Of a stretch of DNA of 49,880 bases, positions 1-49,880 are shown piece after piece (the first letter of the stretch is position 1; every line of letters starts with the position of its first letter). The notes beneath the pieces were generated by a model. It did no database searches and had not been told where the DNA came from. It was given only the letters and a program-made list of their open reading frames with translations. The DNA is taken from positions 1-49,880 of the forward strand of contig NZ_JAUSCC010000096.1 of assembly GCF_030651745.1 (NCBI RefSeq). The letters run 5' to 3'. Origin of the DNA: Methylophaga sp. Its GTDB lineage: Bacteria > Pseudomonadota > Gammaproteobacteria > Nitrosococcales > Methylophagaceae. Made by a program: the position numbers and the translations under genes.

Positions 1-24
1 TATTATTTTTATGGTGTTTCAAAA

Positions 25-98
25 TGGAGGCTGGGGTCGGAATCGAACCGGCGTTCACGGAGTTGCAGTCCGCTGCATAACCACTCTGCCACCCAGCC
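25..98 (-). tRNA. cysT: tRNA-Cys (GCA)
   Basis: Read on the minus strand this folds as a full cloverleaf. A 7-bp acceptor stem (GGCTGGG with CCCAGCC) is followed by discriminator T and an encoded CCA at positions 27-25. The anticodon arm is CGGA-CTGCAAC-TCCG, which gives anticodon GCA, and the T arm carries GGTTCGATTCC. It lies downstream of tRNA-Gly and pgsA, the same order as pgsA-glyW-cysT in E. coli, where tRNA-Leu follows; that gene would lie beyond the left edge here. Confidence 0.97.
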
Positions 99-130
99 GG
101 GGTATGTCTTTTTTTCTTAAGGTCAAGACT

Positions 131-172
131 AAAAAGCCGCAGTAGTTACTTGGACTGACCGCGGCTTTTTTT
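131..172. terminator. Hairpin between tRNA-Gly and tRNA-Cys
   Basis: A 10-bp inverted repeat (AAAAAGCCGC and GCGGCTTTTT) encloses about 20 nt and has T-runs on both sides, so it could terminate transcription in either direction. Because the tRNA genes are read leftwards, it sits between tRNA-Gly and tRNA-Cys. It may end part of the pgsA-tRNA-Gly transcripts or serve as a processing boundary. The arms are clear; the role is inferred. Confidence 0.6.
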
Positions 173-177
173 ATTCT

Positions 178-252
178 TGGAGCGGGAAACGAGATTCGAA
201 CTCGCGACCCCAACCTTGGCAAGGTTGTGCTCTACCACTGAGCTATTCCCGC
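178..252 (-). tRNA. glyW: tRNA-Gly (GCC)
   Basis: The minus strand gives a complete cloverleaf. The acceptor stem is GCGGGAA with TTCCCGC, then discriminator T and encoded CCA (180-178). The anticodon arm CAACC-TTGCCAA-GGTTG gives anticodon GCC, and the T-loop motif is GTTCGAATC. It follows pgsA by about 40 bp on the same strand, matching the E. coli uvrC-pgsA-glyW-cysT order, so it is probably cotranscribed with pgsA. Confidence 0.97.
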
Positions 253-290
253 TTAGGAAGACGTGCATTATAGGCACTTAATATTTTCTG

Positions 291-848
291 TCAACCCTTA
301 TCTACCAACACTGGTAAGGCTGCTTTCAGGTAGCTGATCATTGAGGTCAATGTGAGCAAAGCTGCCACATATAACAAGGCTACTCCAATCTCAAAAACAG
401 GTAATCCAAACAGCGGTTTATAGAAAATCAGGCAGCCAATGGCGATCATTTGAAAGGTGGTTTTCCACTTGCCGATTGAGGAAACCTGGACCACATGACG
501 GGCACCAATTTCGGCCATCCATTCACGTAATGCGGAAATTGTTATTTCACGAAATACGATGACAATCACTGGAAGCAAAATAAACCAGACCGGTGACTTA
601 TAAAGAATCAGCAATAAGGCCACCACAACGATTAATTTATCAGCGACCGGATCGATAAAGGCCCCGAATGGCGAGGTGAGATTCATGCGTCTTGCCAGAT
701 AACCATCAAGCCAATCGGTAATGCCCGCCAGCACAAATACCACGGTTGCCCAGATTGTTGCATGGGGGCTTGGTGCAAAATACAAAGCGACCAAAACAGG
801 TATCAGTAAGACTCTAAGCAAACTGAGAAGGTTGGGTAAATTAAGCAT
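291..848 (-). CDS. pgsA: CDP-diacylglycerol-glycerol-3-phosphate 3-phosphatidyltransferase
   Basis: This integral membrane enzyme makes phosphatidylglycerophosphate, the committed step to phosphatidylglycerol and cardiolipin. The 185-residue product has the CDP-alcohol phosphotransferase signature D-x2-DG-x2-AR-x8-G-x3-D-x3-D, visible as DWLDGYLARR followed by GAFIDPVADK. Hydrophobic segments cover most of the chain. I chose the ATG at 848 (MLNLPNLLSLLR) because family members start there; an in-frame codon 30 bp further upstream would add an atypical leader. It follows uvrC by 52 bp and precedes tRNA-Gly, the usual gammaproteobacterial arrangement. Confidence 0.95.
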   Translation of the reverse strand: MLNLPNLLSLLRVLLIPVLVALYFAPSPHATIWATVVFVLAGITDWLDGYLARRMNLTSPFGAFIDPVADKLIVVVALLLILYKSPVWFILLPVIVIVFREITISALREWMAEIGARHVVQVSSIGKWKTTFQMIAIGCLIFYKPLFGLPVFEIGVALLYVAALLTLTSMISYLKAALPVLVDKG

Positions 849-900
849 AATAATATCGTTGTAAGCTATAGATAGCACCTATGGTAGCACTATGAAGCCG

Positions 901-2742
901 TTAATTGTCCGGATGAAACAAGTCGTAAATTTTCTGCGCGAGCGCTGCACTGATACCTTCCACTCTTTGCAGGTCTTCTACCCCGGCTCGTTTTACCTCT
1001 TGTAGCCCACCAAATTGTTGCAGGATCTTCTGCCGACGTTTAGGCCCAAGCCCTGCGATATCTTCTAAGGTTGAGGTTTTACGGGCTTTGGCGCGGCGTT
1101 GTCGATGACCTGTGATAGCAAAGCGATGGGCTTCGTCACGAACCTGCTGTAATAAATGTAATGCCGGTGAATCGGCAGATAAGGTGACTTCACCGGCACG
1201 GCCAACCAGAAATAAAGTTTCTTCACCGGGCTTGCGAGCCGGGCCTTTGGCGATACCTAATATAGGTAAATCGCTTAAATTTAATTCAGCCAACACTTCC
1301 TGAGCTTCTTTAATTTGGCCTTTGCCACCATCTATTAATAATAAATCCGGGCGTTTGCCTTCGCCGTTATTCAAACGGGTGAAGCGTCGGCTTAATGCCT
1401 GATGCATTGCAGCGTAATCATCACCGCCGGTAATGCCTTCAATATTGAATTTACGGTAATCGCTTTTAATCGCCCCTTCCAGGCCAAACACAACACAGGA
1501 AGCAACCGTGCGCTCACCGCGGGTATGACTGATATCAAAGCATTCAATGCGTTTAGGCAGTTCGTCCAGCTCTAACGCATCCTGCAGCATTTCAAAACGT
1601 TGTAATAAGTTGGAACGACTACTGATACGTTGCGTCAGACTGATCTCGGCATTGGTCATCGCCATTTGTAACCAGCGCGTTGCATGACCACGTTGCGGTT
1701 TTCTCAGGCTGACTTTATGTCCGGATTCTGTCTGCAATACATCTTGCAAAAGTTGAGCGTCTTCGACTTCATGACTCAGCAGAATTTCGGCTGGTACATC
1801 TTTACCCAGGTAATACTGTGGAATAAAAGCCGCGAGTAATTCAGATGGAGTGAGATCGGATGAGCCTTTGGGGAAATAGGATTTACTGCCCAGATTACGA
1901 CCACCGCGAACAAAGCTGACTTCCACCACAGCAAGACCATCACGCACAATCGCCGCCAAGACATCTGAATCACCTTGCATGGAGCTGACATATTGTCGTT
2001 CCTGAACGCGGCGTAAGCTGATGATCTTGTCGCGAATAGAAGCCGCTTGTTCAAACTGTAAATTCTGCGAAGCAACATCCATCTGGTTACTCAGCTCATC
2101 CATAACCTGCTGGTTTTTACCTTCGAGGAACATGATGGTGTGCTGCACATCTTTTTGATAATCGCTTTCAGAAATCAGCCCCACACATGGTGCTGTACAA
2201 CGTTTGATTTGATATTGCAGACACGGTCTGCTGCGATTTTGATAATAACTGTCTTCACATTGACGCACCGGAAACAGTTTTTGCAGCAGATTCAGACTTT
2301 CACGAACGGCACCGGCACTTGGGTAAGGTCCGAAATATTTGCCTTTTTTACGCTTGGCACCGCGATGCACACTCAACCGTGGAAAGTCATCACCGGATAT
2401 AAATAAGTATGGGTAGGTTTTATCATCACGTAGCAACACGTTGTAACGTGGCATTAGCTCCTTGATCAGGTTGTTTTCCAGGATCAGGGCTTCGTTTTCA
2501 GTGTGGGTAACCGTGGTTTCGATCGCCACGATTTGGGCGACCATCACCTGAGTTTTGTTGGTTAAACCGGTACTGCGAAAATAACTGCCAACACGTTTTT
2601 TAAGATTTTTAGCCTTACCAACATAAATCACCGTGCCTTCCGCATCGATCATGCGATAGACACCGGGTCGACTGGTAAGTGATTTTACAAAACTGACCGG
2701 GTCGAACTGAGATTCGATAGATGGGTTTTCCAGTTGACTCAT
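901..2742 (-). CDS. uvrC: Excinuclease ABC subunit C
   Basis: This is the nuclease of UvrABC nucleotide excision repair, which cuts on both sides of a lesion after UvrB loading. The 613 residues are a normal length. The N-terminal GIY-YIG nuclease domain (about 25-105) begins RPGVYRMID and contains VIYVGKAKNLKKR. A UVR motif (FEQAASIRDKI) lies near 215. The RNase H-like C-terminal nuclease has CFDISHTRGE and LLIDGGKGQ. The final 50 residues form helix-hairpin-helix repeats (IAGLGPKRRQ, VEGISAALAQ). It lies 12 bp after a small membrane-protein gene and 52 bp before pgsA, so the three are probably an operon. Confidence 0.97.
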   Translation of the reverse strand: MSQLENPSIESQFDPVSFVKSLTSRPGVYRMIDAEGTVIYVGKAKNLKKRVGSYFRSTGLTNKTQVMVAQIVAIETTVTHTENEALILENNLIKELMPRYNVLLRDDKTYPYLFISGDDFPRLSVHRGAKRKKGKYFGPYPSAGAVRESLNLLQKLFPVRQCEDSYYQNRSRPCLQYQIKRCTAPCVGLISESDYQKDVQHTIMFLEGKNQQVMDELSNQMDVASQNLQFEQAASIRDKIISLRRVQERQYVSSMQGDSDVLAAIVRDGLAVVEVSFVRGGRNLGSKSYFPKGSSDLTPSELLAAFIPQYYLGKDVPAEILLSHEVEDAQLLQDVLQTESGHKVSLRKPQRGHATRWLQMAMTNAEISLTQRISSRSNLLQRFEMLQDALELDELPKRIECFDISHTRGERTVASCVVFGLEGAIKSDYRKFNIEGITGGDDYAAMHQALSRRFTRLNNGEGKRPDLLLIDGGKGQIKEAQEVLAELNLSDLPILGIAKGPARKPGEETLFLVGRAGEVTLSADSPALHLLQQVRDEAHRFAITGHRQRRAKARKTSTLEDIAGLGPKRRQKILQQFGGLQEVKRAGVEDLQRVEGISAALAQKIYDLFHPDN

Positions 2743-2754
2743 TAAAACCGTGAT

Positions 2755-2964
2755 TTATGAATTATCGTCTTTTCGGGGAGAATACTGACGCTGATAGCAT
2801 TTGTGCGCTTGATAAAAGCTGTTAGCAGATAAGCCTAGCAAAATTAATCCACCGATTACGGCTGGTACATTTTCGTGATAAAAATAAAACATAGCCAATG
2901 CCGCTAATAACTCAGCACTGCCAATCACTTTTAACAACACAACATTTTCCGTCCGTTTCACCAT
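2755..2964 (-). CDS. Small two-helix membrane protein, unknown function
   Basis: I do not recognise a named family. The 69-residue product has two hydrophobic segments (about 8-27 and 33-50) and a charged C-terminal tail (KCYQRQYSPRKDD), so it should be an inner-membrane hairpin. It is the first gene of the minus-strand group, 12 bp upstream of uvrC, and divergent from mfd. The compact spacing to uvrC supports a real gene. A link to repair is only positional. Confidence 0.6.
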   Translation of the reverse strand: MVKRTENVVLLKVIGSAELLAALAMFYFYHENVPAVIGGLILLGLSANSFYQAHKCYQRQYSPRKDDNS

Positions 2965-2991
2965 GTTCCCGCTCCGCTTCGTTGCAAAATT

Positions 2992-3020
2992 TTGACTATA
3001 GCATTAACACTTATTATTTG
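2992..3020 (+). promoter_or_regulatory. Possible sigma-70 promoter for mfd
   Basis: TTGACT at 2992-2997 is followed by a 17-bp A/T-rich spacer and TATTTG at 3015-3020, about 100 bp upstream of mfd. The -35 is good and the -10 is poor. It lies in the 154-bp space between the divergent small membrane-protein gene and mfd. Confidence 0.3.
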
Positions 3021-3118
3021 TAAGGACATTATCCTGTTTGAAAATGCTGGATGCTGTACTTGGTCAAGTATGGGAAAATAACGCGCTTTCTCACTTTTAA
3101 TATATCAAGGTATCACTC

Positions 3119-6100
3119 TTGCCAGCCAATTTGCTTCAACCTGTCTTACCCGTATCAGCCAAAGATCAACTTCGTGCCGGACAATTATACGGTAGTGCAC
3201 AAGGTTTGCTGTTAGCAAAAGCGGCTCAGCAGCATGAAGGTCCATTATTGGTAGTGACTGACGATGTGGCCAGCGCCCATCGATTAGAGTTGGAAATCCG
3301 TTTTTACCTTGGCAATGCCGAACTGCCAATTTTGCATTTCCCGGATTGGGAAACCTTGCCTTACGACAGTTTTTCTCCACATCAGGATATCGTTTCCGAA
3401 CGCTTGCAGACCCTGCATCATTTGCCCGATTTCAAACGTGGCATTTTACTGGTGCCGATTGCTACCTTGATGCAACGTATTGCACCGCGAGCATTCCTTG
3501 ATGGCAATCATCTTGAGCTGAAAATCGGCGATCAGTTTGATATCGAACAATGGCGACTGAAACTGGAAAAATCCGGTTATCGTAATGTGGCGCAGGTTAT
3601 CGAACATGGTGAGTTTGCGGTTCGCGGTGCCATTATTGATTTATTCCCGATGGGCAGTCGTCAACCTTATCGTATTGATTTGTTTGATGACGAGATCGAC
3701 ACGCTGCGTACGTTTGATCCGGAAACCCAGCGTTCTGTCGATAATATTGAACAGATCCAGTTATTACCGGCACGCGAATTTCCGGTTAATGACGACAGCA
3801 TTGCTTTATTCCGTAAACAGTTTCGGCAGTATTTTGATGGCGACCCACAACGCAGTCTGATCTATCGTGAAGTCAGCGCCGGCAATATGCCGGGCGGTAT
3901 CGAGTTTTACCTGCCGTTGTTTTTCGAGCAAACCGCCCGTCTGACCGATTATCTGCCGGATAACACACTGCTGGTACAGCTCAATGATACATTTCATGCC
4001 GCAGAACAGTTCTGGCAGGAAATCCAGATCCGCTATCGTCAACATAGTGTTGATCCAGAAAGACCATTGTTACCACCAATCAATGTGTTTGTGCCGGTTG
4101 AAGAATTATTCAGCCAGTTCAAACAATGGCAGCGTTTGCAATGCCAGAACTTTGAAATAGATGGCTCAGCCGGTAACAACAACTATGCCACGGTGATGCC
4201 ACCATCATTACCGCTTAACTCCAAGCAAGATCGTCCTTGCGAAGCCTTACATCAATTTATCGATAAATTTGCTGGCCGGATTTTAATTGCTGCCGAATCT
4301 GCAGGTCGCCGTGAAACGCTGCTGGATTTGTTACGCAAAAATCAGTTGCAACCCAAAGTGGTCGATAACTGGGATGCCTTTATTAATGATAGCGCGCCGC
4401 TATCGATTACCGTCGCCCCGCTCGAACAAGGCTTATTACTGCAATCAGAAAATATTGCAGTTATTGCCGAAACTCAGCTATTCGGCCAACAGGTTATGCA
4501 ACGCCGTCGTCGCAGCCGTAAAAAGCGTGATTCCGATGCCATTATCCGTAACCTTGCCGAACTCACGATTGGTGATGCGGTAGTACATGAAGATCACGGT
4601 GTTGGACGTTATCTGGGTTTACAGACTCTTGATGTCGGTGATATTGCGACCGAATACGTAACACTCGAATATGCCAAGGGCGACAAACTCTATGTGCCGG
4701 TGGCCTCGCTGGACTTAATCAGCCGTTATTCAGGCTCAGCACCGGAACTCGCTCCATTACATCAACTTGGCACCACACAATGGGAAAAAGCCCGTCGTCG
4801 TGCTGCTGAAAAAGTACGTGATGTGGCGGCAGAGTTATTGGATATCTATGCCAAACGCGCTGCCAATAAGAAACCACCAATGCAGTCGCCGGATGAACAA
4901 TATGAAGCGTTCTCGGCAGCTTTCCCGTTTGAAACCACGCCGGATCAACAGGATGCGATTGATGCTGTAATTGCTGATATGCAATCCGAAACACCGATGG
5001 ATCGGCTGGTCTGTGGTGATGTCGGCTTTGGTAAAACCGAAGTCGCTATGCGAGCCGCTTTTCTGGCAGTGCAATCCGGTAAACAGGTATTGGTTCTGGT
5101 GCCGACTACCCTGCTTGCTCAGCAACATTATGAAAACTTTAAAGATCGCTTTGCTGATTGGCCGATCCGAGTTGAAGTTTTGTCACGGTTTCGTAGCAAG
5201 AAACAATTGGATGATGTGAAATCAGCCATCAGCGAAGGTACTGCTGATATCGTTATTGGGACGCATAAACTATTGCAGCAGGATATCGATCCCAAACGGT
5301 TAGGCTTGTTTATTCTCGATGAAGAACATCGTTTTGGTGTAACGCAAAAAGAACAACTGAAAAAATATCGCTCGCAGATCGATGTGTTGACCCTTACCGC
5401 AACGCCGATTCCACGCACCCTGAATATGTCGATTTCCGGCATCCGGGATTTATCGATTATTGCCACCGCTCCAGCCCGCCGACTTGCTATTAAAACTTTT
5501 GTATTGCAATGGAATGCCGACAAAATCCGTGAAGGTATGCTGCGTGAAATCAAGCGTGGTGGACAGGTTTACTTCCTGCATAACAAGGTTGAAGACATCG
5601 ACCGGGTGGCACGCGAACTTGAAACCTTAATGCCGGAAGCTCGTGTTGCTGTGGCTCATGGGCAGATGCGTGAACGTGAGCTGGAACAGGTGATGCTCGA
5701 TTTTTATCACCAGCGGTTTAATGTGCTGGTCTGCACCACTATCATCGAAACCGGGATCGACGTACCGAGCGCCAATACTATCTTTATAGATAGAGCCGAT
5801 AAATTGGGCCTTGCACAGTTGTATCAAATTCGTGGTCGTGTCGGTCGTTCGCACCACCGGGCGTATGCTTATCTGATTACACCACCACAACAGGCAATGA
5901 CAGCGGATGCGATAAAGCGTCTGGAAGCCATTGAGTCGATTGAAGATCTAGGTGCTGGCTTTACGCTGGCAACCCACGATATGGAAATCCGCGGTGCCGG
6001 TGAGTTATTGGGTGATGAACAAAGCGGCCAGATGCAGGAAATCGGCTTTACCTTATATAACGAGTTACTGGAACGTGCTGTTAATGCATTGAAATCCGGC

Positions 6101-6577
6101 AAAACCCCGGATCTGGATAATATGGCTCGGCAGACTGTGGAAATCGATCTGCATGTACCGGCTTTGATTCCATCAGATTATCTACCCGATGTGCATACCC
6201 GTCTGGTGTTATACAAACGCATTGCTGCCGCCGCTGACAAAGAAGCATTACGCGAACTGCAGGTGGAAATGATTGATCGATTTGGTCTGTTACCTGAACC
6301 GGTACAAACCTTGTTTGCCGTGCATGAGTTACGCCTAAAAGCCAAAACCATCGGCATCCGTAAAATCGATGTTTATGATCAGGGTGGTCGTTTGCTGTTT
6401 GATAAGGAACCTCAGGTTGAGCCGATGACCATCATCCAGCTGATTCAGAAACAGCCATCCCGCTTCAAGCTGGATGGTCAGGACAAACTGCGTTTCACTG
6501 ACAATATGCCGGATGCTGAGAGCAGAATTCTGGCGATCGATTCCCTGTTGGATAATCTGCTTAAACCGGCGGCCTGA
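3119..6577 (+). CDS. mfd: Transcription-repair coupling factor
   Basis: Mfd removes RNA polymerase stalled at DNA lesions and recruits UvrA. The 1152 residues match the family length. Features in order are a UvrB-like N-terminal module, an RNA-polymerase-interacting domain (AVVHEDHGVGRYLGL, about 485), the RecG-like translocase with Walker A GDVGFGKTE (about 634) and DEEHRFG (about 733), motif VI QIRGRVGRS, and the C-terminal TRCF domain. The TTG start is chosen because MPANLLQPVLPVSAKDQ aligns with the family N-terminus and AAGG lies 8 bp upstream. The stop overlaps the cmoM start by one base. Confidence 0.97.
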   Translation: MPANLLQPVLPVSAKDQLRAGQLYGSAQGLLLAKAAQQHEGPLLVVTDDVASAHRLELEIRFYLGNAELPILHFPDWETLPYDSFSPHQDIVSERLQTLHHLPDFKRGILLVPIATLMQRIAPRAFLDGNHLELKIGDQFDIEQWRLKLEKSGYRNVAQVIEHGEFAVRGAIIDLFPMGSRQPYRIDLFDDEIDTLRTFDPETQRSVDNIEQIQLLPAREFPVNDDSIALFRKQFRQYFDGDPQRSLIYREVSAGNMPGGIEFYLPLFFEQTARLTDYLPDNTLLVQLNDTFHAAEQFWQEIQIRYRQHSVDPERPLLPPINVFVPVEELFSQFKQWQRLQCQNFEIDGSAGNNNYATVMPPSLPLNSKQDRPCEALHQFIDKFAGRILIAAESAGRRETLLDLLRKNQLQPKVVDNWDAFINDSAPLSITVAPLEQGLLLQSENIAVIAETQLFGQQVMQRRRRSRKKRDSDAIIRNLAELTIGDAVVHEDHGVGRYLGLQTLDVGDIATEYVTLEYAKGDKLYVPVASLDLISRYSGSAPELAPLHQLGTTQWEKARRRAAEKVRDVAAELLDIYAKRAANKKPPMQSPDEQYEAFSAAFPFETTPDQQDAIDAVIADMQSETPMDRLVCGDVGFGKTEVAMRAAFLAVQSGKQVLVLVPTTLLAQQHYENFKDRFADWPIRVEVLSRFRSKKQLDDVKSAISEGTADIVIGTHKLLQQDIDPKRLGLFILDEEHRFGVTQKEQLKKYRSQIDVLTLTATPIPRTLNMSISGIRDLSIIATAPARRLAIKTFVLQWNADKIREGMLREIKRGGQVYFLHNKVEDIDRVARELETLMPEARVAVAHGQMRERELEQVMLDFYHQRFNVLVCTTIIETGIDVPSANTIFIDRADKLGLAQLYQIRGRVGRSHHRAYAYLITPPQQAMTADAIKRLEAIESIEDLGAGFTLATHDMEIRGAGELLGDEQSGQMQEIGFTLYNELLERAVNALKSGKTPDLDNMARQTVEIDLHVPALIPSDYLPDVHTRLVLYKRIAAAADKEALRELQVEMIDRFGLLPEPVQTLFAVHELRLKAKTIGIRKIDVYDQGGRLLFDKEPQVEPMTIIQLIQKQPSRFKLDGQDKLRFTDNMPDAESRILAIDSLLDNLLKPAA

Positions 6578-7344
6578 TGCAACAGGATCGTAATTTTGAT
6601 GATTTGGCTGAGCGCTTTAATGCGCGTATTTATGACACCAGCAAAGGACAGTTACGTTTAGAAATCCTTAAACAGGATTTGCAGCAGTTCACCCAGACTA
6701 AAGATTTACAGATTTGGGATGCTGGCTGTGGTGCCGGACAAATCAGTTTGTGGCTGGCTGGTTTTGGTCACCAACTGACGCTGTGTGATATTTCAGAGAA
6801 GTTACTCGACCAGGCCAGGCTTTCATTTGCGCAAGCAAAGCTGGATGCCAGCTTTCATCACGGCTCAATTCAGCAGTTGGCACCGCAATTAGCAGAGTTC
6901 GACTTAGTGATTTGTCATGCGGTTGTGGAGTGGCTGGCAACACCCTTAGAAACTCTAAAACTGCTGCTAGACCGAGTAAAACCCGGCGGTTACCTGTCAT
7001 TAATGTTTTATAACCGAAATGCCATGGTCTATAAAAACGTGATTCGTGGAGGATGGCGACTGGAACCCATACTCAATGACCGCTATATTGGTGCAGGTAA
7101 AAAGCTCAGTCCGCCGTTTCCGCAATATCCACATGAATTGCTCGAGTTTTTGAAAAATAATGGTTTTGGCATCCTTCAGCACAGTGGCATTAGGGTGTTT
7201 AGCGATTATTTGAACTCTGAGAGTCGAAATCAGACAAATGAACAGGAATTACTGGCGTTAGAGCATCAATACTGTCGTATGCCTACCTATCGTGACATGG
7301 GACGTTACGTACATTTACTTACCGAGAAAAAGTCTCCGGATTAA
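6577..7344 (+). CDS. cmoM: tRNA 5-carboxymethoxyuridine methyltransferase
   Basis: CmoM (SmtA) methylates cmo5U34 of certain tRNAs to the methyl ester, using S-adenosylmethionine. The N-terminus RNFDDLAERFNARIYDTSKG closely resembles E. coli CmoM. Motif I is WDAGCGAGQISLWLA (about 48-62), and CHAVVEWLATPLETL and PGGYLSLMFYNRNAMVYKN are typical of the family. The length, 255 residues, is normal. The start overlaps the mfd stop (TGATG), implying translational coupling. In E. coli this gene sits in a different context (next to mukFEB), so coupling to mfd is a feature of this lineage. Confidence 0.9.
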   Translation: MQQDRNFDDLAERFNARIYDTSKGQLRLEILKQDLQQFTQTKDLQIWDAGCGAGQISLWLAGFGHQLTLCDISEKLLDQARLSFAQAKLDASFHHGSIQQLAPQLAEFDLVICHAVVEWLATPLETLKLLLDRVKPGGYLSLMFYNRNAMVYKNVIRGGWRLEPILNDRYIGAGKKLSPPFPQYPHELLEFLKNNGFGILQHSGIRVFSDYLNSESRNQTNEQELLALEHQYCRMPTYRDMGRYVHLLTEKKSPD

Positions 7345-7434
7345 CAGGGATTACTTCATAATATGCAGTCCTATCAATTTTGTTTTGATAATTGCGTTTT
7401 GACTTAATAATCCGTTTTAAGATTTAGGAAAGAC

Positions 7435-8310
7435 ATGTTCAAACATAAATTACCACTCCTCCTTATTGTATCCAGCTTATTTACAACAGCTTGCGTTCAA
7501 AACGAAACCCGCCCCACCGTCTCTAACGAACAATTAAAGTCAGCGCTTAGTGACAGTGAATCCAGAATTGAAAATCAGCTGCGTCAGCAATGCCAGAGAG
7601 TTATCGATAATCAAAACAAGCACCAGGCTGGTCTGCAATCGTTTTCCAAAGAGCAGCAAATCACTCGCAAACAACTCGATGAACTAAACCATCAAGTTGT
7701 GCAGCTTAATGAAAAACTGGCTCAACGAGCTGTCGTCGAATCAGCGCAAACGGCTCAAATCGCAAGCGCAGCAAGCAGTCAAAGCTGCCCTCCACCAGCC
7801 CCGATGACATTGGGTGATAAATTGGTATTGGGTCAATCCGAGTGGTTATGGATTGAAGCGGTAAATCGTGTGTTTCCTGCTCGAGTAGATACCGGTGCCA
7901 CTACTTCCTCTTTAACTGCACAGGATATCGTGACTCTGGAACGTGATGGTCAGAAATGGGCTCGCTTTACCATTGTTCCTGAAGAAGGCAGTGATAATAG
8001 TTATGAAGTTGAAGCCCCCATCGCCCGCATCGCCAATATCCGTCAATCATCCACCAATGAAATTGATAAACGTCCGGTCGTCAGACTGACGATCAAGATT
8101 GGTAATATGACCGATACTGCAGAATTCACTCTAACTGATCGTTCGCATATGAATTATCCGATCTTGTTGGGCCGTGAGTTTTTGAAAGACATTGCCGTGG
8201 TCGATGTGGCCAAGAAAAATGTCCAGCCAAAACCCGAATTATTGAAAGATCGGGCATCGGCTATTCCCAAAAAAGCAGAACAAGCTAATCCTACTGCATC
8301 AGAAGATTAA
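7435..8310 (+). CDS. Exported retropepsin-like aspartic protease domain protein
   Basis: First gene of a conserved trio. The 291-residue product has an N-terminal hydrophobic signal ending LFTTAC; this resembles a lipobox but has Thr at -3, so lipidation is uncertain. A coiled-coil region (about 35-100) is followed by a domain of the so-called ATP-dependent zinc protease family (PF05618). That domain has the retropepsin hallmark RVDTGATTSS, catalytic Asp near residue 152, and a late ILLGREFLKD strand. Family homologues are linked to RimK-type ligases. The SD AGGAAAG precedes the ATG, and the next gene starts 9 bp downstream. The substrate is unknown. Confidence 0.85.
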   Translation: MFKHKLPLLLIVSSLFTTACVQNETRPTVSNEQLKSALSDSESRIENQLRQQCQRVIDNQNKHQAGLQSFSKEQQITRKQLDELNHQVVQLNEKLAQRAVVESAQTAQIASAASSQSCPPPAPMTLGDKLVLGQSEWLWIEAVNRVFPARVDTGATTSSLTAQDIVTLERDGQKWARFTIVPEEGSDNSYEVEAPIARIANIRQSSTNEIDKRPVVRLTIKIGNMTDTAEFTLTDRSHMNYPILLGREFLKDIAVVDVAKKNVQPKPELLKDRASAIPKKAEQANPTASED

Positions 8311-8319
8311 GGAACCCTC

Positions 8320-9831
8320 ATGGCATCACGTGCGCCTTTTTATATTCTGGTCAGTCTGCTGTTTTTTGCAGGTTTAGCACTTACTCTACACCGTCATATT
8401 GCATTTGATATTCCCTGGTTTCCAGGTGAACAACGTCAAACCTGGTCGATTGAAGCCAAGGTGGATTTTGAAGCCCGTGGCGAACCGGTTACAGCCCGCT
8501 TAGCGATTCCGAATACGCAACCTGGCTTTACTCAACTTAATCAGCAAACTGCCAGCCCGGGCTATGGATTGGCATTTGTTGATCGTAAAGGTGGTACCTA
8601 CGCTGAATGGTCGATCAGAGAAGCCAATGGCAATCAATCGCTGTATTACAAAGTTGATATGTTATTGGATCCATATGCCATACCGGTAGAACAGGAACCA
8701 GTAGCAAACGTTAAACCAAACGTTGAAAAAGAGCCTTACGCTTCAGCTGCACAAATGATTCTTGACCGTGCCATAGAACGCTCATCATCCAATTACACAT
8801 TGGCACGCGAACTGATTCATGAATTTAACAATCAACAGCAAACCGCAGAGTTGCTTGCTCAACTAAAACCCAAACCCATCTGGATTGCTCAACTTCTGCA
8901 AGAAGCCGGCGTACCGGCCAGACGCATTCATGCTTTATATCTGGAAGATGGCCGTCGTCGCCAGTCACTGATTGAATATATTCAGGTTTTTGATGGCAAT
9001 GACTACGAAGTGTTTAATCCGGAAACCGGCGTACAGGGTCAGGCGGAAAATATGCTGCTGTGGCAGTATCATTCCGGCCCGGTATTAGAAGTGGTTGGTG
9101 CGACCAATGCTCAAGTCACCTTCTCGATGATTTCGCAGGAACAACCTTTCAATATTGCGTTGAATCAAAAGTTTGCAGATAACGAATGGCTGAATTTTTC
9201 GCTGTATACCTTGCCGCTTGAAGAACAGGCTATTTTCAAAGGCATTTTGTTGATCCCGGTAGGTGTCTTGATTGTGGTTTTGATGCGTATTCTGGTGGGT
9301 ATTAAAACCTCAGGTACTTTCATGCCGGTGTTGATCGCCATGGCCTTTATCCAAACCAGTTTAATGACCGGCTTGATCGGCTTTTTACTGATTGTCGGTG
9401 TGGGCTTGATGATCCGATCCTACCTGTCCTATCTCAACTTACTACTGGTCGCCCGAATATCCGCGGTCATAATTATGGTTATCGGCATGATCGCTATCTT
9501 CTCAATCGTGGCTTATAAATTCGGCCTGACCGAAGGTATGAAGATCACTTTCTTCCCGATGATCATTCTGGCCTGGACTATTGAACGTATGTCGATCCTC
9601 TGGGAAGAGGAAGGTGCCAAGCAAGTTATGATTCAAGGCGGTGGTTCGCTACTGGTCGCCATCCTTGCCTATCTGGCAATGAACCTAGACTGGGTTCGCC
9701 ATTTAACCTTTAACTTCATGGGAATTCAGTTGATTCTGATGGCACTGACGTTGGTTGCAGGTAGCTATACCGGCTATCGCTTGCTTGAGTTGAAACGGTT
9801 TAAGCCCCTGACCAAGCTGGATAAACAATGA
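8320..9831 (+). CDS. Inactive transglutaminase-like domain fused to 7 TM helices
   Basis: Second gene of the trio. The 503 residues comprise one N-terminal TM helix (about 7-24), a large extracytoplasmic region (about 25-300) matching the inactive transglutaminase module (PF14400 type), then about seven TM helices (305-490; PF14402 type). Segments such as ILLIPVGVLIVVLM and GLIGFLLIVGVGLM show the membrane part. The family lacks a functional Cys-His-Asp triad, so it probably binds peptides rather than catalyses; this is family knowledge. The end overlaps the next gene by four bases (ATGA). Confidence 0.85.
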   Translation: MASRAPFYILVSLLFFAGLALTLHRHIAFDIPWFPGEQRQTWSIEAKVDFEARGEPVTARLAIPNTQPGFTQLNQQTASPGYGLAFVDRKGGTYAEWSIREANGNQSLYYKVDMLLDPYAIPVEQEPVANVKPNVEKEPYASAAQMILDRAIERSSSNYTLARELIHEFNNQQQTAELLAQLKPKPIWIAQLLQEAGVPARRIHALYLEDGRRRQSLIEYIQVFDGNDYEVFNPETGVQGQAENMLLWQYHSGPVLEVVGATNAQVTFSMISQEQPFNIALNQKFADNEWLNFSLYTLPLEEQAIFKGILLIPVGVLIVVLMRILVGIKTSGTFMPVLIAMAFIQTSLMTGLIGFLLIVGVGLMIRSYLSYLNLLLVARISAVIIMVIGMIAIFSIVAYKFGLTEGMKITFFPMIILAWTIERMSILWEEEGAKQVMIQGGGSLLVAILAYLAMNLDWVRHLTFNFMGIQLILMALTLVAGSYTGYRLLELKRFKPLTKLDKQ

Positions 9832-10832
9832 GCGAACCGGCTGAAAAAAAATTGAGCTGGTTTCAAACCATACGCGAGCGTTATGCGCACCCCAGTGCAC
9901 TGAGCAAAATCGGTGTATTGGGGATGAATCGGCGTAATGTTTCGTATATCAGTCGCTACAATCCCCGGCATCTGTTTCCGCTGGTTGACGATAAATTACA
10001 AACCAAAGAACTGGCGCTTGAAGCAGGCGTAAAAGTGCCTGATTTGATTGGTGTGATCAGCGAACAACATTCTGTGAAAGATCTTGCTGGGATCCTGCAA
10101 CGCTGCAGCAGCGGTTTTTGTATCAAACCGGCTCATGGCTCAGGTGGTAAAGGTATTCTGGTTATCACTCGGCAGAGTGAAGAAGGCTATCGCAAATCCA
10201 ATGGGCAATTTGCCAATATTGGCGATCTGGAACGTCATGTCTCCAATATCCTGGCAGGATTGTTTTCGCTGGGTGGTCGTGCTGACGTGGCCATTATTGA
10301 AGATCTGATTCACTTTGATGATTGTTTCAGCGGTTTCAGCTATGAAGGTGTGCCTGATACGCGAGTTATCGTGTTCCGCGGCTTCCCGGTAATGGCTATG
10401 ATGCGATTATCTACCGCCGCCTCCAATGGAAAAGCCAATCTGCATCAGGGTGCTGTGGGCGTAGGTCTGGATATTGGTGATGGACATGCCTTACGTGCAG
10501 TACAATTCGACAAACCGATTCTGTTACATCCGGATACCGGCCTGAATATGATGACGTTGAAGGTGCCGCATTGGGAAGAAGTATTAAACCTTGCTGTATC
10601 GTGCTATGAAATGTCGGGACTGGGATACTTGGGTACCGATATCGTATTGGATCGTTTTAAAGGCCCGATGTTACTGGAGTTAAATGCCCGTCCAGGTTTG
10701 ACCATCCAGATTGCAAATGGCAAAGGTTTATTACCTCGGTTACGGCAGATTGAAGCTCTCAGTCACAAAAAACGGATGAGCGTCGAAGATCGTGTCGCTT
10801 ATGCCAGAGAACATTTTACTGATCATCGTTGA
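9828..10832 (+). CDS. Alpha-L-glutamate ligase-like ATP-grasp protein (RimK-related)
   Basis: Third gene of the trio. The 334-residue cytosolic protein has ATP-grasp features: a nucleotide-binding loop KPAHGSGGKGILVI (about 98-111) and a Mg-binding C-terminal motif LLELNARPGLTIQIANGKGL. It matches the alpha-L-glutamate ligase-related family (TIGR02291), whose members are predicted to ligate an amino acid or peptide to a carboxylate. The substrate is unknown. The ATGA overlap with the transglutaminase-7TM gene indicates coupled translation. Together the trio pairs a predicted ligase inside the cell with a protease domain and a peptide-binding domain outside. Confidence 0.88.
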   Translation: MSEPAEKKLSWFQTIRERYAHPSALSKIGVLGMNRRNVSYISRYNPRHLFPLVDDKLQTKELALEAGVKVPDLIGVISEQHSVKDLAGILQRCSSGFCIKPAHGSGGKGILVITRQSEEGYRKSNGQFANIGDLERHVSNILAGLFSLGGRADVAIIEDLIHFDDCFSGFSYEGVPDTRVIVFRGFPVMAMMRLSTAASNGKANLHQGAVGVGLDIGDGHALRAVQFDKPILLHPDTGLNMMTLKVPHWEEVLNLAVSCYEMSGLGYLGTDIVLDRFKGPMLLELNARPGLTIQIANGKGLLPRLRQIEALSHKKRMSVEDRVAYAREHFTDHR

Positions 10833-10849
10833 TTCAACAGGAGTTCGGA

Positions 10850-11572
10850 ATGATGGCTAATCAAAGTAAATCAACAGCATTGATTTTAGGTGGGGCGTTA
10901 TTTCTGGGCTTAACCATGTTGGGCTTTCAGCTCGGCAAGGCGTTAATTGATTTCAAGCAGCTGGAACGAAGCGTAACCGTAAAAGGATTATCTGAACGCG
11001 ATTATCCAGCGGATGTGGTGATTTGGCCGATTCAATTCACCGAAGCCAACAATGATCTGCCAGAGCTATATCAAGCCATTGAAAATAATGGCAAAAAGGT
11101 TCGTGAGTTTCTGCAGCAACGTGGCATTCAGCATGATGAAATCACGTTTAATGCCCCCGCGATTATTGATAAGTCGGCCCAGCAATATGGTGGCGGCCCG
11201 AGAGCAGAGTTCCGTTATACCGCAACACAAACGGTAACTGTGTATTCGCAGAATATCGAAGCGGTTCGCCAGGCAATGCCGGCTGTAGCTGAATTAGGAA
11301 AGCAAGGTCTGGTATTGACCGGTGAAAACTATATGGCTCAGACCGAATATCTGTTTACCCGACTTAATGAAGTCAAACCAGAGATGATCGAAGAAGCCAC
11401 TGAAAATGCCCGTGAAGTGGCTGAGAAATTTGCACAGGATTCTGACAGTGACTTAGGCAAAATCCGTAAAGCTTCACAAGGTCAATTCAGTATTACGGCG
11501 CGCGACAACAACAATCCACATATCAAACAGGTTCGCGTGGTTTCTACAGTGGAATACTATCTTTCTGATTAA
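10850..11572 (+). CDS. SIMPL (DUF541) domain protein
   Basis: The 240-residue protein has one N-terminal TM or signal segment (ALILGGALFLGLTMLGFQLG) followed by a SIMPL/DUF541 domain (ERSVTVKGLSERDYPADVVIW ... VRVVSTVEYYLSD). DUF541 proteins are periplasmic or envelope proteins, some linked to oxidative-stress defence; the biochemical role is unclear. I chose the ATG at 10850 because AGGAG lies 6 bp upstream; an upstream in-frame ATG at 10829 has no such site. It follows the ATP-grasp gene by 17 bp, so it may belong to the same transcript. Confidence 0.85.
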   Translation: MMANQSKSTALILGGALFLGLTMLGFQLGKALIDFKQLERSVTVKGLSERDYPADVVIWPIQFTEANNDLPELYQAIENNGKKVREFLQQRGIQHDEITFNAPAIIDKSAQQYGGGPRAEFRYTATQTVTVYSQNIEAVRQAMPAVAELGKQGLVLTGENYMAQTEYLFTRLNEVKPEMIEEATENAREVAEKFAQDSDSDLGKIRKASQGQFSITARDNNNPHIKQVRVVSTVEYYLSD

Positions 11573-11574
11573 GC

Positions 11575-12630
11575 GTGGCTAGCGAATCTCCAATCAAAGG
11601 GCGAGGAACCGCGACTCAAATAGATGGACGTTATAACGCTTTTCAACGAGAAAACGTCGAGGATGGCTGGTTTCAGGAGGCAGAAAACCCTCCCAAGACC
11701 ACGGTGGAAATTGAACACCCTAAAAGCATTATCACCCGCAACCAGTCTCCGGACTTACCTTTCAGCCAATCCATAAATGCCTATCGCGGCTGTGAACATG
11801 GCTGTATCTATTGTTATGCCCGCCCCTCTCACGCCTATTTAGGCCTCTCCCCCGGCCTGGATTTTGAAACCAAACTCACTGCTAAACCCGATGCCGCTAT
11901 ATTGCTCAAAAAAGAATTAGCAGCCAAAAATTATCAATGTTCGCCAATTTCACTGGGTGCCAATACCGATCCATATCAGCCAATAGAACGTGACTATCAA
12001 ATCACCCGGCAGATTCTGCAAGTTCTCAATGAAACTCGTCACCCTTGTCATATCGTGACCAAATCCGCGATGGTGGAACGCGATATTGATATTCTGCAAC
12101 AAATGGCCTCAGAGGATTTAGTGCAGGTTCATCTTTCTATTACTACATTGGATCCTGCTTTATCGCGTGTGATGGAACCCAGAGCCAGTGCGCCCAAAAG
12201 ACGTTTACAAACCATCGAAACATTGCGTGCCGCAGGTATTCCGGTCACGGTATTGATTGCCCCGGTTATTCCTGTATTAACGGATGCGGAGCTGGAGAAT
12301 ATTGTAAAAGCTGTTGTTGAGGCGGGAGCACTCGACGTTCATTACATTCTGCTGAGACTACCGCTGGAAGTCAGCCCTTTATTTGAAACATGGCTGCTGA
12401 CCCATCGCCCCGATCAGGCCCAGCATATTTTGAATCGCATTCATGATTTGCGAGGTGGTAAAAATAACGATCCCCGTTTTGGTCATCGACTTCGCGGTGA
12501 AGGTATCTTTGCTGATCTATTAGCCCAACGGTTTCGTAATATCTATAAAAAACTGCAACTTAAACCATCTTTAGCGCCATTGCGATGTGATTTATTTCAA
12601 TCACCAAACAGTCAGCTGCGTTTGTTTTAA
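11575..12630 (+). CDS. PA0069-family radical SAM protein
   Basis: The 351-residue protein carries the radical SAM cluster motif C-x3-C-x2-C in GCEHGCIYCYARPSH (about 73-87), then the SAM-binding ISLGANTDPYQPIE. It resembles the PA0069/Rv2578c family, related to SplB-like enzymes, whose reaction is not established. The GTG start is two bases after the SIMPL stop; there is no clear SD, so coupling or another start is possible, but the residues that follow (PIKGRGTATQ) look family-typical. It probably ends the operon, since 191 bp without a gene follow. Confidence 0.85.
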   Translation: MASESPIKGRGTATQIDGRYNAFQRENVEDGWFQEAENPPKTTVEIEHPKSIITRNQSPDLPFSQSINAYRGCEHGCIYCYARPSHAYLGLSPGLDFETKLTAKPDAAILLKKELAAKNYQCSPISLGANTDPYQPIERDYQITRQILQVLNETRHPCHIVTKSAMVERDIDILQQMASEDLVQVHLSITTLDPALSRVMEPRASAPKRRLQTIETLRAAGIPVTVLIAPVIPVLTDAELENIVKAVVEAGALDVHYILLRLPLEVSPLFETWLLTHRPDQAQHILNRIHDLRGGKNNDPRFGHRLRGEGIFADLLAQRFRNIYKKLQLKPSLAPLRCDLFQSPNSQLRLF

Positions 12631-12821
12631 TTTATTAAAAAGCTTTGTTTGTTTTACCGGCTCAAAACCAGCTAATTAAATGATAGCTAATACTCATTCC
12701 TGAGCATTTAGAGAAATTTCCTGATTTCGTCGTTTAAACAGGCATACATAATATTGCTTTGACATAAAACTCACATGCAATCAGCGAAAATGCGCTTGCA
12801 CTTAATAATCAGGAATTTTCA

Positions 12822-14456
12822 GTGACTATCAAAAACAGACTTCAACTCGGCTTTGGCATCGTCTTAAGTTTAATGGTGTTGATTGCCATTATCGGTGTAA
12901 ATGAAGTCAGCAAAATTGATCGAACCATGAGCAAAATTAATGAAGTTGACAGCGTCAAACAACGCGCAGCGATTAACTTCCGTGGCAGTGTTCATGACCG
13001 GGCAATTTCAATTCGTGATGTGGTGTTAAGTGAAAACAGCGTAGAACGGCAGCAGCATCTGCAAGATATTGAACGCCTGGAACAATTCTACTCAGAGTCA
13101 GCCATCGGCCTGGAGGCAATGGCAAATAATCCACAGCAATTCACTGTTCAGGAAAAAACGCTGTTAGACAATATCAAAACCATAGAGCAACAAACTCTGG
13201 CTCACACTGCTGAGACAATCAATCTGATTAATCAGGGCAGAAATGGTGAAGCACGCGACTATCTAATGCTTAATACCTCGCCTGCATACACTCAATGGTT
13301 AGGAGCCGTGAATCAGTTTATCGATTATCAGGAAATCACCATTAGTGACCAGGTTGATTATATTCGTCAGCAAACCGGTGGATTTATGGCGTTGATGATC
13401 ACTGTCACCTTGATTGCCATCATCATTGCGATTTTTGTCAGCTATCGTCTGATTGGTCGTCTCTATTCAACCATAGGTGGCGAACCAGATTCGGCAGCTC
13501 GGTTAATCAGAGTGTTTGCCTCCGGTGACTTAACTCAACAAGCCCAAACCCGCTTTCCCAAAAGTATTGTCGGCGCTTTGAGCACCATGTCCAGCGAACT
13601 GTCGCATATTATGAAAGCCATCAGCTCTTCTGCAGGCCAGGTATCGGATGCGGCTAAGGTGATGAATACCACCTCAGCAGAGAATCAAAGTTTAGTTATC
13701 GATCAGAAACAACAAACGTTGGATGGTGCAAATGCCATCAGTGAAATCTCTACCTCTGTGCAGGAGATTGCCCGTCTGACCAGCGAGGCTTCAATACAGG
13801 CGCAAACAGCCGATAAAGAAACCATTAATGGCAATCAGGAAGTGGCGAAAACACTGGCCAGTATCGCTGAGCTGGCAACTAAAGTAGAAGAAGCGGCGCG
13901 CGTCATTGATGAACTGTCTGAAGACAGCAAAAAGATTGGCACCGTTGTTCAAGTCATTGCTGATATTACCGAACAAACCAATCTGTTGGCATTGAATGCA
14001 GCTATTGAAGCCGCCCGTGCCGGTGAGCATGGTCGAGGCTTTGCCGTTGTTGCCGATGAAGTGCGTGGTTTAGCGAGCCGCACCAAAGAGTCGACATTGA
14101 ATATTAAAGACTTGATCGAAAAAACCCAAAGCCGAACCCTAATCGCCGTAAAAGTTATGGAAGAAGGCAAAAACAAAGCGCATCAATGTGTCACGCAAGC
14201 CGAGCATGCTGGTGAATCATTAGCGGTGATCAGTCGTTCGGTTACGGCCATCAATGATATGAATGCCCAGATTGCCAGCGTGGCCGAGCAACAATCCGCG
14301 GTTGCTGAAGAAATTAACAATAACTTCCGGCGGATAACTGCGGTATCTGACAAAGCCGAAGCTGGCTCAAAGTCAATCTCATCGCTCAGTACTGACCTGA
14401 CTCAACTGGCAGCGACACTACAGCAATCCATCAGTAAATTTAAAACGGCCAGTTAA
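12822..14456 (+). CDS. Methyl-accepting chemotaxis protein
   Basis: This is a transmembrane chemoreceptor that signals to CheA/CheW. The 544 residues show TM1 (about 10-28), a periplasmic four-helix-bundle sensor (about 30-188), TM2 (about 190-208), a degenerate HAMP region, and a cytoplasmic signalling coiled coil whose hairpin tip [20 protein letters not shown] is canonical. There is no C-terminal CheR-binding pentapeptide. GTG start with AGGA 8-11 bp upstream. The upstream 190 bp contain TAAA-N15-GCGAAAAT, only a weak resemblance to a flagellar sigma-28 promoter. The ligand is unknown. Confidence 0.93.
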
Positions 14457-14476
14457 TATTCAGCTTTCAGCCCCTA

Positions 14477-14505
14477 AAAAAGCCGCTCAAATTGAGCGGC
14501 TTTTT
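14477..14505. terminator. Bidirectional terminator between MCP and oxidoreductase
   Basis: A near-perfect 14-bp inverted repeat (AAAAAGCCGCTCAA and TTGAGCGGCTTTTT around a single central base) carries A and T tracts on opposite ends. It lies between two convergent genes, so it can end both transcripts. Confidence 0.9.
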
Positions 14506-14512
14506 CGTTGCT

Positions 14513-15529
14513 TTACCCCAGTTGTATGGTTTTGCCCTCTTTTACCGACTGCAAAGCGGCGACAATGGCCCGGCAATTATCTCTGGCATCCTGCAAACTC
14601 AATAACGGCTCGCTGTTGTTTAACACGCAATCTGAGAAGTGTTCGATTTCATTCACAAATTGATCAGCAGGCGGTACTTCGACGGTTTCCTGTTGGCCGG
14701 CCTCAGTCCACCATGAAATAACGGCTTTTTCATCTGCTGGTTGCCAGGTTGTATGGCAAGTCACACCACCCAGAGTACCGATAACTTCATAAACACTGCG
14801 ACGGGCATGTTCAAAACTCATCTCGAATTGAGCAAACCGTCCATTTCCGTAATCAAAAATACCAGTCAGGCTTAAATCCGCGCCATGTTCATTTATATTG
14901 GCAATGGCTGTAACGGCTTTAGGTTCATCGTCAAACCATAATCTGGCGGTATGAATAGCATAGGGACCAATATCCCACATCGCCCCGCCACCATTTTCAA
15001 TGGGTCGATTCACCCGATATAAACGCGCCGGTTTCATTGGAAAAGCAAAACGGGTACTGACAGTTCGAACATCGCCAATCACACCGGACTCAATGATTTC
15101 CCTCACCGCATCATGTTGAGGATGAAAGCGATACATAAAGCCTTCCATGACTTTTACACCCTTTTCTTTTGCCGCCTGGGTAATGGCATCGATATCTTCG
15201 ACTTTTAAGGCCAGTGGTTTTTCAATCAACACATGTTTGCCATTGGCAATGGCTTTTAATGCCCATTCGGCATGCTCTTCATTGGCCATCGGTAAATGAA
15301 TGACATCAATATCCGGATGCGTTAATAAAGCCTGGGGATCATCAAGCGCCAGAATGTCTTTATTGTCTGGGGCCAGTTTGGCGAGGACTTCAGCTGCTGC
15401 ACCTTGGCGGCGGCTGGCGACGGCAATCAGTCGCGCATTATTAGCTTCGATAATGGCGGGAATCAGTTTTTCGGTGACACGCGCTGCGCCGAGAATACCC
15501 CAGTTCAGAATAGATTTTTCTGCTGCCAT
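14513..15529 (-). CDS. Gfo/Idh/MocA-family oxidoreductase
   Basis: The 338-residue product has an N-terminal Rossmann fold (NWGILGAARVTEKLIPAI) and the family EKP motif in HVLIEKPLALKVED, which contributes to NAD(P) and substrate binding. The C-terminal alpha/beta half includes MWDIGPYAIHTARL. Such enzymes act on sugars, polyols or related compounds; the substrate here cannot be read from sequence. GGAG lies 8-11 bp upstream of the ATG. It stands alone, convergent with the chemoreceptor gene and divergent from the peroxiredoxin gene. Confidence 0.88.
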   Translation of the reverse strand: MAAEKSILNWGILGAARVTEKLIPAIIEANNARLIAVASRRQGAAAEVLAKLAPDNKDILALDDPQALLTHPDIDVIHLPMANEEHAEWALKAIANGKHVLIEKPLALKVEDIDAITQAAKEKGVKVMEGFMYRFHPQHDAVREIIESGVIGDVRTVSTRFAFPMKPARLYRVNRPIENGGGAMWDIGPYAIHTARLWFDDEPKAVTAIANINEHGADLSLTGIFDYGNGRFAQFEMSFEHARRSVYEVIGTLGGVTCHTTWQPADEKAVISWWTEAGQQETVEVPPADQFVNEIEHFSDCVLNNSEPLLSLQDARDNCRAIVAALQSVKEGKTIQLG

Positions 15530-15684
15530 TTTTTTCTCCGGTTAAATCATTATGTTCTTCATCATAACGATTAATGTGTTGTGCACCAAACTTGAAAGTC
15601 CTTGTAATAATCAGTGTTTTTATCTGCAGACAGATGGCTTATGCTGATCAGTCAGCTTATTTAACTGATTTGTAAGGAGTGATT

Positions 15685-16197
15685 ATGACGATTGAAGTTG
15701 GACAACAAATACCCGATGGCAAATTAACCGAATGTGTGGAGTTTGATCCTCAAAATGGCTGCCCAATGAATCCGGCTCCGATGGATGTCCGTGAAATGGC
15801 GAAAGGCAAAACCATTGTCATTTTTACCGTACCGGGCGCGTTTACCCCACTCTGCTCTTCACAGCATTTACCCGGTTTTGTCGAACATGCTGAAGCATTA
15901 AAAGCTGCCGGTGCAGATGAAATCTGGTGCTTGGCGGTTAATGATGCCTTTGTTATGGCGGCCTGGGGCCGTGAACAAAAAGCCACTGGCAAAGTGCGCA
16001 TGATGGCCGATGGCAGTGCCGAATACACCAAAGCATTAGGTTTAGATCGTGATTTAACCGGTGGTGGCATGGGCGTTCGTGCATTTCGTGCAGCAATGAT
16101 TATTACTGATAGTGAAGTAAAATATATCGGTGTTGAAGGTTCGGGTGAATTTGGTAAATCCAAAGCCGAAACCATTCTGGAAGAATTAAAAAAATAA
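15685..16197 (+). CDS. Prx5-family peroxiredoxin
   Basis: This thiol peroxidase reduces H2O2 or organic hydroperoxides. The 170-residue product has the active-site motif PGAFTPLCSSQHLPGF, with Thr54 and peroxidatic Cys57, and a conserved Arg in GVRAFRAAMI. Further cysteines at 17, 26 and in DEIWCLAV could resolve the sulfenate or react with glutathione; which one does is not visible. AAGGAG six bases upstream favours the ATG at 15685 over an in-frame GTG two codons earlier. The upstream region contains two short hairpins (ATCTG-CAGA-CAGAT and GCTGA-TCAG-TCAGC). Monocistronic, with a strong terminator. Confidence 0.92.
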   Translation: MTIEVGQQIPDGKLTECVEFDPQNGCPMNPAPMDVREMAKGKTIVIFTVPGAFTPLCSSQHLPGFVEHAEALKAAGADEIWCLAVNDAFVMAAWGREQKATGKVRMMADGSAEYTKALGLDRDLTGGGMGVRAFRAAMIITDSEVKYIGVEGSGEFGKSKAETILEELKK

Positions 16198-16222
16198 CCG
16201 GTTACGAATAAGCTTTTTAAGC

Positions 16223-16252
16223 AAAGGGCAGTGTCTGACACTGCCCTTTTTT
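16223..16252. terminator. Bidirectional terminator between peroxiredoxin and rpiA
   Basis: Inverted repeat AAAGGGCAGTGTC / GACACTGCCCTTT followed by a T-run, placed between two convergent genes. Confidence 0.92.
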
Positions 16253-16264
16253 ATTTAATAACCA

Positions 16265-16966
16265 TTAGCGCTGTAACAGTTTGACGCCATCTGACGAGCC
16301 AATAAACACTGCTTTGGCAATATCGGCAAAAATACCATGCTCAACGACTCCCGGCATCACCGTTAACAGAGCATTTATCTGCGCAGTTTCCAATCCGGAA
16401 AACTGCATATCCAGAATCAAATTTCCCGCAGCGCTATAAGCCACATTGTCCCCGGCGGCATTCATTCTCAGACTGCCTTTGGCCTGCAGTTTTGCCAGAC
16501 GATTCAACACCAACTGCGCGGCACTGGGCATCACTTCGATAGGTATGGCGTTTTTCTCGCCAATCTGGGAAACCATCTTGCTGTCATCTACCAGAACATA
16601 AAAAGCGCTGGCATGACTGGCCAGTAATTTCTCACAGACCAGATCCTGACCCCGTCCCTTTAACAGCTCCAAGTCGGTGGTGACTTCATCCGCGCCATCC
16701 ACATACATATCCAGATGAGATAAATGCTCGATAGCAACCACCTTGAGACCAGCCTGCTGTGCTTTCACTCGACTAATCACCGAACTGGCAACTACCTGTA
16801 TCTCTAATTGCTGTTCACGCTGTCGGCGAGCCAGTTCATCAATAAACAAATTGGCGGTTGAACCTGTTCCCAAACCGACGATCATGCCGTTATCGACAAT
16901 TTCAGCAGCTTTAATAGCCACCTGTTGTTTGGGGCTGGGCGGGGTCGCTTCAGTGTGAGTGGACAT
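16265..16966 (-). CDS. rpiA: Ribose-5-phosphate isomerase A
   Basis: Interconverts ribose 5-phosphate and ribulose 5-phosphate in the pentose phosphate and, in methylotrophs, ribulose monophosphate pathways. The 233-residue product has the family motifs GLGTGSTANLFIDEL, DGADEV (catalytic Asp), KGRGQDLVCEKLLA and DMQFSG. AAGGAG six bases upstream supports the ATG at 16966; an upstream in-frame start would add nine residues. It is divergent from the fructosamine-kinase-like gene across 85 bp and convergent with the peroxiredoxin gene. Confidence 0.96.
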   Translation of the reverse strand: MSTHTEATPPSPKQQVAIKAAEIVDNGMIVGLGTGSTANLFIDELARRQREQQLEIQVVASSVISRVKAQQAGLKVVAIEHLSHLDMYVDGADEVTTDLELLKGRGQDLVCEKLLASHASAFYVLVDDSKMVSQIGEKNAIPIEVMPSAAQLVLNRLAKLQAKGSLRMNAAGDNVAYSAAGNLILDMQFSGLETAQINALLTVMPGVVEHGIFADIAKAVFIGSSDGVKLLQR

Positions 16967-17051
16967 TGACAAACTCCTTGGATGTTTTGGCAAAATTGTC
17001 GTTTCAGCTTAGCATGGTTAAATTACCCGCTCACCTTTCGTGGAGGAAAAC

Positions 17052-17939
17052 ATGGCTCAACTCACTGAAATCATCCAGGAAATTGAACGTGTCACTGGAC
17101 TAAGCTGCCAACCAAATCAACTCTCCTCTATCGGCGGTGGCTGCATCAATACCGCCTATCAGTTGAAAACTCCGGACAAACAGTTTTTTATCAAAGTAAA
17201 TAGCCCGAATCTGGCGGACATGTTTGCTGCCGAAGCTCAAGGCTTGCAGGAGATGGCAGGACTTAACGCTGTTCGTGTGCCGGAAGTTATTTGTTATGGC
17301 ACGGCCGATGGTCATAGTTATCTGGTTTTGGAATACATTCCGCTTGGCAGCATGCGCGGTGGAGCCAATGCCAGGCTCGGCGAACAACTGGCGCGGTTAC
17401 ATCAACAGCCACAACCCTATTTTGGCTGGCATATGGATAACACTATTGGCAGCACACCACAGATAAACGATCGTTCTGCCGACTGGGTGGAGTTCTGGCA
17501 ACAACAACGTCTGGGAAAACAACTTGAATTCGCGGCACGCAATGGGTTTAGCGGTAGTTTGCAAAAAAATGGCGAACGCTTGATTGACGAATTACCGGCA
17601 TTTTTTACCGACTACCAACCACAAGCTTCTTTATTACACGGCGACTTATGGGGTGGTAATGCGGCGGCGGACGAGCATGGTAATCCGGTGATATTTGATC
17701 CTGCCTGCTATTACGGCGATGCTGAAACCGATTTGGCAATGACTGAATTATTCGGTGGTTTTGGCGCTGATTTTCATGCCGGTTATCGAAGTATCAGAAA
17801 AGTCGATCCGGGTTATCGCACTCGCAAAACACTTTATAACCTTTATCATATTATCAATCATCTCAATCTGTTTGGTGGCGGCTACCTCGGTCAGGCCGAT
17901 GCCATGATTTCACAATTACTGGCCGAGCTACGGAGTTAG
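17052..17939 (+). CDS. Fructosamine kinase family protein
   Basis: The 295-residue product belongs to the fructosamine/ketosamine 3-kinase family, which phosphorylates glycated amines and so helps reverse protein glycation. Family marks are IGGGCINTAYQL near the N-terminus, LVLEYIPLG and the kinase loop HGDLWGGNAAAD followed by IFDPACYYGDAETDLAM. GGAGG five bases upstream fixes the ATG at 17052. A phosphatase gene follows after 6 bp, so the pair is probably cotranscribed, a common pairing of small protein-repair or regulatory genes but not proof of joint function. Confidence 0.92.
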   Translation: MAQLTEIIQEIERVTGLSCQPNQLSSIGGGCINTAYQLKTPDKQFFIKVNSPNLADMFAAEAQGLQEMAGLNAVRVPEVICYGTADGHSYLVLEYIPLGSMRGGANARLGEQLARLHQQPQPYFGWHMDNTIGSTPQINDRSADWVEFWQQQRLGKQLEFAARNGFSGSLQKNGERLIDELPAFFTDYQPQASLLHGDLWGGNAAADEHGNPVIFDPACYYGDAETDLAMTELFGGFGADFHAGYRSIRKVDPGYRTRKTLYNLYHIINHLNLFGGGYLGQADAMISQLLAELRS

Positions 17940-17945
17940 CAAAGA

Positions 17946-18431
17946 ATGAGTCAAGTCAAAGTTTTATTCGTCTGCATGGGCAATATCTGTCGCTCACCTA
18001 CGGCTGAAGGCGTTTTTTTAAGTCTGCTGAAAGATAAAGGTACCAGTGACAAGTTTCTGGTCGATTCTGCCGGCACTCATGCTTATCACGTTGGCGAACC
18101 ACCTGATGCCCGTGCCCAACAAACCGCCAAACAACGCGGTGTAGATTTGTCTTTTATCAGAGCGCGCAAGTTTCGCTACGAAGATTTCGAGCATTTTGAT
18201 TACATTCTGGCAATGGATCAGGACAATCTGGATATCCTGCAACAAGCCTGCCCGATTGAATATCAACATAAAGTCAGACTGTTTCTTGACTATGCCGAAG
18301 GCCGTGATGAAACAGATGTGCCAGATCCCTACTACGGTGGGCAGAATGGCTTTAACCATGTATTTGATTTAGTCACTGATGCTGCTGAAGGTTTCTATCA
18401 AAAAGTTCTAGGACCTGTTGAACTTTCATAG
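17946..18431 (+). CDS. Low-molecular-weight protein-tyrosine-phosphatase
   Basis: Cytosolic 161-residue phosphatase with the P-loop VCMGNICRSPTAEG: nucleophile Cys10 and Arg16 in the C-x5-R-S signature. The general acid is the Asp of DVPDPYYGG near residue 125. Bacterial members act on tyrosine kinases or small phosphorylated metabolites; no kinase or capsule gene is nearby, so the substrate is unknown. It starts 6 bp after the fructosamine-kinase-like gene. Confidence 0.94.
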   Translation: MSQVKVLFVCMGNICRSPTAEGVFLSLLKDKGTSDKFLVDSAGTHAYHVGEPPDARAQQTAKQRGVDLSFIRARKFRYEDFEHFDYILAMDQDNLDILQQACPIEYQHKVRLFLDYAEGRDETDVPDPYYGGQNGFNHVFDLVTDAAEGFYQKVLGPVELS

Positions 18432-18446
18432 TCACCTCTGTTGTGA

Positions 18447-18531
18447 CTGAAAATGTACCAATCAAGGCGCGAGGAGTGAAGTTTAGTAATTCTAAATAAA
18501 CGACGAGCAACGTGGAGTGGTGCATTTTCAG
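18447..18531. repeat. Palindromic intergenic element, possible dispersed repeat
   Basis: Arms CTGAAAATGTACCA (18447-18460) and TGGTGCATTTTCAG (18518-18531) are inverted with one mismatch and enclose 57 bp with a nested TTTAG-TAATT-CTAAA hairpin. Just upstream another hairpin (AGTCAC/GTGACT, 18430-18448) touches the phosphatase stop. The layout is that of a REP/MITE-like or hairpin-forming intergenic element. Only one copy is visible here, so its repeat status is inferred. Confidence 0.5.
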
Positions 18532-18559
18532 CCGCAACCCAACGGGCTGGAGCCTTTTT
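18529..18559 (+). terminator. Possible terminator after the phosphatase gene
   Basis: CAGCC and GGCTG form a short stem, followed four bases later by six T residues. The stem is weak and shares bases with the palindromic element, so confidence is moderate. Confidence 0.4.
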
Positions 18560-18619
18560 TGTTCTATTACTCTGTAAAATCGCTACTTCGCATCATTACA
18601 AACTCATTTGATTAAATGC

Positions 18620-18729
18620 GCTTCCTGCAGTGGTGGCAATGAAAGAGAAACAGGACCAAAAATAAGGGTTGTGATTCCTGTGATGAGGGGTATCATCTAA
18701 CAGCTTTTTCACCCCCCATCGCAGGAAGC
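18620..18729 (+). promoter_or_regulatory. Structured 5' leader of nhaD, candidate riboswitch
   Basis: A 9-bp perfect long-range helix pairs GCTTCCTGC (18620-18628) with GCAGGAAGC (18721-18729), extended after one mismatch by four more pairs (18630-18633 with 18716-18719). The 3' strand contains the AGGAAG ribosome-binding site of nhaD, so the helix would hide it. Inside are two adjacent hairpins: ACAGGA (18650-18655) with TCCTGT (18676-18681), and GATGA (18682-18686) with TCATC (18693-18697). The second loop, GGGGTA, is complementary to ACCCC at 18711-18715, a possible pseudoknot. Sequestration with a pseudoknot is typical of translational riboswitches. The ligand is unknown; a cation is an inference from the gene. 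Confidence 0.6.
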
Positions 18730-18733
18730 TATC

Positions 18734-20206
18734 ATGCCCGTTTCAGGCTTATCCAAGTCCTTGTTTGGCTGGACGTTATTTGTCTTAACATCCCTATTTT
18801 CCCCAACATTGTGGGCGGCTGAAAATGTGGCCTTGCTGGATCTGACAGGTCATTGGGTTGGTTTTGCAGCATTAGCGATATTTTTTGTTGCTTACGCACT
18901 GGTTATTGCCGAAGAACAGATCCATATGCGCAAGTCCAAGCCGGTCATTGTGGCTGCGGGTTTGATTTGGGTATTGATTGCAATGATTTACGCCCAGCAA
19001 ACCGATCCGGTTTTCCATGAAACGGCTGGCACCATGATTCGCCACAACCTGCTGGAATATGCCGAACTGTTTTTATTCCTGCTGGCAGCAATGACTTATA
19101 TCAACACCATGGGTGAGCGGGGCATCTTTGATGCTATTCGTGCTTGGTTGGTCAATAAAGGTTTTTCTTTAAGAACCATTTTCTGGCTCACTGGTTTAAT
19201 GGCCTTTTTCATCTCGCCAGTCGCTGACAACCTCACAACAGCTTTATTAATGGCCACTGTGGTCATGGCGGTGGCCGGTACTAATCATAAATTCATTGCT
19301 GTTGCCTGTATCAATATCGTTGTAGCAGCCAATGCCGGCGGTGCTTTCAGTCCATTTGGTGATATCACCACCCTGATGGTCTGGCAAAAAGGCGTACTGG
19401 CATTTCATGAGTTTTTTGCCCTGTTTGTGCCTTCTCTGGTGAACTGGTTAATACCGGCAGTTTTATTATCATTAGCAATCAAAAATGTAGGCTCAATGGC
19501 GGTGCATGAATATGCTCCGCTAAAAACCGGGGCTTTGGTTGTGGTAGGGTTATTTATCCTGACCATCGCAATGGCTGCAAGCAGTCATCATTTTCTGCAT
19601 TTGCCTCCCGTGCTTGGCATGATGACTGGTTTAGGCTTACTGAAACTGCATGGCTATTTCCTCAAAATGCGCGATAAGCGTTTGCTGGATAAACGCGAAA
19701 ACGATGGTCAGACCGCATTTAATATTCAGGATGAAACCCAACAAAAAATGCCGTTCAATATTTTTGAGCAATTGCAACGCGCAGAATGGGACACCTTGAT
19801 GTTTTTCTACGGCATTATTTTGTGTGTCGGAGGCTTGGGCACAATTGGCTATTTGAGCGTCGGTTCAGAGTTTTTATACGGTCAATTAGGTGCCACTACT
19901 GCTAATATCATGGTCGGTCTGATTTCCGCAGTAGTTGATAACATTCCGGTAATGTTTGCCGTGTTATCAATGATGCCTGACATGAGTCACGGGCAATGGT
20001 TACTGGCTACCTTAACCGCAGGTGTGGGTGGTTCGTTACTCTCTATCGGCTCAGCTGCTGGTGTTGCGGTGATGGGTCAAGCCCGCGGAATTTATACCTT
20101 TGTCGCCCATTTAAAATGGATTTGGGCCATTGCGCTGGGCTATATCGCCAGTATCTGGGTACACCTCTGGCTGAATGCGGATTTATTTGCTGTCACCTTG
20201 CCATAG
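18734..20206 (+). CDS. nhaD: NhaD-type sodium/proton antiporter
   Basis: Inner-membrane Na+(Li+)/H+ exchanger of the ion transporter superfamily, typical of marine and halophilic gammaproteobacteria. The 490-residue product has an N-terminal signal-like helix (TLFVLTSLFSPTLWAAEN) and about 12 further hydrophobic segments. Conserved NhaD stretches include FISPVADNLTTALLMATVVM, VVAANAGGAFSPFGDITTLM and SAVVDNIPVMFAVL. The length is usual. AGGAAG lies 6 bp before the ATG and is part of a predicted leader helix. It stands alone; the 302 bp before it hold the palindromic element, a possible terminator and the structured leader. Confidence 0.94.
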   Translation: MPVSGLSKSLFGWTLFVLTSLFSPTLWAAENVALLDLTGHWVGFAALAIFFVAYALVIAEEQIHMRKSKPVIVAAGLIWVLIAMIYAQQTDPVFHETAGTMIRHNLLEYAELFLFLLAAMTYINTMGERGIFDAIRAWLVNKGFSLRTIFWLTGLMAFFISPVADNLTTALLMATVVMAVAGTNHKFIAVACINIVVAANAGGAFSPFGDITTLMVWQKGVLAFHEFFALFVPSLVNWLIPAVLLSLAIKNVGSMAVHEYAPLKTGALVVVGLFILTIAMAASSHHFLHLPPVLGMMTGLGLLKLHGYFLKMRDKRLLDKRENDGQTAFNIQDETQQKMPFNIFEQLQRAEWDTLMFFYGIILCVGGLGTIGYLSVGSEFLYGQLGATTANIMVGLISAVVDNIPVMFAVLSMMPDMSHGQWLLATLTAGVGGSLLSIGSAAGVAVMGQARGIYTFVAHLKWIWAIALGYIASIWVHLWLNADLFAVTLP

Positions 20207-20341
20207 GGTATGTCGATTTTGCATTGCGACTTATGCAGGATCGACTGAAAGTTCAACCGGCTCTAACAACTTGAAATAGCGAAAAAAGCCCCGAAGTATT
20301 ACAATTGTCGATTATTTTTTTGAACACAAATCAGGTTGAAA

Positions 20342-21409
20342 ATGCGTTACAACACAGATGATTTACGCATCGTTGGTATTCAGGAAGTTCTGCCGCCAGC
20401 GCAATTGCATGCACAATTACCGATCTCGGATGCGGCATCTGAAACCGTGTTTAACGCTCGCACAGCTTGTCAGGAGATCCTGCATCACCGTGATGATCGG
20501 CTGATCGCCATCATCGGTCCCTGCTCTATCCATGATCCTAATGCTGCACGTGATTACGCAAGCCGTTTACAGCCGTTAATTAAAGAGCTGGCTGACGATC
20601 TGCATATCATTATGCGCGTTTACTTTGAAAAACCGCGTTCAGTGGTTGGTTGGAAAGGACTGATTAATGATCCCTTCCTGGATGGCAGTTTCAAAATTAA
20701 TGACGGTCTGAATATCGCCAGAAAACTGTTGCTGGATCTCGCTGAAATGGGCGTACCAGCCGCAACGGAATATCTGGATTTGATCAGCCCGCAATATATT
20801 GCTGATTTGGTTTCGTGGGGCGCAATTGGTGCACGCACCACTGAAAGTCAGGCGCATCGTGAACTGGCTTCTGGTTTGTCCTGCCCGGTAGGATTCAAAA
20901 ATGCGACCGATGGTGGTTTGCAGATTGCCGTAGATGCCTGCCTGTCAGCATCTAAACCGCATCATTTCATGTCGCTGACTAAAGATGGGCATTCTGCGAT
21001 TTTTTCCACCACCGGTAATCCGGATTGCCATGTGATCCTGCGAGGTGGCCAAAAACCCAATTACGATAAAGCCAGTATTGATGAGGCGGCTGCAGTGATT
21101 GGCCGTAGCGGTCAGTCGGTTCGCATTATGGTGGATTGCAGTCATGCCAACAGCGGTAAGGATCACTTGCAACAGGAAGTCGTTGCTCGTCACGTAGCCG
21201 AGCAGATTGCTACTGGAGATAAGCGAATTATCGGCCTGATGCTGGAAAGTAATCTGGTGGCTGGTAGACAAAATGTCGAAGCAGATAAAGAGCTGGTCTA
21301 CGGTCAAAGCATTACCGATGCGTGCATGGCGTGGGATAACAGTGAACCCTTGTTACGTGAATTGGCTGCTGCAGTCAGACAACGCCGCGAAGTTTCGCCT
21401 TCCACCTAA
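20342..21409 (+). CDS. aroG: 3-deoxy-7-phosphoheptulonate (DAHP) synthase, class I AroG-like
   Basis: Catalyses the first step of the shikimate pathway, joining phosphoenolpyruvate and erythrose 4-phosphate. The 355 residues closely follow E. coli AroG: DDLRIVGIQEVLPP at the N-terminus, IGPCSIHDPNAARDYA, VYFEKPRSVVGWKGL, WGAIGARTTESQ, SCPVGFKNATDGG and the metal-binding DCSHANSGKDH. The ATG at 20342 matches the AroG start; a TTG two codons upstream is in frame. Which aromatic amino acid inhibits it cannot be decided here, so aroG versus aroF or aroH is provisional. It is monocistronic. Confidence 0.93.
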   Translation: MRYNTDDLRIVGIQEVLPPAQLHAQLPISDAASETVFNARTACQEILHHRDDRLIAIIGPCSIHDPNAARDYASRLQPLIKELADDLHIIMRVYFEKPRSVVGWKGLINDPFLDGSFKINDGLNIARKLLLDLAEMGVPAATEYLDLISPQYIADLVSWGAIGARTTESQAHRELASGLSCPVGFKNATDGGLQIAVDACLSASKPHHFMSLTKDGHSAIFSTTGNPDCHVILRGGQKPNYDKASIDEAAAVIGRSGQSVRIMVDCSHANSGKDHLQQEVVARHVAEQIATGDKRIIGLMLESNLVAGRQNVEADKELVYGQSITDACMAWDNSEPLLRELAAAVRQRREVSPST

Positions 21410-21505
21410 AACCCGTGGAATTTCTGACCAGTCACATGGTCAGATTGCAAACTTGTTGCCACGACGCTAAGTCCTTCACCAGCAAGCCTTAACCTCAATC
21501 GCAAC

Positions 21506-21535
21506 GCGACATTTAAAGCATTATTAAGCTATAAT
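21506..21535 (+). promoter_or_regulatory. Probable sigma-70 promoter for the rsx operon
   Basis: A perfect -10 TATAAT (21530-21535) is preceded by GCGACA (21506-21511, four of six matches to TTGACA) with an 18-bp spacer, 79 bp upstream of rsxA. The next promoter-like signal is weaker, so this is the best candidate. Confidence 0.6.
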
Positions 21536-21614
21536 ATTTGGTTCGTAATTTGTATTTGAATCAGGTCTAAGCGTTAACTCGACTGAATTCCTGAGAAAAT
21601 CAGTAGGTTATTAC

Positions 21615-22196
21615 ATGGCTGACTATGCCCTAATTTTGATAAGCACCATTCTGGTGAACAACATTGTGCTGGTGAAATTCCTCGGCCTGTGTCCGTTCAT
21701 GGGTGTTTCGCGCAAGCTGGAAACAGCGATGGGCATGGCGTTGGCCACCACATTTGTGTTGACTCTGTCTTCTATCAGCAGCTATCTGATTAACGAATAT
21801 CTGCTATCCCCGCTCGGTCTTGAATTCCTGCGTACCATCAGCTTTATTTTTGTTATCGCGGTGGTAGTGCAATTTACCGAAATGGTCGTACATAAAACCA
21901 GCCCGTTGCTGTATCAGGTATTGGGCATTTTCCTGCCATTAATCACCACCAACTGTGCTGTATTGGGCGTGGCTTTATTGAATGTGCAGGAAAAACATGG
22001 CTTCCTTGAATCGGCGTTATACGGCTTTGGTGCCGCAGTCGGTTTCTCGATGGTATTGATCATTTTTGCTGCTATGCGTGAGCGTCTGGCCGCAGCTGAT
22101 GTGCCGGTTCCTTTTCAGGGTGCTGCCATTGGTTTGATTACCGCCGGGTTGATGTCGATGGCCTTTATGGGCTTTGCCGGATTGGTCAAGGTCTAA
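21615..22196 (+). CDS. rsxA: Rnf/Rsx electron transport complex subunit A
   Basis: Membrane subunit of the ion-translocating ferredoxin:NAD+ oxidoreductase. The 193-residue product has six hydrophobic segments; [21 protein letters not shown] at the N-terminus and [15 protein letters not shown] are hallmark RnfA stretches, with Cys residues in the membrane that the family uses for an iron-sulfur centre. First of six genes in the order A-B-C-D-G-E followed by nth, identical to E. coli. In E. coli the complex keeps SoxR reduced; in marine bacteria it often couples to Na+. Confidence 0.97.
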
Positions 22197-22199
22197 ACT

Positions 22200-22760
22200 A
22201 TGTTGACAGCCATTATCGCCATCACGCTGCTCGCGTTGATTCTCGGACTTGTGCTCGGCTTCGCTTCGATCCGTTTTAAAGTCGAAGGGGATCCGATTGT
22301 TGATCAAATCGATAAAATCCTCCCGCAAACCCAGTGCGGACAATGTAGTTTTGCCGGTTGCCGGCCTTATGCTGAAGCGATTGCAGCCGGTGAAGTCGAT
22401 ATCAACCGCTGCCCGCCTGGTGGTGAAGCCACTATTCAGGCTTTAGCGGATCTGCTTGATGTCGAACCCAAACCACTGGATGAAGAATGCGGGGTGGAAA
22501 AACCCAAAATGCTGGCCGTCATTGATGAGGCTCGCTGCATTGGCTGTACTTTGTGTATCCAGGCCTGTCCTGTCGATGCCATTCTCGGTGCCGCCAAACA
22601 TATGCATACCGTTATTGCTGACGAATGTACTGGCTGTGAATTATGTGTTGAACCTTGTCCTGTAGATTGTATTGATATGGTGGAAACGCAGCCGAATCCA
22701 CATACCTGGCGCTGGCCGGATCCGTCACATGTTGATTTGCAACGGAGAACCGGATCATGA
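22200..22760 (+). CDS. rsxB: Rnf/Rsx complex subunit B, iron-sulfur protein
   Basis: The 186-residue product has one N-terminal TM helix (about 3-24), a Fe-S domain with C-x2-C-x4-C in CGQCSFAGC (about 46-54), and two ferredoxin clusters [12 protein letters not shown] (about 111) and [12 protein letters not shown] (about 143). It passes electrons between ferredoxin-side and membrane flavin subunits. It starts 3 bp after rsxA, and its end overlaps rsxC by four bases. Confidence 0.97.
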
Positions 22761-24283
22761 GTGCGCCGTTAAGTGATTTCCCGGGCGGCCTGAAACTGCC
22801 TGGCCATAAAAAACGTTCCACTCAGGGACCAATCCGTAAAACACCGATCAGCAAACAACTGGTTCTGCCTCTGCAACAGCATATTGGTGCGGCGGCAGTA
22901 CCGATTGTTGAAATTGGCGACAAGGTATTAAAAGGCCAACGTATTGCCCGTGCTGAAGGGCACGTGTCGGTGTGTCTGCATGCGCCAACTTCCGGTGTAA
23001 TAACCGCTATTGGTGATCATGCTATTCCACACCCTTCCGGTTTATCTGCGCCTTGCATAACCATCGAAACAGATGGTGAAGATCGCTGGATTGAACGTCA
23101 GCAAATTGCCGATTTTCGTCAGCATTCTGCCCATGAATTACGGCAGATCATCCGTGATGCCGGCATTGTCGGTCTGGGTGGTGCGGGTTTCCCCAGCTTT
23201 ATCAAACTTAATCCGGGCGTACATCACTCTGTCGAAACCTTGTTGATTAACGGCGCAGAGTGCGAGCCCTACATCAGCTGTGACGACATGCTGATGCGTG
23301 AACGTGCTGAAGGCATTCTGGATGGTGTCGAAATCATGTTGTTTGCCCTGCGGGCTTCACGTTGCATTCTCGCCATTGAAGACAATAAACCTGAAGCTAT
23401 TGCGGCAATGCGCTATGCCCTTTCCGGTAGAACACATCTGTCCCAGACCGAGATTGTGGTGGTGCCGACCCGTTATCCAACCGGTGGTGAAAAACAGTTA
23501 ATTCAGGTTGTCACTGGCAAACAGGTGCCTACCAATAAATTACCAATTGATATCGGCATTGTCTGTCACAACCCCGGCACCGCCTATGCTGTGGGTCGTG
23601 CCATTTTGCATGGCGAACCGTTAATTTCCCGAGTGGTGACAGTAACGGGTACCGATGTCACCCATGCCGGTAATTTTGAAACCTTGTTTGGCACGCCAAT
23701 CAAAGACTTATTAGCTTTTTGTGAAACCCGTCGTCAACCTGATGAGCCGTTTATCCAAGGTGGCCCAATGATGGGTTACAGTCTGGCGGGTGATGATTTA
23801 CCAATCACCAAAACCGCCAACTGTATTCTGGTCGGTGTTGATGATGTGGCTCCACCAGCGCAACCATTACCGTGCATTAGATGTGGTGATTGTGCCGACG
23901 TTTGTCCTGCCAGTTTGTTACCACAACAGCTTTACTGGTATTCACGGGCCAAGGATTTTGATCAAACCCGTGATTACAATTTGTTTGACTGCATTGAGTG
24001 CGGTTGCTGCGATTACGTTTGCCCGAGCAAAATTCCACTGGTCTCCTATTTCCGTTTTGCTAAAACAGAAATCATGAACCAGGAACGTGAACGTCATAAA
24101 TCAGATCTTGCCAGAGAACGTCATGAAAGCCGTTTGGCTCGTCTTGAGCGTGAGCAGCAGGAAAAAGAAGAACGTCAGCGCCAGCGTAAAGCTGCATTGG
24201 CTGCCTCCAAAGCAGCAAAAGCCAAAGATGACGAAGCAACACCAGCAGAATCTGCAGATTCGGTAACTGAGGAAAAAGCCTGA
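22757..24283 (+). CDS. rsxC: Rnf/Rsx complex subunit C, NADH-binding
   Basis: Peripheral subunit with NADH/FMN-binding fold and two 4Fe-4S clusters. Visible features are the Complex I 51-kDa-like loop [12 protein letters not shown] (about 137), [14 protein letters not shown], and the clusters [12 protein letters not shown] (about 373) and [12 protein letters not shown] (about 413). The C-terminal 70 residues are a charged Lys/Glu/Arg/Ala helix. At 508 residues it lacks most of the long repeat tail that makes E. coli RsxC about 740 residues. Overlaps both neighbours (ATGA with rsxB, one base with rsxD). Confidence 0.97.
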
Positions 24284-25314
24284 TGCCTATTTTTCGGCTG
24301 AGCCCGCCGTTTCTGGCTGGTGCCAATCGCGTCACCCTGCAAATGCTGCAAGTGATTGTTGCTTTGATTCCAGCCGTGATCGCCATGACCATTTATTTTG
24401 GTCCAGCGGTGCTGATCAATGTGACGCTTGCCGTTGCAGTGGCATTAATCACTGAAGCTTTGATGCTGAAATTACGTCAGCGGCCGTTAAAGCCTTTCTT
24501 AAGTGATGGCAGTGCAGCAGTAACAGCCGTTTTGCTGGCTTTAGCTATTCCCCCGCTCTCACCGTGGTGGATGACCGTGGTGGGTGTGACCTTTGCCATT
24601 GTGTTTGCCAAACATTTATACGGTGGCCTGGGTTACAACCCGTTTAATCCTGCCATGGTCGGCTATGTCTTATTGCTGATTTCCTTCCCGCTGGAAATGA
24701 CCACCTGGTTACCGGTGCAATCCATGGCCGAGCAACCGATGGGTTGGTTAAGCGCGCTGCAATTAATTTTCACCGGCCAGTTTAATGGTTTGGGTATTGA
24801 TGCCTACTCCGGAGCAACTCCGCTTGATGTAATGAAAACGCAGATTGTGTTGCAGCAACATCCCGAGTTTATCAGCAGTCAGCAAATGTTCGGCATGGCC
24901 GGCGGCTTGGGTTGGGAATGGATCAATATCTGGTTTGCCTTGGGCGGTATCTGGTTGATTTATCGCAAAGTCATCAGCTGGCATGTGCCAGTGGCGATGA
25001 TTCTGGCACTGTTGATTATCAGCAGTATCACCACATTAATCGACCCGACTATTTCCGGTTCACCGCTGTTTCATTTACTAAGCGGCGGCACCATGTTGGG
25101 GGCATTTTTTATTGCCACGGATCCGGTATCGGGTTCGACCACATTAAAAGGTCGTATCGTATTCGGTGCCGGAGTCGGCATTTTGACTTACGTAATTCGT
25201 ATTTGGGGTGGTTATCCGGATGGCGTTGCCTTTGCCGTTATTCTGATGAACATGCTGGTACCACTGATTGATTATTACACGCAGCCACGGGTTTATGGTG
25301 GGGTTAAACGATGA
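24283..25314 (+). CDS. rsxD: Rnf/Rsx complex subunit D
   Basis: The 343-residue membrane subunit carries covalent FMN. The flavin-attachment Thr lies in YSGATPLDVMKT (about 174-184), as in NqrB/RnfD. About nine hydrophobic segments are visible, and GGLGYNPFNPAMVGYVLLL and FFIATDPVSGSTTLKGR are characteristic. The gene overlaps rsxC by one base (TGATG) and rsxG by four. Confidence 0.96.
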   Translation: MPIFRLSPPFLAGANRVTLQMLQVIVALIPAVIAMTIYFGPAVLINVTLAVAVALITEALMLKLRQRPLKPFLSDGSAAVTAVLLALAIPPLSPWWMTVVGVTFAIVFAKHLYGGLGYNPFNPAMVGYVLLLISFPLEMTTWLPVQSMAEQPMGWLSALQLIFTGQFNGLGIDAYSGATPLDVMKTQIVLQQHPEFISSQQMFGMAGGLGWEWINIWFALGGIWLIYRKVISWHVPVAMILALLIISSITTLIDPTISGSPLFHLLSGGTMLGAFFIATDPVSGSTTLKGRIVFGAGVGILTYVIRIWGGYPDGVAFAVILMNMLVPLIDYYTQPRVYGGVKR

Positions 25315-25949
25315 AAGCATTGTGGAATCAACCGGCGTTTCGGGTTGGCCTGATGCTGGCCCTGTTTGCTATTGTGGCAACGACATTAGTGGCTTACACC
25401 GAAGAAAGTACGCGCGAGCAGATCAAAGAAAATGAACGTCTGGCGTTATTAGATGCCATTAATGTGTTGGTGCCTAAACAGTCATATGACAATGCTATTC
25501 TGAATGACACCATTGTGTTAGCACCTACCCCGCAATTGGGTACGACTGAACCAACACTGGTTTATCGGGCGAGAAAAAATGATGAACCGGTGGCTGTGGT
25601 ATTAAGCAGCGTAGCACCGGATGGTTACAGTGGCAGTATCAGAATACTGATAGCTATTAATGTTGATGGCCGCCTGTCAGGTGTTCGGGTTATCAGTCAC
25701 AAAGAAACACCGGGGCTGGGCGATAAAATTGATGTGCACCGGGATAACTGGATCCTGCAGTTTGCCGGGTTATCATTAGAATCACCCGACAAATCGCGGT
25801 GGAAAGTCAAAAAAGATGGTGGTGATTTTGATCAGTTCACCGGGGCGACAATTACTGCCCGTGCTGTGGTCAATGCCATCAGACGTTCATTAGAATTTTA
25901 TGAGGCCAATCAGGATAAGTTGTTTGTCCCAGCAGAGGAAAACAGATGA
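25311..25949 (+). CDS. rsxG: Rnf/Rsx complex subunit G
   Basis: The 212-residue product has one N-terminal TM helix (about 10-28) and an extracytoplasmic FMN-binding domain. The flavinylation motif is [12 protein letters not shown] (about 175-186), where the second Thr takes [14 protein letters not shown] is also typical. It overlaps both rsxD and rsxE by four bases. Confidence 0.96.
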
Positions 25950-26635
25950 CAATCTACACTCAGATTATTAAAGACGGCCTGTGGAAAAATAACCCCGCTC
26001 TGGTTCAATTGCTGGGTTTATGTCCATTGCTCGCCGTGACTAATACCATGATTAACGGCTTGGGACTGGGGATTGCCACACTGCTGACGCTGGTTGCTTC
26101 TAACGGTATTATTTCCATTTTACGTCACCAGATACCGGACGAAGCACGTCTGCCAGTGTTTGTCTTAATCATTGCCTCCATCGTGACTGCCATCGAATTA
26201 TCGATGAATGCCTGGTTTCATGAGTTGTATCTGATCCTCGGTATTTTCATTCCGTTAATCGTCACCAACTGTTCCATCATTGCCCGTGCCGAAGCCTTTG
26301 CTGCACGTAATCCGGTCACGCCATCATTACTTGATGGATTGATGATGGGTATTGGTTTTATGGCGGTACTGGTGTTATTGGGTGGTATGCGTGAGTTACT
26401 GGGTCAGGGTACTTTGCTCAGTCAGGCACACTTGATGTTTGGTGAAGGCGCTCGTGGGCTGGAAATCACTGTGATTGAAGACTATCGCGGCTTCCTGATT
26501 GCCATTTTACCGCCCGGCGCCTTTATCGGTCTGGGTCTGATTGTGGCATTGAAGAATGTCATTGATGCCCGTGTCAGTCGTCGTGCTGTCAAAGTAGAAA
26601 CTGAAGTGCTGACGCCTCAAACTACGACTGGCTAA
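25946..26635 (+). CDS. rsxE: Rnf/Rsx complex subunit E
   Basis: Membrane subunit homologous to RsxA and NqrD. The 229 residues have about six hydrophobic segments, with [19 protein letters not shown] near the start and [20 protein letters not shown] mid-chain. Last subunit of the complex; nth begins one base after its stop. Confidence 0.96.
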
Positions 26636-26636
26636 G

Positions 26637-27287
26637 ATGAATCAAACGCAGCGGCAACAATTTTTCAGCAGACTGCGCGATCAAAATCCAGCGCCAACTA
26701 CTGAGTTAAATTACAACTCGCCGTTTGAATTGCTGATTTCTGTAATTCTGTCTGCCCAGGCCACCGATATCGGTGTCAATAAGGCCACCGACAAGCTTTA
26801 TCCGGTGGCCAATACACCGCAGGCGATTCTTGATCTGGGTGTAGATGGACTGAAAAGCTATATCAAAACTATTGGCCTGTTTAACAGCAAAGCCGAAAAC
26901 GTTATCAAGACCTGCCAGCAGTTAATTGAAAAACATGGCGGTGAGGTTCCGGAAGATCGTGAAGCACTGGAAACCTTGCCCGGTGTCGGTCGCAAAACCG
27001 CCAATGTGATTCTCAATACGATATTCAAACAGCCAGTGATGGCTGTGGATACACATATTTTCCGTTTATCAAACCGCACCGGTCTGGCCAAAGGCAAAAA
27101 TGTCCGTGAAGTCGAAGATCGCTTGATGAAAGTGATTCCGGATGAATTCAAACTGGATGCCCACCACTGGCTGATCCTGCATGGACGTTATGTCTGTACC
27201 GCCCGCAAACCGCATTGTGATCAATGCATTGTCACCGATTTGTGTGACGAATTCCGTCGTAATCAACGCCAGCAGAAATCTGCCTGA
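26637..27287 (+). CDS. nth: Endonuclease III
   Basis: Bifunctional DNA glycosylase/AP lyase that removes oxidised pyrimidines. The 216 residues contain the helix-hairpin-helix LPGVGRKTANVI with catalytic Lys (about 120), catalytic Asp in VDTHIFRLSNR (about 138), and the 4Fe-4S motif C-x6-C-x2-C-x5-C in CTARKPHCDQCIVTDLC (about 187-203). It follows rsxE by one base, as in E. coli, and its stop overlaps the next start. Confidence 0.97.
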   Translation: MNQTQRQQFFSRLRDQNPAPTTELNYNSPFELLISVILSAQATDIGVNKATDKLYPVANTPQAILDLGVDGLKSYIKTIGLFNSKAENVIKTCQQLIEKHGGEVPEDREALETLPGVGRKTANVILNTIFKQPVMAVDTHIFRLSNRTGLAKGKNVREVEDRLMKVIPDEFKLDAHHWLILHGRYVCTARKPHCDQCIVTDLCDEFRRNQRQQKSA

Positions 27288-27721
27288 TGGCTGTTTTCAG
27301 TCAGGATCGTGATGCACTGCGCCAGCAATATCATGATGTCTGGCAAAAAATGCAATCCGGACACATGCTCAGTGCATTGGAACAGATGATTGCCGATGTC
27401 ATTGCTTTGCATCCCGAATATCACCCACTGCTCTCCTCGCCGATCCAAACAGGTCAGGAATATTTTGTGGAGAATGGGCAGACCAATCCTTATTTGCATA
27501 TGGGTTTGCATATCGCAGTTCATGAACAACTGTCCATCGATCGTCCGCTTGGAATCGTAGGTGCCTATAAACAGTTACTAAGCAAAACAGCTGATCGGCA
27601 CACCGCAGAACATTTGATGGTGGATTGTCTGGCTGAGCAATTGTGGCTGGCTCAGCAACATCGGCAACCACCATCCGAAACGGCTTATCTCAAAGCAGTT
27701 CAAGGTTTATCGGAGAAATAA
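27287..27721 (+). CDS. DUF1841 family protein
   Basis: The 144-residue, probably cytosolic protein resembles DUF1841, a small family often found beside nth in proteobacteria; its function is unknown. Seen features are an amphipathic N-terminal region (RDALRQQYHDVWQKMQSG), the His-rich stretch NPYLHMGLHIAVHEQLSIDRP, and a C-terminal HTAEHLMVDCLAEQLWLAQQ. One-base overlap with nth suggests cotranslation. Confidence 0.85.
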   Translation: MAVFSQDRDALRQQYHDVWQKMQSGHMLSALEQMIADVIALHPEYHPLLSSPIQTGQEYFVENGQTNPYLHMGLHIAVHEQLSIDRPLGIVGAYKQLLSKTADRHTAEHLMVDCLAEQLWLAQQHRQPPSETAYLKAVQGLSEK

Positions 27722-27723
27722 TC

Positions 27724-28728
27724 ATGCAGGCATTACAGTTCCAGAATGCTCAGGCCACGGCGCAGATAATCAGCCAACCCACACCTAAAGCAAGCGGTTA
27801 TGACGTGCTGGTTGCGGTTGAGGCTGTAGCAGTGAATCCGGTGGATTTAAAAGTCAAATCAACTATTCAAGCCGATTCGACGGGTAAAATTATCGGCTGG
27901 GATGCCGCTGGTACCATCGTAGAAGTTGGCGAACAATGTGATGATTTTCGGGTTGGAGATAAAGTCTTCTACGCCGGTGATGTTGGCCGTGATGGCTGTT
28001 TTGCCACGCATCAATTGGTGGATTCACGGATTATTGCCAAAGCCCCGCACTCTCTGGAAATGCATCAGGCAGCCGCATTACCGTTAACCAGTCTGACTGC
28101 ATGGGAAAGTCTGTTTGATCGTCTGAAAATTGATGCTAAAAAAGATCAGGATAAAACATTACTTATTATCGGTGGCGCTGGCGGTGTCGGCTCCATGGCC
28201 ATTCAATTGGCAAAGCAGTTAACCACCCTCAAAGTCATTGCCACCGCATCACGTCCGGAAAGCAAACAATGGTGTGAAACATTAGGTGCTGACGCGGTTG
28301 TCAGTCATCAAGGTTCTTTAACCAGCAACTATCAACAAGCCAATCTGCCAGCCCCGGACTATATTTTGTGTCTTAATGACAGCGACTATTACTATCCACA
28401 AATGGTTGAATTAATTGCCCCGCAGGGTCTGATTGCTCTGGTAGTCAATTTTCAGCAGCACGTCGATTTGAATCTACTGAAAAACAAAAGCGCCGGACTG
28501 ATTTGGGAATTTATGTTTACCCGCCCTCGTATGCAAACCAATGATATTCAACAACAGGGAAAGATTCTCAAACGCATTGCTGAGATGGTTGAATTAAACC
28601 AATTACAGCCTATTGCACAACAGCATTTTGACAAATTAACCTCACAAACTCTTGAACTGGCTCATGATTTAATCCGCCAAGGACAAACAATCGGTAAAAT
28701 CACGCTCGGCCCATTATCTGATACATAG
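27724..28728 (+). CDS. Zinc-independent alcohol dehydrogenase / quinone oxidoreductase-like protein
   Basis: Medium-chain dehydrogenase/reductase of 334 residues. It has the GroES-like N-terminal domain (AVAVNPVDLKVK, IIGWDAAGTIVEVGEQC) and an NADPH-binding Rossmann loop IIGGAGGVGSMAIQLAK (about 143-159). The usual zinc-ligand Cys cluster is not apparent. It resembles the TIGR02817 adh family. I chose the ATG at 27724, preceded by GGAGAAATAATC, over an in-frame start inside the upstream gene. The substrate is unknown. Confidence 0.88.
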   Translation: MQALQFQNAQATAQIISQPTPKASGYDVLVAVEAVAVNPVDLKVKSTIQADSTGKIIGWDAAGTIVEVGEQCDDFRVGDKVFYAGDVGRDGCFATHQLVDSRIIAKAPHSLEMHQAAALPLTSLTAWESLFDRLKIDAKKDQDKTLLIIGGAGGVGSMAIQLAKQLTTLKVIATASRPESKQWCETLGADAVVSHQGSLTSNYQQANLPAPDYILCLNDSDYYYPQMVELIAPQGLIALVVNFQQHVDLNLLKNKSAGLIWEFMFTRPRMQTNDIQQQGKILKRIAEMVELNQLQPIAQQHFDKLTSQTLELAHDLIRQGQTIGKITLGPLSDT

Positions 28729-28785
28729 CGCGGCTGAGCATATGCCCGTATAATTAGTGCCACTATTATGAAGACTGAGGTAAAC

Positions 28786-29277
28786 ATGCAATCAACTAAT
28801 TCACCTAAGTATTTGATCGGCAGTTTAATTGTTGTAGCCATACTGTTTGGAGTCGCCAATCTGATTTTATCAAATATGCTGGCTATTGCTGATGGTGTAG
28901 TCGAACCTGAACCCATGGACGCTGAAGCCATTGCCGAAAGATTAAAACCAGTTGCCAGAGAAAATATTGGTGAAGAACAGATTGCCGAAGCACCCGCTGC
29001 TGATGAAACAGAAGATGCTGCACAAGCCGGTGATAACAGCGTCGGTAAACAAGTTGTTACTCAGGTCTGTGCTGTATGCCACGCATCTGGCATGATGAAT
29101 TCGCCAAAAATTGGTAATGCTGCTGACTGGGCTCCGCGTATTGAACAAGGCATGGAAACTGTCTATAACCACGCGATTAATGGTTTCAATATGATGCCGG
29201 CCCGTGGCGGTAATCCGAAACTAAGCGATGAAGAAGTTAAAGCCGCTGTGGATTACATGATTTCATCAGCTGACTAA
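28786..29277 (+). CDS. Membrane-anchored cytochrome c5-like protein
   Basis: Monohaem c-type cytochrome facing the periplasm. The N-terminal segment (YLIGSLIVVAILFGVANLIL) is a TM anchor or signal, followed by an acidic Glu/Ala-rich linker of about 50 residues. The haem site is CAVCH (about 95-99), and the axial Met is in NMMPARGG. The domain matches cytochrome c5. GAGG before the ATG at 28786 favours this start over one 18 bp upstream. It is followed by a strong terminator. Confidence 0.9.
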   Translation: MQSTNSPKYLIGSLIVVAILFGVANLILSNMLAIADGVVEPEPMDAEAIAERLKPVARENIGEEQIAEAPAADETEDAAQAGDNSVGKQVVTQVCAVCHASGMMNSPKIGNAADWAPRIEQGMETVYNHAINGFNMMPARGGNPKLSDEEVKAAVDYMISSAD

Positions 29278-29296
29278 AAAATAATTGCATGAACAC

Positions 29297-29326
29297 GCTA
29301 AGCCGGTATATTCCGGCTTAGCTTTT
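29297..29326 (+). terminator. Terminator after cytochrome c gene
   Basis: Perfect 10-bp inverted repeat GCTAAGCCGG / CCGGCTTAGC with a 6-nt loop and TTTT, 19 bp after the stop codon. Confidence 0.9.
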
Positions 29327-29368
29327 GAGATAAATACCCAAACAATACTTTTAGAGTTATTAAGCCAA

Positions 29369-29394
29369 ATGCTGAAACGATTATCGTCTAGCAT
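29369..29394 (+). promoter_or_regulatory. Leader hairpin upstream of mrpA
   Basis: ATGCT pairs with AGCAT, and inside it ACGA pairs with TCGT, with a GAA/CT internal loop and a TTA end loop. It ends 23 bp before the mrpA ATG, which has only a weak ribosome-binding site. A role in translation is possible but unproven. Confidence 0.35.
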
Positions 29395-29417
29395 CGACAG
29401 GGATCACACCAGCCGCC

Positions 29418-32237
29418 ATGAGCTTACTCAGTTTTAATCTCCCCCTTGCCGCCTTATTGCCATTTTTTGCAGCACCTTTTGCTGCATGGGCCACCCGCTA
29501 CAATAGATTAGCCTCAGCCTGGGTAGCTGGTTTAACCACTTTGCTGACCTTGGCACTGCTGTTCCCTTCCATGACATTTATCTTTGCCGGCGAAACCATT
29601 ATTCAACAATGGTCCTGGTTGCCATCGATCGGTTTTAATATCGCCTTCCGACTGGATGGTCTGGCACTGTTATTTGCCCTGCTGATTTTGCTGATTGGAC
29701 TACTGGTCATTATCTATGCCCGGTATTACTTGTCGGCAAAAGATTCCATGGGCCGTTTTTACGCCTATATGCTGATGTTTATGGGCTCAATGCTGGGCAT
29801 TGTGTTATCGGAAAACCTGCTTCAACTAGTAGTGTTCTGGGAACTCACCTCCATTACCTCATTCCTGCTGATCAGTTACTGGCAACACCGCCAGGATGCA
29901 CGCCAAGGTGCACGCATGGCACTTGCTGTTACAGGTGGGGGCGGATTAGCTTTGCTGGGTGGCGTGTTACTGCTCGGTCATATTGTCGGCAGTTATCAGT
30001 TAACCGATGTATTGGCATCGGGTGATTTGATCAAAGGCCACGACTTATATCTGCCAACCTTAGTATTAATTTTGCTTGGTGTGTTTACCAAGTCTGCACA
30101 GTTTCCATTTCATTTCTGGTTACCGCACGCGATGGCGGCCCCAACGCCAGTTTCGGCTTATCTGCATTCAGCCACCATGGTTAAAGCCGGTATCTTTTTA
30201 TTAGCCCGCTTTTTCCCGGCTTTATCCGGTACTCCGGAATGGGTCTGGCTAGTCAGTTCCGCCGGGATGATTACCTTATTGCTAGGTGCTTACGTCGCTT
30301 TATTCAAGCATGATTTAAAAGGTCTATTGGCTTACTCAACGTTGAGTCATCTGGGTCTTATCACGCTGCTGTTTGGTTTTAGCAGTGAGCTGGCGTTGGT
30401 TGCCGCCATTTTCCATATCATCAATCACGCCACCTTTAAAGGTTCGCTGTTTATGGTTGCCGGTATTATCGACCATGAATCCGGTACCCGTGATATGCGT
30501 AAGCTTAACGGTCTGTTCAAAATGATGCCGCATACCGCAGTTCTCGCCATGATTGCGGCGGCCGCGATGGCTGGGGTGCCATTGTTAAATGGTTTCCTGA
30601 GTAAGGAAATGTTCTTTGAACAAGCTATCAGTGCCTCGGGAACACCACTGGCCATTTGGACGATTCCGGCATTGGTTACACTCGCTGCCATTTTCTCCGT
30701 CGCTTATTCACTGCGTTTTATTCATGATGTGTTTTTCAATGGCGAGCCAATTGATCTGCCGAAAACACCGCATGAACCACCCCGCTTTATGAAGATTCCA
30801 GTCGATATTCTGGTGGTGCTCTGTCTGTTGGTTGGTATTGCCCCGATGTATTTAATCAGCCCTATTCTGACGGTTGCTGTTGCATCGAGTCTGCAAACGG
30901 CCGCACCAGAATTCAGTCTGGCCATCTGGCATGGTTTTAACGTGCCTTTATTGATGAGTTTCATTGCCTTGGTATTAGGTGTGGCGGTGTACACAGTCCG
31001 TCATCGTTTATTCGCCTGGAATGAAAAAGGTCTGCACAGCATTGATGGAAAAGCCGTTTTTGACTGGTTGTTAAGAAAAATTACCCGCTTATCGAAAAAA
31101 GTCACCGATGCCTTTGATCAAACTACCTTGCAACCCGCTGTCACCTGGGTAATTGGCGGGGCCTTGGTGTTAAGTATCACGACTTTCTTCCAGTTCAACT
31201 CACCATTACTCGGCAACCGAGTGATGATGGAAGCCGATGTCATTACTTTCCTGATGTCTGCCATTCTTATCGTTGCCAGTGTGCTGACGGTAATACTTCA
31301 CCATAAACGACTGGTCGCCTTGATCACCATCGGTGTAGTCGGCCTGATTGTCGCTTTGGGTTTTGTGAAGTTTTCAGCACCGGACTTGGCTTTGACGCAG
31401 TTATCGGTTGAGGTAGTCACCATCGTGTTGTTATTGCTGGCCCTGTTCTTTTTGCCACAACACACACCGCAGGAACGCAGCTATATTCGCTTTACTCGGG
31501 ATGGCGTTATTTCGGTCTCCGCCGCAGTTTCGGTGTTCTTTTTGACCATGGCTGTATTGAGTCGTGACTATTCGCCTATATCCAACTTCTTTATTGATAA
31601 TGCCAAACCCGGTGGTGGCGGTACCAATGTGGTCAACGTGATTCTGGTTGATTTCCGTGGCTTTGATACCTTAGGTGAAATCGCCGTATTGGCATTAGCA
31701 GGTTTATGCGTATTTGCCATGCTGGAAGGCTTGAAACTGGTAGCACCATCCAAAGACGTCGATGGTCTGGCGTGGAGTCATGATCCACATCCACCAATTA
31801 TGCAGACCTTGACCCGCTTATTATTCCCGTTAATGCTGATGGTAGCGGTATTTATCTTCCTGCGTGGTCATAACCTGCCAGGTGGCGGTTTTATTGCCGG
31901 TCTGATTGCTTCGGTTGCCCTGATTTCACAATACCTTGCTAACGGCATTGACTGGACTAACGAGCGTTTGAGAATCGATATGCATCGGGTGATCTGGATT
32001 GGTTTATTAATTGCCACATTAACCGGTGTGGTATCGATGCTGATTGGTTACCCGTTCCTGACAACCGCCTTTACTTATCTGACTTGGCCGGTTGTCGGCA
32101 AATTTGAAGTGGCCAGTGCAATAGCCTTTGATTTAGGGGTGTTCCTGGTTGTGGTGGGTGCCACGGTAATGATTCTGGTAGAGCTTGGCAAACTCAGCCA
32201 TGCCTCGCATCACATCAAATATGAGGAAGTGAACTAA
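29418..32237 (+). CDS. mrpA: Mrp-type Na+/H+ antiporter subunit A, fused to MrpB
   Basis: Largest subunit of the multi-subunit cation/proton antiporter, related to Complex I NuoL. The 939 residues hold about 20 TM helices. The antiporter core (about 120-400) shows [46 protein letters not shown] and [16 protein letters not shown]. The C-terminal part contains the MrpB domain ([19 protein letters not shown], about 815), so the operon has no separate mrpB; this is the A'-type arrangement. First of six genes; the ATG has only a weak SD. Confidence 0.95.
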
Positions 32238-32629
32238 TGGAGTGGCTAATTGCCAGTGTCATTGCCGTTATGACCGGTTGTGGCGTGTATTTAACGCTGA
32301 GAGCCAGAACCTTCCCGGTGGTATTGGGATTAACCATGCTCGCCTATGCGGTAAATGTGTTTTTGTTTGCCATGGGTCGTTTACAAGTCGGCTTACCTGC
32401 CGTTATCGATCCTGCCGCTGCCGGGTACACTGATCCTCTGCCACAAGCCTTAGTGTTAACCGCCATCGTTATTGCTTTTGGTATGACCGCATTCCTTATC
32501 GTATTGGCATTAAAAGCGCGCAGCGAACTGGGTAATGATCATGTTGATGGGCTGCATCGCTCCGCCGATGAACGCAAAGCCCGTAAACATAAATCGGCAA
32601 AATCTGATTCTGAACGGAGTGCATCATGA
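32237..32629 (+). CDS. mrpC: Mrp antiporter subunit C
   Basis: NuoK-like 130-residue subunit with three TM helices. FPVVLGLTMLAYAVNVFLFAMG and DPLPQALVLTAIVIAFGMTAF are typical MrpC segments. The C-terminal tail is charged. It overlaps mrpA by one base (TAATG) and mrpD by four. Confidence 0.95.
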   Translation: MEWLIASVIAVMTGCGVYLTLRARTFPVVLGLTMLAYAVNVFLFAMGRLQVGLPAVIDPAAAGYTDPLPQALVLTAIVIAFGMTAFLIVLALKARSELGNDHVDGLHRSADERKARKHKSAKSDSERSAS

Positions 32630-34152
32630 GTCCGTTCACCATTCTGCCAATATTGTTGCCATTAATCGGCGGCATTTTGATGCTGATAGCTCGTCCAGCT
32701 GGCATTCAGACACAACGTATCTTAAACCTGATATTAGTCAGCTTACTGGTGGGCATCAGTCTTGTCAGTTTCAACCTGGCAAGCAGCGATATTCAGCAAG
32801 TGGTCTTGCTCGGTAACTGGCAGGCACCATTTGGTATTGTGATTGTGCTGGATCGCTTATCGGCGATGATGTTGTTGCTGACATCCCTGCTCGCCCTGGC
32901 AGCCTTATGGTATGCAATACGCACTGACACCGATAAACAGGGACAACATTTCCATGTGTTGTTCCAGATGCAGCTGTTTGGCCTCAACGGCGCATTTATG
33001 ACCGGTGACGTGTTCAATCTGTTTGTGTTCTTTGAAGTGCTGCTACTCGCTTCTTACGGTTTATTGCTCCACGGTGGTGGTCGTTTGCGTACTCGCGCAG
33101 GTCTGCATTATGTGGTGATTAATCTGGTAGGTTCGACGCTGTTCCTGTTTGCCGTCGGCACGCTTTACGGCATTCTCGGTACGCTGAACATTGCGGATAT
33201 GGCCGTTGCAGTACAAACCGTATCTCCGGAAGATCAAGGCATTGTCGCTACCGCGGCGGTGTTACTGCTGGTGGTATTTGGCATTAAAGCCGCGATGTTT
33301 CCTCTGTATCTGTGGTTACCCGGCGCGTATGCCTACACCTCGGCACCTGTTGCAGCACTATTTGCCATCATGACTAAGGTTGGGCTGTATTCGATTATTC
33401 GCGTACACGGCACCATCTTTGGTGAACAGGCCGGTGATCTGGCATTTGTGCATGTGCAATGGGTGTTACTGCTTGGCTTAATAACTTTGGCCTTGGCTGC
33501 GTTAGGTGTACTGGCCGCACGTGCATTACGCCGTCAGGTAGCGTATTTGATATTGGCTTCGGTCGCGACCTTGATGATTGCCATCGGTATTAACACCGAA
33601 TTAGCATTAACGGCAACTTTCTACTATTTGATACATTCCACCCTGCTCGGTGCAGCAATGTTTTTAATCGCTGATGTGATTTTCAGAGGTCGAGGCACCT
33701 ATGCGGATTCATTGACCAAGGCTATTCCAATTGATCGTCCGATAATTGTGGGTTCCGTTTTCATGGTGCTGGCGATTGCCTTAACCGGTATGCCGCCATT
33801 ATCAGGCTTTTTCGGCAAGGTAATGATTCTCAACTCAGCCCTTACGCATCCTTGGTTTGCGGCCATATTATCGGTGATTCTGGTAGCCGGCTTGTTGATG
33901 ATTGTGGCAGTTTGTCGTTCCGGTTCATTGATGTTTTACAGTGTCAAAAAAGATAAATCGGAACAGGCATCACCGTTAAATAAATCTGCATTTGTGGCAG
34001 TGATCATGCTGATGCTGGTCAGTCCGTTAATGGTAGTTTTTGCCAAACCCTTGAATGATATGAGCGCTCAAATTGCTGCACAGTTATACGATCATCAGGC
34101 TTATATTGATGCCGTATTAACGACGCTTCCTCATGGAGAAAACGGCAAATGA
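32626..34152 (+). CDS. mrpD: Mrp antiporter subunit D
   Basis: NuoM/N-like proton-conducting subunit of 508 residues with about 14 TM helices. Diagnostic stretches are TGDVFNLFVFFEVLLLASYGLLL (with the conserved Glu), AAMFPLYLWLPGAYAYTSAPVAALF and GMPPLSGFFGKVMIL. It overlaps its neighbours by four bases at each end. Confidence 0.96.
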   Translation: MSPFTILPILLPLIGGILMLIARPAGIQTQRILNLILVSLLVGISLVSFNLASSDIQQVVLLGNWQAPFGIVIVLDRLSAMMLLLTSLLALAALWYAIRTDTDKQGQHFHVLFQMQLFGLNGAFMTGDVFNLFVFFEVLLLASYGLLLHGGGRLRTRAGLHYVVINLVGSTLFLFAVGTLYGILGTLNIADMAVAVQTVSPEDQGIVATAAVLLLVVFGIKAAMFPLYLWLPGAYAYTSAPVAALFAIMTKVGLYSIIRVHGTIFGEQAGDLAFVHVQWVLLLGLITLALAALGVLAARALRRQVAYLILASVATLMIAIGINTELALTATFYYLIHSTLLGAAMFLIADVIFRGRGTYADSLTKAIPIDRPIIVGSVFMVLAIALTGMPPLSGFFGKVMILNSALTHPWFAAILSVILVAGLLMIVAVCRSGSLMFYSVKKDKSEQASPLNKSAFVAVIMLMLVSPLMVVFAKPLNDMSAQIAAQLYDHQAYIDAVLTTLPHGENGK

Positions 34153-34646
34153 TGTTTCGGCGAATATTTCCCCATCCGTTACTGACCCTGATTTTATGGG
34201 CTATCTGGTTATTACTGAATAACAGTATCGATCCGGGACATATCGTGCTGGGTGGTGCTTTAGCGGTATTTATTCCATGGCTGACATCCAGTTACTGGCC
34301 GGAGCAAATTATCATTCGTCGGCCATGGATGCTGGTTTTGTACATTCTGAAAGTCTTGTATGAAATTCTGGTTGCCAACGCGGTGGTGGCCAAGTTGATC
34401 CTCGGCCCACAGAAAAATCTCAATCCCGGCTTTTTACATTATGAATTACAGTTAACCAGCCCGGTCGGTGTCAGTCTGTTAGCCAATACCATCTCATTAA
34501 CACCGGGTACTGTCAGCTGTGATCTCAGCGAAGACCGTCGCTATTTACTGATCCACGCCCTGCACATTGATGATGTGGCAGAAATCAAAGCTGAAATCTT
34601 CCACAAATTCGAAAAGCCATTGCTGGAGATCTTTGTCATATGCTGA
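34149..34646 (+). CDS. mrpE: Mrp antiporter subunit E
   Basis: The 165-residue subunit has two or three N-terminal hydrophobic helices and a cytosolic C-terminal domain with the family motif LANTISLTPGTVSCDLSED. It overlaps mrpD by four bases and mrpF by seven. Confidence 0.94.
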   Translation: MMFRRIFPHPLLTLILWAIWLLLNNSIDPGHIVLGGALAVFIPWLTSSYWPEQIIIRRPWMLVLYILKVLYEILVANAVVAKLILGPQKNLNPGFLHYELQLTSPVGVSLLANTISLTPGTVSCDLSEDRRYLLIHALHIDDVAEIKAEIFHKFEKPLLEIFVIC

Positions 34647-34909
34647 ATCTGGCCTTATCAATTGCTTTTGTGATGGTCGCCATTGCGATCCTGCTGAGTT
34701 TTATCCGGCTGATTATCGGCCCTAGCGTACCGGACAGGATCCTGGCGCTGGACACCTTATATATCAACACCATTGCCCTGCTGATTTTGCTGGGAATCTA
34801 CCTGAAAAGTGCGCTGTATTTCGAAGCGGCACTGTTAATCGCCGTAATGGGCTTTATGGGTACGCTGGCGCTAAGCAAATATCTGCTGCGCGGCGACATA
34901 ATGGAATAG
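34640..34909 (+). CDS. mrpF: Mrp antiporter subunit F
   Basis: The 89-residue subunit has three TM helices; RLIIGPSVPDRILALDTLYINTIALL is the family signature. The start lies within the end of mrpE. Confidence 0.94.
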   Translation: MLNLALSIAFVMVAIAILLSFIRLIIGPSVPDRILALDTLYINTIALLILLGIYLKSALYFEAALLIAVMGFMGTLALSKYLLRGDIME

Positions 34910-34917
34910 AGGCAATT

Positions 34918-35241
34918 ATGCTCGAGTGGACATTAGCAATTTTGATTTTACTGGGAGCGTTTTTCACGCTGGTCGGTTCGATTGGTTTATATAAACTTTC
35001 CGATTTCTATATGCGATTACACGGCCCAACCAAAGCCAGTACCCTAGGTGTCGGTGCCATTCTGGTCGCTTCAGCCATTCATTTCAGTCTAAAAACTGAT
35101 GGTGTCAGCTTGCATGAAATTCTGGTCACGCTGTTTTTGTTTATCACCGCGCCGGTAAGTGCTCATCTGATGGCCAAAGCTGCCATTCATATCAAAGTTA
35201 AACAGGTTGAACGCACCCGCCAGCTTGATAAAAAATCTTGA
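34918..35241 (+). CDS. mrpG: Mrp antiporter subunit G
   Basis: The 107-residue last subunit has three TM helices and the motif [27 protein letters not shown] positively charged C-terminal tail follows. GAGG precedes the ATG after an 8-bp gap from mrpF. Confidence 0.94.
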
Positions 35242-35252
35242 TAGAAAAAAAC

Positions 35253-35720
35253 GTGACCGAAGCTCGACAACCCCAAATATGGGTCGATGCCGATGCCTGT
35301 CCAGTAGTGATAAAAGAAATTCTGTATCGCGCTGCCACTCGCACCGAGACTCATACCACCTTTATTGCCAACCACAGTTTACGATTACCACCCTCGCCCT
35401 TTCTTAAATTCCAGCAAGTGCAATCCGGGTTTGATGTGGCCGACAATGAAATTGTCGAACGGCTGCAAAAAGGCGATTTAGTGATTACCGCCGATATTCC
35501 CCTCGCCGCTGAAGCCATCGAAAAAGGTGCGTTAGCATTAAATCCCAGAGGCGAACTCTATACCACCGACACCATCAGTGCCCGCCTCACCATGCGTAAT
35601 TTTATGGAAACGATGCGCAGTAGTGGTGAACATATGGGTGGCCCCGCCACCTTTAATCAACGCGACAGACAAGCGTTTGGTAATCAATTGGATAAGTGGT
35701 TGCAGAAGGCTAAACGTTAA
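35253..35720 (+). CDS. yaiI: YaiI/YqxD family protein (UPF0178)
   Basis: Cytosolic protein with a PIN-like fold in this family; the function is not established. Strong matches to E. coli Yai[21 protein letters not shown] near the N-terminus, [30 protein letters not shown] and [14 protein letters not shown]. The GTG start gives 155 residues; a TTG at 35238 overlapping the mrpG stop is an alternative adding five residues. Neither has a clear SD. It probably rides on the mrp transcript. Confidence 0.9.
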
Positions 35721-35763
35721 AGATTACGCCTCAGTGAGTTTCCACCAGCTTTCTATGCTGAAT

Positions 35764-36369
35764 TTATAACGGCTTAATAGCCACCTTGCGAAACTTGATC
35801 GCACCTGCTGCGTGTTGCAGCGTGATCGGCCCTTCGGTGAATAGACCGTTATTAAGCTGTGAAACCTTCTCGCCATTAAGCACTACAGTAATGTCCCGCC
35901 CTTTAGCCGTAATTTCAAAAGTGTTCCATTGACCAGCAGCTTTGGGCATCGGATTTACTTCAGCGAAAAGCACAATCCCACCGGTGCCATAAGACTGGTC
36001 CGGACGCTGGTCAAAAATATTCACCTCATAGCAAGACCGTAACGTGATTTCCGAAGGATCCTGGCAGCGAAGAAAAACCCCGCTATTGGCATCGTCACTC
36101 GACCAAAACTCAACATATAGCTGGAAATCCTTATAGTTGTTCTGAGTAACCAGATGTGCAGCATCCTCCCCCATGAGTTTGTCAGCAACAATCGCCCCGT
36201 CCTCCACCCGCCAATTGCTCTCACCAACACGATTCCACTCACTGCCGATAGTCTTACCGTCGAATAAAGAAACCCAGCCAGATTCAGTTTTCCCCGTCGC
36301 CCAGACACCGGCGGTTGCAATGGAAAGTCCTGCGGCAATAACAGCTGCGAGTTTTGATACACGTTGCAT
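35764..36369 (-). CDS. Secreted DUF1080 (3-keto-disaccharide hydrolase-like) protein
   Basis: The 201-residue product has a signal peptide (about 1-25, ending GVWATG) and a DUF1080 concanavalin-like domain: GWVSLFDGKTIGSEW, VEDGAIVADK, DANSGVFLRCQ, QWNTFEITAKGRDITVVLNGE and a final GAIKFRKVAIKPL. Family members bind or cleave glycans, some hydrolysing 3-keto-glycosides. AAAGGA lies upstream of the ATG. It is convergent with the yaiI-like gene and is the last ordinary chromosomal gene before the cassette array. The 265 bp between it and the first attC hold nothing I can name. Confidence 0.88.
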   Translation of the reverse strand: MQRVSKLAAVIAAGLSIATAGVWATGKTESGWVSLFDGKTIGSEWNRVGESNWRVEDGAIVADKLMGEDAAHLVTQNNYKDFQLYVEFWSSDDANSGVFLRCQDPSEITLRSCYEVNIFDQRPDQSYGTGGIVLFAEVNPMPKAAGQWNTFEITAKGRDITVVLNGEKVSQLNNGLFTEGPITLQHAAGAIKFRKVAIKPL

Positions 36370-36634
36370 TTATTTTTCCTTTAGGGGGACGATAACTCTG
36401 TCGTTGGTTTGATGGCTGCTTTTCTACTTTGCTTTGCTAAGTCTAGTTGTCGGTGGATTAAAGATACTACTTGATGATTAAGTATTTATTAGCCGAACAA
36501 CTCATTTTTACACTGGCTCAAAATGTCGTACTGCAGCTCTTGAAAAATCTAGCCAAGACTGTGGGTTTGTTGTTCCGTATCACGACCGGAAATGCAACCT
36601 ACACTGATCTGATTTCAACATTCTGGGCAGTCTG

Positions 36635-36682
36635 ACCTAACGCTGCATTGACGCGCTTGTTGCGTTCATTGTTTTATTAGCG
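36635..36682 (-). other. attC site A (left end of array)
   Basis: On the minus strand it runs from CGCTAAT, through an imperfect stem ACGC-AACAA-GCGCGT, to GTTAGGT, which matches GTTRRRY exactly. The first box is degenerate relative to RYYYAAC. The methyltransferase stop codon (TAG) lies inside the last box. Confidence 0.65.
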
Positions 36683-37344
36683 CCAATGAAAATGACTGAC
36701 GCCGGTTTATTGGTTTCGGGGTGCATAGGCTCACGCATCTCGAGTAATTGCAATCCGTTAGCTGAAAATAGGGTCACCCAGCTTTCAAGTGTCCTGAAAA
36801 ACCACGGTGCTGGATCAATAAAGTCTGAGCCAAAACCAGCCCAAGAGCCCTCCCGCCAACCGTCGACATAAGGCAGATCGCCCGCGACAACAACAGGGTG
36901 AAGTGTTTGCACGATAAACACCCCGCCCAGTTTCAGATACGCCGGTACAGCACTAAACAGCGCCTCTACCGATTCCTTTCCAAGAAGCGAAAAATTGCAG
37001 ACGACAACATCGAAAACGTCTCTAATCACACCGGCCGCGACAGCTTCGTAAGATGCAATCAGAAAATCCCCTCCGCCAGCAGTTTTGGCCTGCTTAATGA
37101 GTTCAGGCACTACATCGACCCCGACCAAATGCGGTACTTGGGGCGCTAATTCACGGATGAGCCATCCCTCGCCACAGCCAATATCGAGCACAGATTCAGG
37201 AGAATGACTCAACACAGCTTCGACGATTGCTTTGTCTGTTATCAGCTTTCGGCTTTCGATTTGCCCACCACGCACGGCCGCAGTCCACGGCCCCGCATTC
37301 TTCGTCCACGAATCTACAATTTTTTCGTCACTATAGGGTTTCAT
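36637..37344 (-). CDS. Class I SAM-dependent methyltransferase (cassette gene)
   Basis: The 235-residue cytosolic protein has motif I VLDIGCGEGWLIREL (about 51-65), an acidic residue after VGVDV, and VVCNFSLLGKESVEALF. It resembles small-molecule methyltransferases of the UbiE/Methyltransf_11 type; the substrate is unknown. The start overlaps the kinase-like gene by four bases (ATGA), so one cassette carries two coupled genes, which is less usual than one. The last about 13 residues (NKTMNATSASMQR) are encoded by attC site A. Confidence 0.85.
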   Translation of the reverse strand: MKPYSDEKIVDSWTKNAGPWTAAVRGGQIESRKLITDKAIVEAVLSHSPESVLDIGCGEGWLIRELAPQVPHLVGVDVVPELIKQAKTAGGGDFLIASYEAVAAGVIRDVFDVVVCNFSLLGKESVEALFSAVPAYLKLGGVFIVQTLHPVVVAGDLPYVDGWREGSWAGFGSDFIDPAPWFFRTLESWVTLFSANGLQLLEMREPMHPETNKPASVIFIGANKTMNATSASMQR

Positions 37345-37892
37345 AGAGCAGTGGCGGACGTCAGGTTGAGAATCTCATTGCAAAGTTCATCGACCGGCCT
37401 ATCGGAGTTCAAACGCATAATCGGGCAAGTCAATCCCGACATCCAGCCCTCATGGAGATCAAAACTGCGAATTGGAGCCTTCGCATAATCGTAGCTCGCT
37501 GCCCAGCTCATAAATTCGAGATGGTGATCGTGCATGTCGCCCCCAGGTAGAATCCGATCACCATATCGTTTTTGCTCTCTCTCAGATATTCGAGCCATCC
37601 GAACCGACGGATCAAGATAAAGGAATACAACGAGCGTAAAGTGATGCAGTAGTGGATCTCCCCACTTACAGACCGAGCCAGACAAAACCCAATGTTCTTT
37701 ACGCTGAATGTCGTGCTCGATCATCTTTATGCGTTCTGATGGATCACGCCTGTGTGTAAATGGTGGTTCACTTGTATGCCAATAGTACGAGTCTGTATCG
37801 AGATGGTAACCACCAATCTCTCTCGCGAGGTGAGCGGCCAGTGTTGAGGTCCCTGAACCTGATGCTCCAAAGATGTGAATGCGATGGTTCAT
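37341..37892 (-). CDS. P-loop kinase-like protein (cassette gene)
   Basis: The 183-residue product resembles adenylate-kinase-like P-loop proteins. The N-terminus is HIFGASGSGTSTLAAHLA: a Walker A loop in which the usual Lys is Thr. I recall related proteins with GSGTTT, so this may be a subfamily trait. Later come DTDSYYW, EHWVLSGSVCKWGD, VVFLYLDPSVRMARISERE (lid-like Arg residues) and LNSDRPVDELCNEI. The cassette junction lies 15 bp before the ATG. It is coupled to the methyltransferase; the substrates of both are unknown. Confidence 0.8.
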   Translation of the reverse strand: MNHRIHIFGASGSGTSTLAAHLAREIGGYHLDTDSYYWHTSEPPFTHRRDPSERIKMIEHDIQRKEHWVLSGSVCKWGDPLLHHFTLVVFLYLDPSVRMARISEREQKRYGDRILPGGDMHDHHLEFMSWAASYDYAKAPIRSFDLHEGWMSGLTCPIMRLNSDRPVDELCNEILNLTSATAL

Positions 37893-37894
37893 GA

Positions 37895-38383
37895 CTAGAT
37901 GCCTAACGCCGAGCTCACCGTATCTGTGTGCAGCGAATTGTTAAGTTTGATTTCCATAGGCTGATAAGCCAAACCTGCCAACTCACCTGCCTCACCCTTG
38001 CACTCAAAGCCGTACTTCTCATATGCGGGAATTGAGGACAGGGACGCTCTTACAGTTACAGTATCAACCTTCGCATAATCCAGAACTGATGAAATCAACT
38101 TCCTACCAATCCCCTCCTTCTGATGTTCAGGACTAACAAAAAGCATTGCAATGTGTCGGCCTTCCTTGAGCTCGATTACGCCTTCAATGTTTCCATCGTT
38201 GTCGGCGACAAGCATCACATTGTCGCCATTCATTCTGTCAAGAAAGGCATTGCTCTCAGCAATTTTCGAAAAGGTTGCAATCCCTTCTTCAGACAATGTG
38301 TCAGCAACAGACTGCAAAAACGAAGCCATGCAAGTGGCAGTTACAGCAGCCAGATCCTTCTCTTCCATTTTTCTGACAATCAC
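37895..38383 (-). CDS. GNAT-family N-acetyltransferase (cassette gene)
   Basis: The 162-residue protein has the GNAT acetyl-CoA loop in FVSPEHQKEGIGRKLISSVL (about 80-99; Q-x2-G-x-G/A type) and the C-terminal IPAYEKYGFEC. GNAT enzymes are common cassette cargo and can acetylate antibiotics, amino acids or proteins; the target is not visible. GTG start with GGGGAG upstream; an ATG five codons later is the alternative. The C-terminal 15 or so residues are encoded by attC B, and the stop codon lies in the next cassette. Confidence 0.85.
   Translation of the reverse strand: MIVRKMEEKDLAAVTATCMASFLQSVADTLSEEGIATFSKIAESNAFLDRMNGDNVMLVADNDGNIEGVIELKEGRHIAMLFVSPEHQKEGIGRKLISSVLDYAKVDTVTVRASLSSIPAYEKYGFECKGEAGELAGLAYQPMEIKLNNSLHTDTVSSALGI
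37901..37946 (-). other. attC site B
   Basis: On the minus strand ACTTAAC (matches RYYYAAC) leads into a stem GCT...CAC / GTG-AGC and ends with GTTAGGC (matches GTTRRRY). At 46 bp it is shorter than the usual 57 bp or more. Confidence 0.8.
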
Positions 38384-38398
38384 CGAACTCCCCCGAGT

Positions 38399-38427
38399 AC
38401 TTAACGCCGTGCTTGGTCTTGTTAGTT
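38399..38427 (-). other. attC site C, shortened
   Basis: Only 29 bp on the minus strand, from AACTAAC to GTTAAGT. It shares CCAAGCAC and GGCGTTA with site D but lacks the roughly 24-bp central hairpin found there. It looks like a deletion derivative. Confidence 0.6.
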
Positions 38428-38430
38428 TGA

Positions 38431-39096
38431 TTACTGGTCAAACCTAAAAATTGCTTTAAAGCCACATTGCACGCGCTTTTGAGTGACTTTGTGTATGCTG
38501 GTATAGAATTCATCAAAGTGCTTTTTATGGCGAATGACAGAATCCATGTTTTCCATATTGTTTTCAATAAAGTGAAACAGCTGATTATTAAGCACGGAGC
38601 TTTCTACGCTAATATTATCCAACGACTTGTTCACGGCCTCATAGTCTTCAGAAAACACATCTGTGAGTTTTACATTCCAAAATTCCAGTTCGCGGTGTGA
38701 CTTATATAAACTTCGTCTAGCTTGATACAAATGACTCCAAACGTTATTTAAATGCTCAATACGCTTTGCTGATATGTCTTTGCTCTCCACTAGTAATCCG
38801 GGAACTGGACATATGTGGTTGTACTGGAACAGCAACTCATGCAAGTGCTCTTCGATTTCATCTATTGAAGCAACGTACTTTTTAGCAGCCAAGTAGGCAT
38901 CTTCTTTACGCTTACTACTTAGCCATTGAAAATAAGTAAAAAAGCCGAAGGCAAAACCAAAAAAAGTTACAAGAAGCGTACCGATATCAGTCCACTTCAC
39001 GCCTGAGAATATGTTTTTATGCTCAGTAGCGCCAATACAGTATCCGATCACTAATAAACATAGCGCTACAAACAACCCAATTCCATATTTCATCAT
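38431..39096 (-). CDS. Two-TM protein with helical cytosolic domain, unknown (cassette gene)
   Basis: I do not recognise a family. The 221-residue product has TM1 (about 5-22), TM2 (about 37-57), then a charged boundary SSKRKEDAYLAAKKY and about 150 mostly helical residues rich in Glu, His and Asn. TM placement suggests both ends cytosolic. It fills its own cassette, immediately after the MMKYG start. Two neighbouring cassettes encode proteins of the same layout, so shared function, perhaps membrane stress or phage defence, is an inference only. Confidence 0.7.
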   Translation of the reverse strand: MMKYGIGLFVALCLLVIGYCIGATEHKNIFSGVKWTDIGTLLVTFFGFAFGFFTYFQWLSSKRKEDAYLAAKKYVASIDEIEEHLHELLFQYNHICPVPGLLVESKDISAKRIEHLNNVWSHLYQARRSLYKSHRELEFWNVKLTDVFSEDYEAVNKSLDNISVESSVLNNQLFHFIENNMENMDSVIRHKKHFDEFYTSIHKVTQKRVQCGFKAIFRFDQ

Positions 39097-39128
39097 TTTT
39101 TAAACTCGAAGTGTTGCAGCTTAGCTCA

Positions 39129-39176
39129 AACTAACGCCGCATTCAGCGGCTTGTCCGCTGCAGTGCTTGGTTAGAA
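39129..39176 (-). other. attC site D
   Basis: On the minus strand TTCTAAC, then a strong hairpin CAGCGG-ACAAG-CCGCTG, then GGCGTTAGTT. Total 48 bp. The second box differs from GTTRRRY at one position. The reading frame of the next gene upstream ends inside it. Confidence 0.8.
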
Positions 39177-39757
39177 GCGCTCATAGCATCCAACTCGCTT
39201 GGATCACGTAAATACATTTTGACTAACTGACGCTTATTGAGGCCTTTGTTGCTAAGCCCTATGTCCTCACGAATTGCTTTGTATAGCTCATCAACAGCAA
39301 AAAGCGTGTTACCGCCAGATTCAGATACTTTCTGAAAATTCAGCTGGGCGTTAATGACTTTCGGAGAGCCCCATAAAACGACATTCGTTTTAAATTCCAC
39401 CATGAAGTCAACAAGCTCCTGTTGTGAGGGCGGCTCAAGCGAGACATTTTCGTTCTGCTCAGACATCATTCTTGCCACCATATCCAAGAAGCCTTTATAA
39501 AGCTCTACCTTTCTGCTCCGGTGAGCCTCTTCAATTTCCCTTTTCTTAATCTGTGCTTGAGTATAGAGCGCTCCTCCGACACCCACTAGAACAGTGGCCA
39601 TTGCTCCGACAACTGCTGCAGACACGGAAGGATTTGCGCTTTCTAGGAACTTCAGCAATCTACCCAGTATTATCCAGACAAAATAGCCCGTCCCAACAAT
39701 TATCCCTATACCGAATATGAATCCAATGGCTTGAGCCAATTTGGGATATTTGTTCAT
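39143..39757 (-). CDS. Two-TM protein with helical tail, unknown (cassette gene)
   Basis: Unrecognised family. The 204 residues show TM1 (about 9-35), TM2 (about 45-66), then a strongly charged helix IKKREIEEAHRSRKVELYKGFLD and a helical C-terminal domain. The final SASNQALQRTSR is encoded by attC D; I recall similar NQALQRT tails on other cassette proteins. The start ATG lies about 15 bp inside the cassette. Function unknown; same design as its two neighbours. Confidence 0.72.
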   Translation of the reverse strand: MNKYPKLAQAIGFIFGIGIIVGTGYFVWIILGRLLKFLESANPSVSAAVVGAMATVLVGVGGALYTQAQIKKREIEEAHRSRKVELYKGFLDMVARMMSEQNENVSLEPPSQQELVDFMVEFKTNVVLWGSPKVINAQLNFQKVSESGGNTLFAVDELYKAIREDIGLSNKGLNKRQLVKMYLRDPSELDAMSASNQALQRTSR

Positions 39758-39766
39758 TTACTTACC

Positions 39767-39851
39767 TTCTAACGCCGCTCAGCACGTGCGTCTTTGTAGT
39801 GGAGGCGAAGCCGCAATGAAAAAGGCGTCGCGGTGACTGGCCTGGTTAAGT
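39767..39851 (-). other. attC site E
   Basis: The longest site, 85 bp. On the minus strand it runs from ACTTAAC (matches RYYYAAC) through internal repeats including GCGGCTTCGCC to GGCGTTAGAA. The best-formed attC of the array. Confidence 0.85.
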
Positions 39852-39878
39852 TTCAGATCCATCAACCATGGTATCGGA

Positions 39879-40568
39879 TCACACCTTTTTGATCATGAGT
39901 TCGAGAAAGTCATCCTGCTGCTGTCCATCGATAAAGCTCCATCGGGCAAGGATGCCCCACAAGAAATTGCCCACGTACTTCACGGGATCATCGGTGTACA
40001 CACTAGAATTCTTTAGCCTGTTGATATTTTCATTTAGAAGCTTGAATGATTGATGGACTCTCGCGTCCTGAATAGCAACATTATTGAGCACATAATTGAC
40101 TTCAGAAGCCAGCAACTCCATTTCGAAAAGCAGGTCCTGTAGGAAGTCATTGCGATTGTTGAGACCATTAAGGACGTCGTACCAGCGTTGCTTGTCATTA
40201 GCATCAAAATACGTCCTGAATTCAACGTGGTCACACAGTTTTTTGGGCAGCTGCGTATCATGCCCCCCCACAGAGCTCCAAAGTAACACTTGAATTACAG
40301 ATTCTTTAAACTGCTGATACTGTTGGCTCAAGTTATCCCGTAGTAATTTTCGGCGCTTAGCCTCTGGATATTGAACAACCAAAGCCCAGAAAAAGAAGCT
40401 TCCCAAGTAAGCGACGCACAAGTTGAACAAAATTGAATTCCCGATGTGCAGTGACTGCAATATCGGTTCTACCCAAGTTCCTTTTAGTGGGGTAATCACG
40501 GGCTCAGAAGCTCCTGAGAAGAGACCGAATGTCGCAATAATGGCGAGAAAGATCAGAAAATACTTCAT
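39879..40568 (-). CDS. Two-TM protein with helical cytosolic domain, unknown (cassette gene)
   Basis: Unrecognised family. The 229-residue product has TM1 (about 3-20), TM2 (about 45-65), then KRRKLLRDNLSQQYQQFKES, a helical region with FLQDLLFEMELLASEVNYVL, and a C-terminal KYVGNFLWGILARWSF. It is the cassette closest to the array's right (5') side, so it would be the most recently acquired if the integrase had been on that side. The start ATG is about 45 bp inside the cassette; GGGAGCATT... lies upstream without a strong SD. Confidence 0.7.
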   Translation of the reverse strand: MKYFLIFLAIIATFGLFSGASEPVITPLKGTWVEPILQSLHIGNSILFNLCVAYLGSFFFWALVVQYPEAKRRKLLRDNLSQQYQQFKESVIQVLLWSSVGGHDTQLPKKLCDHVEFRTYFDANDKQRWYDVLNGLNNRNDFLQDLLFEMELLASEVNYVLNNVAIQDARVHQSFKLLNENINRLKNSSVYTDDPVKYVGNFLWGILARWSFIDGQQQDDFLELMIKKV

Positions 40569-40607
40569 GGTTGCCAGTTTCCCACGACCTGTAATGCTCC
40601 CTTAGAA

Positions 40608-40656
40608 ACCTAACAGCATGTTAGCGAGGCCCTCGGCCACATAAGAATTATTAGCG
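40608..40656 (-). other. attC-like site F (right end of array)
   Basis: On the minus strand CGCTAAT, an internal GGCC-GAG-GGCC hairpin flanked by ATGT/ACAT, and final GTTAGGT (matches GTTRRRY). The first box is degenerate in the same way as site A. It could be a diverged attC or part of an attI remnant. Confidence 0.55.
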
Positions 40657-41042
40657 GGCGGCCTTTTAATTTATGGCCGCTCGTAAACAGGTTTTCTAAC
40701 AAATTGAATTTATGTGTTTTTTTAGCTGCTGCTTTTGGCCAGTTAGTAATAAAAGGCCAATTGAGCTGATTCAAGTGATTAGTCGGGCCGGAATGGCGTT
40801 TAGAAAACGCTGTATTTGAATGGAGAAGTTGGGCCACTAAGTTGGTTTTGTGAGATGACACCGCTTTTGAGAAAAGCGGTATGTGGTGAGAGCAAATTGT
40901 CTGCTGCATGGCTTAGCGTCCGTGGGCCTGTTAATGGACTTTACTTCAGCTTATGTGGCAACAGCAAGTAATCTGCAGATTTAATTTTGCTTGTCATACT
41001 AGATAAGAATAGTAAGTTAACCCGTTTCAATATGAATGATAC
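40657..41042. other. Noncoding, hairpin-rich stretch right of the array
   Basis: There is no convincing gene. Three hairpins are visible: GCGGCC/GGCCGC (40658-40680), GCGTTT-AGA-AAACGC (40796-40810) and CCGCTTTT-GAG-AAAAGCGG (40861-40879). A 99-codon minus-strand reading frame (40610-40909) ends in site F but has an implausible composition and no SD. This is where an attI or integrase would be expected if the array were complete; neither is seen. Confidence 0.5.
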
Positions 41043-41073
41043 AAAAACGCCGACATGAAGTCGGCGTTTTTTT
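41043..41073. terminator. Terminator downstream of the second chemoreceptor
   Basis: ACGCCGAC-ATGAA-GTCGGCGT with A-run on one side and T-run on the other. It ends the minus-strand chemoreceptor gene 27 bp after its stop and can work in both directions. Confidence 0.9.
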
Positions 41074-41099
41074 GGATCATCAGTTGTTGATGAAAATAC

Positions 41100-42800
41100 T
41101 TAAGAAACCTTAAATTGTCTGACCATTTTGCCCAAGGTTTCACTCAACTCTGCAATACGCTGGCTGGCTTCAGCAACTTGCTCTGCGCCGTGGGCGGTAT
41201 CTTCTGAAACCATTTGAATATTTAACACGTTATGATTAATTTCATTAACGACATGATTCTGCTCTTCGGCGGAAGTTGCAATCAAGGTATTCATATCGGT
41301 AATGGCATTGACTGAATGAGTAATTGCATTCAGTGATTCGGTGGCATTTACTGCTTTGGAAACTAATCCCTCAATACTGTTTCTATTTTGTTCCATCGAG
41401 GTCACTGCATGGTCAGAGCCTTGTTGCAGGTTCGAAATAAGGGTTTCGATTTGTTTGGTCGAATCCTGGGTTTTTTGGGCCAGTGACCGTACTTCATCGG
41501 CTACCACAGCAAAACCTCTTCCCTGCTCGCCAGCACGGGCAGCTTCGATAGCGGCATTCAGTGCCAACAGGTTGGTTTGCTCAGCAATGTTTTTGATAAC
41601 CACCAGCACGGTGCCGATATTTTCACTACCTGATTTTAAATCTCTGATAACCGTTGTTGAGGTGTTAATTTCTGAGGCCAATTGATTTATCGATGCCACA
41701 ATTTCGCCAACAACCATACGACCTTTTTCGGAATCTTTACCGCCATTTATCGCTGCTTGAGAGGCTTTTTCAGCATTAAGCGCGACTTCTTGGACCGTAG
41801 CCGTCATTTCGGTAATGGCCGACGCAACCTGGCTGGTTTCATTTTTCTGTTTTGCAACATTCTCATTGGTTGAGCTGGTGACAATCGAAGTCTGCTCGGC
41901 AGCCGTTGATAACTGTTCTGATGCAGACGCAATCCCCACCACCAGACTTTGCAGCTTTTCAACAAAATCGTTGAATGTTCTGCCCATCGCTCCCACTTCA
42001 TCAGTACTGGTGAAATGCATGCGTTTAGTCAGATCATTATCTTTCGCCATCGCACTCAGCGTGTTCATGACTTCTTTAATCGGCGTCACAATATTGCTGA
42101 TGATGATTTTTGAGATAAACACGCCAATGATGAGTGCGGCAGCCGCCATCGCGATTAAGCTGAACAGGCTGGCATTTTGAACCTGTTGAACACCTGCGAT
42201 CGACCGCTTACTGATGTTACCGATAGTGGCTTGCATGCTCTCCAGCGTGATAAACAAATCCGCTTCGATTTCTTTTAACTTATTCTGCTCTTCCGCTGAA
42301 AGATAGCCGCCACCAGACATACTACCGCCACGTTGAATGACTTTTATCGCACTCTCCACGTAGGTTTGGTAATTTTCCTGTTGAGCCACAATTTTGGCAG
42401 TGCTTTGTTCCAGGCTAGCAATGTCTGTTAATAATTCAGGTTGGAGACTTTTATTTTCAGCATCATCCAGGATCGTCAGAATCTCCTGTAGGCCCTGAGC
42501 ATTTTCAATCGTAATATTTTCGATGGCTTCAATGTGACCTTTAATCACATTGCGTGAGGCACCCGATCGGGCATCTGCCAATAGCTCTTGTAAAGCGATG
42601 GTTTTTTTCAGCTGCAGTTGGCTGGTTTGGGTAACACGGCTTTCCAGTGGAATGGCTAGTTCATACATCACATTAAATTCAGCAGAAATATCGTTCATTT
42701 TAACGATGGCCAATACTGCAATCAGGATCTGCATCAAGCCAAGCACGATAACAATACTGAAGATTTTCTTGCCGATAGGGAGGTTGTTAATAAACTGCAT
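41100..42800 (-). CDS. Methyl-accepting chemotaxis protein
   Basis: Chemoreceptor of 566 residues: TM1 (about 13-31), periplasmic helical sensor (about 33-208) with an unusual Gly/Ser stretch [13 protein letters not shown] in the middle, TM2 (about 212-234), a HAMP domain ([20 protein letters not shown]) and the signalling domain with tip [20 protein letters not shown]. No C-terminal CheR pentapeptide. GGAG lies upstream of the ATG. Ligand unknown. It is not close in the sensor region to the other chemoreceptor in the window. Confidence 0.94.
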
Positions 42801-42831
42801 TTGAACTCCGTGGAAAAGTCTTTATAACAAA

Positions 42832-42853
42832 CGCTATTATTAATCTAATAGCG
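42832..42853. promoter_or_regulatory. Inverted repeat upstream of the second chemoreceptor
   Basis: Perfect 8-bp arms CGCTATTA and TAATAGCG with 6-bp spacer, centred about 43 bp before the start codon, in the promoter-like A/T-rich region. A regulator site is possible. The remaining gap (42854-43059) holds nothing else I can support. Confidence 0.4.
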
Positions 42854-43059
42854 GTTGCAAGCGGATTAAGCTTAATTTTTTTTCGAAAATGTATTCAATT
42901 AAATGGCAGTTAATAACTTAAATACTGGTTTAATTGACGCAAAGGTAAAATTGTACAGACATTGTCCTTTGGTTAATTTTTTATTGGGGGATTTTTTGAA
43001 GTGGTTTTTGAAAGCCAGCTTATCTGAAAAACAACTGAACCCTGCCAATAAAACAAACA

Positions 43060-43089
43060 AAAAAACGCCGGCATAACGCCGGCGTTTTT
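43060..43089. terminator. Terminator downstream of amtB
   Basis: ACGCCGGC-ATAAC-GCCGGCGT flanked by A and T runs, 25 bp after the amtB stop on the minus strand. Confidence 0.92.
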
Positions 43090-43113
43090 GTTGGAGCGGT
43101 AACACTGTCAGGT

Positions 43114-44367
43114 TTATTTATCAGAAGTAAACTCCGGATAAGCGGACATTCCACATTCGTTAATATCCATACCTTCCATTTCTTCCTCTTCACTAACCCG
43201 TAACTTGGCGAATTTGTTGATAATCGACAAGACGATGTAGGAAGCGATAAACATCCACGCAAAGGTCACTACTGTACCGATGGTCTGACCAGCAATTGTT
43301 GCATCGGGATTACTGAACAGTACTGCAAAGATCCCCCAGATACCTGCCGTCCCATGCACTGAGATAGCACCAACCGGATCATCAAGCTGCATTTTATCCA
43401 GGAAGATGACAGATAACACCAGCACGATACCACCCACTGCACCGATAATCAGCGCCAGGCCAGGGCTAGGCAGCAAAGGTTCAGCGGTAATGGACACCAA
43501 ACCAGCTAATGCACCACTGATAGTCATGGTTAAGTCTGTTTTACCGAACAGGAATCTAGCCAGTAATGATGCGGCAACCATGCCTGCCGCTGCAGCCATG
43601 TTAGTGTTCACAAAGATTTTCGCTACAGCGTTGGCTTCTTCAATGTTAGCGATTTTTAATTCAGAACCGCCATTGAAACCGAACCAGCCAAACCAAAGGA
43701 TAAACATACCTAATGTTGCCATCGGTAAGTTGGCACCTGGAATCGCATGAACTTCACCGTTTTTACCGTATTTGCCTTTACGCGGACCAATAATGATAAC
43801 GGCTGCCAACGCGGCGGCGGCACCGGCCATATGTACAACGACTGAACCGGCAAAGTCTTGGAAACCCAGTTGATCCAGGAAACCACCACCCCATTTCCAG
43901 TAACCTTCTACCGGATAGATAAAGCCAACCATAAACACAGCAAAGATCAGGAACGGCCACAGGCGCATACGTTCAGCAACAGCACCTGAAACAATCGACA
44001 TGGTCGCTGCAGCAAACACCGCCTGGAAGATAAAGTCAGCCATCGCTGAATAATATGGCGCGCCTTCACCACCCGCTAAAACAGATTCGGCACTGTTGTC
44101 TTCACCCAGGAAGAAATCAATGCCCGGAATCCAGGAGTTCACCGGATCGGCTGGATACATGATGTTATAGCCCACCACGAAATAAACCAGACAGGCAATG
44201 CCATATAACAGCACGTTTTTATTGAGGATTTCGACGGTATTCTTGCTGCGTACCAATCCTGATTCCAACATGGCAAAACCAGCTGCCATCAGCATCACCA
44301 GCGCTGTACACATCAGGAAATAAAATGTGTCCAGCGCATAACTCACTTCAATTACAAGGGTATCCAT
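43114..44367 (-). CDS. amtB: Ammonium transporter
   Basis: Inner-membrane Amt/Rh channel for ammonium. The 417 residues have 11 TM helices. The pore twin histidines are His179 (VVVHMAGAAAAL) and His338 (AISVHGTAGIWG); FVVGYNIMYP, GAVAERM and LWFGWFGFNGGS are also family-typical. There is no long signal peptide. It follows glnK by 9 bp, the classic pairing in which GlnK blocks AmtB when nitrogen is plentiful. The C-terminal tail after helix 11 is cytosolic and ends EFTSDK. Confidence 0.97.
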   Translation of the reverse strand: MDTLVIEVSYALDTFYFLMCTALVMLMAAGFAMLESGLVRSKNTVEILNKNVLLYGIACLVYFVVGYNIMYPADPVNSWIPGIDFFLGEDNSAESVLAGGEGAPYYSAMADFIFQAVFAAATMSIVSGAVAERMRLWPFLIFAVFMVGFIYPVEGYWKWGGGFLDQLGFQDFAGSVVVHMAGAAAALAAVIIIGPRKGKYGKNGEVHAIPGANLPMATLGMFILWFGWFGFNGGSELKIANIEEANAVAKIFVNTNMAAAAGMVAASLLARFLFGKTDLTMTISGALAGLVSITAEPLLPSPGLALIIGAVGGIVLVLSVIFLDKMQLDDPVGAISVHGTAGIWGIFAVLFSNPDATIAGQTIGTVVTFAWMFIASYIVLSIINKFAKLRVSEEEEMEGMDINECGMSAYPEFTSDK

Positions 44368-44376
44368 TGTGAACTC

Positions 44377-44715
44377 CTAAATAGCGTCGTCGCCGGTTTC
44401 ACGCGTTCTGATTCGAACGGCTGATTCCAGCGATGAAACGAAAATTTTGCCATCACCGATTTTTCCGGTTTTGGCACTGGCAGTAATGGCATCAATGGCT
44501 TTCGCCAGATCGTCATCCGCTACGACTAACTCAAGTTTTAGTTTGGGTTGAAAATTAACCGTATACTCCGCCCCCCGGTACATTTCGCTGTGGCCTTTTT
44601 GTCTTCCATAACCTTTTACTTCGGTCACAGTAAGACCTGTTACACCAACTTCATGAGTGGCAGCTCTTACCAGCTCTAGAGCATGCGGGCGAACAATCGC
44701 CGTGATCATTTTCAT
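44377..44715 (-). CDS. glnK: P-II nitrogen regulatory protein
   Basis: Signal protein that senses 2-oxoglutarate, ATP/ADP and uridylylation. The 112-residue chain has the signature YGRQKGHSEMYRGAEY with Tyr51 of the T-loop, the uridylylation site, and the C-terminal TGKIGDGKIFV. CAGGAG precedes the ATG. Pairing with amtB identifies it as GlnK rather than GlnB. A sigma-54-like promoter lies upstream. Confidence 0.96.
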   Translation of the reverse strand: MKMITAIVRPHALELVRAATHEVGVTGLTVTEVKGYGRQKGHSEMYRGAEYTVNFQPKLKLELVVADDDLAKAIDAITASAKTGKIGDGKIFVSSLESAVRIRTRETGDDAI

Positions 44716-44765
44716 TTCTCGCTCCTGTTGATTTAAATGAAATAATTTTTACCCCCACGAAACAA

Positions 44766-44782
44766 TGAAATTTTTATGCCAA
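44766..44782 (-). promoter_or_regulatory. Sigma-54-like promoter for glnK-amtB
   Basis: On the minus strand TTGGCAT-AAAAA-TTTCA matches the -24/-12 consensus TTGGCAC-N5-TTGCA except at two places; one is the G of the -12 GC pair, which weakens it. It is 50 bp upstream of the ATG, where a nitrogen-controlled promoter would be expected. Confidence 0.5.
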
Positions 44783-44827
44783 CAGATTTACTCTAATAAA
44801 AACAAGTATTTGGGAAACTGGTTTGAA

Positions 44828-44850
44828 TAAAAAACGGGAAAATACTCCCG
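44828..44850 (-). terminator. Terminator downstream of the NarX/NarL-type operon
   Basis: On the minus strand CGGGA...(T)CCCG forms a stem with A/T-rich loop followed by six T residues. It sits 109 bp after the response-regulator stop. The 108 bp between hold nothing recognisable. Confidence 0.65.
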
Positions 44851-44958
44851 ATTTCCGCACCGCTACGGATCGGGCGCACCAAAATGGTTCGAGATTGGAA
44901 AGACAGGCATGGGCTAAAGCAGTAAAGCGCGTCACTGCGTTAGTTAAATGTAGAGTGG

Positions 44959-45618
44959 TTACTTGGAATTATTTTGCTGAAACTTCCACACAGCCGCCTC
45001 AAGCCGACTGGTCAAATTGAGTTTTCTGAGCAGATTTTTGATATGCACTTTGACTGTTGAATCAGTAATGCCCAGCTCACGGGCAATCGTCTTGTTATTC
45101 ATGCCTGCCGCAATGCAGTCGAGGATCTGATTTTCCCGCTCCGTTAAACTCGCCGCATCATTGGTATTTCTGCTTTCGGGAAATAGTGCTGCACGGGTCA
45201 GAATATCGGTGAGACGATCCTGAATAATGGTCATGCCTTTGGTGGCTTTGATCAGACTGTCACGCAACTGCTCCGGCTCCATATCTTTCAATAAATAACC
45301 ATCGGCCCCTGCACGTAACGCTTCCAGTAAATCCTCTTCGGCATCTGATACGGTAAGCATTACACAACTTGCCTGAATTTCAGTAGCTTTGAGTCGGCGC
45401 AGTGTTTCCAGCCCATCCATGCCTTTCATATGTAAGTCCAACAGGATCACATCGGGTAACAATTGTTGAGCCAGGGTAATACCCTGCTCGCCGGAATCTG
45501 CCTCACCGACCACTTCAAAGCCTGGATCATCGGAAATCATCTGTCCTACGCCTTTACGGAACAGAGGATGGTCATCTATTAGTAACACGCGAATTTTCAG
45601 GGTCGGTTTATCAGTCAT
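44959..45618 (-). CDS. NarL/FixJ-family response regulator
   Basis: The 219-residue regulator has a receiver domain with DD at 15-16, phosphoacceptor Asp61 (VILLDLHM) and Lys in YLLKD, and a C-terminal LuxR-type HTH (LTERENQILDCIAAGMNNK, STVKVHIKNLLRKL). I chose the ATG at 45618, five bases after the kinase stop, rather than an upstream in-frame start. It is close to NarL and UhpA types; the regulon is unknown. Confidence 0.93.
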   Translation of the reverse strand: MTDKPTLKIRVLLIDDHPLFRKGVGQMISDDPGFEVVGEADSGEQGITLAQQLLPDVILLDLHMKGMDGLETLRRLKATEIQASCVMLTVSDAEEDLLEALRAGADGYLLKDMEPEQLRDSLIKATKGMTIIQDRLTDILTRAALFPESRNTNDAASLTERENQILDCIAAGMNNKTIARELGITDSTVKVHIKNLLRKLNLTSRLEAAVWKFQQNNSK

Positions 45619-45622
45619 CAGC

Positions 45623-47188
45623 TTATTGTGCCAGTTTGGGTTTAAATAATAGTTGTACACGGGTGCCGCCCCATCGACGACTCATCACTTCAATTTTGCC
45701 CCCCAGATTCTGGGCGCGTTCTTTCATTATCGTTTGTCCATGATGGTCATAGGTCTCAGTACCGGGTTTAAAGCCCACACCATCGTCGTCTAGCGTCATT
45801 TCAATTTCGCCACTATCGCGTAGTGTTAACAGAATGCTGACATTGTCTGCACCAGCATGGCGCACAATATTGGATAAGGCCTCTCGTAATACATGCAGCA
45901 CATGAAACTCTTCATTCACTGTTAAGCGGCAGTTCACCAGTCGATTATCCAGTTTTATCTGCAGCGATGAGCGCTGGCTGAATTCATCTATCGTCGCTTG
46001 TATTGCATAACCCAGGCCACGTAAATCCATATGCGCCCGAAAGGTCGACAATAACTCGCGTAATTCACGGTAGGCATTATCCAGTCCTTCGCGCAATTCT
46101 TTGATAACAGCAGTTTGTTTTAGCTGATCATCGGTAGATTGCAGACGCGACACCTGAATTTTCATAAACGATAACGACTGTGCCAGTGAGTCATGTAATT
46201 CCCGTGCTATCGCTGCACGTTCTTCCAGAATCGCCAGTCGTCTCCCCTCAGAATCATAATTCTGATAACGATAACTTATCGCCAGCAAACCGGTTAAGGT
46301 TTCCAGCAAGGTGATTTCGGCGGCATCGAGTAATCTGGATACCGGCATTTCCACCAGCAGAATGCCCAATTTGTCTTGTTGCAAGGCAAATCCCAACGCT
46401 GTGACATTTACGGTTTCTTTTTCTTGATTTTGCCATTCGCCACTGAACATGCCGCCAGCCAGCAAGGTTTCGAGATGTTCCTCGCTCAGTTCCACCGGCG
46501 CATGATGTGAAAACAAAAGCTGCTCGGTCTTGACCACCGTTGTCTGCGTGGTAATCAACGCCACATTTTGCAGATCCAGCGCTCGTTCCAGTGAATACAG
46601 CATGCGGATCTGATTAGCTTCATTGGGGATTTCCTGCTGCAGTTGATCCACCCATTCGGCTAGAAAAGCCTGGGCTGTGATCAATCGTTTTAATTGTGTT
46701 CCAGTGCGCCGGGCCCACGCCATCTCTGATTGATAGCCGCTCTGCTGCTTATGCAAATGTTCAATAAAGTTTTCTAAACGGGTAATTTCATCTAAGGTAG
46801 CCTGGTCGCTGTCTGGTGATGACGCTTGTGATAATGCAGCAAGTCGAATCAAAAATACCTGCCGCATATTGGCCATCAGATAAGCAGTTAACAGCAAAAA
46901 CACTACAAAAAATGTGATCTGCAATGCCAGCAGCCAATTGGTCTGCCGCTTTTGCTGATGAGACGAATCCAGCAACGCCGCTGTATTCTCATCCTGCATA
47001 GCTTGCTGCTGAATTTGTTCAACGATTTGCTGCTGGTTTTTTAAGCTGGTTGATTGCATCACCGATAACATCAATATCAACCAGCAACTGAGTAACATGC
47101 CACTTAGCAGAATTATCCAACGTTGATACAACGATCCATGACGCCAGAGCTGGCGCAGACGTTGAAAATATCCGTTATTGTTCGACAT
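45623..47188 (-). CDS. NarX-like sensor histidine kinase (HisKA_3)
   Basis: The 521-residue membrane sensor has TM1 (about 23-43), a short periplasmic loop of about 40 residues, TM2 (about 84-106), a linker or GAF-like region (about 180-305), the HisKA_3 box with phosphoacceptor His332 (ARELHDSLAQSL), and an HATPase_c domain (EALSNIVRHAGADN, DDDGVGFK). I see no nitrate-binding P-box as in NarX, so the signal is likely different. It overlaps nothing but is 19 bp from a divergent PAS gene and 4 bp before the regulator. Confidence 0.92.
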   Translation of the reverse strand: MSNNNGYFQRLRQLWRHGSLYQRWIILLSGMLLSCWLILMLSVMQSTSLKNQQQIVEQIQQQAMQDENTAALLDSSHQQKRQTNWLLALQITFFVVFLLLTAYLMANMRQVFLIRLAALSQASSPDSDQATLDEITRLENFIEHLHKQQSGYQSEMAWARRTGTQLKRLITAQAFLAEWVDQLQQEIPNEANQIRMLYSLERALDLQNVALITTQTTVVKTEQLLFSHHAPVELSEEHLETLLAGGMFSGEWQNQEKETVNVTALGFALQQDKLGILLVEMPVSRLLDAAEITLLETLTGLLAISYRYQNYDSEGRRLAILEERAAIARELHDSLAQSLSFMKIQVSRLQSTDDQLKQTAVIKELREGLDNAYRELRELLSTFRAHMDLRGLGYAIQATIDEFSQRSSLQIKLDNRLVNCRLTVNEEFHVLHVLREALSNIVRHAGADNVSILLTLRDSGEIEMTLDDDGVGFKPGTETYDHHGQTIMKERAQNLGGKIEVMSRRWGGTRVQLLFKPKLAQ

Positions 47189-47207
47189 GGCTTAATGAGA
47201 CACGACT

Positions 47208-48626
47208 ATGAAACATCGAATAGCTGACCGGAATATCATGCCGTTAATATTGTTTTTCATGTGGTTTGGCAGCCTCAGTGTCCTGTTTGGGTTATTGATT
47301 GTCTGGCAAAGCAATCTCAGTATTGATTCAACATTTCTCATCTTGTTCAGCGCCACACTTATTCTCAGTCTGGTCGTGTTAATAAACAGCATTAAACCCC
47401 TTGTTGGCAAGGCCATCAGCCGAAAAGCCATGTCATCGGCCAATACGCTTGGTGAATGGTCAAAATATCTGCCGGCCACTATCACCAGCCCTGCTGCTAT
47501 TGTGGATGGCCTGAACCTGAAGTATGCCAATCCGGCATTTTTACAGCTGATTGGCATGTCCGACATGCAGGATCTGGTTATCGATATGCCACTCAATAAT
47601 CTGATCCATCCATCACATCATGCCCGCTTAAATACCATTCTCGGTAACGAAAATAATGAAGCCTTACCGGTCAGCAATATACGACTGTTATGTTTTGATG
47701 GCAGCACATTACCAGTTGAACTCACTATCAGTTCGATGCAAATTGCTGGTTATCCTTTGGTGCAGCAACTGCAAATCAGCACTAGCGATTTACCGGTTAC
47801 AGTTAATGCCCCAACCGATCAGCAGCAATCGAACTTGTTGCTGGAGCGGCTTGAACAAACCATTTTTCATTTAAATACCGAACTGCAACTTATCCTGTTA
47901 ACACCGTTCTGGCTCAAGTTACTCGATTACACCGTTGAAGAATCTTTAAATAAACCTTTGATTGATTTTATTCACCCCGAAGATCAGGCGCTGGCACAAG
48001 CCAGACTGAACGGTCTGGCGACTGGCAAACGTCAGCGCACCCAATTAAACATTCGAATGCTGACTAAAAATGGCTTGTTGCAATGGGTGGATTTACGCGC
48101 CAATACCACTTCCCTGTTACGCGGCGAACACAGCAGCATTATCGGCACCCTGACCGATATCAGCCGGCAGAAACAGACCGAAGCCGCGTTACGCGCCAAT
48201 GCCCGCTCGACCACCGATATGATCATGAACAACATTTCAGTGATGGTGTATCGCTGCAAAAATGATCGTTTCTGGAGTCTGGAATACGTCAGCAGTGGGT
48301 GCCATGAGTTGATTGAATATCAGCCCTATGAAGTGGTCAATTCTCAGCCGCATGGTTATATGAATCTGATGCACCCGGATGATAAACAACGCGCCTGGGA
48401 TTATGTGCAAGAGCAATTATTCCGCCAGCAATCTTTTCAATTGATTTATCGTCTGGTCACCCGCTCCGGCAAAATCAAATGGGTCTTCGAGCAAGGTAAA
48501 GGGGTGTTTTCCAATGCCAACGAACTGCTGGCACTGGAAGGTGTAGTCACCGAAATCCAGGCCAGCAGTGTCGAACAATTACAGCAAGGTTTGCAGCATA
48601 TTGAGTCTCTCCATAGCTCCGGTTAA
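47208..48626 (+). CDS. Membrane PAS-domain protein without output domain
   Basis: The 472-residue protein has two TM helices (about 11-31 and 42-61) and three PAS or PAS-like regions (about 85-190, 210-325 with FIHPEDQALAQARL, and 335-455 with LMHPDDKQRAWDYV). No kinase, GGDEF, EAL or HTH domain follows. A later start (ATG at 47238) is possible, with GGA upstream. It is divergent from the sensor kinase gene, and only 19 bp separate the starts. It might act as a sensor partner. Confidence 0.8.
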   Translation: MKHRIADRNIMPLILFFMWFGSLSVLFGLLIVWQSNLSIDSTFLILFSATLILSLVVLINSIKPLVGKAISRKAMSSANTLGEWSKYLPATITSPAAIVDGLNLKYANPAFLQLIGMSDMQDLVIDMPLNNLIHPSHHARLNTILGNENNEALPVSNIRLLCFDGSTLPVELTISSMQIAGYPLVQQLQISTSDLPVTVNAPTDQQQSNLLLERLEQTIFHLNTELQLILLTPFWLKLLDYTVEESLNKPLIDFIHPEDQALAQARLNGLATGKRQRTQLNIRMLTKNGLLQWVDLRANTTSLLRGEHSSIIGTLTDISRQKQTEAALRANARSTTDMIMNNISVMVYRCKNDRFWSLEYVSSGCHELIEYQPYEVVNSQPHGYMNLMHPDDKQRAWDYVQEQLFRQQSFQLIYRLVTRSGKIKWVFEQGKGVFSNANELLALEGVVTEIQASSVEQLQQGLQHIESLHSSG

Positions 48627-49667
48627 TTACTCCGGTTGCGTGCCTTTAGGTAAAACTTCTCCATCATCCTGTGGTTTCAGCCATTCCAGCACATACGGCA
48701 GATAGCTGTTCAGACCTTTGTATTCGGCCAGATCCGGATGCAAGCTGGTCAACACTCGATACAAACGTTTGATCCAACGTGGATACATTGCCAAATCTTC
48801 CAGGCTGACCATATAGGTGCGGATACTGAATGCAATGGCGTTACTGCGTGGCAGTCTGAACAACGCTTGTAATTCCACCCGTAAATAGACTTTTTCAGCC
48901 ACGTTTTCAGCGGTCACCGAAACATTATCTGGTCCCCACAAATGCCATTTTTCAGAGGATGTATCTAATCGCGGATTAACACACATACGCCAGTTGGTGC
49001 GTCTGACCGGGCTGCCATATTGCAGATGTAATAAATATTTAAGGGCCCGATCAAAAATCCCCATTTCAGGTGCATGGGGAACCGGTGCATGCCATTCCTT
49101 GAACGACATTCCGGCATCAAAGGCCACCGACCAATCAGCCTGTCCAGTAACAATACCTAAATCGGCAAATAGATCATCATCACGCTGATCCATGATCACC
49201 CAATCACCCTGGACTTGGCGGCTGATAAATTCAAACGGCTCCATCGGCAAGGTTGAGGTATCACCAAATACAAACTGTTGATCAATACCCAACGGTTTGT
49301 TCACCCAATGCCAGTTGTCACCATCCTGTGTCAGTTGAAACGATTCCGGATAGTCTTTTGCAAGGTTAGTCATTACCAGCTCGACCATATCCCACTGCGC
49401 ATCCATCATATGTGGCAATGCGACATAACGGCCATGATCATCTTCCAGCACAATGCGGCGTTCTTCGCACTCGGTCAGATAATGTTCATCAATATCGATA
49501 GCATATTCAGTCACTGACCCTGGTGGACCGGCATCATGCGGCTCGATATTAACGCTGTACATGTATTCGTCTTCATCAAACGGAAATGGAAAACGCCGTA
49601 CCGATTCAGGAGAATTACTGAAGGTATAGTCGTCACGTAAGGTTTCTTGTTTAAATGCCATATTCAT
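48627..49667 (-). CDS. Haem-dependent oxidative N-demethylase family protein (DUF3445)
   Basis: The 346-residue protein matches DUF3445, whose characterised member is a PAS-fold haem enzyme (HODM) that oxidatively demethylates dimethylamine. Recognised stretches are FPFDEDEYMYSVNIEP near the N-terminus, LSLEDLAMYP-like VSLEDLAMYPRW and RTNWRMCVNPRLDT. AAGGAA before the ATG at 49667 decides the start; upstream in-frame codons lie inside the preceding gene. The reductase gene ends 11 bp before it, so the pair is an operon. The haem ligand cannot be assigned by eye. Confidence 0.85.
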   Translation of the reverse strand: MNMAFKQETLRDDYTFSNSPESVRRFPFPFDEDEYMYSVNIEPHDAGPPGSVTEYAIDIDEHYLTECEERRIVLEDDHGRYVALPHMMDAQWDMVELVMTNLAKDYPESFQLTQDGDNWHWVNKPLGIDQQFVFGDTSTLPMEPFEFISRQVQGDWVIMDQRDDDLFADLGIVTGQADWSVAFDAGMSFKEWHAPVPHAPEMGIFDRALKYLLHLQYGSPVRRTNWRMCVNPRLDTSSEKWHLWGPDNVSVTAENVAEKVYLRVELQALFRLPRSNAIAFSIRTYMVSLEDLAMYPRWIKRLYRVLTSLHPDLAEYKGLNSYLPYVLEWLKPQDDGEVLPKGTQPE

Positions 49668-49678
49668 AGTGGTATTCC

Positions 49679-49880
49679 TTAAAGGTTCACAACCATGCGC
49701 GAGCAATGTGCCCGTGAAACGCAAGGCATGATTTTGTTCGCACTGATTTTTTCAGCATCGGATAAATAGACGTCCTGATGGATCAGTTCACCATCACAGT
49801 CCACTACCTCTAATTCACAACGACCACATGCCCCGCCACGACATAAATACGGTGCATCAATACCCGCTTCTTCTAATGCT
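49679..49880 (-). CDS. Ferredoxin-type reductase, C-terminal end (partial)
   Basis: The visible 66 codons encode the plant-type [2Fe-2S] domain of a flavin reductase: Cys-rich loop CRGGACGRCELEV and the distal Cys in KIMPCVSRAH, ending MVVNL. The N-terminal FMN/NAD part lies beyond the window. Such reductases (PDR/VanB type) supply electrons to the neighbouring haem N-demethylase, to which this one is adjacent on the same strand. Confidence 0.85.
   Translation of the reverse strand, partial: ALEEAGIDAPYLCRGGACGRCELEVVDCDGELIHQDVYLSDAEKISANKIMPCVSRAHCSRMVVNL

Follow-up and report, generated by a model that had tools for sequence, protein, structure and literature searches.

An integrase-less cassette array headed by an attI homologue in Methylophaga: probable loss of the integrase in place and possible cassette exchange in trans

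How does a gene-cassette array come to stand in a chromosome with no integrase beside it? The question is raised by a contig of Methylophaga sp. (the window, i.e. the whole stretch of 49,880 nucleotides analysed here). The initial annotation described a one-orientation, minus-strand array without integrase between chromosomal genes, called it a CALIN with six attC-like sites, and named two origins for it: seeding from another integron, or loss of its integrase. We find that the region from 36.6 to 40.7 kb is indeed a real cassette array, with all its genes on the minus strand and in a single orientation, between ordinary chromosomal genes. It is likely, in our judgement, that this is an attI-led array whose own intI was deleted, and one of many such arrays in Methylophaga that were shaped by loss of intI in place and by cassette exchange in trans. 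The genes of the array and its two neighbours are as follows.

35764..36369, minus strand: flanking gene, 3-keto-disaccharide hydrolase family (PF06439, E 6.3e-41), syntenic in M. muralis
36637..37344, minus strand: cassette gene F, methyltransferase (PF13489, E 9.4e-14), overlapping E by 4 bp
37341..37892, minus strand: cassette gene E, P-loop protein (PRK06217 family; NF004861, 243 bits, cut-off 203)
37895..38383, minus strand: cassette gene D, GNAT acetyltransferase (PF13673, E 9.6e-31)
38431..39096, minus strand: cassette gene C, ORF of 221 aa, no assigned function
39143..39757, minus strand: cassette gene B, ORF of 204 aa, no assigned function
39879..40568, minus strand: cassette gene A, ORF of 229 aa, no assigned function
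41100..42800, minus strand: flanking gene, methyl-accepting chemotaxis protein (PF00015, E 4.8e-43), syntenic in M. muralis

The six genes amount to five cassettes, E and F being counted as one two-gene cassette because they overlap and have no site between them. Cassette A resembles the cassette behind the attI of another locus (L134, in genome G024) at 82% over 848 bp, attI included; the homology spans attI, the gene and the first attC arm and then stops, and judging from this alignment cassette A is common to the window and that attI locus as a single unit. The ion-channel domain PF07885 occurs in three of 47 relatives of gene A, all within the four weakest. Homologues of gene C at 80-92% are present in Rheinheimera, an Alteromonadaceae MAG, Halomonas, Photobacterium and Pseudomonas, and this distribution across genera fits a shared cassette pool. 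An observation named initially as speaking against a cassette array, the same fixed order of the six genes in every relative, was not encountered: gene F was found in one of 57 family genomes (at 65%), and genes B and C in none of the 57, a zero that is by itself uninformative as the search had no known-positive genome for control. PADLOC returned only partial or weak matches for two cassette proteins (mad2 to F; VakA, PDC-M51B and mad8 to E), which were set aside as generic similarity, and no match for the other four. Rfam at the gathering score gave two tRNAs and nothing else.

Recombination sites were searched for over the whole window, on both strands and with filters off, using an attC covariance model (R1) made from 20 sites at five loci (alignment A3) of other Methylophaga integrons, with no window site in training. 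The training sites were gathered beside intI by a purpose-written scanner (38 collected, 28 kept, 20 aligned). The stem of their alignment covaries, with 84.1% of cells paired versus 68.2 +- 1.7 when shuffled and at most 39.7% when slid. The first version of the attC scanner returned nothing at its threshold in the window from 35000 to 42000. R1 gave the following.

39767-39851, minus strand: attC of cassette A, 28.0 bits, E 1.1e-4
39129-39176, minus strand: attC of cassette B, 37.2 bits, E 5.9e-7
38399-38427, minus strand: truncated attC of cassette C, 16.5 bits, E 0.072, with R'' and R' kept and the arms and stem gone
37901-37946, minus strand: attC of cassette D, 36.0 bits, E 1.2e-6, inside the 3' end of D
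36635-36665, minus strand: possible degenerate terminal attC, 10.8 bits, E 1.9, unsupported

The highest R1 score outside the array was 15.1 bits (E 0.16). Where a CALIN calls for at least two nearby attC, the window has three with E of at most 1.1e-4 within 2 kb, as scored by R1 and not by the model of IntegronFinder. The covariance check suggested initially, carried out with our own model, thus upheld 37901-37946, 39129-39176 and 39767-39851, showed 38399-38427 to be truncated, and lent no support to 36635-36665 or to 40611-40674. The array is a true CALIN whose sites had been miscounted: in place of six attC there are three clear ones, one truncated, one unsupported, and one attI that had been mistaken for an attC. 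The attC of cassette A has 78-88% similar stretches on plasmids of Halomonas, Salinivibrio, Providencia, Nitrosomonas and others. Those of cassettes B and D overlap or lie within the 3' ends of their genes, and the tails of these two proteins are therefore encoded by recombination sites.

The sixth site, near 40608-40656, has an R1 score of 10.2 bits (E 2.7), and belongs to an element of another kind.

40611..40674, minus strand (cassette-side orientation): attI, R2 59.3 bits, E 2.6e-8, window outside training

R2 is an attI model built from 43 such sites with the window excluded, and its E-values are rough. The window element is 82.5-90.3% identical over about 62 bp to sites at five loci (L101-L104 and L108), and at L102-L104 the copy stands directly upstream of a complete intI; the attI of a complete integron is accordingly present in the window by homology only. 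Over 64 copies, window included and L127 dropped for lack of the GTTA end, conservation amounts to 0.91-0.97 per column in the last six bases and stops at GTTA, beyond which it is 0.42. In the established chemistry of integron recombination cassettes are joined at the GTT of attI and attC, and the five cassettes of the window would have been joined behind its attI in this manner. A hairpin of 8 bp is present in the element as well: 96.8% of its cells are paired, whereas shuffling gives 94.8 +- 0.4 and sliding no more than 53.8%. Nine cells are altered on both sides, eight of them at one pair, so that the covariation comes mainly from that pair. This conserved hairpin, together with tandem copies 194 bp apart at L143, would suit a dispersed repeat or an RNA leader upstream of the cassettes that is no recombination site. 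We consider such a repeat or leader improbable, as in five genomes a complete intI stands 163-177 bp away from the element, conservation of the element ends at GTTA, and the attC found behind it are all on its strand (81 of 81; see the survey below).

No intI was detected in the window when the entire contig was searched by tblastn with six complete IntI proteins of Methylophaga (best E 0.26). The CALIN label holds in this respect too: the neighbourhood is free of an integron integrase, and the adjacent functional intI of a complete integron is absent. A short stretch next to attI nevertheless recalls one.

40697..40802, strand unassigned: probable relic of the intI 5' region, 106 bp by local alignment, the coding part of intI gone

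This stretch scores 50 against L103, where shuffled sequences give 22.3 +- 3.2 and none of 200 reaches as high; the scores against L104 (37) and L145 (34) were likewise reached in 0 of 200 shuffles each, and those against L123 and L144 in one of 200 each. The remaining three of the eight references (L102, L134 and L126) gave no signal. Probably, therefore, intI was deleted in place. Loss of the integrase at the window is favoured over seeding, since attI is still there along with 106 bp of DNA similar to the intI 5' region. Secondary attG sites have a consensus that is neither attI nor attC. An ordinary CALIN seeded in trans at an attG-like site, with no attI at any time, would agree with a contig lacking an integrase and with the dispersed CALINs reported, in the parts of the publications available to us, for Xanthomonas and Shewanella (PMC12444791, PMC9229058). 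Its proximal end should be devoid of attI, however, and here the 64-bp attI homologue occupies that end with the intI relic beside it, which argues against a random secondary site and makes this origin quite unlikely. Of the two origins proposed initially, integrase loss is thus strengthened and seeding at a random secondary site weakened. An intI split off to another contig by the assembly would also account for its absence, the window being a contig of 49,880 bases and many relatives being in many contigs; yet about 9 and 36 kb of contig separate the array from the two ends, both its flanks are syntenic to M. muralis, and two other genomes carry nine (G013) and eight (G012) attI matches on single 3.1-Mb contigs, so that we hold an artefact of this sort to be scarcely credible.

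M. muralis is the closest named relative found; it provides the best match (98%, in the genome collection) to the DUF188 protein of the window, and is syntenic with the window on either side of the array, at 85-86% (25248-36411 and 41058-49290). Its intI is a pseudogene with five stops. Neither M. muralis (L001) nor a second locus (L002) could serve as an empty site: other genes sit at the former, and at the latter most of the neighbouring hydrolase gene is gone as well. The matching place in M. muralis (L001:11200-12105) holds ORFs that by eye look toxin-antitoxin-like, and 20 bp there are identical to part of the attC of window cassette A; no attC (R1, E <= 1, default filters) and no attI (R2, E <= 1) were detected at L001, and the place is perhaps a decayed cassette. 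Taken alone, the window is an ordinary decaying relic. Its copy looks to be in decay because two of the eight attI hairpin pairs are broken (by eye), one attC is truncated, and the intI of M. muralis is a pseudogene.

The interest of the locus lies in the rest of the genus, where attI-led arrays without integrase recur with apparently continuing exchange. The integron-integrase family TIGR02249 exceeds its cut-off in six of the 24 genomes returned as the genus of M. muralis (G001); among the weaker matches are broken copies in G014 and G011 (with stops), in G010 (100 residues) and in M. muralis itself. All 23 genomes searched with R1 gave matches at E <= 0.1, and the best E of the weakest genome was 0.0027. 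With R2, 29 of 57 family genomes yielded 110 attI-like matches; counted by hand, Methylophaga accounts for 88 of them (in 20 of its 24 genomes) and the 33 remaining genomes for 22 (in nine). Of these matches 33 belong to the six genomes whose intI exceeds the cut-off, and five of the 33 lie within 300 bp of that intI. The attC sites were then counted at 50 solo-attI loci, namely those among L111-L162, fetched around attI copies without complete intI, that have a kept attI copy (L160 yielded no match; at L145 the first of the tandem copies was retained and the others, which overlap L143, were dropped; L163-L166, fetched for attC or intI pieces, are outside the count). At 38 of the 50, all 81 distinct R1 matches of at least 20 bits lie downstream of attI and on the same strand; the fetched stretches are longer downstream by design, of which the strand result is independent. 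In the other 12 loci no attC in the fetched stretch reaches 20 bits.

How these loci lost their integrase can be followed at some of them. Pieces of intI, mostly its first 36-73 residues, lie near attI at nine loci (L101, L123, L126, L134, L144, L145, L147, L149 and L166, where the attI match is weak). At a locus next to an aminotransferase gene (named by eye), full intI (L102), a 5' fragment (L134 and L147) and no intI (L131) coexist, and intI was therefore presumably lost in place there. Two processes would together give the present picture: intI is lost in place with attI and cassettes staying behind, and an integrase encoded elsewhere in the cell may keep exchanging cassettes at such sites.

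The second process is suggested by comparison of loci with similar left flanks, in 23 pairs from eight clusters. Five clusters of two to four genomes each supply 14 pairs whose left flanks are alignable at 81-93%, through most of 1.4 kb, up to a point no more than 7 nt from attI; no intI was found in the loci of these clusters. The mean identity falls at GTTA from 0.81-1.00 to 0.20-0.39, and the first 150 bp past GTTA match in none of the 14 pairs. Further on homology resumes in 12 pairs (three clusters); of the remaining two clusters, one has only a 380-bp match of unclear kind and the other shows no return within 6 kb. The clearest case is the bioC-bioD locus (neighbours named by eye) of G011, G012, G021 and G022, with flanks 91-93% identical and different cassettes; homology returns there after 3.4-4.2 kb, with a piece of about 100 bp earlier in one. 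Among these four genomes intI exceeds the cut-off in G021 and G022 only. The other three clusters comprise three pairs each: L111, L124 and L128 resemble one another, but their alignment stops 15-65 nt short of attI; L116, L136 and L142 are more diverged (74-78%); and at L112, L125 and L130 no attC was found, one of the three pairs keeping the same first 500 bp, i.e. the same first cassette. Because the shared flank is already without intI, the exchange is most simply read as insertion or excision after the loss of intI, carried out by an integrase in trans, and the comparisons suggest that integrase-less attI sites exchange cassettes in this way.

A possible account, which we doubt, is that all these arrays are frozen relics: whole integrons would have been acquired or relocated several times, each would have lost its integrase, and nothing would have moved since, the differences predating the loss. 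The intI fragments adjoining nine attI copies, the five stops in the M. muralis gene, and the decay of both attI and attC in the window are in keeping with it, but all 14 pairs share an intI-less flank and yet differ behind attI, so that exchange seems to have come later than loss. If exchange in trans is accepted, the genus might possess a distributed integron, in which one integrase serves several dispersed chromosomal attI sites that lost or never had an intI of their own, their cassettes being swapped in trans, and the window would be one such site, now decaying; on this fuller proposal, drawn from genome comparisons, our judgement is evenly balanced.

Compared with known systems, the window resembles CALINs, which are chromosomal attC arrays with no integrase nearby, and differs from them by its leading attI. 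Sedentary chromosomal integrons, of which other Methylophaga have complete examples, likewise carry an attI with cassettes of a single orientation behind it; the window locus has no intI and its array is short. CALINs are common, and the portion of the literature available to us proposes off-target insertion, loss of intI and rearrangement as their origins (PMC8618304); these can be told apart locus by locus here because attI itself is traceable. The description of IntegronFinder 2.0, in the part available, indicates that the default attI search was dropped and that attI is poorly described outside class 1 (PMC9024848). Delta-attI-type cassettes of mobile integrons, according to the accessible part of their description, also carry attI sequence away from its integrase and are recombination-competent in assays; they are, however, mostly short attI fragments replacing attC in an integrase-bearing array, whereas in Methylophaga attI-like sites of about 64 bp head separate chromosomal arrays (PMC12901181). 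As with attG sites, judging from the available part of their description (PMC12444791), exchange in trans would integrate cassettes away from the integrase, but the Methylophaga sites differ in being homologous attI copies. A search of open-licence papers for Methylophaga integrons, and for attI sites that are solo or multiple, turned up no description of attI-led arrays devoid of integrase. Should an integrase still act in trans on the solo attI sites, integron evolution in these bacteria would have a set of sites as its unit rather than a single array, and such sets would escape surveys in which attI is sought only next to intI or never.

Some minor observations concern the attI copies and their surroundings. 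REP elements were considered as carriers of attI and rejected, their motif (at most one mismatch) standing left of attI in three of the 64 copies, one of them exact. Separately, small REP-type transposase genes apparently lie inside several arrays (L108:12296-15538, L151 and L158, by eye). The two attI-like copies at L143:1473-1731, in genome G004, resemble a small attI-bounded unit. Seven attI-like matches occur in G028, a genome of the family that is not among the 24 of Methylophaga, and the dispersal of attI may therefore extend beyond the genus. Within the array of L103 (13415-13613), about 4 kb from the intI-linked attI, a second attI copy is accompanied by some 140 bp of intI 5' region.
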